The position numbers and the translations under genes are program-made. The notes below the pieces were generated by a model, which made no database searches, was not told the DNA's origin, and saw only the letters and a program-made list of their open reading frames with translations. 64,000 nucleotides of DNA from Eutreptiella sp. 'Long Island Sound 2002' (lineage: Eukaryota; Euglenozoa; Euglenophyceae; Eutreptiales; Eutreptiaceae). Shown here piece after piece: positions 1 to 64,000 of this stretch (within the stretch, counting starts at the first letter, position 1; each line of letters starts with the position of its first letter). The DNA lies in the NCBI GenBank assembly GCA_964036045.1, contig OZ038384.1, positions 39,348,844 to 39,412,843 of the forward strand, in the 5' to 3' direction.

Positions 1-147
1 TCTGTCATGAAGGCATATTTTCAGCCCAAAACCCTGTTGCCATTAATAAGGGACCATCGGGGGGGAGGGGGAGCAAACTTCACGGGATTGTTTCTTCCTT
101 CTAACAAATTTGGGCGGGAAAAATTGGAAATGATGCTTAAAAGATGA

Positions 148-720
148 AATCAAAAATTATATTGCCTTCGGCAGGGACCTCGAAGAGGGGTGGGTGGCAC
201 TTACGCACATGGATGATTGTAAGGGCTCAGGTGTATGCCCCACTCTTTTTTGAACCAAAATCAAAATCAATTCTTTTTCCCACAGTCTGTTTACTCAAAG
301 CAAAATCAAAGAAATAATCAAAATTTCCACCAAAATGTACATTGGTATAAAGGTGTAATAAAGGCCTAAAAACATGCTGTACATGTGATATTTGATTTTT
401 ATGGGTGGTCGCAATGCTGAAACAACATCAGTTTGACATTTTTTTTAGGTCTGTGAGCTGTTCGAGATGAACAACTGCAAAGCAGGTTGTGTGTGTACCA
501 GTCCCTTGGGAAGCCCCCACCCACCCAAACATCCAAACACCCAACCAAATGAGGTGAACAGCACCAAAGAAAAAGCCTGAAAGTGTACATGTGATATTTC
601 ATCATTATGGGTGGTCACAATATCAGAAAAATCGGTTCAGGGATTCGTGATTTTGGAGATGTTTGGTGTCAGCAGGTTGTGTACCAGTCCCCTGGGAAGC
701 CTCCAGCCCAAAACAGCCCA
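148..720. repeat. Diverged dispersed repeat units (family A, ~190 bp)
   Basis: Three diverged units share CATG-rich text (AACATGCTGTACATGTGATATT and variants), an AGCAGGTTGTGT core and CCCTTGGGA. The same core is tandemly arrayed at 10.4-11.6 kb. A small hairpin, GCCTTCGGC, at about 168-176 precedes the first unit, as it does before the 10.4-kb array. No supported gene is seen here or in the GC-rich stretch that follows to 1638. Confidence 0.6.
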
Positions 721-1637
721 AAAAAAGGCCTTTCAAGGGCCAATGGGCACCAATAGGTGGGCTGAATGGGTGCTCTACATGGCTCCCCATGAGCCCACAT
801 GCACCTCCATTGTCACCAAACGATGACTCAAGCCTTGGCCAGGCTTGGGCCAGTGAGATGGGGGGGGGGGGGGGGAGCGGCGGGTGGGGGGGGGTCAAGG
901 CCTCACGTGGTCGCCAACCCACCGTCTGTGCCGCCTTCCTTGCGGAACCTGATTGGGCGGCTGCACCCGGGTGTCCAGTCACAAGGCACGCCGGACGGTT
1001 GACTGCCCCCAGACCCCGCGGTGGTGCTCGCGGGTGGGAGATGCTGCCATGCTTGTGTGCATGTGCCCTTGGGAGGGGGGGTGCTTGCTCCACTGTTGGT
1101 CGGCGTTGGCACGCCTGGTATGGGGAAGTGTGTGCTTGGCGCTCCAGGCCCCGGCAGGGAGGCTGGAGAGCCTGATGCTGAGCCCGCCGGGGCAGATGTG
1201 GGCCTGGGCTCGCAACCTCCATGTCACAAAGACATGCTACCCAACTGCTTGGCGACTGCCTGCTGGCACGGAAAGGCGGTGGCACGCGGCATGATTGGGG
1301 TCACACCCGCATTCCTTGACTGCCTTCGGCACAGGTTTTGCTGCCATGTGGGCTGGGTCTGGCTCCCCACGGCCTGTGGCGTACCCTGGGCAGGTAGAGG
1401 GGCCCCAGGGCGCAGAGAGTGCTTCCCTGCCTTGGGTGCCACTGCTGCTAGCTGCACAGGCTGCGGCACTACAACCCACGTAGACGAGGGGCCCAAGAGG
1501 CCACCACATCCGAATGGCCTCTCCGTGGGGGAAGGGGGGGGGGGGTTGGCGGTTGGCATGCCCGCAGGAGTCACTGACGACTGCATCGAGGTGCATGGGG
1601 CTGTGCTGCCATGGGTGGACACATGGAGGTACGGGGT
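721..1637. other. GC-rich stretch with no supported gene
   Basis: The stretch holds long G runs (for example 858-875 and 1535-1545). Reading frames are open on both strands, but this is composition: none shows a recognisable domain, and overlapping frames are equally open. Nothing else is seen. Confidence 0.5.
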
Positions 1638-2050
1638 GAAAAATGTAACTCATGTACAAAAAAATCATCAACTCGTGTAATTGTTTTGCAGCAAATGCGT
1701 GTAATTTTTTTTGCGGTAAATTACAAAAAAAATTGAAAAATTAAAAGAAATGTGACTTTAGCAATACATGCGCAATATGTACAATTGCTGGTCCTGTACG
1801 GCACCCCATAGTGACCTTACGGATGGGACGCCGAGTCCACAAAGCACCAAGTACCCTATGTGGCCACGAATTCGTTGGGACTCAGCGAATACATGATAGT
1901 ATCACATGGTGTCATTGGCACTAGAAACAAAATTAGGCTCAAGAAAAGAGTCCTAACACGGCCATGGCCAACATCATTGTGCCGGCACTGGGAACAAAAT
2001 GAGGCTCAAGAAAAGAGTCCTAATAGGGCGATGGCCAACGCCGGTGCCAC
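1638..2050 (+). repeat. ~410-bp direct repeat, copy 1, with T-rich terminal-type array
   Basis: The segment starts with GTGAAAAATGTAA, contains T-tract / GCGGTAAAT / CGTGTAA units, then GCAATACATGCGCAATATGTA, GGCACCCCATAG and GACCTTA, and ends with CAAGAAAAGAGTCCTAA. The same order recurs at 6627-7050. The T-tract/GTAA motif resembles the terminal arrays of the MULE at 55.8-64.0 kb, so these are probably ends of older copies. Confidence 0.65.
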
Positions 2051-2619
2051 CATTATAGGCCACAAAGGCACTGGGATGGGGCCAATATAGTAGCATGCTT
2101 GGACGCTCCACCGTTGGCACACCAAATAGGCGGAGGAAAATACAGAGAAGTGAAAAGCCTACACAACATGCACCCGCTACAAGTAGTTGCAGAATGCATG
2201 CTTGTAGATGAGGTCAGATTTTGTATTAGTGGACTGGGGCTTTGCACCATGACTGTTGTTCAGTTGACAATCCATGCGCAACTCAGCTACTAGCTACTTG
2301 GTCAGCTCATTGATGAACTGCTGGTCACGCTCCAGCTGGCCAGATGCATCTTTGGGGCAGCCATCTGGCACCTTGTGCCACTGTCCACGGATGAGGACCT
2401 TGAAACGGGTGTCCTCCTTTGTGGCAGGAGTGGAGGAGTGGCCATGGAAGGTTGCGCCTTGGCCTCCGGGCCTTCCACACTTTACTTGGAGGAGGCACCC
2501 TTGCCTTTGAGCTGGGTAGGGGTGGCGTGAACACTCTCCTCGATTCCCGAAAGTGCACCTTCAACTTGGGTGTGCGGGGGGAGAGGGGGGGGGGGGGGCT
2601 CAGGAGGGCCAGGAAGCTC

Positions 2620-2710
2620 AGCCACGCCCTCCAAATCATCACCACGCAGTTCAATGACCCGCATAGCGTGATCAGCACTAAGAATGCTCAACAACAGCAA
2701 GATTAGTAGA
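2620..2710 (-). pseudogene. Ulp1-type protease C-terminal fragment (MULE-derived)
   Basis: The minus frame reads LSILSADHAMRVIEL. This matches the segment ADRSVRV after the catalytic region of the Ulp1-like ORF at 61997-63415 and the SIVSADRAVRAVEA of the fragment at 9.2 kb. Upstream coding text is not recognisable. It sits just 3' of a decayed transposase on the same strand, the same gene order as in the intact MULE. Confidence 0.55.
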
Positions 2711-2749
2711 GTCAGGCTCACCGTCACTGCGTGCCTGGGGGCGGGTGGT

Positions 2750-3671
2750 CTAGTTGTCCGGAGGAAGCCTAGGGACATCAGCGCTGCTATCAGCATCACT
2801 ACCGGCCACCACCTGACGGCGCCATTTTGCAACGGCCTTTTTTTTCCCTGTGCTGCAAGTTTCTGTGATTAGCGTGTGTGGACCTTTTTCGGTGGCTCGG
2901 CATGTGCAGTCACCTTGCGCTATACGGCCTAATCTAAAACAAAAAGGGTGTTGGGCAACAATCTCCCATGAGTATTGATAGGGTACTTTAAAATCCAGTT
3001 CCTTTATAAGGAGCCACAACAACCCTCACACATGGCGAATGTGTAATAGTTAGCACAATTAAAACCATCTGCTGTCACGCAGTGGACGCGGAGAAAGGAT
3101 ACAAATTCCTCCTGCGTAATTGAGGTCCCTTCTTGAATCTTACATAATGTGGCTTTCCATTCGGCCACAACAGCACCATCAATGGCCCCGTACACCTCAA
3201 TAGGTTGTCCATTCAAGCCTCATTTTTGTTTTAGGGATCCCCTTGGTCAAAAAAGAGGGCATCACCATCATTAAAAAACGCATCTACTACGGGCACTGCT
3301 TGGCTCTCCTGCCAAATCCATGGCTCGGGTTGAGGGGCACCCGCAGAAAAGGCAAAGGAGCGGGAACCCCAAGGCTTGGCAATCTTTGGCAGTGTGACTT
3401 GCAAGAATTCCACCAAGGTGGACCAGCAATGGTTTGTGACGACCTTTAGCATATTTGCACGTGGCTCAGAAGGGGTGGCTACAAGAATGGCAAGGCAGTC
3501 CCCAACTGCCAAATTCATCCGCCGTTCCACATACTTCTCCGTGATGTGTCCCAAGAATTCTGGATGGGTGGAAGGACGGTTGGTCAGGGGTGTCCTTAAC
3601 GGGGAAAAAAAAAAGTGTTCCGGTACCGGTTTTCCCAAAAAAGCCCGCGGGCACTCCATGTGCTCAACCAT
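2750..3671 (-). pseudogene. Decayed MULE transposase, C-terminal part
   Basis: Minus-strand frames at 3231-3671, 3004-3216 and 2750-3022 align in order with the transposase at 59.4-61.9 kb. Shared landmarks are ATPSEPRANMLK, PEPWIWQESQA, GDALFFDQG, WKATLCKIQEG, EEFVSFL, TFAMCEGC and FKVPYQYSWEIVAQ. The frames are broken by stops and shifts, so it is inactive. It still has a Glu where the 61.5-kb copy has a TGA, so that stop is a lesion in the other copy. The N-terminal half and the DDE core are missing; a GGTTGG minisatellite replaces them. Confidence 0.85.
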
Positions 3672-3925
3672 GGTTGGTGGCAGTTGGCGGTTGGCGGCGG
3701 TTGGCGGTTGGCAGTTGGCAACTGGCGGTTGGTGGCGGTTGGTGGTGGTTGGCGGCGGTTGGTGGCTGGCGGTTGGTGGTTGGAGACGGTTGGCAGTGGT
3801 TGGCAGTTGGCGGTTGGTCGCCGCTGGCGGTTGGCGGCGGTTGGTGGCTGGCGGTTGGTGGCAGTTGGTGGTTGGCGGTTGGTGGCGGTTGGCAGTTGAT
3901 GGGAGTTGGCGGTTGGCGGTCCCTT
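3665..3925. repeat. GGTTGG(C/T)GG minisatellite
   Basis: About 260 bp of irregular TTGGCGG / TTGGTGG / GGCTGGC units abut the decayed transposase. The plus strand has many closely spaced GG pairs and could form two-tetrad G-quadruplexes. The ORFs across it on both strands are low-complexity by-products. Confidence 0.85.
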
Positions 3926-4139
3926 GGGGCGGTCCTTAAGGGCTGTCCTTAGCAAAAAAAAAAAATCTCGTCCCTTAAGGACCCCCCCTGCGGTTGGTCT
4001 TCCAACCCGCATTCTTAACCTAGGGAGACCTATTGCACCATATTGACTGGAGGCAGCACTAGGCTGGGTCAATGCTTTTGTAAAATTGTGAAATACATGG
4101 TATGCACATTGCAACCATGCTAGCAAGGGAGGCCACGAC

Positions 4140-6060
4140 GAAGCGTGGGAGACCATCACCCCAACGCTTCAAAGCGGCGGACACGATGAGACGAGGCCCA
4201 CGGGAGGGAAGATTGCCTATATAACACCTACCGTCTGGGGGGTCCCCAACACTTCAAAGCGGGGGACAACATCAGCCGTGGCCCAAAAGTGGGCAGGTTG
4301 GCTACATGCATGACGTTTTTCTTTCGGTACAATCGTGTAATTTTTTTCTTTGCTGTAAAGATGTGTAATCTTCTTATGGTAAAATTGTGTATTATTTTTG
4401 TGGTAAACCCAAGAACAATTTTTCTTGGGGGCGGTAATTCGTGTAAATTGAAAAAAAAATTTAAATTCCAAAAACCTATCAGAGGGAAGGACAAAACTAG
4501 CAGTGGCCTACAAAGCGGTTGGGTGGCTACATAACCCGTGTCGTCACGGGGAGACCCCTATGCCTTAGAGCGGGGCACAAAATCTGCGGCGGCCCATAAG
4601 TGGGCCCGATGGCTACATAACCCTTGCCGTCTAGGGGGGTTCCCAACGCTTTAGAGTGGGGGACAAAACTAGCAATGGCCCGCAAGTGGGCCCAATGGCC
4701 ATCGTGGGGGTCACCAACGCTTCAGACCGGGGAAGGGGCCCACGAATGGACCTAGTGGCTACATAACCCTTGCCGCCCAGGGAGTCCCCAACGCTTTAGG
4801 GCGATGGACCAGAAGCAGCCTACAGGTGGGCCTTGGTGGCTACATGGCCCTGCCGTCTAGGGGGTCCTCAAGTCTTTAGCGCGGGGACGGGGCCCACATA
4901 TGGGCCTAGTGGCTACAATACCCCTGCCGTCTGGGGTCCCCAACGCTTCAGAGTGGGCAATAAGACTAGAAATGGCCCATAAGTGGGCCGAGTGGCTACA
5001 TAACCCCTTACCGTCTGGGGGATCCCAATCCTTAAGAGTGGGGGAGGACAAAATCAGAAATGGCCCACAAGTGGGCCCAGTGGCTACATAACCCCTGCCG
5101 TCTGGGGGATCCCCTATGCTTCATGGCGGGGGACAAAATCAGAAGTGGCCCACAAGTGGGCCTAGTGGCTTCATAATCCAGTGCCGTCTAGGGGGTCCCC
5201 TATGCTTCAAAGCAGAGGACAAAATCAGATTTGGCCCACAAGTGGGCCTGGTGGCTACATGACCCCTTGCCGTCTAAGGGGTCCCTATGCTTCAAAGCGG
5301 AGGACAAAATCAGAAGTGGCCCTTGCCGCCTCGGGTATCCCCTATCCTTCAAAGCGGGGGACAAAATTAGAAGTGGCCCACAAGTGGGCCCAGTGGCTAC
5401 ATAACCCCTTGCCGTCTAAGGGGTCCCGATGCTTCAAAGCAAAGGACAAAATCAGAAGTGGCCCACAAGTGGGCCCAGTGGCTGCATAACTGCCGTGTGG
5501 GGGTCCCCTATCCTTCAAAGCGGGGGGACAAAATCAGAAGTGGCCCACAAGTGGGCCCAGACCCCATGCCGTCTAAGGGGCCCCGATTCTTCAAAGCAGG
5601 GGACAAAATCAGAAGCGGCCCACAAAAGGGGCCCACAAGTGGGCCAAGTGGATACATAACCCTTGCGGCCCAGGGAGTCCCCAACGCTTTAGGGCGAGGG
5701 ACATAACCAGAAGTGGCCCACGGGTGGGCTTAGGTGGGCCTTGGCGGCTACATAACCCTGCCGTCTAGGGGATCCCCAACTCTTCAGAGCGGGGACGGGG
5801 CCCACAAGGTGCCCAAATGGCTACATAACCCCTGCCGTCTGGAGGGTCCCCGACGCTTTAGAGTGGGGGACAAAATCAGAAGTGGCCCACAGGTGGGCCT
5901 GTGTGGCTACACAACCCCTGCCATCTGGGGGGTCGCCGACACTTCAGAGTGGGGGACAAAACCAGCAGTGGCCCACAAGTGGGCTATGTGGCTACATAAC
6001 CCCTGGCATCTGGGAGGTCCCCTACGCCTCATAGCAGGGCACAAAATCTTCAGTAAAATT
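4140..6060 (+). repeat. Diverged 85-bp tandem array (old copy)
   Basis: About 20 imperfect units follow the pattern GTGGGCCCAGTGGCTACATAA, CCCCTGCCGTCTGGGG, TCCCC, GCTTCAAAGCGGGG, GACAAAATCAGAAGTGGCCCACAA. This is the reverse complement of the homogeneous 85-bp array at 56.4-58.6 kb. The transposase fragment beside it is also inverted, so the array belongs to an old inverted copy of the same MULE. Each unit centres on a hairpin, GGCCCAC-AA-GTGGGCC. A T-rich block interrupts it at about 4310-4460. Confidence 0.85.
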
Positions 6061-6400
6061 GTGTACTTTTTTTTCGTTGCGGGAAAAATCGTGTAACTTT
6101 TTTTTGTAGTAAAAACGTGTAATTTTTTTTTGCGGTAAACGTGAGTACCAAAAATTTGTCAAGTCGTGTAAGTTTGTTATGGCGGTAAACTCGTGTACAA
6201 AAAAAAATTGTCAAGTGGTGTAGATTTCGTTTTTGCGGTGAGCGCGAGTGCAAAAAAAATTGTCACGCCGTGTAATTTTATTTTGCAGTAAATGCGGGTT
6301 CGGGTTTACACGTAATTACTGCAAAATATATTACACAACATGACGTTTTCTCTTGTTACACGCATTTACGACAAGGAAAATATACACGTATTACAACATA
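6050..6400 (+). repeat. T-tract / GCGGTAAACGTGTAA array (MULE terminal type)
   Basis: Repeated units of 8-9 T, GCGGTAAA and CGTGTAA, followed at 6310-6390 by inverted forms (TTACACG, GTAATTAC). It abuts the diverged 85-bp array just as the terminal array abuts the 85-bp array of the young MULE. Probably the decayed end of the inverted copy. Confidence 0.65.
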
Positions 6401-6626
6401 CACACCTTGGGGTACCGTGGGCATGTCGCCGTGGAGACACTCGTGGCGGCTGTGCCATGAACCCTCTTCAGTCACCACTGCTTTGCTAGGCCCAAAGGGC
6501 ACCAACACCCTTAGTCTCGCCGCTAGGGGCTGCAACGGTTGGGTAGGGAGAGGAGGGCAAAACCTGTTTTACCTCCATACCGTCGGAGTCGTCCTGCGCT
6601 CCTTCAGGACCCCCGGCCCTGTCTGT

Positions 6627-7050
6627 ACTGTGAAAAATGTAAGTCATGTACAGAAAAATCGGCTGGTCGTGTAATTTTTTTTGCGGTAAATGCGTGTAGT
6701 TTTTTTGCGGTAAGTCGTGTAAATTATAAAAAGAATTTTGAATTATTTTTTTTTGCGCTAAGGGTGTGTAATTTTTTTTTTGCGGTAAGTCGTGTAAATT
6801 ATAAAAAAAATTGAAAAATTGAAAGAAATGCAACCTTTGCAATACATGCGCAATATGTACAGCTGCCGGTTCCGTATGGCACCCCATAGCGACCTTAACG
6901 ATGGGACGCCGGGTCCACAAAGCACATAGTACTTTGTGTGGCCACCAATTAGTTGGGACTCGGCCAATATAACATAGTTTCAGATGGAGTCATTGGCACT
7001 CGACACAAAATCAGGCCCAAGAAAAGAGTCCTGACAGGGCCATGGCAGGA
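6627..7050 (+). repeat. ~410-bp direct repeat, copy 2
   Basis: Same order of landmarks as 1638-2050: GTGAAAAATGTAA, T-rich GCGGTAA units, CAATACATGCGCAATATGTAC, GGCACCCCATAGCGACCTTA, GGGACGCC and CAAGAAAAGAGTCCT. The two copies lie about 5 kb apart in direct orientation and bracket the old MULE relic. Confidence 0.7.
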
Positions 7051-7189
7051 TTGTGTATAAAGTCTGATGTGTGATGTCTGATGTGGCATGTTGTTTTTGC
7101 AGTGTATACAACAAGATGTGTGATATGTCTGATATAGATCTAATGCTTGGAGGAAAGGGGGGGGGTTGGTGTCAAAATGGGTGTGCAAA

Positions 7190-9178
7190 AAGTTGATACC
7201 CCCCACCCCATAGGTCCCCATAGGCCCCAATAGGTCCCCATAGGTGCCAATGGGTCCCCAAAGGTCCCCATAGGTCCCCATAGGGGCCGATAGGTCCCCA
7301 TAGGCCCCCATAGTGCCAAGAGGCCCCCAGAGGTCCCGATAGGTGCCAATGGGTCCCCAAAGGTCCCCATAGATGCCAATGAGTCCCCATAGGCCCCCAT
7401 AGGCGCCCATAGGTTCCCATAGGTGCCCATAGGTGCCAACAGGTCCCTATAGGCCCCCATCGGTCCCCATAGGTCCCCACAAGCCCCCATCCCAGAGGTC
7501 CCCATAGGTTCCAATGGGTCCCCAAAAGTCCCCATGGATGCCAATGACTCCCCGTAGGCCCCCATAGGTCCCCACAGCCCCCCAAAGGTTCCCATAGGCG
7601 CCCATAGGCGCCCATAGGTTCCCATAGGTCCCCATAGGCCCCCATAGACCCCCATAGACCCCCATAGGTCCCCATAGGTCCCCATAGGTCCCCACAAATG
7701 CACATAGGTCTCCATAGGCCCCGATAGGTCCCCGTAGGTCCCCATAGACCCCCATAGGTCCCCGAATGCCCCCACAGGCCCCGATGGGCCCCCATAGGTC
7801 CCCATTGGCGCCCATAGGTTCCCATAAGTCCCCATAGGCCCCCATAGGCCCCCATGGGCCCCCATAGGCCCCCATAGGTCCCCACAACCCCCATAGGGCC
7901 CCATAGGTCTCCACAGGCCCCGATAGGTCCCCATAGATCCCCATAGGCCCCCATAGGTCCCCACAGGTCCCCATAGGTTCCCATAGGCCCCCACGGGCGC
8001 CCATAGGTCCCCAAAGGTCCCCATAGGCCCCCATAGACCGCCATAGGTCCCCATAGGCCCCCATAGGTCCCCACAGGTCCCCATAGGTTCCCATAGGCCC
8101 CCACGGGCGCCCATAGGTCCCCAAAGGTCCCCATAGGCCCCCATAGACCGCCATAGGTCCCCATAGGCCCCCATAGGTCCCCATAGGCCCCCATAGCGCG
8201 CTATAGGTCTCCATAGGCCCCGATAGGTCCCCATAGGCCCCCATAGGTCCCCATAGACCCCCATAGGTTCCCATAGGCCCCCATAGGTCCATCCCCATAG
8301 GTCTCCATAGGCCCCGATAGGTCCCGATAGGTCCCCATAGGTCCCCATAGGTCCCCATAGGCCCCCATAGGTCCCCATAGGTCCCCACAAGCCCCCATAG
8401 GTCCCCATAGGTCCCCATAGGTCCCCATAGGTCCCCATAGGTCCCCACAAACCCCCATAGGTCCCCATAGGTCCCCATAGGTTCCCATAGGTCCCCATAG
8501 GTCCCCATAGGCCCCCATAGGCCCCCATAGGTTCCCATAGGTCCCCATAGGCCCCCATAGGTCCCCATAGGCCGCCATCGGCCCCCATAGGTCCCCATGG
8601 GCCCCGATGGGTCCCCATAGGTCCCCATAGGTCCCCATAGGTTCCCACAGGTCCCCATAGGTCGCCATAGGTCCCCACAGGTCCCCACAGGTCCCCATAG
8701 GTTCCCATAGGTCCCCATAGGTCGCCATAGGTCCCCACAGGTCCCCATAGGTCCCCATAGGTCCCCACAGGCCCTGATAGGTCCCCATACGTCCCCATAG
8801 GTCCCCACAGGTCCCCATAGGTCCCCATAGGTCCCCATAGGCCCCCATAGGCCCCCATAGGTTCCCATAGGTCGCCATAGGTCCCCACAGGTCCCCATAG
8901 GTTCCCATAGGTCTCCGTAGGCCCCAATGGGTCCCCATAGGTCTCCATAGGTCTCCATAGGTCCCCATAGGTTCCCATAGGTCCCCATAGGTCCCCATAG
9001 GTCCCCATAGGTCCCCTCAGGCCCCGATAGGTCCCCATACGTCCCCATAGGTCCCCACAGGCCCCCATAGGTCCCCATAGGCCCCCATAGGTCCCCATAG
9101 GTTCCCCTAGGTCCCCACAAGCCCCCATAGGTCCCCATAGGCCCCCATAGGTCCCCATAGGCCCCCATAGGACCATAG
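7190..9178. repeat. 10-bp minisatellite GTCCCCATAG, about 200 units
   Basis: Nearly 2 kb of the decamer GTCCCCATAG with point variants (GCCCCCATAG, GTTCCCATAG, GTCCCCACAG) and few length changes. Ten is not a multiple of three, so three units (30 bp) make a ten-codon period. On the minus strand every frame reads the same decapeptide, MGTYGDLWGP, and overlapping ORFs of 340 to 709 codons result. On the plus strand the TAG in the unit closes each frame every 30 bp. I read these ORFs as by-products. Its right edge runs directly into an Ulp1 fragment. Confidence 0.95.
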
Positions 9179-9420
9179 GGCGCTTCAACGGCCCGCACAG
9201 CACGATCAGCACTAACAATGCTGAGCACATAGTCCACAAAACCGGCACCCATTGGGACGAGGGGCACATCGGAGAAAGTACCGCGGTACTCCACCACCAG
9301 CTTCGCGATGTTCAAGCTTTGAAAACCACAAGACCAACCGTCCGGTTGGAATCCCAAGGCGGTGCTTGGTGGTTGGCAAAAGCTTCCTCATGGCCATCAA
9401 GTGCGTGGATTGCGAGTCCC
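9175..9420 (-). pseudogene. Ulp1-type protease fragment (catalytic Q and C region)
   Basis: The minus frame reads LGFQPDGWSCGFQSL followed by SIVSADRAVRAVEA. It aligns with GFQEDGWSCGYQSL and INADRSVRV of the Ulp1-like protease at 62.7 kb, so the oxyanion Gln and catalytic Cys are kept. Sequence upstream (the His) is missing, and downstream the frame slides straight into the 10-bp minisatellite, which appears to have replaced the C-terminus. Probably a relic of another MULE copy. Confidence 0.8.
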
Positions 9421-9560
9421 TATACACAACTCAAGGGGCCACGCAACAAAGCGTGGATTGAGAGTCCCTAACCCCAACTCAAGGGGCCACGCAACAAAGC
9501 GTGGATTGGGAGTCCCTAACCCCAACTCGGCGGGCCACGCAACAAAGCGTGGATTGCGAG
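9395..9560 (+). repeat. 49-bp tandem repeat, ~4 copies
   Basis: AAAGCGTGGATTG.GAGTCCCTA followed by CCCAACTCAAGGGGCCACGCAAC recurs about every 49 bp. The first copy overlaps the edge of the Ulp1 fragment. At 9600-9700 one or two decayed 85-bp-type units follow (GGGACAAAATCAC, GTGGCTACCTCACCC). Confidence 0.8.
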
Positions 9561-10024
9561 TCCCTAACCAGACCTTAAGGGGGGAAAATCTGGTTCCTTA
9601 AGGACCGCCCTGCAAAAAGGGACAAAATCACACGTGGCTACCTCACCCGTACCTTCTCGGAGGCCTAGAAGTGAGCTGAAGTGATACGTCACCCCTGCAT
9701 TCTCGGGTATTGCGCTTTTACTGTCCATGAGCCTATGTACAGAGGTCGAGGGGCTGGGGGGAAACGGCCGATCTCGGAGTTCTGCGCCTTCCCCCCGGGC
9801 TGATTGCCCCCCGCCTGTGGTGCACGGCGGAACAGAGGGACGAGTCGGTCAAGACTATGTCTCTTCCGAGCTCGCCCTCCCGTGCGCCAGGTCAGGCATG
9901 GATATTCCCCCAAGGGGACGCCGGCGCTACGGCGTCGGGCGCCCCAGGGGGGCGATGCGTCGGAGGGGGCTGCCGCACTGGCAGTCCCATGGAAAATAGT
10001 GTGGTCCTGGGCCCTGCGCCCGGC

Positions 10025-10290
10025 GTGCCGCGCGTGCTGCACTGTGTGCTGCACTGTGTGCTGCGTTGTGTGCTGCGCTGTGTGCTGCACTGTGTGATGT
10101 GCTTGCACTGTGTGCTGTGTTGTGTGCTGCATCCTGTGCTGCACTGTGTGCTGCATCCTTTGGTGCACTGTGTGCTGCATCCTGTGGTGCATTGTGTGCT
10201 GCATCCTTTGGTGCACTGTGTGCTGCATCCTGTGGTGCATTGTGTGCTGCATCCTGTGGTGCTCTGTGTGCTGCTAGCAGTGCATGTGCA
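10025..10290. repeat. TGCTGCATCCTGTGGTGCAT minisatellite
   Basis: Short units of TGTGTGCTGCA with CCTTTGGTGCAC or CCTGTGGTGCAT spacers. Open frames here read as His/Gln- or Ala/Cys-rich low complexity and are not called as genes. Confidence 0.85.
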
Positions 10291-10399
10291 CTGTCGTGGT
10301 GCTGTGCGTTGTGCGGGTCCCCAACACCAAGCGCGAGGAAAAAATCAGAAGTGGCCCACAGGTGGGCACATCGCCTACTGGCATGCATTTTCAGTAAAA

Positions 10400-11570
10400 T
10401 TATATTGCCTTCGGCAAGGCACTTCGAGGAGGGGAGAGGAACGACCATTTTTGAGCTGCCAAGGCTATAAAACTACATAAGCAGGTTGTGCCCCAGGCCC
10501 TTGCCCCCCCCCCCCCCCGAAACCCAAATAAGGTGAAAAACACATAATGAGTGGCTAAAACATGCTTTGCATAGGATATTTGATTATTTTGGATTGTCAG
10601 AGTATCAAATAGATCAGTTTCGGAAATTTCCATTTTTGAGCTGCCGAGGCCAGAAAGTTGCATAAGCAGGTTGTGCCCCGGCCCCCTTGGGAGCCCCCCC
10701 TCACCCCAAAACACCCAAATAGGGTGAAAAACACATAAAGAGGGGCCAAAACATGCTTTACATAGGATATTTGATCATTTTGGATGGTAAGAATATTAAA
10801 TTGGAAATTTCCATTTTTGAGTTGCCGAGGCTGGCAAACTGCATAAGCAGGTTGTGCCCTAGACCCCTTGGGAGCCCCCCCCCCCCCCCCCCCACCACAC
10901 CCAAATAGGGTGAAAAACACATAAAGAGGGGCTAAGACATGCTTTACATAGGATATTTGATCATTTTGGATGGTAAGAATATAACAAAAAACAGGTTTGG
11001 AAATTTCCATTTTTGAGCTGCCGAGGCCAGAAAGTTGCATAAGCAGGTTGTGCCCCGGCCCCCTTGGGAGCCCCCCCTCACCCCAAAACACCCAAATAGG
11101 GTGAAAAACACATAAAGAGGGGCCAAAACATGCTTTACATAGGATATTTGATCATTTTGGATGGTAAGAATATTGAATTGGAAATTTCCATTTTTGAGTT
11201 GCCGAGGCTGGCAAACTGCATAAGCAGGTTGTGCCCTAGACCCCTTGGGAGCCCCCCCCCCCCCACCACACCCAAATAGGGTGAAAAACACATAAAGAGG
11301 GGCTAAGACATGCTTTACATAGGATATTTGATCATTTTGGATGGTAAGAATATAACAAAAAACAGGTTTGGAAATTTCCATTTTTGAGTTGCCGAGGCTG
11401 GAAAACTGCATAAGCAGGTTGTGCCCCGGCCCCCTTGGGACCCCCCCCCAACACCCAAATAGGGTGAAAACCACATAAAGAGGGGCTAAAACATGCTTTA
11501 CATAGCATATTTCGTGATTGTGAGTGGTCACAATATCAAATGGAAATTTTTCCATTTTTGACCTGTAGAG
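10400..11570. repeat. ~185-bp tandem array (family A), about 6 units
   Basis: Units contain AAATTTCCATTTTTGAG, TGCCGAGGC, TGCATAAGCAGGTTGTGCCC, CCTTGGGAGCCCCCC, CCAAATAGGGTGAAAAACACA, AACATGCTTTACATAGGATA and TTTGATCATTTTGGATGGT. Copies start near 10625, 10805, 11000, 11182 and 11370. C-run lengths differ between units, so they shift frames. The adjacent stretch to 11930 has only a few diverged pieces of the same text. Confidence 0.9.
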
Positions 11571-11929
11571 GGTGGAAAAATGCTGAAGCAGTTTGTGCAC
11601 ACACCAAATGCCATTGAACCACCTACAAACAGCAAATTCGAAGCTTTTGGGGGGCCCATGGCTCGGGCTAGATGGGCCCAGTGGCCCTATGTGGGTCCCC
11701 ATGGGCGCTCAAATACCCATATTGTCACCAAATGATCACCCAAACCCAACCTAGGGGCGACAGAAGGGTTTCGGAAAAAGTCGAAAAATTTTTCAGGTGC
11801 CACTAAATAGCCTACACAACAACAATTTTGGGGCTTTTGGAGGGCCCATGGCACGGGCTACATAGGCCTAGCGGCCACTACGTGGCCACAGGTTGGCACA
11901 TCGCCTACATGCATGCATTTTCAGTAAAA

Positions 11930-12140
11930 TTGGTAATTGCTTCTTTGCGGTAAGATGGTGTAATTTTTTATTTTTGCGGTAAACGCATGTAGGAAAAAAT
12001 CGTCACATGGTGGAATTTTTTTTTGCGGTAAGTCGTGTAATTTCTTTTTGCGGTAAATGCGTGTAACAAAAAAATCGTCACGTCGTTTAATTTTTTTTTG
12101 CGGTAATGCGTGTGACCGGCTTACACGACTTACAACATAC
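11930..12140 (+). repeat. T-tract / GCGGTAA terminal-type array
   Basis: Units of TTTTTTTTGCGGTAA plus CGTGTAA, with AAAAAATCGTCACGT spacers and a closing inverted stretch (TTACACGACTTAC). Same family as at 6.1, 6.65 and 1.65 kb, and similar to the MULE ends. Confidence 0.6.
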
Positions 12141-13076
12141 ACGTCTGTACCTGTGGAGCGGGAATGGAGGCATGGTGGGCTGGGGTCAGGTGGGTGGAGG
12201 GCACTTGGTAACGCAGTGGTGGTGTGCCTGCCCCTCACAGGCTGGACCGCTGGCCTCGGGGGGCACTCAACACTGGTGGCAGGCAGGCCTGGCCTGCATT
12301 GGGGGACACAGGGGGGGGGGGGGGTCGCCGGAAAAAATCGAATTTTTGAGCCAACCTGTGCCAGCCTGCAAACGACTAAGTTCTCACTTCTCACCGGTGG
12401 GGCCGACCTGGGATACCCGGAGGTAGAACCCAGGACCCCCACCATTGGTTAGGGGGTCCATATTGAAGAAAAATGGTCCATGGGTCCCGGTCTGGATAGT
12501 GGCCGCAGTAGGCCAACCAAGTTTTGACCCCATCCTCCAACAGTGGCACCCAGGCGTGGGGGGGGGGGCGGGGGGGGCTGAGGGGCCAAAACTTGGGGGG
12601 ACACATTCATCTCTCAAAATGATGATTTTACAAGGAGTTAAACGTCCATTTTCACACACTGGGGTATGCTACGTGAATGCCCCCGAATGGGGGCACATGC
12701 ACTTGATCTAACCTCGAATCGAAAGGATTTCAGACCCATCCTGATATGGCTCGCCTCTTGCGATGCTCAGGGGCAATTAGGGCAACCCTATGCCTGTTCC
12801 CTTCAATGTTGTGTGGAAATTAATCCGCAAGCCCACCTGGTCCCCCGGGATGGCGCTTCGCTCCGTCTGCAGAGGGGGGGGGGGGGCTCTGTTAGGGGAG
12901 GTGGGGCCCCCGAGCTGGCATTTATCGGGAGGGGTTAGTGCAAGCAACTGATGCTGTGTAGCACTGGTCATACAGCCCAGAACACGGCCACTTGGCAGTT
13001 TGGTATACACAACAAAACAAGTAATCCTCTGAACTGAGCAGTTTGGAAAGACGGCCCGGCACAGCAGCAGCAGCAC
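12141..13076. other. Low-information stretch downstream of the last TTLL exon
   Basis: GC-rich sequence with G runs near 12310, 12560 and 12880. If the TTLL9-like gene continues, this is intron 4. I looked on the minus strand for the next conserved TTLL block (the ATP-grasp KPV...GKGIF segment) and did not find it. Confidence 0.4.
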
Positions 13077-15336
<2,260 letters not shown>

Positions 15337-16189
15337 GGCAAAGACTAATGAACCAAATGAAGGCAGCTTTACGGGTGTGCGTGTGAGGGGGGTAAGGGGG
15401 CGGGGCAGTGGCTGTGTGTGAAGTGCTACCGCTGTTGCCAACAGAGGTCGAGGCATTTCCGCCGCATTCAAGCTTTCTCATGTTGCCACTTGCACATATA
15501 ACACACGTGACTCTTTGAATTTTGCGCTGCTTTCATCTTGAACTGACATGGCATACAGAATCAGCTCAGCTGAGACCTCCCCTCCTGCAGTCAACTGAAC
15601 AATGGAACACCATAACCCCACCTTGAGTTCTGTGTGTTGATCTGTATCCTCAAATTTCCCTTATGTCCAAAGTTGTGCCGGGACCCTGGCTGAACGGTGC
15701 GCACACAGTGCGTCGCTGTTGGTGTTTTGCATCGAGCATGTACTGGCTGATTTCAAATTTTACATTTATTGTTTCGCCACAAAACATACGAGGCACAACT
15801 CCCCTGAAATTCTCTAAATTGCTTAGAGGTCCTCTTGGGCCCAGACTGATCTCGTCACTGGTGATTCTTGGACTTTGGGCACTTCTATTCCCAAGGGCCA
15901 GCCCCCTCAGATGTCACAATCACATGGGGGGCCGGTCTATTCTCCATCAATGACCCCCACTTGAAACAAGAAATTCCTTCCCATCCTCTAGAACTTGTAC
16001 TTTCCATGATAGAAATACTCAGTATTGGAACCCGAAGATACCCCAAACATGGATCCACCACTGGACAAATCACGGCTGGGCCCCGCTGGTACTTTCCACT
16101 CCTTTTCTTCCGACAACGCAATCATCAACGAGACCTCAAACGAGACCGCCTGCCGCCGGGACCAGATCTAGACTTCTGGTACATATTAT
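15337..16189. other. Upstream region of the TTLL9-like gene
   Basis: About 850 bp between the TTLL start codon and the LINE 3' end. It should hold the 5' UTR and promoter, but I see no recognisable core element. No supported second gene is present; the 96- and 126-codon open frames here show no domain. Confidence 0.4.
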
Positions 16190-16207
16190 TAATGTATTAT
16201 TACGTTC
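16190..16207. repeat. LINE target-site duplication, 3' side
   Basis: TAATGTATTATTACGTTC, an exact 18-bp match to 31093-31110. It directly abuts the T19 tract, the expected place for a target duplication made by target-primed reverse transcription. Confidence 0.97.
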
Positions 16208-16226
16208 TTTTTTTTTTTTTTTTTTT
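16208..16226 (-). other. LINE poly(A) tail (A19)
   Basis: T19 on the plus strand, preceded in sense by the 3' UTR (16227-16369), which ends TTTTTGATC. No AATAAA signal is seen in the last 40 bp. Confidence 0.95.
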
Positions 16227-16369
16227 GATCAAAAAGGCCAGTTCATAAGTGCCAGGGGCCACAGTGGACCAAGTTCGAAGTAAGATACAGATTTCGGCGA
16301 AGCCAGGGTATGCATACGGGCTGCAGCTTGTGACTGTGCCCCCATGGTTTCCCATTGAGGTTGGTGTAG

Positions 16370-19300
16370 TCATGTCAGTGGTACTTCCCACTCATTTGGG
16401 TCCCAGTGCGTTTTGTGGCGTTTCGGTAGCGGTTGTAACGGGACTTCCCACAAGGTGGGGTCCCAGTGCTCCCGCGGCCGCTTCCGTATCAGGTATATCG
16501 TCTGTCGGGCTGGTCGGGTTGTTTGCCAGTATTGTGTTGTCTTGTGTTTGCAGGCGTCTTGGTAGTACTGTGCCATGGCAGTCAGGTGTGTCTGCTGCTG
16601 CCACATGTAGGTCGCTTGTTGATGGTGCAGGTCAAGTAGCTTGGCAGTGCCTCCGCTCAGCCTCCAGTATCGGTCGTTGACCATCAGTAGCAGTTTTGCG
16701 TCAGTGTACCACATCCTTGTGTCGTCCTTCGCTTGTTCGTACCATTGCCTACGTATTTGGTATAGGTGTGCATGTGTGTCGTGCAGTCGTTGTGTTTGTC
16801 TCTGTTGGTCGACTAGTTTTATGACAAGCCTGTGGTAGTCTGTTTTAGCCGTCAGTGCGTTGGTGTAGCCCATGTGTAGGGTGTGCAGGTGTTGTCTCGC
16901 CATCGCCTCCATGTGTGCTTTGTGGTATATGTCCCGTGCTTGCTGAGCGTGTTCATTTGCCAGCCTGTCTGTGGTCGTCTTGTACTGTTCCCACCGCTGT
17001 GTGTCAACGTTGAGGCGCTGACGTTTCTTTATGTGGTCGCCTGCCCCTGTGTTAGTGGCTCGCGCGACGAACCATGCCACTGCCTCACTATCGCCCGCGT
17101 TGCGTGCATCTTGTAACCATTGGCCGGGATCGATTGGGTCAGCCGTTGCGACCTCGACCTTACGTTTGCGTTTCGCGCCGCACCACGTGGGCGCCCCGAC
17201 TTGGTTCCGTAGGTTTTGGGGCGTTTCTCGCGGCGGAAGTGCTTGTGCCATGTATTTGGTGAGCCACAGGGGCGACGGTGGTTGTTGTGGTGTTGGGTCG
17301 GCGTACTTCCGTCTTAGTGTTTGGACGGACTGTATCATGCGAAACTGGAACAGGCCCACCTCCGTTCGAAGTTTGTGTCGTTCCGCAGTGGGTATGGCGT
17401 CGACGAGGGATAGTGGTATGAGCAGCCTGACACAGAGCCATAGTTCTTGGTTGTCGGCCGCTTGCAGCCATTGGTGCGTGTATGGGGCCCAATCAGTCCA
17501 GCTCTTGCGCCACAGGTCCCAGAAGTCGCTCCAGGCAGAACAGTAAGCCAGTTTTGACTGCACCGATGCTCCGTGTTGGTGGCCACACTGGGAGCAGAGG
17601 TGGGGTGTCCGTTCCCAGGGGGCGCCCATTCCCCACCATCGCACTTGCCCCCACAGCCAGGGTGTCCACGCGTTCCGTCTGTAGTGTTTCATGGGGAGCC
17701 AGCTCACCCAGTGTACGTCTGGTGTTTGTTTTTGTCTACGCACTTGCATGATCCATGCCTTGGCAGGCGTGGGCATGATCTGTCCTGTGATGACAATATC
17801 ATGGGGTTGTGGTTGTTGGGAATCCATGGGCAGGTTGTCGCCCATATTGGCGAGGACGTCAGAGTGGTTGTTCCCCTGTATGTCCTGGTAGTCTTTATAC
17901 GTGGTGGCTTGTTCTAGATTGCGGTGCCCTGGTGTCCATCGGATCGTCAGTCGTTTCGTGGTGGAGTTGAGGTACCCTATGTCGCGGTAGTCCTGGTCCT
18001 TGACCACACCTTTGCGTTTTATAGGTGTGGCCTTCACCACACTCTGGTTGTCTAGTATAATGTCGTCTCCTGGCTTGGCCAGCTCTGAAGCTAAGGCGCA
18101 AGCGATCGTTTCGGCCCGATAAACCTGTTGTGGCCCGTGCACCCGGAAGGCCGCACGGTATGTTCCGTTGCAGATGCCCCCTCCCGCTCGTCCGTGTCGT
18201 TTCGACCCGTCTGTGTACCACCGGGTGGTGGTGGGTTCTCCTGTGTAGTGTATGGTGATTCCGTGGAGTTTTTGCTGGTGGGGGAGTGCCTGACAAACCT
18301 CCTGGGTTTCCTCAGGGGTTGGCTCCTCTGGAGGGTTCATCCAGCTGTAGTCTAAGCGGTTGGTAGCTGGCCGTGTCTTCCCTGCATGCGTCTCCTGGTC
18401 CTCCTCTGAGCTCTCCGAGTCGTAGAGTCCCGCGGACAAGGGTCGGTGTTGTCGGGTTTGGGATATACGCTGACCCACTGTGCCCCCTAGGGCTCGGATG
18501 GCGTCTATGTATTTATATTGGGTTGCGGTGAGTTGTTGTGTAGGGCCGGTGCGCTGCAGTTCCTGTTGGCCAATTGTGACCCACCGGGTGATGTAGGAAC
18601 ACCACAGCTGGCGTAGGCCAAGTCCCCCGTGACTGAGGTTGGTAGTCAGCCGGTGTTTGTTCATTTGTTGTTCTACCCCGGGTGTATCCCTGATGAACTG
18701 CAGCGGGATGTCGTCCCAGTGCGCCATTCGTGTCCTATTTCCGAGGAACGGTCCCCTGTACGTCCAACGGGGGATAAGGACGGTGTTGATGATAGCCACC
18801 TTTTCGTAGGCGTTGAGCGGCAGGGTCCTGTATGCCGCTACGTCGTGGTGTAGCTGTGTAGTGACCATGTCCCATGCTGTGTCTTCTTGTGTGGGGTGGG
18901 CTAGCACATGCCCCAGGTAAGTCATTATAGGTGGCCGCACGGGGATGAGCTGATGCCGCCACGTGATGGGCGTTAGGTCGTAGTCCTTAGCCCAGTGGCA
19001 CACTTCAGTTTTGTCCTTGTTGACGCGTAACCCCATTGTGTGGGCCACGTCGTGGAGGGTATCCAGGGTGTGCAGCAATGCTTCCTTCGTGGGCGCACGC
19101 ATAGCTATGTCGTCAACGAACACGTACAGTCGGGCTCCCGGGCATCGTTCCATGGTTTCACGTAATAGTATGTCGTAGTACAGGAGAAATAGTGTTGGGG
19201 AGAGGGGGCACCCCTCCTTCATACCCCTGGTGGGTCGTATGGGTAGGTCCTTTCCGTGTAGGGTTAGTACGGCAGGTGTATGCTGGTATATTTCCCCCAA

Positions 19301-21193
19301 CATCCGTATGATGTTTTCTGGTGCCCCTGCCTCCTTGACGATCCCAGTCAGCATGGGTCGGGGGACTGAAGGAAAAGCTTTGGCCACATCAAGTAGGGCC
19401 ACGTACCCGTCCTCAACGTGCAGGTCGTTTAATAGTTTCGTGGCTAACGTTGTGGTGTTTCGGCCCTGTGTGGCGCCGTGTTGTATGTCCAATAGTCCCG
19501 GGGTCAAGGCTCCCGATATACGCGTCAGGAGGAGGCGTGTGAGTATACTATATATGGCCGTGGATACGTAGATTGGCCGGTAGTTTCGTGGGTCCTGGGG
19601 ATCCTTCTTTTTATAGATGAGCACTACCCTGGACTGCAGCCAAGCCACTGGGATGTGCTGTCCGTTCCAGACTGCAACGATTGCCTGGTATAGTTGCCGC
19701 TGCACGTGGTCCGGTAGGTGCCGGAGCAGGTGTGGGGGGACACCGTCAGGTCCGGCAGATTTGTTCTTTGGTGCCCAAAGGCACCGCAAGTACTCCTCGT
19801 ATGTGGGGGTCGTTGTGTTCCACGTGCGGTGCCGTACATGTTTCCGTATGAGTTGCCGGCACGCGTCTTCGTCGTATGTTGGGTCGCCCGCAAAGTGGTT
19901 GAGTACGTACTGTGTTCCTCCTATTGGGGGCTGCGGTGTGTCCTGGGCTATGAGTCCAGTGCGCCATCTCTTGACCATTTTATAAAAATAGCCCGATTTG
20001 TGCACTGCCGCTCGGCGCAGTTTGCCGATTTGTCTCCGTATGTGTTGCTCTTGTATTTCCCCGTACTCACGTAACCGTGTTTTGGGGTCCGTGGTTTCCG
20101 ACCAGCTTGCGGTGGTCGCTGTCTTTGCGCGCGTGGGTCGTCGTGGTCGCGCCGCGTGCGCTATAGCTGACAGGATCCGTCGTGCCGTGTGTAGGGGTGG
20201 GTCGTTGTTTGTTATGGGTAGTGTGGCTATGGTGTTAGTAAACCGTTGAAATTGTTTTGTATACCACTTCGCGACTGTGGGCTGTGGTTTTCTGCGTGGT
20301 GGGTCGGGGACCCCTATCCTCCATCGGACCCCAAGCAGGACCAAAGCATGATCCGATATGGGCATTTGTATGGTGTCATAGTAGGTCCAGGGTATATTCG
20401 GTATTTGTTGCCTTATCAAGATGGCGTCTAGTCGACGTGGGCGTCCATGCCTAGGGATGCGGGTATAGTATTGCCGGGGGTCCGGGGGTTGGCTGCTAGC
20501 GTGCAAAGGGTCCAGGAACACTCCGCTGGCCAGGTCTTCCTGCCACGGGCGTGTCGGGTTGGGTGACCAAATGTCATCGTTGTAGTCCCCCATAATGATG
20601 TCGTATGGTCTCAGAGACTGCAGATATAGGTCTACCTCTTGTTTGTCCTGTTGGTTGAATTTGGAGTACACACACGCAATGGTGCGGCGGGGGCTGTTTG
20701 GGAGCTGTATCCTGATGGCCCCTGCCAAACCGTTGGGTGAGTATAACGTTTCGAGTATGTGGGGGACCACAGCGTTGCGGACAATGAAAGCTATCCGTGG
20801 TTCGTTCCCAGGCGCAGCGTAGCACTTGTAGTCGTTGTTGAGTGCTGTTGAGGCTGCCTCTGGTTTAGGGAAACCTGGGTGAAACTCCTGGATGCCGCAT
20901 AGGTCGATACGGCACTGGCTGATTAGGTGGAGGGTATTGGCCCATCGTTGTAGGCTGACGGATCCCTGTGCTCCTTGTATGTTCCAGGAGGCCAGTTTCA
21001 TGTCGTGGTCCTTCGCGGTGGTTGCGTCGTCTAGACTGTCATACCGTCGATTGGTGTTGACCACCAGGTGTTGAGCATACTCCTCAATGTCAAGCAACGG
21101 TATGGGGGGTCCCCGCACATCCCGGCATCCCCGCCGGAGCTGATATATCCTACGGTGCCCGGGGTTGGGGTGCACATCTCCGCATTGGAGGAC
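16370..21193 (-). CDS. LINE ORF2: APE endonuclease, reverse transcriptase, RNase H, zinc finger
   Basis: Open from just after a TAG at 21194-21196 to a TGA at 16370-16372. Residue numbers count from the Val codon at 21175; the first internal ATG is residue 59 (MKLASWNIQG). Endonuclease: SWNIQG (63), GIQEF (94), IMGDYND (194), SDHALV (274). Reverse transcriptase: YKKKDPQDPRNYRPI (521), LLDVAKAFPSV (594), GMKEGCPLSPTLF (651) and the catalytic YVFVDDI (684). RNase H: WYTDGS (986), YRAETIA (1019), LDNQSV (1041), TPGHRN (1081) and HSDVLAN (1104), so D-E-D-D are all present. Zinc finger: CSQCGHQHG ending in C (1194-1212). The last 400 residues are of unknown function and end in a tandem HWDPxxWEVPL repeat. 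All catalytic motifs are intact, so this is the best preserved ORF of the element. Confidence 0.96.
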   Translation of the reverse strand, partial: VLQCGDVHPNPGHRRIYQLRRGCRDVRGPPIPLLDIEEYAQHLVVNTNRRYDSLDDATTAKDHDMKLASWNIQGAQGSVSLQRWANTLHLISQCRIDLCGIQEFHPGFPKPEAASTALNNDYKCYAAPGNEPRIAFIVRNAVVPHILETLYSPNGLAGAIRIQLPNSPRRTIACVYSKFNQQDKQEVDLYLQSLRPYDIIMGDYNDDIWSPNPTRPWQEDLASGVFLDPLHASSQPPDPRQYYTRIPRHGRPRRLDAILIRQQIPNIPWTYYDTIQMPISDHALVLLGVRWRIGVPDPPRRKPQPTVAKWYTKQFQRFTNTIATLPITNNDPPLHTARRILSAIAHAARPRRPTRAKTATTASWSETTDPKTRLREYGEIQEQHIRRQIGKLRRAAVHKSGYFYKMVKRWRTGLIAQDTPQPPIGGTQYVLNHFAGDPTYDEDACRQLIRKHVRHRTWNTTTPTYEEYLRCLWAPKNKSAGPDGVPPHLLRHLPDHVQRQLYQAIVAVWNGQHIPVAWLQSRVVLIYKKKDPQDPRNYRPIYVSTAIYSILTRLLLTRISGALTPGLLDIQHGATQGRNTTTLATKLLNDLHVEDGYVALLDVAKAFPSVPRPMLTGIVKEAGAPENIIRMLGEIYQHTPAVLTLHGKDLPIRPTRGMKEGCPLSPTLFLLYYDILLRETMERCPGARLYVFVDDIAMRAPTKEALLHTLDTLHDVAHTMGLRVNKDKTEVCHWAKDYDLTPITWRHQLIPVRPPIMTYLGHVLAHPTQEDTAWDMVTTQLHHDVAAYRTLPLNAYEKVAIINTVLIPRWTYRGPFLGNRTRMAHWDDIPLQFIRDTPGVEQQMNKHRLTTNLSHGGLGLRQLWCSYITRWVTIGQQELQRTGPTQQLTATQYKYIDAIRALGGTVGQRISQTRQHRPLSAGLYDSESSEEDQETHAGKTRPATNRLDYSWMNPPEEPTPEETQEVCQALPHQQKLHGITIHYTGEPTTTRWYTDGSKRHGRAGGGICNGTYRAAFRVHGPQQVYRAETIACALASELAKPGDDIILDNQSVVKATPIKRKGVVKDQDYRDIGYLNSTTKRLTIRWTPGHRNLEQATTYKDYQDIQGNNHSDVLANMGDNLPMDSQQPQPHDIVITGQIMPTPAKAWIMQVRRQKQTPDVHWVSWLPMKHYRRNAWTPWLWGQVRWWGMGAPWERTPHLCSQCGHQHGASVQSKLAYCSAWSDFWDLWRKSWTDWAPYTHQWLQAADNQELWLCVRLLIPLSLVDAIPTAERHKLRTEVGLFQFRMIQSVQTLRRKYADPTPQQPPSPLWLTKYMAQALPPRETPQNLRNQVGAPTWCGAKRKRKVEVATADPIDPGQWLQDARNAGDSEAVAWFVARATNTGAGDHIKKRQRLNVDTQRWEQYKTTTDRLANEHAQQARDIYHKAHMEAMARQHLHTLHMGYTNALTAKTDYHRLVIKLVDQQRQTQRLHDTHAHLYQIRRQWYEQAKDDTRMWYTDAKLLLMVNDRYWRLSGGTAKLLDLHHQQATYMWQQQTHLTAMAQYYQDACKHKTTQYWQTTRPARQTIYLIRKRPREHWDPTLWEVPLQPLPKRHKTHWDPNEWEVPLT
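21155..21184 (-). other. 2A-like motif 5 (degenerate, NPGH)
   Basis: The sense frame reads CGDVHPNPGH in frame with the RT ORF, 10 nt downstream of an in-frame TAG. Canonical 2A is D(V/I)ExNPG followed by P; here E is H and the last P is H. Known 2A biochemistry needs the final Pro, so skipping is probably lost or much reduced. Non-LTR elements such as trypanosome L1Tc carry a 2A at the same place, ahead of the endonuclease. Confidence 0.7.
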
Positions 21194-21196
21194 CTA

Positions 21197-21508
21197 GTTG
21201 GTGTTATACCGCGTGTTATATGGGCTGGTTACCGTGGTGATCGTGACAGGTGCATGGTAGCGGCATGGCGCTGCCGTGATTGGGGCGGTCGGGGTGTGGA
21301 AGAAACAGACGACATAGAGGAGAAGTAGGCCTGGCTGCCATATACGGCAACTATGGGGGTTGGGGCCCCGTGCGTAACCGTGCCGGTGCCGTAACGGCGG
21401 GGTATATCGTTTGCGGACTCTCCGGTTCACGGGGAGTAGATATACCGGCCCCTCAGTATGCATGGGGGCCAGGAGTAGGAGGAGGGCCATAATGGCGATG
21501 CAGGGCAT
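21197..21508 (-). CDS. Short hydrophobic ORF ahead of the RT frame
   Basis: 104 codons from ATG at 21508 to TAG at 21194-21196, in the same frame as the RT ORF. Two hydrophobic stretches: IAIMALLLLLAP near the N-terminus and GLLLLYVVCFF near residue 70, with basic residues between (RRVRKRY). It could be a signal or membrane peptide; if the TAG were read through it would be an N-terminal extension of the RT protein leading into the 2A-like motif. It starts 15 nt after a TGA (21523-21525) closing a lysine-rich frame, a spacing compatible with reinitiation. Real expression is uncertain. Confidence 0.45.
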
Positions 21509-21755
21509 GAGGAACAGGCACCTCACTTTTTCCCTTTGCCCTGCGGGTTTTTTGGCGGCCCCTTTCCTTTCCCCTTGTGTCTGTTGTCCACGGTGAAGGC
21601 AGCCGTACTGTCTGCTTGTTGTGTGGATTGCGGCGATGCAGGTGCTGCCTTCTTCTTTTTTGGTGGTGGCGTTGTTTTTGTGGGCGTTTTCTGTGGTGTC
21701 TTGTTGTGGGCCTTGGTTTTCTGTGCTGGGTGTGACTGCCGTGCGTGTGTTGTGG

Positions 21756-24143
21756 TTAATTTTGCCGGGTTGTCTGGTTGCTGGACGGGGTTTCATCCGT
21801 GTCCATGGTGGCCATATTTGGGTGGGCGTCTGATGGGGTGTCGTCGTTGGTGGCATGGCCGAGTTCGTTCAGGATGGCCTCGTCCCAGTCTGCCACGTTG
21901 ATGGGTTCCGGCTCTGCGAACAGCTGCTTTTCCCTGTTGATTTCCTTGATGACGCGTTCAGTCATCATGTGTGAGCCCATATGCTTCCCTGCCTTCATTC
22001 GTCTTCTGAAGGCCGCGTCGTCGCCCGTTTCCTGCGGCATTTTGTGCGCGAGCATCTGGTCGATGCGCTCTGCCGCCTGTGTGTCCGTGTTGTCATCTCC
22101 TAGCGTGATGTGGACGTATTCACCGGGTGCCACTCCGATGTATTGTCCGGCACTGAGGGCCACTGCCGTGGCGTGCTGGTATTGGAGGGAGGCGTAGGTG
22201 CAGCCCGCGTCGCTCCACATGTTGGGTTCCGGCTTCCAGCTGGTCCAGCATCCAAAGAATGATGCCACGACTTTCGCCGTGTTGTCTCCTGCGCCGTGTG
22301 TCCACCCTACGAACACCGTCGTGGTGTCGTGCCTAGTCAGTTTTGGCGGTCGCTTGATGTCCGTAGAGCGGCTCGTGGACTGTGTCCAGTTGTTGCGGTT
22401 GAGGATGACGTTGGTCATCACGTGGACCAGCTCGTAGCTTTTCATGCCCTTTAGTAGTTGGGCAATCAAGCGTCGGTCTGCGTCTGGGTGGAATTGTACC
22501 AGTAGACGGTATGAGTCCACTGGTCGGAACCCCTTGAGGAAGGATGCAATGCTCCTTCCTAGCTCGAGCTGTTCCCTGTCCAGGTCGTCCAGTATCTCCT
22601 GTACGGACGTTATTCTGTCTTCTTTGTGTTCCGTGCATTGTTGTCTCAGTATATAGAGGCTCTCATAGTCCGTTTCGGTGAGCCAGTAGGGCCCATGGTT
22701 GCCGGCGTTTTCCTCCTCTTGTTTTATGGTCTGCAGTGCTTGTGTCAAGCGAGGCAGCAATTGCATGGGCAGGTGTAGTCTCCAGGCGTGCGACCCACTT
22801 TGCCCCGCGGTTTGTTCGGATGCGCACTTCCACCGAAAAGTGTTGTGGGGGTCTTTGCTTGCTATGGTGGATGCGACGTCAGACTGGTGGCCGTTGATCC
22901 GTTTCATAAATGCGTCTCGCGTCCTAATGCCCGTTTCTGGTGGGCACTCCACTACGATTGTAGTCTTGGCCGGTTCCGGTTGTAGTGTGTCTGTGCGGTC
23001 TTCCAGTCCCACTTGTATGGGTGTGCCCTTCGTGAGTGCGTATATTTTGTGCGTGGGCTCGTGTCCCATCTTTATGGTGTTGTCCAGGTGGAGGACCATG
23101 ATGGGTTTGGGTTGTAGGTGGTCGACCATAGTTTCGTGTTCCGGGGACCACTTGCGCACGGGGAATTTGTCGAATTGGTATACGCCCCTTACATAGCGGG
23201 CCAGTTTGCGCAGGGGGGCGCGGTGGAGGCAGTCCATGCGGTAGGTTTGTAGTGCTGTAATGTCTTGGCGGTCCGCCTCGTAAGCCAGGATCAGTTCCTT
23301 GGCCCCCGGGTCGCCGAGTGCCCGTAGGACTTGGTCAACCCGTCCGTCCTCGCTTCCGCCCCATTCCGTTTGTATGGCGGCGCGCTGCATGCGTCGTTCA
23401 TGGTTGCGGCGGTTCCCGGTTGCCTGTGGCAGTAGTAAGTATGTCTTGTTCCGGATGTCTGGGTTCCCTTGATGGTCGGCTTCCGTGTGTACTATGTATT
23501 GGTGTGCTTCGGCCATCTTGGATACCGTGTGTATACCGTCAGAGTCTGCCTCATGCCTCACCGTCATGACGTCGCGCAGTTCGTGTTGCGCAAACAGAGG
23601 GAGTTGGTAGGTGTTCCTGTCATACCATACCCCTTCCTGTGTTTGCCTCCTGATGTGCTCTGTGGTCACTGCACGGTTTAGGTGCTTTGTTAAGTAAGTT
23701 TTTAGTCTGGTTTGTGCGTCATACACAACTGATGCTTTCAATGTGTCTCGCTCTGCTGTAGTCATTGGTTGTTGTGACGCGCCTGTGTTGAGCTTTACGA
23801 GTTCTTCTATGAGCTGGTATTCTGTAGGTGTGTGTATGGGTAGTTTGTCCAGTGGGTTGTTGCCGTCTTCGTGGAATGTGTATGCCTGTGTATCCTCTTG
23901 GGGTGGAGGGGGGACGTAACTTAGCCCTTCGGTGTGTTGGTCAGGTGGTGTGCTAGGTTACCCATTCTGGGGGGGTTCCCGCTCAGTGGTATCCTCTGGT
24001 GGGGGGTTTGAGGTTGACTCCAGGATGTCCGGGTTTTCCTTTTCGTCCCCTTGGTCTTGCACACCAGTGTGCAGTCCGGACGTGTGTCTTTCTTAGTTTT
24101 CTGCCAGGGTGCGCACCATGCCATGGGGCGGGGCGTTGCTATC
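21756..24143 (-). CDS. Large ORF after 2A-4, function unknown
   Basis: 669 codons from ATG at 23765 to TAA at 21756-21758. The same frame continues upstream to 2A motif 4, crossing TAA codons at 23958-23960 and 24093-24095. No known domain is recognised. The protein is hydrophilic and mixed, with patches such as RMDCLHRAPLRKLARYV and VFVGWTHGAGDNTAKVVASFF. Just past the TAA another frame gives a strikingly basic tail (KTPTKTTPPPKKKKAAPAS, then GKGKGPPKNPQGKGKK) ending in TGA at 21523-21525. A frameshift near GGCAAAATTAA would add it as a nucleic-acid-binding C-terminus. By position it is the likely ORF1 / nucleocapsid-type product. The upstream stops may be decay or may define a true start at 23765. 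Confidence 0.7.
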
Positions 24144-24173
24144 CGGGCCTGGGTTTGGTTCCACATCACCATC
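24144..24173 (-). other. 2A-like motif 4
   Basis: QDGDVEPNPGP preceded by TQWVPDAT: a canonical D-V-E-x-N-P-G-P. The upstream context WVPDATQDGD closely resembles motif 3 (WVHDPTQDGD), so these units look like duplicates. Confidence 0.92.
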
Positions 24174-24636
24174 CTGCGTGGCATCCGGCACCCATTGGGT
24201 GTGTTGTGGGTAGACCACGTCTGGGGTAACGGATGTGATCCTGTCATGGCGCACATCCGATGGGTGGTCGGGTGGCACCCAATCGGTGGTGTCATACTCC
24301 AGGAGCAGGTCGTGTTGCAAGGGTTGGACCAGAAAGAGCCAGTATCGTATGGATACGGCCATGTGGTAGCCCTCCCTCGTGCCCGTGAGGACATGCAGTT
24401 TGTGTCTTGCGATGTGGTAGTATGGGAGGTCAGTCCTGAGGTGTACCTCCCACAGTTGGCCTGTTGTGCTAGGAAGCCTCCTCCACACGTTGTATGCCAA
24501 ATGCGCTGGCGGGTTGGGAGTTGCGCAGTGATCCGTGTATGTGAGGAGTCCGTTGTTGTAGATTTGTATGTGGAAATACGCATATGTTGGGTCATCCGGG
24601 GGTGGGGGGGGGTATCTTTGGTTGCAGAGTGCCGCG

Positions 24637-24747
24637 GCACAGTGGGCATCTTAGCTGTCGTGGGTCGTTGGCGCAGTCCTGGCACAGCCTGTGCCTGGGG
24701 TCGCAGCTCAGGTGTGTATCCGCGGGGCTGTCCAAGCATACGGGGCA
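24637..24747 (-). other. C3HC4 RING finger domain
   Basis: Cysteine/histidine spacing C-x2-C-x10-C-x3-H-x2-C-x2-C-x8-C-x2-C, with CPVC at the start and CPLCR at the end. All eight metal ligands are present and there is no stop inside. Canonical RING spacing makes chance unlikely. Confidence 0.92.
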
Positions 24748-24921
24748 GTCCTCCAGGGCCCGTCCACCGTCATCCGTGTTCCACGAGTGTTTGTGCACGT
24801 CGTCGTTGGGCTGGCGGGGTGGTGGTGCCGCCAGCAAGAGCGGTGGCAGAGCGTTGTGCACCTCAGTCCCCATGTCCCCCGGCGGTGTGGTCTGGGCTGT
24901 GCGCTCCACTGCGGGTGTGGT

Positions 24922-24951
24922 TGGTCCGGGGTTGGGCTCTGTGTCTCCGTC
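24922..24951 (-). other. 2A-like motif 3
   Basis: QDGDTEPNPGP. The V/I position of the 2A consensus is T, and all other core residues fit. In the same frame as motif 2, 459 nt away. Confidence 0.85.
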
Positions 24952-25380
24952 TTGAGTCGGGTCGTGGACCCAGCTCGTTGGTCTCGGGTAGGGGCGATTG
25001 CGTAGGCGTTGTGTTCGGCGGATCTTCCTGCGTGGTGAGTCACCCATGACTTGGTCAGTGGTGTCTTCATATGTCCGGTTCATGCGTAGGTTTCCTTGGT
25101 TCCCGGGGGGGTGTTGCTCGTCCCAGTGGGTCGTGCTATGGTGCCGTTTGGGTAGTGGTTGGTGGGTAGGTTGCCCGTCCGCCTTTCGTTTGTGGTGGTT
25201 ACATACCAGTGTTGACGATTGATGCTCCTGGTTCGCCATGGGTACGTGGTCTGCGCGCCTCCGTTTTAGTCCGGGGGGGGTGTTGTCCGCGGTGCGTTTG
25301 CGTAGCATCCTAGGTGTTTGGTACATATGTGGTGTGTCTTGGTTGTATCGCGTGCGCTTCGCTGAGGGTGTTGATGGGCT
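24952..25380 (-). CDS. Arg/Lys-rich segment released between 2A-2 and 2A-3
   Basis: About 143 residues between two 2A motifs in one uninterrupted frame. It is strongly basic, with several clusters resembling nuclear localisation or nucleic-acid-binding motifs: AKRTRYN, MLRKRTAD, GLKRRRADH, HHKRKADGQ, LPKRHHS, PRRKIRRTQRLRNR. A CNHH pair is present but no complete zinc finger. The 2A on each side predicts a discrete protein of about 16 kDa starting with Pro. A role as RNA chaperone or nuclear import factor is inferred from composition only. Confidence 0.7.
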
Positions 25381-25410
25381 GGGACCGGGGTTAGGTTCGA
25401 CATCCCCGTC
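25381..25410 (-). other. 2A-like motif 2
   Basis: SDGDVEPNPGP preceded by GWLRDVT; all consensus residues present. Confidence 0.93.
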
Positions 25411-25656
25411 GCTTGTGACGTCGCGTAACCAGCCGTCCGGGGTGTCCTCCACGGTCGGTCGGGGGCCCGTCTCGTGTGGTACTGGCGTGTGGTAGGTTTG
25501 CAAGGTGGTGGCCGGTATGGCCTCTTGCCAGGATTCTTGTCGTGGGTATAAGGGGTCTGGGGACATCACGTTGTAGAGTCGCCGTGGTACCAAGTCTGGG
25601 GTATCCGGTTGGTGTATGGCAAAATACTTGCATGTGGTGCAGCTGAAGTACACAAA

Positions 25657-26394
25657 GAGGGAGATATACGCACCGCGCGCACCGCGTGGTGCACCGCGCG
25701 CGCACCGCGCTTAGGTTTCTACCAACCCTTTCCTGCATTTTTCACATTTTTTCAGGTTGGCAAGGACGCGGTGGCCTAAGGGGTAAGCACACAACAACGG
25801 AGGCCTCCACTCCATCCTCCTCACCAATGGTGGTTGTGGCCGCCCACACCCCCTGCCAAGGGAGGGCCGTAGGAAGAGGAAGAAGAGGATGTAGAACTCT
25901 CCGGTACGGCCGCTCGACCGAAGAGCCTAGTGCCCCACACGGTGCCCAAGCCTGTGGGCCCGTTTCGAACGTTTCGCGTTTCGCTGTGCTCAATGCACTC
26001 GTTTCGCGTTTCGGAACCAGATGGAAAATAAATCTTTCAGATCCGCACAAGGGGAAGAACAAGGTGACTAACAGTGGACACACAGACTCGCTACGAAAAA
26101 CGCGCGTACTTCAGCGGAAAACGTTTTATGCCTCTGATTTTTCATTTGTTCTCTATAGAGGGAGGGGCGAGGCACCCGTGGCAATTGTCCGCCATCGCGA
26201 CAGCCATCGCAACCTGGCTTGGCGCCCTATCCCGCAGCCACGGCACACGGGCTCACCACAAGGGAGGGGCAAATAGTGGTGAGGTGCAGAAAACAGCACA
26301 GGGGGAAAGAAAAGGTTGTACGCGCACGTGGAAAACCAATGCACCGCGCGCGCACCGCGTGGTGCACCGCGCGCACCGCGCTTATATCTCCCTC
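25657..26394. mobile_element. 738-bp inverted-repeat (MITE-like) insertion in the LINE
   Basis: The terminal inverted repeats are a perfect 12 bp: GAGGGAGATATA at 25657-25668 and TATATCTCCCTC at 26383-26394. A 3-bp duplication AAA flanks it (25654-25656 and 26395-26397). Both ends continue in GC-rich palindromic text (GCACCGCGCGCACCGCG, CACCGCGTGGTG). No transposase is encoded. The size and 3-bp duplication resemble PIF/Harbinger- or CACTA-type non-autonomous elements. It splits a zinc-ribbon ORF exactly. Confidence 0.88.
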
Positions 26395-26808
26395 AAAGTC
26401 GGCCATGTTGCATCGGGGGCAAACTACATCGATGGCTGTGGTCATGTTTAATCCTACCGGTGAGTGGTGTTTTTGTGTTTTTACAGTCAACTCGGAAGTT
26501 TCCAAGTGGGCGGGTCGTGGTGTGCCTGGGTCATGTACCCCTTGCACCATAGGTGCCTCTGGTGATGGCACCTCCAATGTGCCATGTGTGGTAGACGGTT
26601 CTGCACATGGAGCGGGTGTGTTGTGTCCTAAGGGAGGGGTGGATGCGCGCCGATTTTTTTGCAGTGCCTCCGTGAGTGCCTGTGTCGCGTATTTGTATAG
26701 TTTAGCGGGGTAGTGGGGGTTGGAGGCCGTTTCGATCTCGCTAGCTAGCCGGGTGACCATCTCTCTGTGCTGGGGGGGGATGTCGTTCCCTGTGGTCTGC
26801 GCATCTTC

Positions 26809-26838
26809 AGGCCCCGGGTTCTTTTCGATATCACCGTC
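26809..26838 (-). other. 2A-like motif 1
   Basis: VDGDIEKNPGP preceded by IGLLRDRT; all consensus residues present (D-I-E-x-N-P-G-P). Confidence 0.92.
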
Positions 26839-26952
26839 GACCGTGCGGTCCCGCAACAACCCAATGAGGGCGGGGGGGTGTCGTTGATTGTTGGGGGGTA
26901 CCTGCCTAGATGGTGGGTCGCAAGGCAGTTCCTCTCCCATGAGGGGGGGGGG

Positions 26953-28880
26953 TAGCCCGAGGGGTAGGGGGGTTCCTCACGATACTGTGGCAATAGCACG
27001 AAGGGATCTGATCCAGGAAATGCGTGTATTCTGGTCATTGTCGCAGGTGCCTGTCCAGTCCGATGCCCGTCGGTCGGGACCTGCGCGGCGTCCCCGCGTA
27101 CTGATGGCCGGTTTGGGGCCATATATGACATTCCTGTCTGGTTGTCGTGTACTGCCTGTCGCTGGTCAGCAGACTAGGCGTCACCGGGGGCGTCGAGCGC
27201 GCCCACACCGGTGTGTAGAGCGGGAGAGTAGGCGGTGGCCAAGGGCCCAGCCGGGTAGGTGCCAGTAGCGCCTGCCATCCCCACGCATTGTCGGCAGGCG
27301 GGCACGTTCACACGACCCGTCGCCTTCGCAGCGCGTTGCCTGTCTGTCCGGTCCCGCGCTGTTGATGGCCGGGTTGGGGCCATATATGACATTCCTGTCT
27401 GGCTGTCCTGTGCTGTCCGTTGCCGGTCGGCACGCCGAGCATCACCGGGGGCAAAGAAAGCGCCCACGCCAGTGTACCCGGATAAATAAACTGCGGCCTG
27501 GTAGGCAGTGGCCAAGGTCCCGGCCGAGTGGGTGCCAGCGGCACCAGTCATTAGCGTGCATGTCTGAGGAGCAAAATCCTTACAGCCGACTTGCCACCGT
27601 GCGGTCACCGTGCGGTTGACTCGGTCCGTTCCAGGTTGTCCGTTCCCGCTGTTCACTGTGGAGAATGGCGCAAGGCAGGTGTTGGGAAGGTAGCCACAGT
27701 CTCCCGCCGTTCCCCTCATGCATATGTATGCACATACTAGCACATTAGGTGACGCGGTATCTCGTTGATCAGGGGGTGGAATGGTGGGGATGTTGGGGAT
27801 GACCGTCCCCAGTTCCCCCTTGTGGGTCCTGGGTCGGCGCCTCCTTCCTCGCGGCTGCCGGGGGGGTGCCTGCTGTTCTTGCTGTGCGGCCACCACGTAC
27901 CAGCCTCCAGTGAAGGGGAAAATCCCAGCCCGTCCCCAGCCGGATGGTTCCGGTAACTGTTCTGGTGCCTGCTCTGCGTGTGCATTGTGCCACGGTGCCC
28001 TTTCCCCGTGGATCTGAGGGGGTCCGGGCTGGTGCACGGGGTGCTGGTCTGGTGCGTCCGGTGTGTAGTACACTTGCTGGTGCCGTTGTGAGTGCCCCGT
28101 TACCGGCGCCGGCTCGGGAATCGGATAGACAACACTGTCCGTTGGTCGTTGGCGGGGGGCATGCGGGTCCGCCAGTGGTCGTGTGCGATCCCTTGAGAGC
28201 CACATGTCCAGATATCCCGTTGCCGGTTCGGCATCTGTGCGTCGCTGCATCGGTGGCTCGGTTCGCAGGATCTCGAGCGCAGCTGCATTCTGCTCGCTGA
28301 ACCTGGCCCAGGTTCCTGGACTGTCATCTGGCAGCATGTGCTGTCCATGGCGGTCGACGACTGCCCGATACTCCACTTGTGGTTCCTACTGTGTCTGTGG
28401 TACATACAGTGGTTCACTGTGGTACACCGGCTGCGCTGCCGTGTGTTCCATGCGTGTGGCTGCCCGGTATTGCACCTGAGGTTCGTGCTGTGTCTGTGGT
28501 ACATGCAGTGGTTCACTGTGGTACACCGGCTGTGCCGCCGTGTGTTCCATGCGTGTGGCCGCCTGCTGTGGGAGTGGCTGTCGGTTTACGTCCCTGTGTC
28601 CGTGTTGGAGGGCAGGGACCGCACATGGCACCTCCGGGCTGTGAGGATTGCGGTAGAAACACAGCGGTTCAGCCACAGGCGTTGGGGGGCAGAGGGGTGG
28701 GTGTTGAGGCTGCTGTCCGGGTTCTTGCAGGGAGACTTGTCGTTCCCCTTGGCGCGTGTCGATGCTCACGCAGTAGCGTCGTCATGCTTGTGGTTCCGCC
28801 TCGCCTTGTGACGGTCCTGCCTGGGTGCGGGCTTGGTCACTGTGTCTGTCAGCGCTGCGCTGTGGCACTGGGGCCTCAGG
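26953..28880 (-). pseudogene. Repetitive LINE ORF region between ORF A and the 2A cassette
   Basis: One frame stays coding-like for 1.9 kb but contains TGA (28782-28784), TAG (28386-28388) and TAG (27174-27176). Both TAGs lie within protein repeats that continue past them. The 33-residue unit (RMEHTAAQPVYHSEP, PQTQ) repeats at 28390-28590. The GDA-xxAD, QTGMSYMAP, ATAY and TGVGA module repeats at 27040-27570. Gln/Pro-rich parts and an Arg-rich patch (RQPRGRRRRPRTHKG, near 27830) are present. The frame ends at the C10 run at 26943-26952. No known domain. The stops may be decay or recoding; the repeats show that the frame was once open. Confidence 0.65.
27040..27570. repeat. Two imperfect ~240-bp in-frame repeats in the LINE
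   Basis: GATGGCCGG.TTGGGGCCATATATGACATTCCTGTCTGG and the flanking text occur at about 27101 and 27365, each followed by a CACCGGGGGC block and a GGTGCCAG block. The repeats translate to homologous peptides in one frame on the minus strand. Confidence 0.8.
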
Positions 28881-28882
28881 CG

Positions 28883-31036
28883 TCACGGTTTGCTGGGTTG
28901 CTGGATCGACCGGCACATTCCTGCTACAGAGTCCGCAAGGGACGTCATGGCCCGCAGGGCCTGGGTGAGTTCGCCCTTGGAGCTGCGCTTCCGGGACTTT
29001 TTCCGTCGGCTGTGGCTGTCGCTGTCGCTGTCGCGGGTGCTGTCACTGTCTGTGTCTCTCCGTGACCGTCTGCCTCCTCCCTTCAGACCCACCAGTCGCA
29101 ACGTCAGGTGGATGGGTCCGGTTGTGGTCGTGGTCGGGGTAGGGTCGTGGTCTCCGAGCGGCTGTCCTTGGTAGAACAGCCGCTGGTGTTGCGGTGGGGG
29201 TAGGTGTGGCGTGAGGTGATGGAGGGCATGTTTGATGCCCTTGACTGACCCGGTTGCCGGAAGGCAAACCGGGGGTCCGGCGCCGCTCACGATCACCGAC
29301 CTACAGCGCCACGCAGGGTGGGGTTGGGAGGGGGGGATGGATCGATGTGAGAACGCCGTGTTGCGGCAATTCCTAGTTCGCGAGCAGTGCGGTGTATGCG
29401 ATGGCAACGGTGTTACATGCAACACAGGGTGTATGCCCGGTCGTCGGTGCAGTTCCTGCGCAGAAAACTGCGCAGCGGTTACGGTGTGGTTTGGGTAGTG
29501 ACACGGACGGGGAGCAGGGCTCCGCACCGTCGTTATGGTTGGCATTGTTGGCGGGGAGCGTCGCTCCGCTCCGCCGTTGGCCATTCCGTAGTGTGTCGTG
29601 ATGTTTTGGTACGTTGTCTGGTTGGTGGTGTTGGCTGGCGGGGAGCAGGGCTCCACTCCGCCGTCTCCGTTGTGTAGCAGGAGCAGGATGATGTATGTCA
29701 TCAATCCTATGTAGCACAGAGGTCGGGGCCTCCATGAGGTCGTTTTGTTGAGTCGTACAGTGGCATGCCAAGGGCGGGGAGCGAGGCTCCGCACCGCCGT
29801 TGTGTTGTTCTCCGTCCTGTCGGTTGTGTCCGGCGGTTGGTTGTCGGTGTCTGGGCGGGGAGCTGAGCTCCGCACCGCCGGTTGGATGTTTGGGTGAGAG
29901 GCATACCTGGCACGCGGCGGTGCGGCATCCGGCAGTCTCAGGCCATCCAAACGGCGAGCGTCTTCGTTACCGACGTCCATGGTTGACGGGCCGACGTGGT
30001 ACGCGGTCGTACCAGTGACTCCTTCGACAGAGGTTCGTCCATCCGATCCCACGGCGGCACGTACGTCATTTGCTGCCATCAATGTTGCTGCCGGCAATGT
30101 TCTCCAGGGTGTTGTCGCAGAGAATTTGTCGTCAGGAGCGTAGGTACACGTCCTGTCATAGCCGCAGTGGTTGGCCCGGGAATTCCATACGTTCGCTGGT
30201 ACTCGTCCTGAGATCTGATGATCTGCAAGGAATTCCACAGCGCAGGTACTCGTCCGGCCACAGTTATCGGGGATGACCTCCATGGTCTGCACGTTGTGGT
30301 CATCAGTGTTCTCCTGGGTTTTGATCTCAGAGACATCGTTGCCAGCGCTGTCGTCCAAGGTGTTGATCGCAGGGCCGTTGTTGTCGTCCGCGTTCTCCAC
30401 GGTGTTGATCTCAGAGAAGTTGTTGCCAGAAGCTCTCCCCAGGGTGGTAATCTCCGAGACGTTGTAGCCAGAAGCCCTCTCCAGGGTGTTAGCTTCAGAG
30501 GAATTGTTGCCAGAAGCGCTCCCCATGGTGGTGGTCTCAGAGATGTTGTTGCCAGAGGCGCTCCCCAGGGTCTTGTTCTCAGAGACGTTGCAGCCAGAAG
30601 CACTTGCTAGGGTGTTGATCTCAAAGACGTTGCTGCCAGAACCGCAAGAGGGAGGACTGGCTAGACCCGACCCGTACCTTCCGTAGTAGTGGGCCAAACT
30701 CGAGTTATGGTTGTCCTCGGTGGGGATGGTCTTGCTGTCGTACATGTGAGCGTTGGCGGTTGCGACGGAGAGGGAGTCGTTCACGTCAGCTTTACCCAAG
30801 GCGGGGTCATACTTCACTTTGTAGGAATCGTACTCGGAGACGGCCGTCACATTGTTCGGATCAGCCATAAGTGCCTCCTTGATTGTCGCCGGGGGTGATC
30901 TTTGGTCGGTGTTGTCGTCGCTGTTGGTCGTGTCGACGATTGCGGGTGCTGCTAAGAACGCCTGCCGTAACAAGGCTGGGAGCCAGGCAAAGCGTCTTAC
31001 ATCACGCTGCCCCATGCTGGGCTTTCCGTGGTCCAT
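28883..31036 (-). CDS. LINE ORF A with 14-residue repeats, ubiquitin-like domain and RS tail
   Basis: 717 codons from ATG at 31036 (MDHGKPSMGQ) to TGA at 28883-28885. An upstream GTG at 31063 lies in the 5' repeat and is less likely. N-terminal half: seven or eight copies of a 14-residue repeat (like ASGNNVSEITTLGS), rich in N-x-S/T. Middle: Pro/Thr-rich, with one hydrophobic stretch (YIGLMTYIILLLL). C-terminal: a 76-residue ubiquitin-like domain (29075-29302) ending LRLVGLKGG, then an Arg-Ser/Asp tail (RRSRRDTDSDS, SRRKKSRKRSSKG) and a short helix. The GG is followed by more residues, as in ubiquitin precursors, so processing is possible but unproven. The ORF is uninterrupted. Confidence 0.85.
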   Translation of the reverse strand: MDHGKPSMGQRDVRRFAWLPALLRQAFLAAPAIVDTTNSDDNTDQRSPPATIKEALMADPNNVTAVSEYDSYKVKYDPALGKADVNDSLSVATANAHMYDSKTIPTEDNHNSSLAHYYGRYGSGLASPPSCGSGSNVFEINTLASASGCNVSENKTLGSASGNNISETTTMGSASGNNSSEANTLERASGYNVSEITTLGRASGNNFSEINTVENADDNNGPAINTLDDSAGNDVSEIKTQENTDDHNVQTMEVIPDNCGRTSTCAVEFLADHQISGRVPANVWNSRANHCGYDRTCTYAPDDKFSATTPWRTLPAATLMAANDVRAAVGSDGRTSVEGVTGTTAYHVGPSTMDVGNEDARRLDGLRLPDAAPPRARYASHPNIQPAVRSSAPRPDTDNQPPDTTDRTENNTTAVRSLAPRPWHATVRLNKTTSWRPRPLCYIGLMTYIILLLLHNGDGGVEPCSPPANTTNQTTYQNITTHYGMANGGAERRSPPTMPTITTVRSPAPRPCHYPNHTVTAAQFSAQELHRRPGIHPVLHVTPLPSHTPHCSRTRNCRNTAFSHRSIPPSQPHPAWRCRSVIVSGAGPPVCLPATGSVKGIKHALHHLTPHLPPPQHQRLFYQGQPLGDHDPTPTTTTTGPIHLTLRLVGLKGGGRRSRRDTDSDSTRDSDSDSHSRRKKSRKRSSKGELTQALRAMTSLADSVAGMCRSIQQPSKP
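29075..29302 (-). other. Ubiquitin-like domain in LINE ORF A
   Basis: It starts RSVIVSG (strand 1) and has GSVKGIKHALHHLT in the place of helix 1. Then comes LPPPQHQRLFYQGQPLGD, matching the ubiquitin segment IPPDQQRLIFAGKQLED, and last IHLTLRLVGLKGG against LHLVLRLRGG. Length is 76 residues, equal to ubiquitin, with the terminal Gly-Gly in place. The Lys equivalent to K48 is Gln. Confidence 0.85.
30300..30650. repeat. 42-bp in-frame repeat in ORF A
   Basis: Seven to eight units of about 42 bp, such as CCCCAGGGTGGTAATCTC, AGAGACGTTGTAGCCAGAAG, encode the 14-residue repeat. Multiples of three are kept throughout, consistent with selection on the protein. Confidence 0.85.
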
Positions 31037-31047
31037 TCGTTGGTACC

Positions 31048-31079
31048 GAAAAAAAATAGACACGAAAAAAAATAGACAC
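31048..31079. repeat. Two tandem 16-bp repeats in the LINE 5' UTR
   Basis: GAAAAAAAATAGACAC occurs twice without spacing (31048-31063, 31064-31079), only 13 bp from the element's 5' end. In sense it is GTGTCTATTTTTTTTC. Tandem 5' repeats are common in LINE promoters; promoter activity is inferred. Confidence 0.7.
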
Positions 31080-31092
31080 TCATAAAGTGATG

Positions 31093-31110
31093 TAATGTAT
31101 TATTACGTTC
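31093..31110. repeat. LINE target-site duplication, 5' side
   Basis: TAATGTATTATTACGTTC, identical over 18 bp to 16190-16207. Confidence 0.97.
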
Positions 31111-31386
31111 ATACTTGGCCTGGGAATCCACCACAAGCTTCTGCAAGTCTTCAGCGGGCACCTACGGAGGATCGTCTGGAATATTTTCCTCAATCTCGCT
31201 CGTTTGAAACTGAGTCACATTCTCCAGGTTAAGGTCCTCCTCCAAAAAATCCAACCTTTTGTTGGCTTCAGGCGCCTTGGACTTGGCACTGGCAAGTGGT
31301 TGCTCAAGCTCCGAAACCTTCTTTTCCAAATTATACAAGATAATTCGCTTCAACCTTTGAAAAAAAAATTTGTGTTCCGGCGCCAC
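31111..31386 (-). pseudogene. Coiled-coil coding remnant interrupted by the LINE
   Basis: The minus frame reads LEKKVSELEQPLASAKSK and NKRLDFLEEDLNLENV, a heptad-like pattern. It crosses a TAG at about 31162 and continues VPAEDLQKLVVDSQAKYE up to the LINE target site. The parent gene is not recognised; it may be an older transposon gene. Confidence 0.45.
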
Positions 31387-31561
31387 ATGAGTTCAGAGTT
31401 CATTGAAAGAGCTATGAACAAAGAAGGTGCTCTTAGGCGTTTGCCTAGCATATGTACAACTGTTGTAACCAAAGCCACAGACTTCATGCAGGTTATGCAT
31501 ACCCACGATTGGACGTCTGTGGGGACGTGGGGACAGGTGACCTCACGCGTCGGTTGTCATG

Positions 31562-32619
31562 TCAGTGCGTGCAGACGAGGTCTGCCACAGACACTAGGTG
31601 ACCTTTTAAACTTTTCAGGCGTACGGCCACTTGCTCCTTCTTGGCTGCTTTAACAATTTGTCTTGACGCGGGATGACATCTAGTATAGTTGACTTTGTCC
31701 CATGTAACCATGAGATTGAGTACGTGTTCAACATCGAAGGCAAGTTCCAATTGGGGTTGCACAGCTTTCGCCACCATTTCGATTGAATGCCCCGCCTCCG
31801 CCCAACGAATAGTCAAAGCTGCCACTGGAGCCGCCACCTTCTCCAGAGGAACACGCTTTCTTCAAAGTGGAAAAGCATGTTCAAAAACCCTCACAATCCC
31901 CTCCCATTGACTTTGACTTCTTCTACTTCTCATCGTAGTACCCCCCCCCTTGCACAAGCCCTACAAGGTAAGGAAAAGAACGGTCACAACGGGTCCTGGT
32001 GCTTGGACAAGGTGGTGCTTGCGCACGAAGAACAGTACCAAAGGGACATATGTCACTGAAAACCCGCCCATACCTCACCGTAAGCAGGATTGTCGTAACA
32101 GGGCACTAGAACACAAAGTGCAGCAAATTTCAGCAAGTTTTGGAGGTCCTCACTGCCCGTTAGGGGCATCAGGAGCTGTGGAATAGAAGCCCTTTCCAAC
32201 CTTGCATCCATCTTGAACGATTGCACATGCTTGCCCTTTGGGGCAGGCTTTGGAGCGGGCTTGGCTTTGGGTTTTGGAATGGGTTTGGGCTTCCTATTCC
32301 TTGGCACAAAATTGTCATCAACAATATCTTTGGTGCAGTAAAGCTTGCCCTCAAGGGGTGTGCAAGGATCTCCGCAGTGGACCGCCGCTGCTTTGACCCA
32401 ACAAGGGTGCGGCCCAATTGAATGGCGGCGGCACTTACTGCTTGCAACAGTACTTGTCGGAGCCGTGACCTCCGTTGCACTGCCCTCTATAGTACAAGAG
32501 GACCTTGAGGCGATGGCGGGCTTGAAAAAGTTGTCCAAAGTGCCCCTTTTCACCGGCCGTTTGGCCACTGGTAGGCGTTGCTTGGGGGGTTTTGGCGGGG
32601 TTGTGGGGTATGGGGGCAA
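31562..32619 (-). pseudogene. Unrecognised coding remnants, Pro/Lys-rich with PIP-like motif
   Basis: Two minus-strand frames (32053-32619 and 31562-31837) look protein-like. The first has VKRGTLDNFFKP, resembling a PCNA-interaction box lacking its Gln, then a KPKPIPKPKAKPAPKPAPKG stretch. The second has VEHVLNLMVTWDKVNYTRC. No family recognised. Short text (TCGTGCGCAAGCACCACC) is shared with 33210-33230, hinting at a duplicated origin. Confidence 0.35.
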
Positions 32620-33025
32620 CTCTAGGTGCTCCCAAGTTGGAATTCCTCGGTTGAGGTAACACGGGGTGCCTTCAACAGTGGTGGCCAGCTCCTAGCCAAA
32701 AAGCAAAGGAGCTGGGGGGCGGGACCAGCACGATCCGGGGCGGGACCATCACAGGTTGGTGAACGCCCTCGTGTTGGCGAGGCCTCTGAACCTACTTCTG
32801 ATGGCGATGGGGATGGGCTGCACGTTGGGAAGAGGACACAGTCAAAAGGGGCATGATGCTCAATCTCATGCCCATTCCTCATGTAAAATTGAGATGAATG
32901 AAATCATCCCCACGAGTAGAGCGACAATAGAGCGATGATAGTGGCAGGCGCGTGCTCACCGGTGGACCGGATGTACGTGACAGCCAAGCCAGGAGTAACA
33001 ACATTAGTCATGGCTGAAAATGACA

Positions 33026-33361
33026 TCAAAAGAAATGGCATTGATTTGCGATACCAAGCACAATGTTGTTATGAGCATGAGGACTCATCCCAAACATGAA
33101 ACCGCCCCCATTTCCCTCTACAATTGGCACACCATCAAGTTCCGCTTTGTTTGTGGCCATAAAAATTGAGAAAAACAACGGCCACACCAGGTCCCAGTGC
33201 TTAGCCATGGTGGTGCTTGCGCACGAGGGCCCGGGGGTGGTGTTCATAGTGAACATTGGCATTTCATCTACTTGTGTTTTGCCGACCTTCCACTTTTGAT
33301 GATCATGATGGACAACTGCCGAAAGAGGTGGATGGACTGCTGGGCGCGGCCTAACAGCCAC
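33026..33361 (-). pseudogene. Unrecognised protein-like fragment
   Basis: The minus frame has FTMNTTPGPSCASTTMAKHW, then DLVWPLFFSIFMATNKAEL and GNGGGFMFGMSP, which reads like a conserved domain, but I cannot name it. It lies upstream on the same strand as the other remnants at 31.1-32.6 kb and could be part of the same gene. Confidence 0.35.
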
Positions 33362-33829
33362 TCTAAATAGAGAATAAATCTTTCTACAGTATGTTAGGCA
33401 AACAAAACGGTTGAAACTACCGTTTGTAGGGCCAACACTATTTTTTTTTCGTACTTTTTTTTAAATTGGTATCTCGTTTTTCGTTGTCTAGGTCGTAGCA
33501 TAAACTAAAACTGGGGATGGAAAAGTTTATATATACCTCTTCTTCTGCAAAATTGCACAACATGGCCCCTCATACTTCTGTGATATATGTCCTAAGCTAT
33601 TTCCAGCTGTGCCCGACATGCAAAAAAGATCAAATTAACACAAATCAATCGACTTGCACTTGCATGCCCCTTCGGCAAGCTGTAAACAGTTCGCAGCACA
33701 CCGGGCACACAGCCCAAAATCCTAAAAACCCCCACCAATTAGGGGAAGACAACATCCTAGGTGGTTTCGTTGAACATACTAGGTATGAAACAGCAAAAAC
33801 AAAGTCATATCGGAAAAGTACAAATACAC
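33362..33829. other. No supported feature
   Basis: AT-richer stretch between coding remnants and the 72-bp satellite, with a TATATATACC near 33530. No gene or repeat recognised. Confidence 0.4.
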
Positions 33830-35240
33830 ATGGCTAATGGTGATATGTAACATCATGTACAAGGTATGGGATATCATTGCAACCTTTGAAACCATGTCTC
33901 CATGGCTCGCGGTGACATGTAACATGATGTACAAGGTATGGGATGTCACCGTAGCCCCTAAAACCTTGTCTCCATGGGCACCGGTGATATGCAACATGGT
34001 GTGCAAGGTGTAGCATATCACCGCAGCCGGTAAAACCACTTCTCCATGGCTAGTCATGGCATTTTTCGATTTTTCGCCTAGTTGCACCCATTTCCACTTT
34101 GTTACACATCACCGCTGGGAAGTGGTTTCAGCGGCTGCGGTGATATGATACACCTTGCACACCATATTGCATATCACCACTCCCCATGAAGACAAGGTTT
34201 TAGGGGCTACGGTGATATCCCATACCTTGTACATGATGTTACATATCACCAGTGCCCATGGAGACAAGGTTGCAGGGGCTGCGGTGATATCCCATACCTC
34301 GTAGACCATGTTACATATCCCCCCTAGCCATGGAGGTGGTTTTACCGGCTGCGGTGATATGCTGCACCTTGCACACCATGTTGCATATCACCGGTGCCCA
34401 TGGAGACAAGGTTTTAGGGGCTACGGTGACATCCCATACCTTGTACATGATGTTACATATCACTGCAGGCCATGGAGACATGGTTTCATGGGGAGTGGTG
34501 ATATCCTACACCTTGTAGACCATGTTACACATCAGCGCTGGCAACGGAGAGACAGTTTCATCAGCTACAGTGATATCTTGAACCTTACAGACCATGTCGC
34601 ATTACCGCGGGCCATGGAGACATGGGATCCTACACCTTGTACACCACGTTACATCTCATAGTTGCCCATGGATCGAGACAAGGTTTCAAGGGTTGCATTG
34701 ATATGCTACACCTTGCACACCATGTTATATATCACCACTGCCCATGAAGACAAGCTTCGAAGGGCTGCGGTGATATCCCATTCTTTGTACATGATGCTGC
34801 ATATCACCGATGCCCACGGAAACATGCTTTCAGGGGATGCAATGATATCCCATACCTTGTCAACCATGTTACTATCACTGCGGGCCATTGAGACATGGTT
34901 TCAGGGGCTGCCGTGGTATCCTACACCTGGCAGACCGTGTCGCATATCACCGCTAGCCATGAAGACATGATTTCAAGGACTGCAGTGATATGACCATACC
35001 TTGTACATAATGTTATATATCACCGTCGGCCATGGAGACATGGTTTCAGGGGCTAGGGTGATGTCATACACCTCGTACCACCTGGCAGACCGTGTCGCAT
35101 ATCACCGCTAGCCATGAAGACATGATTTCAAGGACTGCAGTGATATGACCATACCTTGTACATAATGTTATATATCACCGTCGGCCATGGAGACATGGTT
35201 TCAGGGGCTAGGGTGATATCATACACCTCGTAGACTGTGT
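33830..35240. repeat. 72-bp satellite, block 1
   Basis: About 19 units around ATGTTACATATCACCGC, CCATGGAGACATGG, TTTCAGGGGCTGCGGTGATAT, CC(A/T)ACACCTTGTA. Each full unit has 10-bp inverted arms ATATCACCGC and GCGGTGATAT enclosing the CCATGGAGACATGG loop. The left third is in the opposite orientation to the rest, with the switch near 34.05-34.15 kb. The period is a multiple of three, so spurious ORFs with a 24-residue repeat appear. Confidence 0.92.
34926..35230. repeat. Recent ~155-bp duplication inside the satellite
   Basis: Two units from CCTGGCAGACCGTGTCGC to about TCAGGGGCTAGGGTGATG are repeated almost exactly at 34926 and 35081, a higher-order repeat much younger than the surrounding units. 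Confidence 0.8.
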
Positions 35241-35769
35241 TACATATCCTTTTTTTTTTGAGTTCCCGACGCTTAAGGTGTCATTGAGTGTACTAGGGAT
35301 AACCCCGGAAAGCCGCAGGTCCTTTTATATATAGCACATGCGCACTCAGAAACTAAGTTGACCAGGGGTCCATGCATCATGCTGGCATAACATGTGTGAT
35401 TCCTTTATGCGGTAGTGCAGTAGGCATTCATTCATAGTGAATGGGGTTGGAGTATTGTGCCGTGAAATGCGACTCTAAGTGCATATATAGTGCAGTGAGC
35501 TCCCGTGTAGAGGCAAAACCTAACAGAGGGCAAGTGCGTGCTGGAAACACAAGGGCAAACATCTGTGGGCCATTCCATATGAGTTAGTTTTGTGGTGTGT
35601 GGATTATATCACGATCATGCATGTGGGGAGTCGGTGGACTGAGAGCTCTGAGGACAAGCACAGTGGCTGTAGTCAAGTCGGGAAACGTCCTAGTGGGCTT
35701 TGTGTGGGTGGCCAGGTCATAGAACGCTAAGGTGTCACCCTAATCATCTGGGGTGACGTACACGCACAG
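35241..35769. other. No supported feature
   Basis: Unique-looking sequence after a T10 tract at the satellite end. No open frame with a recognisable domain. Confidence 0.35.
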
Positions 35770-35819
35770 TGGTGACAGAGGGAGGTGAGTTGAGTCGCCT
35801 CTTTAGTCCAGTGTGCAAA

Positions 35820-36200
35820 GGCGCTATAGGAGACCTAGTAGTGAGGAGTAACAGCTGTGGTCTTCGTACATCAGGCCGGACCGGCAGTTGTCCAAGTAGG
35901 CACATCTGCTCTCGCTGTAGCCTCCTTGTAGCCGAGGATCCTACAGGGCGCACTTACATTGTGTACACACGGATGGCTCGGACCTCCCGGAGGAACGTTT
36001 CCGTTGCCATGGGAGACTCGGCAATGAGGAGCAATAGCTATGGCCCTGGTACAGTAGGTTCGACGGGCAGTTGTACATGGAGGCACATCTGCTCTCGCTG
36101 TAGCCTTCTTGTAGCCAAGATTCCCGCATGGGGCCCTTATGCTTTGGACGCACATATGGCCCGGAGCTCCCGGAGGGGCTCGTCCGTGGACGGCACAGGC
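35820..36200. repeat. 184-bp tandem duplication
   Basis: GAGGAGTAACAGCTGTGG... and GAGGAGCAATAGCTATGG... (35838 and 36022) start two diverged units that share GGCACATCTGCTCTCGCTGT and CCTTCTTGTAGCC. Open frames on both strands carry no known domain. Confidence 0.75.
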
Positions 36201-36775
36201 GGGGGCTGGGCGGGGCGGCAAGGGTGGACCCCTTCGAACGCATAGGCGGACCGTCCCGGTTGCTTTCCCGGCCTGAGGCCGGTAGCTGCCCAATGATACG
36301 GTTCCCCAGATTGGCAGACCGGTCTCAAGCGGGGGAAAACCCCTTCCAGCACTGGCGACACCGTGATGTACCTTTCCCACGGGGGCAGGCAGGGCCTGAG
36401 AGGGGGTGGTGCGTTCGGCAGAGGCGGTCACGGTGTGGCACCGGCGAGATGCACCAGTCGGTGCATTGCATGGGTGGCATCCCGGACAGTCTTCCCTGCT
36501 TGATCAATAATGAATTTGGGGCCGGCCGCGGGTCGCCTTAGATTGCATACTTTCCAGTTGCACAAAGCCCGGGATGGATAAGTCACAATTCCACAGCTGC
36601 ACTGCCACGACCCCGCGGGTGGCTCCCGCGGCTGTTTTCGCCGTGCTTCTTTAGTGCCCTGCTTTTGCGGTGGTGGTAACGAGGATTACTCCGGCACAGG
36701 ACCCAGAGTTCGAAACTAGTGGCATCGGTCTCGGTCGGGTCGGCTGTGTCGGCCACAATAAGCGCGCCGTCCGCT

Positions 36776-37090
36776 TCAGTGCTTTGGATGGTCATAGTGG
36801 AGGCACCTTTTGCGTTGGGCGTAGTTGGAGAACTTGCAACGGGGGCAATTCCAATCGCCACCTATGGGCTTGGGGCGTGCGTCCATGTGTACCAATTCTG
36901 CATGTACAGTCACGGCAAGGATGCAAGGGCCGGAAACATGTGCATTATCAGGCGGGGTTTTGAAGGCACTAAACAGAGTTAGCTGCGGCCCCCCACCTGG
37001 GTTGCACCTACATGTGCAGTAAAGGCCTTTGCATGGTTGCATTGCAAATGCATGTAGCCTGTAGAGAGGGTAGAGAGCGAGAGGGGACAT
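36776..37090 (-). pseudogene. RanBP2-type zinc-finger-like fragment
   Basis: The minus frame reads GGDWNCPRCKFSNYAQRKRC followed by LHY. This fits W-x-C-x2-C-x3-N-x6-C-x2-C except that the last Cys is Tyr (TAT). Such fingers bind RNA or ubiquitin. The frame stops soon after and the continuation lies in another frame, so this is a decayed exon or gene fragment. Confidence 0.45.
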
Positions 37091-37575
37091 GCATCATGGT
37101 GATGCACCGGCTGCGCTGGTCTGTAGCATACTCAAGTGAGGGCATAAGACAGGAGTTCTGCATGCGTCCGCCTCAAGCTAGTGAGTGCAAGGTGCTTGGC
37201 TTAGAGACAAAGTCAGCACCTGTACGAGCCACTTTCATTGATATTTTGGCGGGAAAGTCACTGCTGCGGTCCAAGGACCGTGGACCTGCTAGCAGTGGTC
37301 CCCTAGGCCTGATTGCTCTCCCTATGACTCCTTCCCATCAACATCTCTGCATACGCTCCTATTAGCCAGCATCCCAGCAGCGTCTAACGTGCCTTGTCGG
37401 GCGGGGCCAACTCATGTGGTCGCATCCCGTATTCGTGTATCGTGGGGGCGGGAGAGAGGTAGCCGCATATAATCCGGCTGACATACTTCAGCAGGCCCGA
37501 GACGTCCGTGCGGCATCAGACAGCATGATGCCAACAGTGTGCTTGGCGCATCGCAGGTCATCCTCCATTTTGTCA
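37091..37575. other. No supported feature
   Basis: No repeat or gene recognised. A 60-bp stretch near 37380-37440 is GC-rich without structure. Confidence 0.3.
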
Positions 37576-37579
37576 CTAA

Positions 37580-37800
37580 CCACGGGGGGGGCGTCTCCTC
37601 GCTTTTGTACGCGACTCCCCCCCCCAATAGAAGTGGGCCGAGGGCCCCTCGGGGGAGAGGGGGGGGGGGGGCATTGGAGGGGGGGTTCAGGGAGGGGCGA
37701 TGGGGGGGGGGTCGGGAGGTCTGTTTCGGGGGGGGGTCCAGGTGGGGCAAGTTGGGGTGGTGGGGCCTCAATTGGTCAGGTGTGGACCCGCCACTTAGCT
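37580..37800. repeat. G-run-rich repeat, copy 1
   Basis: CTCGCTTTTGTACGCGACTC, CCCC, AGAAGTGGGCCGAGGGCCCC, G11, GCATTGGAGGGGGGGTTCAG. The same order recurs at 52980-53170. Runs of 8-12 G make it prone to length error and to G-quadruplexes. Confidence 0.75.
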
Positions 37801-38289
37801 CCAGCCGCGCCTGCCTCACGACCTTCATCGCCAACTCAGTTCCATGAGTGTTCTTGTCACGCAGACAGTGCTTTGCACTTTTGTCCCTTCCCTCCGCCCT
37901 GGATGGGGTAAGGGTCGGGCTGCTTCTACAAGGTTCAGGGCTTTGTCGCCTTCGGACTGAGTTCGGGGCGTTGCGTTTGATGTGTCCCACGTTGGCGCCC
38001 GCCGGCACACTGGTATGCTTGCTTGCGCTGGCCCTTCTCGGCCACATACCTGTGTTTCGGGTTTACCAGGTCATGGGGGTTGGGGCGGTCACAGGTCACC
38101 CTTGTGGGCCACTGCCACCGGCCCTGGGCTATTTAGGTCCTTAGGATTTAGAAACCTCAGTGGGTACTGGCTTTTGCGGAGGTCAAGATACAGCCATACA
38201 GGGGGTGGGGAGGCTGCGCGGCGCCGGGGCGCCTGCATGCGGTGTAGGTGTGTGTGCTAGTGCTGTTGCTCCCTGTGTCGAGTTCTGCA

Positions 38290-38700
38290 GCCCCTCAGAA
38301 GGCAGCCGCTCGAGTGGCAGCACAGCCGGCGCTTGCCGTGAAGGAGGTGGTTCGATTCCCGGGACCGGTGGGGTTTCCCACCGATCCCTTTGAATACCGG
38401 ACGGGGCCTCCCGTCGATCTGTTCGAGAACAGGTGGCGGCGCGCAGTGCTACAGGTGTGTGTGGTCCCTGCATGTCCTTCTTGGGGTTGGGGGCAAAACG
38501 GACGAGACCTCCACCCTATCCACCGGTACCGGTGGTGGCCCGGGCTGCTGAAGGGGGGGGTGGTTCCCACGACGCCCACCAGAGAGCTCTACGTGCAGGG
38601 ATCCCAAGAGAACCAGCTCCCGGGATCAAACCCCCGCACTGGATGACTGAAAACTGCCGCTCTCACTATTGGGCCATGCATGTCTCTTGTCCGTAATGGG
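38290..38700. repeat. Possible tRNA-related element with inverted B-box-like ends
   Basis: The plus strand has GCTCGAGTGGC then, 40 bp later, GGTTCGATTCC, a perfect pol III B box. The minus strand at the other end has GGCCCAATAGTGAGAGCGGC, then GGGGTTTGATCCCGGG. No full cloverleaf folds. It could be a pair of opposed tRNA-derived sequences or chance. Confidence 0.25.
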
Positions 38701-38869
38701 GGTTTTGTCGCCTATGGGGTCTGATCCTAAGGGGTTGAGGGGGTCGTGTGCTTTATGGTGTGCCAAACAAAGGGCGGCTGGGGTCCGGTGTCCCACATCG
38801 TGAGCCCTCCGTGCTGCACGTGATCGTGGCAGGCCGTCGCTGGTGACCTGGGCGCCAGCCAGGCCTCAT

Positions 38870-39101
38870 TACAACTGTCCGGGGAGGGTGGGAGGGGGCA
38901 AACGAGGGGAAGAGGGGGGCGGGGGGGGGGGGGGGGGTAGAGGCTCCCGTTACCTCCCCTTGCCCTCCTTCTAGGGGGAGAGCTAGGGCTAGGGTTAGGG
39001 CTAGGGTTAGGGTTAGGGTTAGGGTCACCCAGCTGGTGGAACCGGTCTTGGTTTCATAACCCTTTTTAGTGTCTAGGGTGGACCTACCAGGTTTAGCAGC
39101 C

Positions 39102-39132
<31 letters not shown>

Positions 39133-40150
39133 GCAGCACGCGCGAAATGGGCAAAAATCAGAACTCCGTCGTGGTGCTTTAGATTCGGGTGAAATGTTGG
39201 TGGATGATACCTATGGGTGTGAGGGACAACCACACAAAGTATGAGCCATAAACTCAACGGCGGCGGCCAGGAACGGGTGTCGCAAGTGGCGGACCTCGGT
39301 TTCAAGAACTGCAATTTAGGGCCAAAAATAGCCATTTTTGGGCCAAAACAGCCCTAGAACCCATTCAAAAACGGCCAAACAAAGGGAAATTGTGGGTACA
39401 CTCCATGTGCGGCTTGGCTTTCCTGTGTCAACGAGCCCTTTGCGGCCCTCTAACTCCACCATATGTCCCGGAAACGGCCAAAAAAGGCTCCCGTGAGCCC
39501 CAAATTTTGTGAAGATTGGCTGACGACAGCCACAAACCAAGAACAGTCCATTTCTTTGGCGACATGGCTCAAACCGCGGTTCTGGGGGCACCTACTCCAC
39601 CCGCAACCCCCCACTTTTTGTGGTTTCCACCCCTCAGAATTGCCCAAATGGACGCCTAGACCCCCGTACCCAGGCCCAGTAGGCTGCGGCAAGCTGCAAG
39701 CGCAAGCCCAAACAGGAGGGTGCCCAAATGGGTCAATGGGGTCCAGCAGCGGCAGAAAAAGGAGTTTTCTCAAAAATGATCCTACGCCATGTGTGATGCT
39801 AAAACAAGTGTTTTTGGACTGTTTTGAGCTTGTGGTGGCCCATTTTGGTCCTCCGAAAATCCCAAAATGCCCTAAAGATGCGCTGTTTTGGGACCAAAAT
39901 GGGTAAAAAACGCATTTTTCCAAAACTCACCCTAGACCATTTGGGGTGCACAAACGGGTGAAATGAGCCCATTTTGGGGCATATTGGCCCCTCAAAAGTA
40001 CAAAAAAGCCTTGAAAGTGGGCCTTGTGGTGAAGGGGATCACTTGCAAGCTGATTCCACTCTGTCAACGGCCTTCAATGTGTGATTCATTGGTGTCCCTC
40101 ACCATTCATATCTAATGTTCCCTACCCCACCAGGTCGGTCCCAATATTCA
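38870..40150. repeat. Dispersed repeat R, copy a
   Basis: Order: G-run, GGCTCCCGTTACCTCCCCTT, TTAGGG-like tract, CTGGTGGAACC, GTGTCTAGGGTGGACCTACC, (CAAG)n / CAGCAAG tract, CACGCGCGAAATGGGCAAAA, then a 1-kb unique body with many TGGGCCAAAA-type motifs. Copies b and c follow the same order. Frames across it carry no domain. Confidence 0.88.
38980..39030 (+). repeat. Interstitial TTAGGG-type tract
   Basis: AGGGCTAGGGTTAGGGCTAG followed by three TTAGGG units. Similar tracts at 53215-53252, 41300-41350 and 55567-55625 are all attached to repeat R. Confidence 0.85.
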
Positions 40151-41528
40151 GTCTTGATTAAGGTTAGGGTCACCGAGCTGGTGGAACCAGTCTTGGTTTG
40201 ATAACCCTTTTTCGTGTCTAGGGTGGACCTACCAGGTCTAGCAACAGCAAGCAGCAAGCAAGTAGCAAGCAAGCGGCACGCGCGAAATGGGCAAAAATCA
40301 GACTTCCGTTGTGGTGCTTCTGATTCGGGTGAAATTTTGGTGGATGATACCTATGGGTGTGAAGTACAATCACACAAAGTTTGAGCAAGAAACTCAACGC
40401 CGGCGGCCAGGAACGGGATTCGCAAGTGGCGGACCTCGGTTTCAAAAACTGCCGTTTAGGGCCAAAAACAGCCATTTTTGGGCCAAAAAAGCCCTGGAAC
40501 ACATTCAAAAACGGCCAAACGAAGGGAAACGGTGGGTACGCTCCACGTGCGGCTTGACTTCCCTGTGTCAACGAGTTCTTTGCAGCCCTCTAACTGCATG
40601 ATATGTCCCGGAAACGTTGCAAAAAGGCCCCCAAAAGCTCCAAATGCCGACAGCCACAAACCAAGAACAGGCCATTTCTTTGGCTACATGGCTCAAAATG
40701 CGATTCCGAGGGCACCTAGTCCACCCGCAACCCCCCACTTTTTGTGGTTTCCACCCCTCAGAATTGCCCAAACGGACGCCTAGACCCCAATACCTAGGCC
40801 CACTAGGCTGCGGCAAGCTGCAAGCTCAAGCCCAAACAGGTGGGTGCCCAAATGGGTCAACAGGGTCCAGTAGGGGCGAAAGATGACTTTTCTCAAAAAC
40901 GATCCTAGACCATGTGCGACGCTAAAACAAGTGTTTTTGGACCGTTTTGTGCTTGTGGTGGCCAATTTTGGTCCTCCGAAAATCCCAAAATGCCTTGAAA
41001 ATGGGCTGTTTTGGGACCAAAAATGGGTCAAAAATGGGTCAAAAGCGCAATTTTGCAAACCTCATCCTGGACCATTTGGGGTGCACACCTGGGTGAAATG
41101 AGCCCATTTTGAGCCCATTTTGGGGCATTTTGGCCCCTCAGAAGTCCAAAAAGCCTTGAAAATGGGCCTTGTGGTGATGGGGTTCACTTGCAAGCTGATT
41201 TCACTTTGTTCAGAGCCACCAATGTGTGAATCATTCTTGATGTCCCTCACCAGTCATAGTTGATGTTCCCTCCCCCACCAGCTCAGTCCCAATATTCAGT
41301 CGTGATTAGGGTTAGGGTCATGGGTAGGGTTGGGTGTAGGGTTAGGAGCAGGCTGAGGGTTGGGGTGGGTGTTAGAGTCAAGGTTGGGTTCAAGTATAGC
41401 GCTGGGGTGCTGCAGCGGCTGGGCGGGGAGGGATGCTACGTTGGCAGGAGGAATGAAAAAAAATTTCGGGCGCCTTCGGCACCACCATATGTATGGCCGA
41501 TAGCTATTGACCCTTGGTAACTAAGTGG
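40151..41528. repeat. Dispersed repeat R, copy b
   Basis: Starts with a single TTAGGG and CACCGAGCTGGTGGAACC, keeps the whole body, then adds a second tract (GGGTTAGGGTCATGGGTAGG), GGCGGGGAGGGATGCTA and TTCGGGCGCCTTCGGC. It ends GACCCTTGGTAACTAAGTGG, continuing past the point where copy c carries the MULE. Confidence 0.88.
41503..41528. other. Empty-site paralogue of the MULE insertion
   Basis: GCTATTGAC then CCTTGGTAACTAAGTGG. The sequence left of it matches the left flank of the MULE (55735-55785), and the sequence right of it matches 63984-64000 base for base. This shows the uninterrupted target. Confidence 0.9.
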
Positions 41529-42294
41529 GCCCGGAGGGCAGGGGGGGGGGGGGTTGCGTACCCAAACCCAGGAGACGGCCCCCGCGTGTCACCAACCTTT
41601 CGGGAGTAATCTTGTGCCCCTCGGGTTTCGCGAAGAGACAGCAAGCGACGACATCGGGGGTTGGTATGGGCCAGACGTCATGTTCCTGATGCGCGAGTCC
41701 GTAGCAGGGCGAACAAAGCAAGTGTCTGCTGAGCCCATGCAGATGGCGGTGGTCGCGACCGCTCTGCGGTGTCTTCACCTCCCCGGGGCATTCTGTCTGA
41801 TTGTGGGCCTTGGCGACCATGGTCATCGCGCACAAGACCTTCATGTGCCGCCCATCGGCGGCCGGGATCATGTGCAGGCAGCACCGGTTGCATGTGCACG
41901 AAGGGCCAGGGTCTGTGAATCCCTTGGCCTTGGGGCACGCGATGATGGTATGTAGAGGGTACTGCCATCCCATGCTAGTCCGATGGTCGCATGAGGGCAT
42001 GTGTGCACAGCGCGCGCACACCGCAGGCATAGAGCGCGCACAGTGCAGGCACAACGCGCACATGACAGGAAGAAATTGGGGTTTTTTGCTACAATTGGCG
42101 ATATTCTTGCGCATACAAACCATACTACACCCCCACAACGTTGGACGACCTGATGTTTGCAAAGGTGGAGCACAACAATGTTGCAACAAAACTTGCGACA
42201 GTAGTGATTCAGTATCGCCAAGAACGGGCGAATCGGTAGTAGTATGGACGGGTGCGGTAACTTCCCCTCCGCAAGCATGCGGGACCCCACACAA
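41521..42294 (-). CDS. Cys-rich open frame, unrecognised
   Basis: 257 codons on the minus strand, with a cysteine-rich segment (CTCNRCC, about 30 residues before ECPGE). Overlapping frames are also open and GC skew is strong, so it may be non-coding. No domain can be named. Confidence 0.2.
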   Translation of the reverse strand: MCGVPHACGGEVTAPVHTTTDSPVLGDTESLLSQVLLQHCCAPPLQTSGRPTLWGCSMVCMRKNIANCSKKPQFLPVMCALCLHCARSMPAVCARCAHMPSCDHRTSMGWQYPLHTIIACPKAKGFTDPGPSCTCNRCCLHMIPAADGRHMKVLCAMTMVAKAHNQTECPGEVKTPQSGRDHRHLHGLSRHLLCSPCYGLAHQEHDVWPIPTPDVVACCLFAKPEGHKITPERLVTRGGRLLGLGTQPPPPLPSGPT

Positions 42295-43120
42295 TCACAG
42301 ACACCCAACCAAAACCCAGGAAGGATCGCTGCAACACGGTTAGGCCAGCCCTGTGACACGCGGGCAGGCCAATTTCAAAAGTGAGGGCGGCTCCACGGTG
42401 AGGCACTCCTGCAGGGACTTGTTCCACCACCGGCAAAGGGGGTGGGCTGGTGGGAGAAGACAAAAAAACTGTCCAAGTATGGAAGTGCAAACAAAAGTTG
42501 AAAAAGTCGAAAAAGATACCACGAATCTATAGGAAAGGATGCACAACAACACATACTCATGCACTAGAAATGAGGGCAGAGCATGCATGCAACTCGTATA
42601 AATGCATAACAACGCTCCTTACTACGGGTACTAGGCACTACTATGCAGGTTGAGCATGGTCATGCACCAACTTTGTGCACAGTGCGGGCACAACGCGCAC
42701 ACAGCGCGCAAAATGCCCCCCATGCCGTACACTCAGCCGATCGGAGGAGGTCCCTGGGGACCACTCTCTCTTCCCATACAGGCAGGTGCTCTTACTCACG
42801 TAAGTGAGGAATCACAGACCTGCCACACTGCGTCCTGTAAAAAACCTCACACGTTACTTCACATGGGGGCACCCAGTGCGTGCATTCAAGGCTTAATACT
42901 CTAAGCCGTCGTAGCCATCGCGCTGCCATTTAGCCCCGACCCTTCTGCCCTGACAACGGTACGGTTGCTGCATCGAGCACGACAAGCGGTAAAGACGATT
43001 GCATTCATCCCGGTGAGTGGACAATAAAATTGTCGCAAACTAATTGATGTACGTCAAGGTACGGTGACCGTGTGTGCGGAGCTCTGTCACCATCCGTTGT
43101 GGTGCTTGACCTGCTGGGCT
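42295..43120. other. No supported gene
   Basis: Holds short GCGCGCAC / GTGCAGGCACAACGCGCAC motifs near 42010-42060 and 42670-42710, reminiscent of the subterminal text of the inverted-repeat elements, but no complete element. Confidence 0.35.
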
Positions 43121-46100
43121 CTAGCCTGGTCTGCACTGCGCGCCTTTAGGGCTTTTTGCACTGCTATCTTCCACCGTTGCACAGACTTTTTGCCTCACCG
43201 CGAGGGAGTATTGGCGGAAGATTGCTTTACTACTTCGACTGACAGATCTGTACAGGAACTCAGTGGCTTGTAGCCATTTTGTCATCTGCCGTGCCCCATG
43301 TACGTCCGGGTGACGGCAGTTCATCATGTGGTGTCCGTGGAGGCGAAGTGCGGAAAGATGTGTCCCCATGGCAACCTGCAATTCAAGGTCTAGGCTTCGG
43401 ATAGCGGAGCCTTGCGGCGTTAGATATGTGTGTATGCATTGACGGAGATGGGAGTGATCAGGATTGTTCGGATCTGTGTGCCCCAATAGTGTGATGGCAA
43501 TACATCGGGCATGATGTGTGAGGGACTTTGATAGAACCTTGGAAACATGCCATTGCGCCAGCGGTGGCTGCGGTAGTTCCCTGGGCTTGGCCTTTGCCGC
43601 GCGGGATTGCGGGCGATAAAGCACTCTTTCACAAAGGTCCCTTGGTGTAGGTTGCGGAGCGGTCTTTCGTGGATATAGCGGTCTGCACCATGCAAAGATA
43701 GACGTGGATTGATAGTTCTAATCATGCGTGCGCGGCGGCATTGAAAACGCGCGTCTCATACACGTCACTTGGAGCAGCATGTCATACCGATGGTGTGCTA
43801 TGTGCTCACGGTGGTAACACCGCACCTGCTAGGGGATCATATCAATGAATGAGTCCAGGATGCGGAGCTTGCATGTTTGCAGCTTGTCATGTTGTGGCGC
43901 CTTTTCCCACCATTGTTGACGCGGTCCAGTGTCCCCGGATCCATGCTTTCCGGAAGGCAGGTGCCCATTTCTCATAGGTGATCAGACGGGCGTGTACAGT
44001 GGTCCCATGTAATTCGTCGCAAACCAGACTTTGAAGAATGGTACGGTCCCAAGGTGCTTCACATCCTTCGCACCTCACTTTTCCCCAAAGCCAGGTGAGC
44101 CACACCGTGCGTTGTGTGCCTTTCAGCGGCAGCCAAGAGGCCCAGTGTACCCCGTCAAACCCTTTTGTGGCTCTCCTGCTGGCCACACATTTCTTTACAC
44201 GGGTGGGAATCACGTCCGCAGACCAATGAATGTCATCCAGCTAGGGGGAAGTTCGTGGGGGCAAGGGCAGTAGGGCCGCCAACTTAGCAAGGAGATCAAG
44301 CGTGTCGTTGGTCCGGATGTCTTGACCCTATTACATGGTGTGCTGATGTTGCACACGCTGGTGGCTAGTATTCATTGGATGTGCACAAGGATGCGTTGGA
44401 AATTGGTGTGGGCCTCATGATGTAGATCCATGTCCGCACAATCCCTGCCGGGGCGGTGCGCAGCGGTAGAGACCACAACTTTGGTTGTCGCTAGCAAGGT
44501 CATCCTGTGCCTGGGCTAGGTGGGAGACAATGGTCGCTCCGAGGAGCTACGCCCTGTAGGTGCACTTTGGGCTAGTGACACGAACCATAATGTGTCTGTC
44601 TCTGTGCAGAATGCCCACCCCCGCACCGTAGACCTTGCCAATAGCGGTGTATTGCTCAACTTTGCTGCCGTCATAGCACCATTTGTTGCCTTGCCCCGCA
44701 GATGGTTGGTGTACCACTCGTGGCCTCCTTTGTGGATTTTGGTGAAACGTTCCGGTCCTATGCCACCATGTGTATGCCCGCGGGTGGATTCAACAAAGAT
44801 GTAGTGCCCGGCATGCTAACATAGACCCACCACTTGCCTTTGTGCGCAAGGCATTTGGTAGTCCTCGTCGTCTTCCTCATCAACTAGGTTGGGTCCACCT
44901 CCGGGCCGCTGTGACGCGGCCAAGGTGACCGGTGTGTGTCCACCCAATTGCTTGATGATGTGCACATAGTTGCGGAGGTGCACAATTCTGTGATGGACTG
45001 GCATAGTTGCCATTTGGGCCAGTGTGTGTGCCAGGTCACAGAGGGTGCGTGGTATGACCGATAGGAACTTCATGCAGTGTGGGACTAGTACATCTTGTGG
45101 GGCCCTAACCCACCTTTGGAAACCGGATCAGACACATGCAGGACATTGTGGCGCTTCTTAATCCCTTTTGCTTTTGTCACAAATGCACTGATTTCTTTAT
45201 CCACCTAGACGAACATAGAGTCAATCGGGATGAACAACGAGGTATAGGTCCACTTGGGCAGGAGAACCATATTGACAAGTAGGGCCCTTTCAAAGGCATT
45301 GAAAAGCACTCTTTTGTATCACGCAATGTCGGCGGACACATGCGACAGCAAGAGGTATTGCGCTTGACAATGGTACTGCGGGTGCGCTATGATGTGCCCA
45401 AGGTAGGTGAAGATGGGGGCCCGTACCGTGATTGTGTGGGCATTCCATTTGATCACCCGGTGCTTGTGTTTTCGAGACCACCTGCAGATTTGCGCTTTTG
45501 CCGGGTTGGCTTGGAAGCCCGTAGAGTAAGAGAGTTGGGTTACCCGGTGTAACACCTTCAGCAACGTCCGCCAGTTAGGGGCAATGATGGGCAGATCGTC
45601 CAAATACATAGATAGCTCCATGGTCGGGAATTCTCGCGGCAGCGTTGTGTGGAATGCCTCACAAACCATTACGAATAGGGAGGGAGAGAGGCAACATCCC
45701 TCTTTGATGCCCGTGCTCAGCTTGTCGTGAAAGTCCGGATAGTTGTGTGTACTCTGCTGGCAGGTGAGATCAACGAGGCGGATAAGCTTGCGCGGGATGC
45801 CAATAGCCTCCGGGGCCGTGCTGATGGTGGGGTGCGGTGTGCTAGGGTACGCTTTGGCTATGTCAAGCAGACAGACATACGCCTTGACCCTACGGCACAC
45901 CGTCGCATCGAGTGAAGCAGCTTTGTCACTGGTCGTGCGCCCTTGCTTGCTGCCCGCTTGGTGGCTAGAGAGCGCCGTGTGGAGAGGGTGTTTGATGCGG
46001 TGTAGTATGAGGCGGCCCACGATGACGTACAGGGATGTGGAGACTGCAATGGCTCTGTAGTTCTTGGCATCCGCAGGCGGCCCCTTTTTATATATGAGGG

Positions 46101-47911
46101 ATATGCGCGAGTACAACCATTCCTGCGGTATCTGTTCTATGCCCTAGATCTGCAGCATGGCCTCGTAGATGTCATATTGGAGGGGCAGTGGTAGCCAGGA
46201 TAGGAGATGTGGCGGGATGCCATGTGGTCCAGTTGCTTTCTTTTTTGGTTGTCCTAACACAGCCTGGAACTCCTCCCACGGTCCAAAAGCCAGAATGCGG
46301 TCATAGCATTCACTTTCAAAGTTGATCCATGGTCTTGCTTCCCAGTGGGGGTTGCGAGCAAATTGCGGGAAGAGCTCTTGTGCGGAGGAAATGTCATTCT
46401 GAGGTTGGGTCATAAGGAATGGGCTCAACATCCATATTTTGGAGTTCCCATGAACTGCCGCCGCTTTGTGGAAGCGCCGAAGTTCATCGTGTGCCATAGC
46501 GCTATGCTTTTTCCCCATATGTGCCCCAGTCCTTGAGTGTTCGAAAATCACGGGGATTTCCTTGGAGGGCTTGGGCAAGGCGCTCACGTACGAGATCCAT
46601 CTGTGAGGTGGGTATTCGTTGTGCTTTGATGAACGTGTCAACCACGTGCATTATGGCGTTGGACTTTTCTATGGGTGTTTCACGTGGCGCCTGAACTTGT
46701 GAAACGTGGACTCTTGCCACGTGCGGATCTACGGGGTTTTTGACATTGCCTCGGCGAAGTAGGGAGTGTCAATGTGCTTTGCAGGTGAACCGCATCATGG
46801 TCCCCACAAAAGGGGAAGGTGAGTGTACGGTACGACTTTGGAGTAAGGGTGCCCCGGATGTCCGAGGATGCGAAGATGGCATCTAGGCGTAGGCCCTTAC
46901 GTGTGGAGAGGCTGAGGACCCGGGCCCCTGGATGAATGGCAATGGCAGGATCAATTACTTTCGAGGCAGCCAACGGCTGATGCCACCACCGGGGGGTTGA
47001 GCTGGGCGACAACCAGATCGAGTAATTGGAGTCCCCCATCAGGAGACCAATGTGGAAAAGTTCCTCCAACGAGGCATCAAGCGATCGACGCTCACGCCTG
47101 GTGAACAGCCCTTGCAGGTTTACAACGGTAAAGGGGGGCTGTGAAGGCATGGAAACAACAAACGCAACGGCACATGGTACTCGCTGGGTAGTAACTTAAT
47201 ACAACGGGACATTCTGCCGTGGACCAAGAACATCACATCGGGATTTGACATGGAGTGCACCATGGGGCTGTAGCTAGGGATAGAGCGTGCCGCATGGGCC
47301 ACGTGGTGTTGTCCAGTGCGGAAGCGTACCTCCTAGAGTGCCACGAGGGACGGTCGATGAGTGGTAATCTCTTGACATAGGCGGTTCTAGGGCCGGCGGG
47401 ATACGTGGGGACCGCTCAAATTGAGGGTGATGAAGTGGTGAGTCGGAGTTTGGTGAGGGCCTCGGTGCGGGTAAACATCATTACTCACCAAAATATGGTG
47501 CGCGATTACCGAAGAGTTGGGCAAGATGTCGTTGCTGAGGAGCACCGGTATGGCATGTAAGCCCCAAGTGGCATGATGAAATGTTGGGTGGGACCATTGC
47601 GAGCCTTGTGGTCGATACCGCGCCCACTGTTTTGCTGGTTGGATGGCATCTAGAGATAGAGGGTGTAGGGCGTGTAATATGATCATGACAATGTGTACTT
47701 GGTGTATGTGGGGTGACAATCTGGCATAGTGCCACCTACGTAACCCATGGGTTCGCCTAGGGCGGATGAATCGTCTAGTAGACCGGTTTTGAGGTTCAGG
47801 GGAATTTTGGTCATGCACCGTGATTGCGTCGGTGCCATTCGTGACCAAACAGAGGAGCGGCTTACAGACCTCGTGGACCGCGTTGCATGTCACCGCTGGC
47901 CATGGAGACAT
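43121..47911 (-). pseudogene. Decayed LINE related to the giant element
   Basis: Minus-strand fragments follow the RT-ORF order. Endonuclease: ALQEV region near 47360, GLLMGDSNYSIW, LRLDAIF and GDHDAV at 46680-47150. RT: ISLIYKKGPPADAKNYRAI, LLDIAKAYPS, GIKEGCCLSPSLF, SMYLDDL at 45319-46116. A linker with VDEEDDEDY at 44816-45073. A C-terminal WASWLPLKGTQRTVWLTWLW at 44.1 kb, matching WVSWLPMKHYRRNAWTPWLW of the giant element. A tail at 43121-43725. Stops and shifts separate the pieces, RNase H is unreadable, and there is no 2A, tail or target duplication. Same family, older, 5'-truncated. Confidence 0.9.
45319..46116 (-). pseudogene. RT core of the decayed LINE
   Basis: 265 codons without a stop, including the finger and palm motifs and a YLDD catalytic box. 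The palm D (LLDIAKAYPS) and YLDD are both kept, so decay here is mild compared with the flanks. Confidence 0.9.
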
Positions 47912-48000
47912 GGTTTTAGGGGCTGTTGTGAGGAAGGAAGGAAGTAAATCATATTAAGGAGCAATAGTCCATGGGGCTTCTACCCATTCCAGCCCCCATA
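47870..48000. repeat. Single 72-bp satellite unit at the decayed LINE edge
   Basis: GACCTCGTGGACCGCGTTGCATGTCACCGCTGGCCATGGAGACATGG lies immediately next to the LINE endonuclease region, so the LINE fragment is embedded in or beside the satellite. Confidence 0.7.
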
Positions 48001-48076
48001 CTCACCCAAGGGGCAAGTCGCGCGGGTTTCTGGAGAGCTGCCGCCCTGTATGACAAGAGGCTCCCCCCTCCGTCGT

Positions 48077-48642
48077 TTAGGTTGCCTCACGTGAGGCCCG
48101 TCCATGCTTCATGAGCCCGTCCGCGCTGTTGGAAGACAGAGCACCCTCCTGCATGCTGTACAGCATGGTGGAGTGTCGTGCATGGGGGTCACGAACCCAT
48201 CCCTGGCCCTGTCGGGCCATGCCAAGCAATTCCGTGCAGAGACGCTGTGCTCCGCGAAGAGAGGGAAAGGTAAAGGGGTTAGGGGGCCACTCCCCCACGG
48301 AGGGTGGGGTAGAGTACTGGACTTCGTACTGACCCATGTCCTCATCGCATTCACGATGAGTGCTGCCCCCTCGTGAGGCAGACATCACGCTCTCAAAAGG
48401 TGGCGCCAGCAGGGTGGGGGGCAGATCGGGGGGGGTAGAAAACCGGACGGCATATTGTTGCACGTCCTCATCAGACGCACTCTGAGTGCTGTCCCTTCGC
48501 GGGGTAGACATGGCGCTCTCAAATAGGGGCGCCAGCAGGACGGGGGGCAGGTGAGGTGAATCCTGCTGTCGGTCAGACCCCCCCCCCTGGTGTGCATGCG
48601 GGCGACCAATGCTCTGGGGACAAGTGCCGCACTGAGTGCCAA
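48077..48642 (-). CDS. ORF with internal ~42-residue repeats, unknown
   Basis: The minus frame from about 48560 to 48077 has two and a half copies of a repeat: LPPxLLAPxFES, MSTPRRDSTQSASDEDVQQY, AVRFSTPP, then MSASRGGSTHRECDEDMGQY, EVQYSTPP. Repeats diverge at DNA level but keep length and acidic/aromatic positions, suggesting past coding. It lies between satellite units and has no known domain. It could be a captured gene piece. Confidence 0.45.
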
Positions 48643-48654
48643 CTGGAAGTCACC

Positions 48655-51600
48655 GAAGTTTTAGGGGCTGTTGTGATATCCTACACCTTGTAGACCACGG
48701 TACATATCACCGCTGGCCATGGAGACTGGCTGCAGTGCATGCTACAGTTTGCACACCATGTTGCATGTGAGGACTCCCCATGGAGCCAAGGTTTCAGGGG
48801 CTGCAGTCATATCCCATACCTTGGACATGATATTACATATCACCGCTGGCCATGCAGACATGGTTGCAGGGGCTTTGGTGATAACCCATACCTCGTAGAC
48901 CGTGTTATAGATCACCGCTAGCCATGGAGACATGGTTTCAGGCGCCCCGGTGATATCCTACGCGTTCAAGACAGAGTTAGATACCACCGTTGCTCACGGC
49001 GACATGGTTTTAGGCGCTAAAGTGATATCCCATGCCTTGTAGACCATATTGCATATCACTGCCGGCCACGGAAACATGGTTTCCGTGGCTGCGGCGATGT
49101 CCTGCACGTTGTAGGCGATGTTGAGAATCACCGCTGACCATGGAAACATGGTTTTAGTGGCTGCGGTGATATCCTACACCTTGTAGACCATGTTGCATAT
49201 CACCGTTGGCCATGGACACAAGGTTTTCAGGCAGTGCGGTGACATCGTATAGTTTGTACAACAGGTTGCGTATCACCGCAGGCCATGGAGACAACGTTTC
49301 ACGGGCTGTGGTTATATCCCATACATTGTACATGATGTTACATACCACCGCTTGCCATGAAGACATGCTTTCAAGGGCTGCAATGATATCCCAAAACTTG
49401 TAGACCATGTTACAAATCACCGTTGGCCGTGGAGACATGGTTTCAGGGGCTGCAGCGATATGCCTTGTAGACCATGTTACATATCACCAAAGCCCATGGA
49501 GAGAAGGTTTCACGAGCCACGGTGATATCCCATACCTTGCACATGATGTTACATAGCACCGCTGGCCATAGGGGCATGGTTTCACGGGCTGCGGTAATAT
49601 CCTACACCTTGTAGACCGTGTTACATATCACCGCTAGCCATGGTCTCACTGGCTACGGGGAATATCCCATATGTTGTAGACCATGTTATTACATATCACC
49701 GCTGGCAATGGAGACATGGATTCAGGGGCTGCTTTGATATCCTACACATTGTAGACCACGTTATGTATCGTAGTTGCCCATGGAGAGAAGGTTTCACGGG
49801 CTGCGGAGATGCGCGAGACCATGCACACCATGCTATATATCGCCACTGCGCATGGAAACAAGGTTTCAGGGGTTGCGGTGATATCCAATTCCTTGTGCAT
49901 AATGCTACATGCCACCGCTGCCCACGGAAACATGGTTTTAGGTCTCCATCGCCAGCAATGATATGTAACACGGTCTACAAGGTATGGGATATCGTTGCAG
50001 TCCCTGAATTCTGGTCTCCATGCCGAGCGGTGATATGCGACATGGTTTGCAAGGTGTAGGATATCACTGCAGCCCTTAAAACTAGGTTTCAATGGCCAGC
50101 AATGATATGTAACATGGTCCAAAACGTATGGGATATCACCAGAGCCCCGGTATTTCTGGCCTTGGCGTTGGGTTTGCGGCCGGTGTGTGTGTGTGTGTGT
50201 GTGTGGCGTTCAATGGCACTGGTAGTCCGGGGTTGTAGACATTGCTGCCAGGCGGATGGTGGGCAGCGGCAGGGGATGCCGTTGTGGCTGGTGTGTGACC
50301 CGGGTTGGGTCCAGCTGGTGCACAGTGTAGTGCCAGGCGGCGGCGTCGCTGGTTTGGGGAGTCGGTGCGTCGTGCTGTGTGGCGTGCGGAGCCCTCGGGG
50401 TGCTGTGGCTTTGGGTGGTGCTGGCGGTGCTAGTGTCAGTGCGTCGGCGTTTGCGGGGTGGAGATGGGGTAGTGTACGGTTGGGGGGTGCCGGTGTGTGG
50501 GGGATGAACTTGAGGCGATGTCCCGGAGGCGTGTGTCTCCCAACCGCACGGTGATATCGTGGACCTTGTAGACGACATTACATAATGCCGTCTCGCATGC
50601 AAACATGGTTTCAAGTGCTGTGGTGCTAGCCCGTACCTTGTAGACCATGTTACATATCACTGCTGGCCAAGGAGACATGCTTTCAGGGCTGCAGTGATAT
50701 CGCATACCCTGTAAACCATGTTACATATAACCGCTGGCCATTCAGACATGGTTTCAAGGGCTGCGGTGATATCCTACACCTTGTAGAGCATGCTACATAT
50801 CACAGCTGCCCATGGACACATCGTTTTAGGGGCTGCGGTGATATGGTACACCTTGCACACCATGTTACATATCACCACTGCCCATGGAGACGAGGTTTTC
50901 GGGGCTGTGGTGATAACCCCTACCTTGTATATAATGCTACATATCACCGCTGCACATGGAAACATGGGTTCCAGGGCTGCTGTGATATCCCATACCTTGT
51001 AGACCATGTTACACATCACCGCTGGCCACGGAGACAAGGTTTCACGAGTTGCGGTGCTATCCCATACCATGTAGACCATGTCACAGATCACTGCTAGCCA
51101 TGGAGACATAGTTTCAGGGGCTGCGGTGATATCCTACACCTTGTAGACCATATTGGACATCACAATTGGCCATGGAGACGTGGTTTCAAGGGATGTGGTC
51201 ATACCCTACGCCCTGTAGACCATGATACATATCACCGCTGACCATGGAGACATGGCTTCAAGGGCTGCGTTGATATCCTACACCTTGTAGACCATGTGAC
51301 GTAGCAACGCTAGCCACAGAGGCGTGGTTTCACGGGTTGCGGCGATATGCTACACGTTGCACACCATGTTGCATATCAGCAATGCAAATGGAGACAATGT
51401 TTCAGGGGCTGCAGTCATATCCAATACCTTGGACATGATATTACATACCACCGCTGGCCATGGAGACATGGTTGCAGGGGCTTCGGTGAGAACCCATACC
51501 TTGTAGACCATGTTATAGATCACCGCTAGCCATGGAGACATGGTTTCAGGCGCCGCGGTGATATCCTACACGTTGTAGACAAGGTTACATATCACTGCTG

Positions 51601-51800
51601 CTCATGGCGACGTGGTTTTAGGGGCTGCAGCGATATCCCATGCCTTGTAGACCATATTACATATCACTGCCGGCCATGGAAACATGGTTTCCATGGCTGC
51701 GGCGATGTCCTGCACGTTGTAGGCGATGTTGAGAATCACCGCTGACCATGGAAACATGGTTTTAGTGGCTGCGGTGATATCCTACACCCTGCAGACCATG
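48655..51800 (+). repeat. 72-bp satellite, block 2
   Basis: About 38 units of the same satellite as at 33.8-35.2 kb, with the same ATATCACCGC / GCGGTGATAT arms. Interrupted by unrelated sequence at about 50150-50545. A stretch of it flips orientation around 49.95-50.14 kb. Confidence 0.92.
50150..50545. other. ~390-bp non-satellite insertion
   Basis: GC-rich sequence with a (GT)9-10 tract near 50188, bounded on both sides by satellite units. No terminal repeats or duplication can be defined. ORFs are Pro/Thr- or Gly/Val-rich without a domain. Confidence 0.6.
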
Positions 51801-52040
51801 TTGCAACACTCTAAAAGGCCGTACACAGCTGTGCAACGGCTGCAAGGCAACGCTCCGCAATGGCTGAAAATCATTGCGCAACGGCCGTACATTTGCTGTG
51901 CAACAGTCGCACAATGTTATGCAACAGCCGTACAACACTCTGCAATGTGTGATCAACACTGTGGAACAGCTGTACATCGCTCTGCAACGGCTGTGCAACG
52001 CTCTGCAACAGCCATACAACGCTCCCTGCTACTTGTAGTG
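51800..52040. repeat. GCTGTGCAACGCTCTGCAAC minisatellite
   Basis: Irregular units of about 15 and 30 bp around TGCAACAGCCGTACAACACT follow the end of the satellite. Confidence 0.8.
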
Positions 52041-52979
52041 CCACATCGGCGTGGCGGGATGCATTGCAAGTGGTGGGTTATCAATATGCCCTCAGTTGGG
52101 GCGGCAACTAGCCAGCTTGAGGGCTTCTGTGCCGGCCGTGTGACGTGCTGGCAGATTTCTGCCGCCATGACGAGTCATGCTGGGGTACGTCCTCTTGCCC
52201 TGGCAACATCCCAAGTCGGTGGTGAAGCCCCGGGAAGACCCCCGCGGTGACCGACCCTCCCCGGAAAGTCTCCTTGGGCAGACGCTGGCTGTTCAAGCCG
52301 CAGTCAGAGGACCTGCAGCTGGACCAAGCCGTGGCGTTGCAGCACACCGGCACCAATACCTGGACAGCTTGCCAGGATGGGTGTCCTCAGGTGTGCTCCC
52401 AAATTCATCTTACTGGGCAGAGGTAAAAGGGGAACCCTTCCTTGTGTGTACATTGGCCTGGGTTGGGCGACAGAGGGGGCTGCTCGTAAACGAGAACCGG
52501 GCTGGAGCTCCGCCACCACCTCCTCCTCTCGTCGCCTCTCCTCACCTCACCTCACCTCACCTCAGATCACCTCAATCACCTCAAGATGGCACTCGACTTT
52601 GGCATCCGGACGGTCAAAGGTAAATGCAGTGGGGGCGGACAAACGGGCAGCTGAATGGGCAGGATAGCAAAGATTTGTGGAGGAGGTGATGAGAGAGCAC
52701 ATTTGTGTAACTGCGGGCGATGTTTTGGACACTTTGAAATTTCGATCGCTGGGCCCACAGCGTCGCATGCAACATTGGGGGTAGGGAACAGCCGGCAGCT
52801 GCCTGTAACCGCCTCTAACGGCCAGGCGCTCAGGACGTGAACAGTTCTCAGCTCTCAGCAACACAGACACTGCATGTGTCCCTCAGGAATGCTTGGTGGC
52901 CGGTCAGACTATTGGGCAAGGGGTTGGGGAGTGGGGGGCGGAGTCTAGACGGAGGGGAGCACAGGGTGGGGCCACGGGG
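52041..52979. other. No supported gene; short (CTCAC)n tract
   Basis: 52543-52567 holds a CTCACCTCACCTCACCTCAC pentamer tract. Open frames at 52177-52623 (plus) and 52562-52870 (minus) have no recognisable domain. Confidence 0.4.
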
Positions 52980-53170
52980 GGGCCGTCTCCTCGCTTTTGT
53001 ACGCGACTCCCCCCCCCCCCAGTAGAAATGGGCCGAAGGCCCCCAGGGGGGGGGGGGGCATTGGAGGGGGGGTTGAGGGAGGGGCGATTTGGGGGGGGGG
53101 GGTCAGGAGGGTTGGTTGGGGGGGGGGGTCCAGGTGGGGCAATTTGGGGTGGTGGTGGGGGGGGGGGGGG
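52980..53170. repeat. G-run-rich repeat, copy 2
   Basis: Same order as 37580-37800, with G runs of 10-12. It leads directly into GGCTCCCGTTACCTCCCCTT and the telomeric tract of repeat R copy c. Confidence 0.75.
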
Positions 53171-53284
53171 CACAGGCTCCCGTTACCTCCCCTTGCCCTC
53201 CCTCTAAGGTGAGAGCTAGGGCTAGGGTTAGGGCTAGGGTTAGGGCTAGGGTTCACCGAGCTGGTGGAACCAGTCTTGGTTTTA

Positions 53285-54032
53285 GGGGGAATCCTTGCAC
53301 TGCGCGCTACTTTTAGACTATGTTCCCCCCGAAGAGCCCCTAGGCACGCCCCTTGGGAACACCCTTAGAATTAGGCGACCCAAAGTGGAACGGAGGGGAC
53401 CTTGAGGGGGACCTTCCCGGTTCTTGTGGCAGTGGTGAAGGACCAGGGGCCTTTGGGGGGGAACTTGACGAGGGGCCTTTGGGGGGGAACTTGACTGTGT
53501 GTTGGGCAGCGGAGATGGAGGGCAATCAAGTAGCGAGTCTGAACTTGGGATGGCAAAGGAGATGGACTCCATCTTGCATTGCCGATTCACCACTCTCAAC
53601 CCATCTTGGTAGTATTCCAAGTCGAGGAGTCCGTCTTCAGCTGTCCCAACCACCGTGGCAGGAGGTCGCAGGCCATTGGAGCGGGTGCAGAACACCCTAT
53701 CCCCAATTTCGAGATCCATGGAGAAAATGGGCCTGACAAATGAGGAGGGAAGTATGACGTCTTGTAGCAGGCACCCTCAAAGTGTATCACCATATCAATC
53801 AACCGAGAAAAAGAGTAGATGTGGTGGAAATGGGCAAAAATGTGTGCAAAAAAGTAGAAATGGGTGAAACAGGGTGAACATCCAAAAATGCCAGATCCCC
53901 AATGCATCAAAACCTACTATCAAACAACAATGATGCCCAAAGTACCACAAAGTATGGGTTTCTACTACGGCCAGACGCCCAAATAGTTGCACTGCGCGCG
54001 TACTGCACACGCACTACGCTTAAGGTGCCCCC
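53285..54032. mobile_element. 748-bp inverted-repeat element with TTA duplication
   Basis: Begins GGGGGAATCCTTGCACTGCG and ends ...GTGCCCCC, giving short imperfect inverted ends. TTA lies on each side (53282-53284, 54033-54035). Uninterrupted paralogues in R copies a and b read CTTGGTTT(C/G)ATAACCC, so the insertion is exact. A 3-bp TTA target is typical of PIF/Harbinger elements. It carries a Tudor-like ORF and no transposase. Confidence 0.85.
53318..53719 (-). CDS. Tudor/SH3-like domain ORF carried by the inverted-repeat element
   Basis: 133 codons from ATG at 53719. The N-terminal 55 residues read LEIGDRVFCTRSNGLRPPAT, VVGTAEDGLLDLEYYQDGLR, VVNRQC. The GDRV-ATV-LEYxDG pattern is that of Tudor-like chromatin-reading barrels. 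The rest is Pro/Ser-rich and contains two copies of a 27-bp repeat (GGCCTTTGGGGGGGAACTTG). No gene partner is nearby. Most likely a host gene exon captured by a non-autonomous transposon. Confidence 0.5.
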   Translation of the reverse strand: MDLEIGDRVFCTRSNGLRPPATVVGTAEDGLLDLEYYQDGLRVVNRQCKMESISFAIPSSDSLLDCPPSPLPNTQSSSPPKAPRQVPPQRPLVLHHCHKNREGPPQGPLRSTLGRLILRVFPRGVPRGSSGGT

Positions 54033-54074
54033 TTATAACCCTGTTTAGTGTCTAGGGTGGACCTAACAGGTTTG

Positions 54075-54108
<34 letters not shown>

Positions 54109-55745
54109 GCAAGCAGCAAGCACGCGTGAAATGGGGGGAAATCACATCTCCGTCGTGGTGCTTCAGATTCGGCCAAAAGTTTGGTGGATGATACCTATGG
54201 GTGTGAGGGACAATGAGCAAGAAACTCAACGGTGGCGGCCGCGAACGGGCGTCGCAAGTGCCGGACCTCCATTTCAAAATCTGCAATTTAGGGCCAAAAT
54301 CAGCCTTTTTTTTCTACCCAAAACCGCCCAAGAACCTGCTGAAAACAGCCAAATGAAAAGAAATAGTGGCTGCTCTAGACATGCAGCTAGACTTCCCCGT
54401 GTCGAAGGGCCCTCTAGGGCCCTCTAACTCCACAATATGTCTGCGAAACGCCCACAAAAGGCCCCCGAAAGCCCCAGAATTTGTGCACATAGGCCGCCAA
54501 AGGCCACAAACCAAAAACAGACCATATCTTGGGCTACGTGGTTCAACACGCGATTTCGAGCGCACCTAATCCACGTGCAACCACCCACTTTTGGTGGTTT
54601 CCACCCCTCAAAATTGCCCTACCCGACGCCAAGACCCCGTACCTAGGCCCAGTGGGCTGCGGTAAGCTGCAGGAGGTAACCCAAAGAGGTGGGTGCCAAA
54701 ATGGGTCATCAAGGTGCACCGGGTACAAAAGAATGAGTTTTTTCAAAAATGATCCTGGACGACATGGAATGCCAAAACAAGTGTTTTCGGCGCGTTTTCA
54801 GCTCGTGGTGGCCCGTGGTGGCCCTCCTCAAATCCCAAAATGCCTTGAAAATGGGCTGTTTTGGGACAAAAAATGGGTCAAAAATGGGTCAAAAATGGGT
54901 TTTTCCAAAAATGATCCTAGACCATTTGGGGTGCCTAAACAAGTGAAATGAGCCCATTTTGAGCCCTTGCAAGCCATTTTGGCCCGTCCAAAGACACAAA
55001 ATGCCCTCGAAATGGGTTATTTTGCGACAAAAAATGGGTCAAAAGTGGGTCAAAAATGGGTCAAAAGGATGTATTTCCAAAAATGATCCTACACCATTTG
55101 GGGTGCCTAAACAAGTCAAATGAGCCCATTTTGAGCCCATTGCAAGCCATTTTGGCCACTCTAGAGCCACAAAAAGCCTTGAAAATGGGCTGTTTTGGGA
55201 CGAAAAATCAGTCCAAAATGGATCAAAAATGGGTTTTTCTAAAGATACCTTTGGACGATTTGGGGTGCACAAACAAGTGGAATGAGTCCATTTTGATCCC
55301 ATGTTGAGCAGTTCTGGCCCCTCTCAAGGCTGAAAGGGCCTTGAAAATGGGCCAATTTGGGACCCCAAATGGCTCAAAAACGGGTCAAAACCATGGTTTT
55401 CCAAACATGATCCCAGTCCAGTTGTGGTGCCCAAACGGATGAATACAGCTCATTTTGAGCCCCATTTGAGCCGCTCTCGTCCAATTTCCAATGCGTACCT
55501 CATTTGTCGTTAAAGTCTCCTAGACAATGTTCCTTCCCCCACCAGCTCGGTCCCAATATTCAATCCTGGTAGGGTTAGGGTTAGGGTTAGGGTCAGGGGT
55601 AGGGTTAGGTGTAGGGTTAGGAGTAGGATGAGGGTTGGGGTGGGCGTTAGAGTCAAGGTTGGGTTCAAGTGTAGCGTTGGGGTGCTCAACCGCCTGGGCG
55701 GGGAGGGATGCTATGTGGGCAAGGGGAATGAAAAAAAGTTCGGGC

Positions 55746-55760
55746 GCCTTCGGCGCCACC
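55746..55760. other. GGCGCC-TTC-GGCGCC hairpin in repeat R
   Basis: GGCGCCTTCGGCGCC forms a stable stem with a C(UUCG)G-type loop, just before the MULE target. Copy b has the same hairpin with one mismatch (41470). Confidence 0.7.
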
Positions 55761-55776
55761 ATACGTATGGCCGGTA

Positions 55777-55785
55777 GCTTTTGAC
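55777..55785. repeat. MULE target-site duplication, left
   Basis: GCTTTTGAC, identical to 63975-63983. Nine bp is the usual length for Mutator-like elements. Confidence 0.93.
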
Positions 55786-56280
55786 GTGTCAAGCGTAAGT
55801 CGCTTATTTTTTTTTGTTTGGCGTAAGTCGCTTATTTTTTTTTTTTTTGGCGTAAGTCGCGTGTGGAAAAAAAAAACTGAAAAATGTATGATACGCGACT
55901 TACGCTTTTTTTGCGACGCGACCTACACCAAAAAGAAAAAGGTTACGCGACTTACGCTTTTTTTGATACGCGACCTACGGCAAAAAAAAAAAAATAAGCG
56001 AGTTACGCCTTTTTTTTATATAAAAAAGCGAGTTCCGCCTTTTTTTTTATAAAAAAGCGAGTTATGCTTTTTTTTCTTATAAAAAAGCGAGTTGCGCTCT
56101 TTTTTTATATAAAAAAGCGAGTTACGCTTTTTTTATATATATAAAAGCGAGTTATGCTTTTTTTTCTTATAAAAAAGCGAGTTACGCTTTTTTTTATATA
56201 AAAAAGCAAGTTACGCTTTTTTTTCTTATAAAAAAGCGAGGTACGCTTTTTTATAAAAAAGCAAGGTACGAGATTTTGTT
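55786..56280. repeat. MULE left terminal array
   Basis: First three GGCGTAAGTCGC + T-tract units, then about ten units AAAAAAGCGAGTTACGCTTTTTT, each an exact stem (AAAAAAGCG/CGCTTTTTT) with a short loop. Such arrays could be transposase-binding sites. Confidence 0.85.
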
Positions 56281-56370
56281 TTTTATTGTTAAGGACAGCC
56301 CTTAAGGAAAGCCCCAGAAGGCCTTTTTGCCCCGGCCGAACGTGGGCCATGTCTACCCCCCCCTTTTGGG

Positions 56371-58580
56371 GGATTGCCGAGACGGCAGGGGTTACGCAAC
56401 AATTCCGGCCCTCTTTTGGGCACCACTTCTGATTTTGCCCCCCGCTCTGAAGCGGTGGGGATCCCCGATACGGCAGGGGTGAGGTAGCCATTTCGCCCAC
56501 TTGTGGGCCACTTCTGATTTTGCCCCCCACTCTAAAGCGGTGGGGATCCCTGATACGGCAGGGGTGAGGTAGCCATCTTGCCCACTTGTGGGCCACTTCT
56601 GATTTTGCCCCCCGCTCTGAAGCGGTGGGGATCCCCGATACGGCAGGGGTGAGGTAGCCACTTTGCCCACTTGTGGGCCACTTCTGATTTTGCCCCCCGC
56701 TCTGAAGCGGTGGGGATCCCCGATACGGCAGGGGTGAGGTAGCCATTTTGCCCACTTGTGGGCCACTTCTGATTTTGCCCCCCGCTCTGAAGCGGTGGGG
56801 ATCCCCGATACGGCAGGGGTGAGGTAGCCATTTTGCCCACTTGTGGGCCACTTCTGATTTTGCCCCCCGCTCTGAAGCGGTGGGGATCCCCGATACGGCA
56901 GGGGTGAGGTAGCCATTTCGCCCACTTGTGGGCCACTTCTGATTTTGCCCCCCGCTCTGAAGCGGTGGGGATCCCCGATACGGCAGGGGTGAGGTAGCCA
57001 TTTCGCCCACTTGTGGGCCACTTCTGATTTTGCCCCCCGCTCTGAAGCGGTGGGGATCCCCGATACGGCAGGGGTGAGGTAGCCACTTTGCCCACTTGTG
57101 GGCCACTTCTGATTTTGCCCCCCGCTCTGAAGCGGTGGGGATCCCCGATACGGCAGGGGTGAGGTAGCCACTTTGCCCACTTGTGGGCCACTTCTGATTT
57201 TGCCCCCCGCTCTGAAGCGGTGGGGATCCCTGATACGGCAGGGGTGAGGTAGCCATCTTGCCCACTTGTGGGCCACTTCTGATTTTGCCCCCAGCTCTAA
57301 AGCGGCGGGGATCCCCAATACGGCAGGGGTGAGGTAGCCACTTTGCCCACTTGTGGGCCACTTCTGATTTCGCCCGCCGCTCTGAAGCGGTGGGGATCCC
57401 CGATACGGCAGGGGTGAGGTAGCCACTTTGCCCACTTGTGGGCCACTTCTGATTTCGCCCCCCGCTCTGAAGCGGTGGGGATCCCCGATACGGCAGGGGT
57501 GAGGTAGCCATTTCGCCCACTTGTGGGCCACTTCTGATTTCGCCCCCCGCTCTGAAGCGGTGGGGATCCCCGATACGGCAGGGGTGAGGTAGCCATCTTG
57601 CCCACTTGTGGGCCACTTCTGATTTTGCCCCCCGCTCTGAAGCGGTGGGGATCCCCGATACGGCAGGGGTGAGGTAGCCACTTTGCCCACTTGTGGGCCA
57701 CTTCTGATTTTGCCCCCCGCTCTGAAGCGGTGGGGATCCCCGATACGGCAGGGGTGAGGTAGCCACTTTGCCCACTTGTGGGCCACTTCTGATTTTGCCC
57801 CCCGCTCTGAAGCGGTGGGGATCCCCGATACGGCAGGGGTGAGGTAGCCATTTTGCCCACTTGTGGGCCACTTCTGATTTTGCCCCCCGCTCTAAAGCGG
57901 TGGGGATACCCGATACGGCAGGGGTGAGGTAGCCACTTTGCCCACTTGTGGGCCACTTCTGATTTCGCCCCCCGCTCTGAAGCGGTGGGGATCCCCGATA
58001 CGGCAGGGGTGAGGTAGCCATTTCACCCACTTGTGGGCCACTTCTGATTTCGCCCCCCGCTCTGAAGCGGTGGGGATCCCCGATACGGCAGGGGTGAGGT
58101 AGCCATCTTGCCCACTTGTGGGCCACTTCTGATTTTGCCCCCCGCTCTGAAGCGGTGGGGATCCCCGATACGGCAGGGGTGAGGTAGCCACTTTGCCCAC
58201 TTGTGGGCCACTTCTGATTTCGCCCCCCGCTCTGAAGCGGTGGGGATCCCCGATACGGCAGGGGTGAGGTAGCCATCTTGCCCACTTGTGGGCCACTTCT
58301 GATTTTGCCCCCCGCTCTGAAGCGGTGGGGATCCCCGATACGGCAGGGGTGAGGTAGCCATTTCGCCCACTTGTGGGCCACTTCTGATTTTGCCCCCCGC
58401 TCTGAAGCGGTGGGGATCCCCGATACGGCAGGGGTGAGGTAGCCACTTTGCCCACTTGTGGGCCACTTCTGATTTTGCCCCCCGCTCTAAAGCGGTGGGG
58501 ATCCCCGATACGGCAGGGGTGAGGTAGCCACTTTGCCCACTTGTGGGCCACTTCTGATTTTGCCCCCCGCTCTGAAGTTG
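56371..58580 (-). repeat. 85-bp tandem array, ~26 near-identical units
   Basis: Unit (plus strand): GCTCTGAAGCGGTGGGGATC, CCCGATACGGCAGGGGTGAG, GTAGCCA.TT.GCCCACTTGT, GGGCCACTTCTGATTTTGCC, CCC. Units differ mainly at two positions (TTTCG/TTTTG/CTTTG/TCTTG and TTTTG/TTTCG). Hairpin GCCCAC-TT-GTGGGC in each. 85 is not a multiple of three, so all three minus frames read the same 85-residue repeat (WLPHPCRIGDPHRFRAGGKI...), giving ORFs of up to 758 codons. I regard these as by-products, though the homogeneity shows recent amplification. Confidence 0.93.
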
Positions 58581-59422
58581 GGGTCTAGGACTAAGTATTT
58601 CTGCTTTTTGTCCCTTGCACAGGGACCCTACGGTGCCTTGAGCGTGCTGGCCGGCGGGTAATGGCTCATCGCACCATTAGGTTTGGGGTGTTGTGCCCCC
58701 CTTTGACTTGCAAAGGGGGCCGTGCCAGACATACCCATTTTATATTGGCATTTCTTCTATTTCTCTTCCAATGGGCCGAGGCTTGTGTGTTGCACAGATG
58801 GTGAAAGCGGGGAGAGGTGATGTACCCTTGTGGGCGGTGGTCGGCGACCTCCACCTCGAGTTGCTATGACCACAGGCGACACACTTGTTGGTGCCCACAA
58901 ATGGCAAATAACATATCCAGGCAGTGCCACGAGCAGTTGTCTTTGCTCATGGGCACTTATAAAAGTGTGCCATGGTGTGATGGGATGGTTAGGTACACAA
59001 TGCATGTGTGCCGTCGCTTTGGCGAGGGGAATTGCATATGGACACCGTGTAATTCCCTGTTGACCGCCGGTACTTTATTCAGAAATCCATGGTGTTTGAG
59101 GATGCCGTGGCGGTGGCCGTAGAAAGCTGATGACTCGGGAGGGGGCAACAGGTCGCCAAGGGTCATCTTGTTGTCGGCTAAAGGGAGGCCTTTTACAACA
59201 ACCCGGATGCCGAAATGGAGCTCAGAGAGGCCACACTGGTGCTGTTGCGTGTTAAGTGCCAGTGGGGTTTGTGTGGAAGAGTGTTGTACCAGTTCTTGTA
59301 TTGCTGTATGTTGCATGGCATGTGACGGGGCCCATCCACCTCGTGGCAGTGTGCCGAATAGACAACCACTTTTTCGTCCATTGGCACTTTGTATTGTGTA
59401 TCTCAACTTTTCCATCCACATC
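58581..59422. other. Region between array and transposase start
   Basis: Should contain the transposase promoter and 5' leader. The frame of the transposase is open from 59168, but the first good ATG is 59423. No TATA-like motif stands out. Confidence 0.4.
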
Positions 59423-61957
59423 ATGGAAGATTGGGCCAGACAAAACTTGCGTTTCACCGGCAATGAAGCTGACTTCGTGCAGTCAAAGCCATTGTTAGAA
59501 GCCATGATGGCTGCCACAAACGAGACCAAGGGTCCTTGTGCCGCATTTCTGAAGAAGAAGGGTGCCGAGCCCGATGTACGACATATATCGGGGGCGGGGT
59601 CCAAGGCTGTGTATTATAAGGTGCTATGGCCCACAGCACCTGTGGATTCACAGGACGGCGGCGCACCTGCAGGGCAGGCAGAGCTCGACAAGTGGTTGCA
59701 GACTTTTTTTACAATCACAATGTCTGATACAGATTTTGTCAGGAAGAAGCCCACGCTGCAGCATGCCGTCCAGACTCTCCGCACTACCCAACGGGATGTG
59801 CATCAGTATTTGGCTGATAAGGGCTTTCAAGTGGGGCAAAGGGATGAGGAGGATGTTTTTTTGAGGTTGCTGTTCAAGGGTCAACAGCCTGCTGCTGACC
59901 CAGTGGACCCTCCCCCTTCTTCCGAACATGACACAGGGCCTGCAGCATCGGAGCACTGGCGCAAGAAGGGGTATCGCCGCAAGCACGCATCTTCCAAGAA
60001 AAATTTTGTTCTGTGGTGCGCCACGAACCCTGCACACCCCAAGCCCGACCACAAACCCAAATGTGATGCCAAAGTGCGGGTGCGCTACGTTGCACCGGTG
60101 GACGGTGAACAAAGCGGTGTTTGGCAGTCCGAGGTTCTTGAGTCACATAGCTCAACCTGCTGCTACCATAGGTGGGAAGGCAAGGTACCGCCCCAAGGGG
60201 ATTGGCTGGCAGGAGGTGTGAGGGAGAAGGTTGAGGAGGCTTATTTTCAGTCAAAACACAAACCTTCCCGGATCGCCCGCGACTTGTCTGATACACGCAA
60301 TTGTCGGCAATTTACTCGACGTCGTCTCCGGCGGTTAGTGAGTGCGCACATCACGAATGTCAAGCGCAAGCGCTTCGGTGCGGGTTCACGCATGACACGT
60401 GCACAGTTGCACGAGTTGCTTCAGAACACCCCCCAGCATGCAACAAAGGACACCACAGACAGTACCATACTGCTACTTGGATCCACGATGAAAACTCCGG
60501 ACCAATTATGCATTGTGTATAGCACTTTGCAGTGGCTTCGTGCAGCACGACTCCATGCTGCAGAGGCCAAAAAGAGCGGTCGACCGATCTGGATAGCCGC
60601 TGATGGCACCGGAGAGACCATCTGCGAAAAGAACCGAATCCTGCTGCTGTGTACCCTAACTACGGCCCACACCATGGTGATAATTGCCGTGGCCGTGGTT
60701 GGTACGGAGAACAAAGTGGCGTTGCGGTTTTTTTTGCGGAAGGTGAAGGAGGCCATGGAACGCATGTATCCCGACTTCGATTGGGACGTTGATTATGTGA
60801 TGAGCGATGGGGCCACGGGCATCGGCTCATCCGCCAAGAAGATATGGCCCGAGCTCAAAGCCTGGTTGCAATGCCTGTTTCATGTCATCCGTAATCTTAC
60901 AGCTAAGCTTAGGGCTTTAGTTGCAGACAAAACCGTTCGGGCCGAACTCCGGAAGTGCCTCAAGACACTATCCTTTGCGTGGTCTTTGGCAGTGTTCGCG
61001 GCGGGATGGGCCGCACTGCGTGCACAGTATTCTGCCTTCCCTGCATTCCTTGCTTATGTGCAAAAGGAGTACATTGACCAGCGCACATATTGGTTCAGTG
61101 GTGCCTCACCCCCGGGCATCCCCGCTGCCACGCCCTCCGAGCCTAGTGTCAATATGCTGAAGTTTGAAACTCAGCATCGCATGTCCACTTTGGCAGAATT
61201 TCTTGTCGATGGGATTCCTAACCTCGGCAAATGCTGGAGTGAACATTCTTACGCTTTCACGGGCCGTGCCCCGCTTCCAGAACCGTGGATGTGGCAAGAA
61301 AGTCAGGCCATTCACGAGGCGGCCACGTTTTTTGATGCAGGAGATGCCCTCTTTTTTCATCAGGGGGAGAAGTCCAAAAAAAGGGGACGCAACGGCGAGC
61401 GGGTGAGGACATACCCTCTTGTTGATGCCGCAGCAGTGGCGTCGTGGAATAAGACATTGCGAAAGATAGAGAAAGGCAAATCGGTGCAATGAAACGATTT
61501 TGTTGCATTCCTGCCAATCCACCGGGTCAACGCAGAGCGTTGCACTTGCCCAACATACGGGACGTATGCCATGTGTGAAGGCGTCCTTTTGTGGCACATT
61601 GTGAAGGTTCCAGGCTTCAAGGTTCCCACCCAATACTCCTGGGAATTGATTGCTCAACGGCCCTTCAAGTTGGGACGTGTGGAACGCTTGGTCACTGCAC
61701 GGGCAGAACCACCAAAACAGTCTTCCTCAAAGAAAGCCCACAAGAAGGGCCCGAAACAACGAGGTCTGCGATCCAGTACAGATGATGCAGCATCAGATGC
61801 GTCCGAGGATGCTGCGGCAGTGCCCTCCAAAGGCGACTCCGCCCTGCATAGGAAGACGTGGCACCAATTGAACCTTTTCCGCCCCCCTTGGACTTGTGGG
61901 CAGTGCGAGCGAAAAGTGTACCTGTGGTGCACTGCGAAGGCTGTGGTTTTTGCTTGA
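59423..61957 (+). pseudogene. MULE transposase, interrupted by one TGA
   Basis: ATG at 59423. N-terminus: two copies of an ~80-residue module (ADFVQSKPLLEAMMAATNET and TDFVRKKPTLQHAVQTLRTT). Residues 199-250 form a C/H-rich finger (WCATNPAHPKPDHKPKCDAK ... HSSTCC) of the type seen in MULE DNA-binding regions. Catalytic core: IAADGT (Asp 394), VMSDGA (Asp 462) and LQCLFHVIRN (484-490; the C-x2-H of MULEs). TGA at 61490-61492 falls where the decayed paralogue at 3.1 kb has Glu. The same frame then continues to 61957 with FVAFL and a SWIM-like CTCPTYGTYAMCEGVLLWH. So a single nonsense change separates 689 codons from about 155 more. Beyond 61860 another frame reads as a further Cys-rich tail. 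Confidence 0.9.
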
Positions 61958-61996
61958 CCACAGTGGAGTGCCCCATGCGAGGCCGCATCCCTCCTG

Positions 61997-63415
61997 ATGA
62001 GGATGCGTGGTTGTACCGCAAGTGGCAAACAGAGGTGGACGTGGATTCCCTCTTGCAAGCTACCTTGCCCCCCTGGTCCTGTTGAGGATGAGGTGGACTC
62101 ATACGAGGCGCTCGTACTAGCTGGTAGGGTGAGCGAGCTTTCAAATACCGCCACTCCAGAGCAAGATGCTGTGGTGCCTGTCCTTGCTCCTCCCTCCAAC
62201 GTAGCCAAGCCGTTGATGGCCGGCATTTCCGAGGAGGAGGATACTGCCATCCCTGTGGCTCAAGCACGGATGGCGACCCGCCGGACGCCCGTCGATGAAA
62301 CCAAGCCTCTTGTTGTGGGAGATTGGTTAAGCGACAAGGACATTGTTGCGTGGCAGAACGACAAGTTGTACCACAATGAGGTCGAGGAGCCACGGGCATG
62401 GACTATGGCGGTGACATACATTGCGTCTTGCCTGAATAGGATGAGGAAGTACGAAGACAGTAAGGGCAACAACCATAAAACTGTTCGTTTGGCTTGGAGG
62501 CGGCGCCACTTGTTTATTGTTAATAGTGACGATCGCGAAGGGCTCCATTGGTTTCTTTGTGCCATCGACTGCAAAGTCCCAGTATGGGCCTTCAAAGTCC
62601 ACATTTGGGAGCCACTTTGTGGTACTTCTTTGGTCCGGCCAATGTTGAAGCGCCTCCAGTCAAAGGGTGTTGCCGCACATGCTCGGGCTTTGGGTTTTCA
62701 AGAGGATGGTTGGTCATGTGGCTATCAATCGCTGCATCTTTGTGATGAGGTGGCCAACCAAAGGGGAAGCCTGGACGATGGTGTTGTTACACGTTTGCCG
62801 AAAGGATTCATCAAGGAAGCACTGCGCATCATCAATGCGGATCGCTCCGTCCGAGTCCCCGGCACCATCCCGGAGAATGGGTGGGAAAAGGAGTTGACTT
62901 GCTGGAAGCCCGGAGAATCTCCTCCTCCCCCAGCCTCCAACCTTGAGTCCCTGCCCCCATCTACTTCCCCCCTCCTTTTCGATGAAGAGGATGCTCTTTC
63001 GGAACCCGAAGGCAACATTGCTGCCTCCTCCTCGGAGCCAACGGTGGGAGAATTCCCTGCCTTCCCGGCCTCCAACTCCGAGGACGTGCCCCAAGATGGG
63101 AAGTCAGTGAAGGGCAATGTTAAGGCCCCTCCACAAACCCTGCAGTCCACTTCCTCTTCTAACCCCCCCACAAATGATGATGCCCGTCCATCCGTGTTCA
63201 TCTGTCGGAAGTTTTTCAAGGTGCCCGAGGCGTACCCAAAGGGCGCAGAGGGTCGGTTGGTGAACGACAAACGATTTATTCGAGAGATAGAAGAGATGCT
63301 TGTGAAGGACATCCGTAACGCTTGTGCGCGGAACACAAATCCGCGTGCAAAGCCGAAGGCATCGGACACAAAGTCTGATTTGATCTACAAGCGTGTGTTT
63401 GGCGACTTCTTGTAG
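61997..63415 (+). CDS. Ulp1/SENP-type cysteine protease of the MULE
   Basis: 472 codons, open to TAG at 63413-63415. Clan CE proteases cleave ubiquitin-like proteins such as SUMO. Visible catalytic features: GLHWFLCAID (His 184), VHIWEPL (acidic residue at 205, Glu rather than the usual Asp), GFQEDGWSCGYQSL (Gln 235, Cys 241). The first ~100 residues are acidic and disordered, and the C-terminal 170 are Ser/Pro/Glu-rich. The start is uncertain: an upstream overlapping frame (61858-62085) carries CEGCGFC and WLYRKWQTEVDVD and may be the true N-terminus through a shift or intron. Fragments of homologues at 2.6 and 9.3 kb show that it travels with this MULE family. Confidence 0.85.
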   Translation: MRMRGCTASGKQRWTWIPSCKLPCPPGPVEDEVDSYEALVLAGRVSELSNTATPEQDAVVPVLAPPSNVAKPLMAGISEEEDTAIPVAQARMATRRTPVDETKPLVVGDWLSDKDIVAWQNDKLYHNEVEEPRAWTMAVTYIASCLNRMRKYEDSKGNNHKTVRLAWRRRHLFIVNSDDREGLHWFLCAIDCKVPVWAFKVHIWEPLCGTSLVRPMLKRLQSKGVAAHARALGFQEDGWSCGYQSLHLCDEVANQRGSLDDGVVTRLPKGFIKEALRIINADRSVRVPGTIPENGWEKELTCWKPGESPPPPASNLESLPPSTSPLLFDEEDALSEPEGNIAASSSEPTVGEFPAFPASNSEDVPQDGKSVKGNVKAPPQTLQSTSSSNPPTNDDARPSVFICRKFFKVPEAYPKGAEGRLVNDKRFIREIEEMLVKDIRNACARNTNPRAKPKASDTKSDLIYKRVFGDFL

Positions 63416-63790
63416 TTGGCCCCACGCCATTATGGTTGCATGCGAAGAATGTAGTTCGCCCCATGTGAACGGACTCAGGTGGTATCGCTGGCTTGAGCTT
63501 CGTAGCCGGTGGCGCCGGCAGCAATATAGTCATTTTGATACCGCTTGCCAAAGGCCGAAGGGCAAATTGCATTTTTTGTTTGCGGTCATGATTCCGCCAT
63601 CTGCCGCACGTTATTTCCGCCATTTGCCGGCGATGAGTATAAAAACCACCCTTCACGCCACGGCTCCATTGCTTTACCCGTGCCGGAGGTACCCAAAATG
63701 TCCGTGGGGGCTATATGCTTCACCTCCTCCGGTAGCAATGGCGGTTGTTGGGTGGTTCTTGTGTTTCCCCGCCTTTTTTTTGGAAAAATG
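63416..63790. other. 3' part of the MULE before the right terminal array
   Basis: No further gene. A TATAAAA lies near 63638 (AGTATAAAAACC) in the plus orientation. Confidence 0.4.
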
Positions 63791-63974
63791 GGTTTTTTTT
63801 CCCATACGCGACTTACGCCAAAAAAAAAAAGTTTACGCGACTTACACCAAAAAAAAAAATTTCTGTCGAAAAAAAAAACGTGACTTACGCCAAAAAAAAA
63901 AAGTTACGCGACTTACGCCAAAAAAAAAAAAAAGCGACTTACGCTTATTTCCACAATCGAGTTACGCTTTCCTC
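63790..63974. repeat. MULE right terminal array
   Basis: ACGCGACTTACGCC plus A10-14, four to five units, then AGCGACTTACGCTTATTTCC and CGAGTTACGCTTTCCTC. It is the inverted counterpart of the left end. Confidence 0.85.
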
Positions 63975-63983
63975 GCTTTTGAC
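63975..63983. repeat. MULE target-site duplication, right
   Basis: GCTTTTGAC; after it the sequence of repeat R resumes (CCTTGGTAACTAAGTGG), as in the empty site at 41512-41528. Confidence 0.93.
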
Positions 63984-64000
63984 CCTTGGTAACTAAGTGG

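What the first reader, a model, noticed from the sequence alone, without database searches (positions are those of the whole stretch)
24637..29302. A retrotransposon that encodes both a ubiquitin-like domain and a RING finger
ORF A ends with a 76-residue domain aligning along the whole of ubiquitin (LPPPQHQRLFYQGQPL, LTLRLVGLKGG). Downstream, between two 2A motifs, lies a complete C3HC4 RING. Together they suggest a self-contained ubiquitin-like conjugation or mimicry module, perhaps to tag or protect element proteins or divert host turnover. The domains are seen; the joint function is inference.
Basis: partly seen in the sequence, partly recalled or inferred. Interest (0 to 1): 0.9.

Follow-up and report, generated by a model that had tools for sequence, protein, structure and literature searches.

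The report
Giant LINE with ubiquitin-like and RING
A very large jumping gene, possibly from a photosynthetic eukaryote, carries a conserved ubiquitin-like domain and a conserved RING finger in proteins apparently separated by 2A peptides, which hints that it manipulates its host's ubiquitin system, although no activity has been shown.

Summary
Window 16208-31092 (minus strand) is a full-length APE-type non-LTR retrotransposon (LINE): 14,885 bp, perfect 18-bp target-site duplication, poly(A) tail, EEP endonuclease and reverse transcriptase. Its N-terminal part holds a 76-residue domain that aligns with ubiquitin (profile score 29.8; best of 300 column shuffles 16.2). A C3HC4 RING lies between the third and fourth of four 2A motifs. 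This copy is broken by frame breaks and a 0.74-kb insert, but relatives are numerous. All RING ligands are present in 10 of 12 relatives that reach the RING. GG is kept in all 9 counted relatives that reach it, and in the window. In diverged copies both domains change more slowly than the stretches before them, which suggests selection. The "self-contained conjugation module" is not supported: no E1, E2 or protease was recognised, GG is internal, the tail reads LRLVGLKGG, and 2A should separate the domains. I favour an integral ubiquitin-like domain on an ORF1-type protein, plus a free RING E3 using host E2 and ubiquitin. No listing from ten literature searches reports this combination. New variant of a known kind.

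The parts
16208..31092 (-). complete LINE insertion, 14,885 bp, 3' poly(A) at its low-coordinate end
   Evidence: bounded by two copies of an 18-bp direct repeat; A-run directly before the low-coordinate copy
31093..31110 (-). target-site duplication, 5' copy
   Evidence: perfect 18-bp match to 16190-16207
16190..16207 (-). target-site duplication, 3' copy
   Evidence: perfect 18-bp match to 31093-31110
28886..31099 (-). reading frame A (stop to stop; it begins just outside the element), variable N-terminal region followed by Ub-like domain, RS-like tail and helix-like segment
   Evidence: open frame of 738 codons; relatives
29075..29302 (-). ubiquitin-like domain ending LRLVGLKGG
28901..29074 (-). 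RS/SR-like basic tail and conserved segment KGELTQALRAMTSLADSVAG
   Evidence: 75-92% identical in relatives P0038, P0039, P0048
27177..28385 (-). reading frame B, continuous with frame A in relatives P0029 and P0039 (by eye)
   Evidence: no Pfam or NCBIfam match
26809..26859 (-). 2A-1, LLRDRTVDGDIEKNPGP
   Evidence: motif scan; NPGP kept in P0002, P0003, P0004, P0011, KPGP in P0012
25657..26394 (.). later insertion with terminal inverted repeat GAGGGAGATATA and TTT duplication, interrupting a CxxC...CxxC zinc-binding-like segment
   Evidence: the relatives that cover the site, other than P0006, read through without it
25381..25434 (-). 2A-2, GWLRDVTSDGDVEPNPGP
   Evidence: NPGP altered in P0008, P0010 and P0021
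24922..24975 (-). 2A-3, SWVHDPTQDGDTEPNPGP (T in place of V/I)
   Evidence: 83-100% identical in the 11 relatives covered, one of which (P0020) reads KPGP
24637..24747 (-). C3HC4 RING, followed by conserved R
24144..24197 (-). 2A-4, QWVPDATQDGDVEPNPGP, at the end of a conserved segment that follows the RING in relatives
   Evidence: in frame with the RING in P0026; NPNP in P0028
21759..23957 (-). reading frame C, 733 codons, unknown function
   Evidence: no Pfam or NCBIfam match; only a chance-level PDB match, E=0.97
21155..21193 (-). 2A-like motif with NPGH, before the endonuclease; NPGP in distant relative P0064
16373..21193 (-). EEP (APE) endonuclease, reverse transcriptase, RNase H-like region and C-terminal extension
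   Evidence: PF03372 E=1.9e-10, PF00078 E=5.1e-25, no RNase H match in the window protein itself; P0064, aligned over the region, has RNase_H PF00075 E=8.9e-5 (below its curated cut-off)

Best explanation
The element is an APE-type LINE that makes a long polyprotein, cut during translation by 2A ribosome skipping into five or six products. Product 1 (ORF1-like) carries an integral ubiquitin-like domain, a basic RS-like tail and a helix. A later product, between 2A-3 and 2A-4, is a free RING protein. Most likely the RING acts as an E3 with host E2 and host ubiquitin, on a host factor or on the element's own particle. The ubiquitin-like domain most likely stays attached and docks product 1 onto host ubiquitin-binding proteins, like UBL domains of the Rad23/Dsk2 type, rather than being conjugated. 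Shown: element anatomy, both domains by sequence profile, and their conservation. Inferred: a single polyprotein, 2A activity, E3 activity, docking and targets.
For: LINE anatomy with perfect TSD and poly(A) and EEP+RT. Ub-like profile match. RING with all eight ligands and the following R in 10 of the 12 relatives that reach it, of 28 found. In diverged copies the RING is 71-84% identical where the linker before it is 29-47% (P0010, P0013, P0014, P0020, P0027), and the Ub-like domain is 72% or 87% where the 160 residues before it are 46% or 52% (P0046, P0031). Four 2A motifs, none in 300 shuffles. Same genome: 10 of 27 contig lengths on the RING side also appear among the 29 on the Ub side. 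One RT relative (P0063) is a cluster of 236 member sequences, which suggests recent expansion. GG is internal and K48 is lost, which favours an attached domain over a modifier.
Against: No structure model. Both domains score below Pfam gathering thresholds in the window, and no member of the scanned sets has a better E-value than about 2e-4. The window copy is disrupted. No relative found spans the junction between frame B and 2A-1, or between frame C and the endonuclease, so a single polyprotein is inferred there. The RS-like tail after the Ub-like domain is about as conserved as the domain itself (P0031 88 against 87%, P0048 75 against 75%, P0051 65 against 65%), so the contrast holds only against the stretch before it; in near-identical copies there is little contrast, and in P0019 the RING region is out of frame, 18% against 42%. 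Some 2A motifs are altered in relatives (P0008, P0010, P0012, P0020, P0021, P0028). The hydrophobic residue of CPxC is K in P0020. GG kept in all 10 counted sequences that reach it, with the residue before it free to vary, fits cleavage or conjugation better than pure docking. Divergence of the two sides on the 10 shared contigs is only weakly correlated (Spearman 0.55, p=0.10).
Confidence: 0.5

Rival explanations
1. Ubiquitin-fusion processing: a host deubiquitinase cuts after GG, releasing the RS-like basic protein from the upstream part, as a further processing step beside 2A.
For: GG followed by R or K in 9 of 9 counted relatives that reach it and in the window, while the residue before GG varies (G, E, R); R72-equivalent in 11 of 11 and R42-equivalent in 11 of 12. 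A basic segment follows GG, as in ribosomal-protein ubiquitin fusions (recalled).
Against: Tail LRLVGLKGG is three residues longer than LRLRGG and lacks R74; the domain has about 600 residues of frame before it in this copy; identity to ubiquitin is only 25%.
Confidence: 0.2
2. Structural reuse: the ubiquitin-like fold and the RING serve RNA binding, oligomerisation or particle assembly, without any link to ubiquitin transfer.
For: The Ub-like domain sits beside a basic RS-like tail and a helix-like segment that are about equally conserved, as expected of a nucleic-acid-binding ORF1 protein; CR1-type ORF1 proteins carry PHD zinc fingers (recalled).
Against: The RING keeps a hydrophobic residue in CPxC in 9 of 10 relatives with a complete RING (K in P0020) and the CPLCR end with its arginine in 10 of 10, typical of E2-binding RINGs (motif meaning recalled; conservation).
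Confidence: 0.22
3. Self-contained ubiquitin-like conjugation module: the element's own modifier is attached by its own RING.
For: Both domains in one family, GG conserved.
Against: No E1, E2 or protease recognised in the frames scanned; GG is internal; divergent tail; 2A motifs separate the two parts.
Confidence: 0.05
4. Passenger host fragments or chance resemblance, without function.
For: The family does pick up host sequence: relative P0036 carries a chlorophyll-binding fragment in its N-terminal part (PF00504 E=1.3e-8). Both Pfam matches are below gathering.
Against: Shuffle controls and conservation of both domains against the stretches before them.
Confidence: 0.03

Closest known systems
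APE-type non-LTR retrotransposons with 2A (L1Tc of Trypanosoma cruzi; elements of Odon et al. 2013)
   Same: EEP endonuclease plus RT, poly(A), target-site duplication, 2A motif D(V/I)ExNPGP; a 2A-like motif directly before the endonuclease, NPGP in relative P0064.
   Different: Four 2A motifs separating several extra proteins, 14.9 kb length, ubiquitin-like domain and RING. 2A in such elements seen in passages of PMC4981915 and PMC11512398; Odon et al. itself was not held and how many 2A motifs its elements carry was not seen.
LINEs and other retrotransposons with captured enzymes (SymbioLINE-Dnmt; TRAS with SF1 helicase; orchid Gypsy with AlkB)
   Same: An extra, acquired domain next to RT; purifying selection is reported for the DNMT case.
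   Different: Here ubiquitin-like and RING instead of methyltransferase, helicase or demethylase (passages of PMC5890265, PMC6338049, PMC9289625).
LINE protein P0072 with a USP (UCH) deubiquitinase and MLLE domain
   Same: A non-LTR RT polyprotein that carries a ubiquitin-pathway domain (PF00443 E=5.9e-22, RVT_1 E=1.2e-34).
   Different: RT only about 25% identical; a ubiquitin remover, not a ubiquitin-like domain or E3; 2A motifs not examined.
Ubiquitin / NEDD8 / integral UBL domains
   Same: Aligned over 65 columns at 25% identity; R42, L43, G47, L50, H68, L69, L71, R72 equivalents largely kept.
   Different: K48 is Q or R, V70 is T or A, tail LRLVGLKGG, internal GG.

Membership tests
APE-type non-LTR retrotransposon (LINE) | EEP/APE endonuclease and RT in one reading frame | tested here: met
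   PF03372 1.9e-10, PF00078 5.1e-25
APE-type non-LTR retrotransposon (LINE) | target-primed insertion marks: target-site duplication and 3' tail, no LTR | tested here: met
   18-bp perfect duplication and A-run; absence of LTRs not tested separately
APE-type non-LTR retrotransposon (LINE) | ORF1 nucleic-acid-binding protein | tested here: inconclusive
   no Pfam match in frames A, B, C other than ubiquitin; basic RS-like tail seen by eye
APE-type non-LTR retrotransposon (LINE) | placement in a named clade by RT tree | not tested
2A / StopGo peptides | D(V/I)ExNPGP motif | tested here: met
   four motifs on the coding strand, three canonical and one with T in place of V/I; 0 in 300 shuffles; a fifth reads NPGH; altered in some relatives
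2A / StopGo peptides | ribosome-skipping activity | not testable with these tools
   needs a translation assay
Ubiquitin family (PF00240) | profile match at the curated threshold | tested here: not met
   21.2 bits against 25.4; 9 of 12 members match at E<=1, best 3e-4; hhalign and shuffle controls positive
Ubiquitin family (PF00240) | beta-grasp fold | not testable with these tools
   structure prediction switched off
Conjugatable ubiquitin-like modifier | C-terminal GG, exposed or freed by a protease, after a ubiquitin-like tail | tested here: inconclusive
   GG present in 10 of 10 counted sequences that reach it, but internal and after VGLK in the window; no protease recognised in the frames scanned
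RING finger (C3HC4) | eight zinc ligands in RING spacing | tested here: met
   window and 10 of 12 relatives that reach the RING
RING finger (C3HC4) | profile match at the curated threshold | tested here: not met
   21.9 bits against 27; 9 of 10 chosen members match PF13920 at E<=1
RING E3 ligase | E2 binding and ubiquitin transfer | not testable with these tools
   bench assay needed; CPLCR arginine kept in all 10 relatives with a complete RING

The most novel reading that the evidence does not exclude
A LINE lineage has taken a ubiquitin-like domain and a RING E3 into a 2A-processed polyprotein and uses them to defeat or recruit host ubiquitin-dependent control of retrotransposition: a retrotransposon with its own ubiquitin-pathway effectors on the writing side, with GG cleavage or even conjugation of its own ubiquitin-like protein.
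Probability: 0.2. Interest if true: 0.88.

Novelty: new variant of a known kind. Interest (0 to 1): 0.7.

Why it matters
LINEs are usually described as making one or two proteins (recalled). This family apparently makes five or six, separated by four or five 2A motifs, two of them with ubiquitin-pathway domains that seem to be kept by selection. If the RING is an active E3, a retrotransposon would carry its own counter-defence or turnover machinery, as some viruses do (recalled). The two small domains can be expressed and tested directly. A distantly related LINE protein with a deubiquitinase (P0072) suggests that ubiquitin may be a recurrent target of LINEs.

Tried and rejected
Chance resemblance: disfavoured by shuffle controls. 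Domains present only in this copy: rejected by relatives. An E2 or protease in ORF C or after the RING: not seen in Pfam, NCBIfam or PDB sequence searches; a PDB match of the post-RING segment to a ubiquitin-like protein (1ttn, E=0.74) and one of ORF C (1y89, E=0.97) were set aside as chance level; the frame at 21868-21197 was not scanned. Viral or prokaryotic relatives: none confirmed in three scans of viral contigs and one of genome contigs, which may leave out the window's own genome. Host identity: not established; a chlorophyll-binding fragment in relative P0036 only suggests a photosynthetic eukaryote. Same-contig evidence is suggestive only, since contig length stood in for contig identity. 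In one search only 11 of 33 Ub-side and 12 of 28 RING-side relatives reach the domain by the patterns used; the others end before it, start after it or (by eye) run in another frame. P0053 and P0056, not caught by that pattern, also show GG by eye. One search tested 9 relatives, one search used 11 relatives plus the window, and searches scanned 12 and 10 chosen sequences, not all relatives. The library lacks most subscription papers, so absence from print is not proven.
Full report
Observation. The ubiquitin-like stretch is 29302-29075 and the RING 24747-24637, both on the minus strand. Pfam finds ubiquitin (PF00240, E=2.5e-4 on the isolated domain) and RING (PF13920, E=1.5e-4), both under the curated thresholds. 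Because of that I ran controls. A profile of 12 family sequences aligns with a small ubiquitin/UBL profile over 65 columns at 25% identity with hhalign score 29.8; 300 column-shuffled versions reach at most 16.2 and the reversed one 8.4. No shuffle of the window domain among 20,000 (11,430 of them reported with a score) reached the score of the window or of the 9 relatives tested against a Ub/RUB profile. The C3HC4 pattern occurs once in the window's six-frame stretches of 60 or more residues, against 0.01 on average (maximum 1) in 300 shuffles.

The element. The 18-bp sequence at 31110-31093 recurs exactly at 16207-16190, the second copy directly after an A-run. The 14,885 bp between them form one LINE insertion. 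Its 3' part encodes an EEP endonuclease and an RT. The closest relative beyond the near-identical ones, P0064, is 30% identical over the same region and has a sub-threshold RNase H match. In order, the minus strand shows: frame A with a variable N-terminal region, the ubiquitin-like domain, an RS-like tail and a helix-like segment; frame B; 2A-1; a CxxC...CxxC segment; 2A-2; a K/R-rich segment; 2A-3; the RING and a segment conserved in relatives; 2A-4; frame C; hydrophobic stretches; a 2A-like motif ending NPGH; endonuclease and RT (segment labels without a named motif are by eye). The window copy is damaged by frame breaks, and by a later insertion at 25657-26394 with inverted-repeat ends and a TTT duplication.

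Relatives. Protein searches found 28 relatives of the RING frame, 33 of the ubiquitin-like frame and 16 of the endonuclease/RT region, two of these near-identical. Several join what is broken in the window: P0029 and P0039 run from the ubiquitin-like domain into frame B; P0002 and P0004 run from 2A-1 to the RING; P0001, P0010, P0013 and P0027 run from the RING into the following segment; P0026 runs on to 2A-4; P0062 runs from the hydrophobic stretches into the endonuclease. No relative found joins frame B to 2A-1 or frame C to the endonuclease part, so one continuous polyprotein is an inference there. Of 28 RING-side relatives 12 reach the RING; 10 keep all eight ligands and the CPLCR end, one (P0003) loses the frame inside it and one (P0028) starts inside it. 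Of 33 ubiquitin-side relatives 11 contain the core by the pattern used and 9 of these reach the tail; all 9, and the window, have GG followed by R or K, while the residue before GG is G, E or R. The 2A motifs are mostly kept, but NPGP is altered in P0008, P0010 and P0021 (2A-2), P0012 (2A-1), P0020 (2A-3) and P0028 (2A-4).

Selection. In diverged copies the RING stays 71-84% identical to the window where the linker before it has fallen to 29-47% (P0010, P0013, P0014, P0020, P0027). The ubiquitin-like domain is 72% and 87% identical where the 160 residues before it are 46% and 52% (P0046, P0031). Limits: in near-identical copies there is little contrast; in P0019 the RING is out of frame (18% against 42%); and the RS-like tail after the ubiquitin-like domain is about as conserved as the domain. 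This is protein-level evidence; dN/dS could not be computed because no DNA of relatives was available (genome search did not complete; seven tries).

Linkage of the two domains. Ten of 27 contig lengths on the RING side recur among 29 on the ubiquitin side, as expected if the parts belong to the same elements, but divergence on the two sides is only weakly correlated (Spearman 0.55, p=0.10).

Mechanism. Four 2A motifs are present, three canonical and one with T in place of V/I. 2A motifs work in other non-LTR retrotransposons (passages of PMC4981915; PMC11512398). If they work here, the ubiquitin-like protein and the RING protein are released separately. The RING has features of an E2-binding RING (meaning of CPxC and of the following arginine recalled), so it most likely borrows host E2 and ubiquitin. 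The ubiquitin-like domain keeps R42- and R72-equivalents, but K48 is Q or R in 12 of 12, and in the window the tail reads LRLVGLKGG with GG inside the protein. I therefore favour a permanent docking domain over a modifier. GG conservation keeps processing by a host deubiquitinase as the main rival. No E1, E2 or protease was recognised in the frames scanned, so nothing shows the element to be self-contained.

Known kinds. It is an APE-type LINE with 2A, a known kind. Captured enzymes in retrotransposons are known for methyltransferases, helicase and demethylase (passages of PMC5890265, PMC6338049, PMC9289625). A ubiquitin-like domain with a RING in a LINE appeared in no listing from ten searches (three of them capped lists), in a library that lacks most subscription papers. 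A distant LINE protein from the same protein search, P0072, carries a USP deubiquitinase (PF00443 E=5.9e-22), so ubiquitin-pathway capture may be recurrent. Structure prediction was off; the fold is therefore argued from sequence only.

Noticed in passing
relative P0036, N-terminal part: A member of the same element family carries a duplicated chlorophyll a/b-binding fragment (PF00504 E=1.3e-8, two stretches) in its variable N-terminal region; P0045 and P0054 look like decayed versions by eye, without a Pfam match. The family seems to capture host exons.
   Followed up: partly
P0072: LINE-type protein of 2021 aa with USP deubiquitinase, MLLE and RT domains.
   Followed up: partly
P0065: LINE-type protein of 2487 aa with RT, RNase H and a sub-threshold PCIF1 match (27.2 bits against 31.1).
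   Followed up: no
window 25657-26394: TIR element (GAGGGAGATATA ends, TTT duplication, GC-rich subterminal repeats) inserted in the LINE.
   Followed up: partly
window 45319-46116 (minus): RT fragment 36% identical to this element's RT, a second family.
   Followed up: partly
window 29490-29870: Repeated short hairpin-like units (CGGGGAGC...GCTCC) by eye within frame A, possibly an RNA signal rather than coding constraint.
   Followed up: no
window 21155-21193: The 2A-like motif before the endonuclease reads NPGH here and in P0062, but NPGP in the distant relative P0064.
   Followed up: partly
window about 7140-9357, 33829-35278 and 48658-51862, 56331-58670: Large tandem arrays with spacings of 10, 72 and 85 bases; the first and last keep long open frames.
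   Followed up: no
window 59168-61492 (plus): Long open frame that looks like a Mutator-type transposase by eye; not tested.
   Followed up: no
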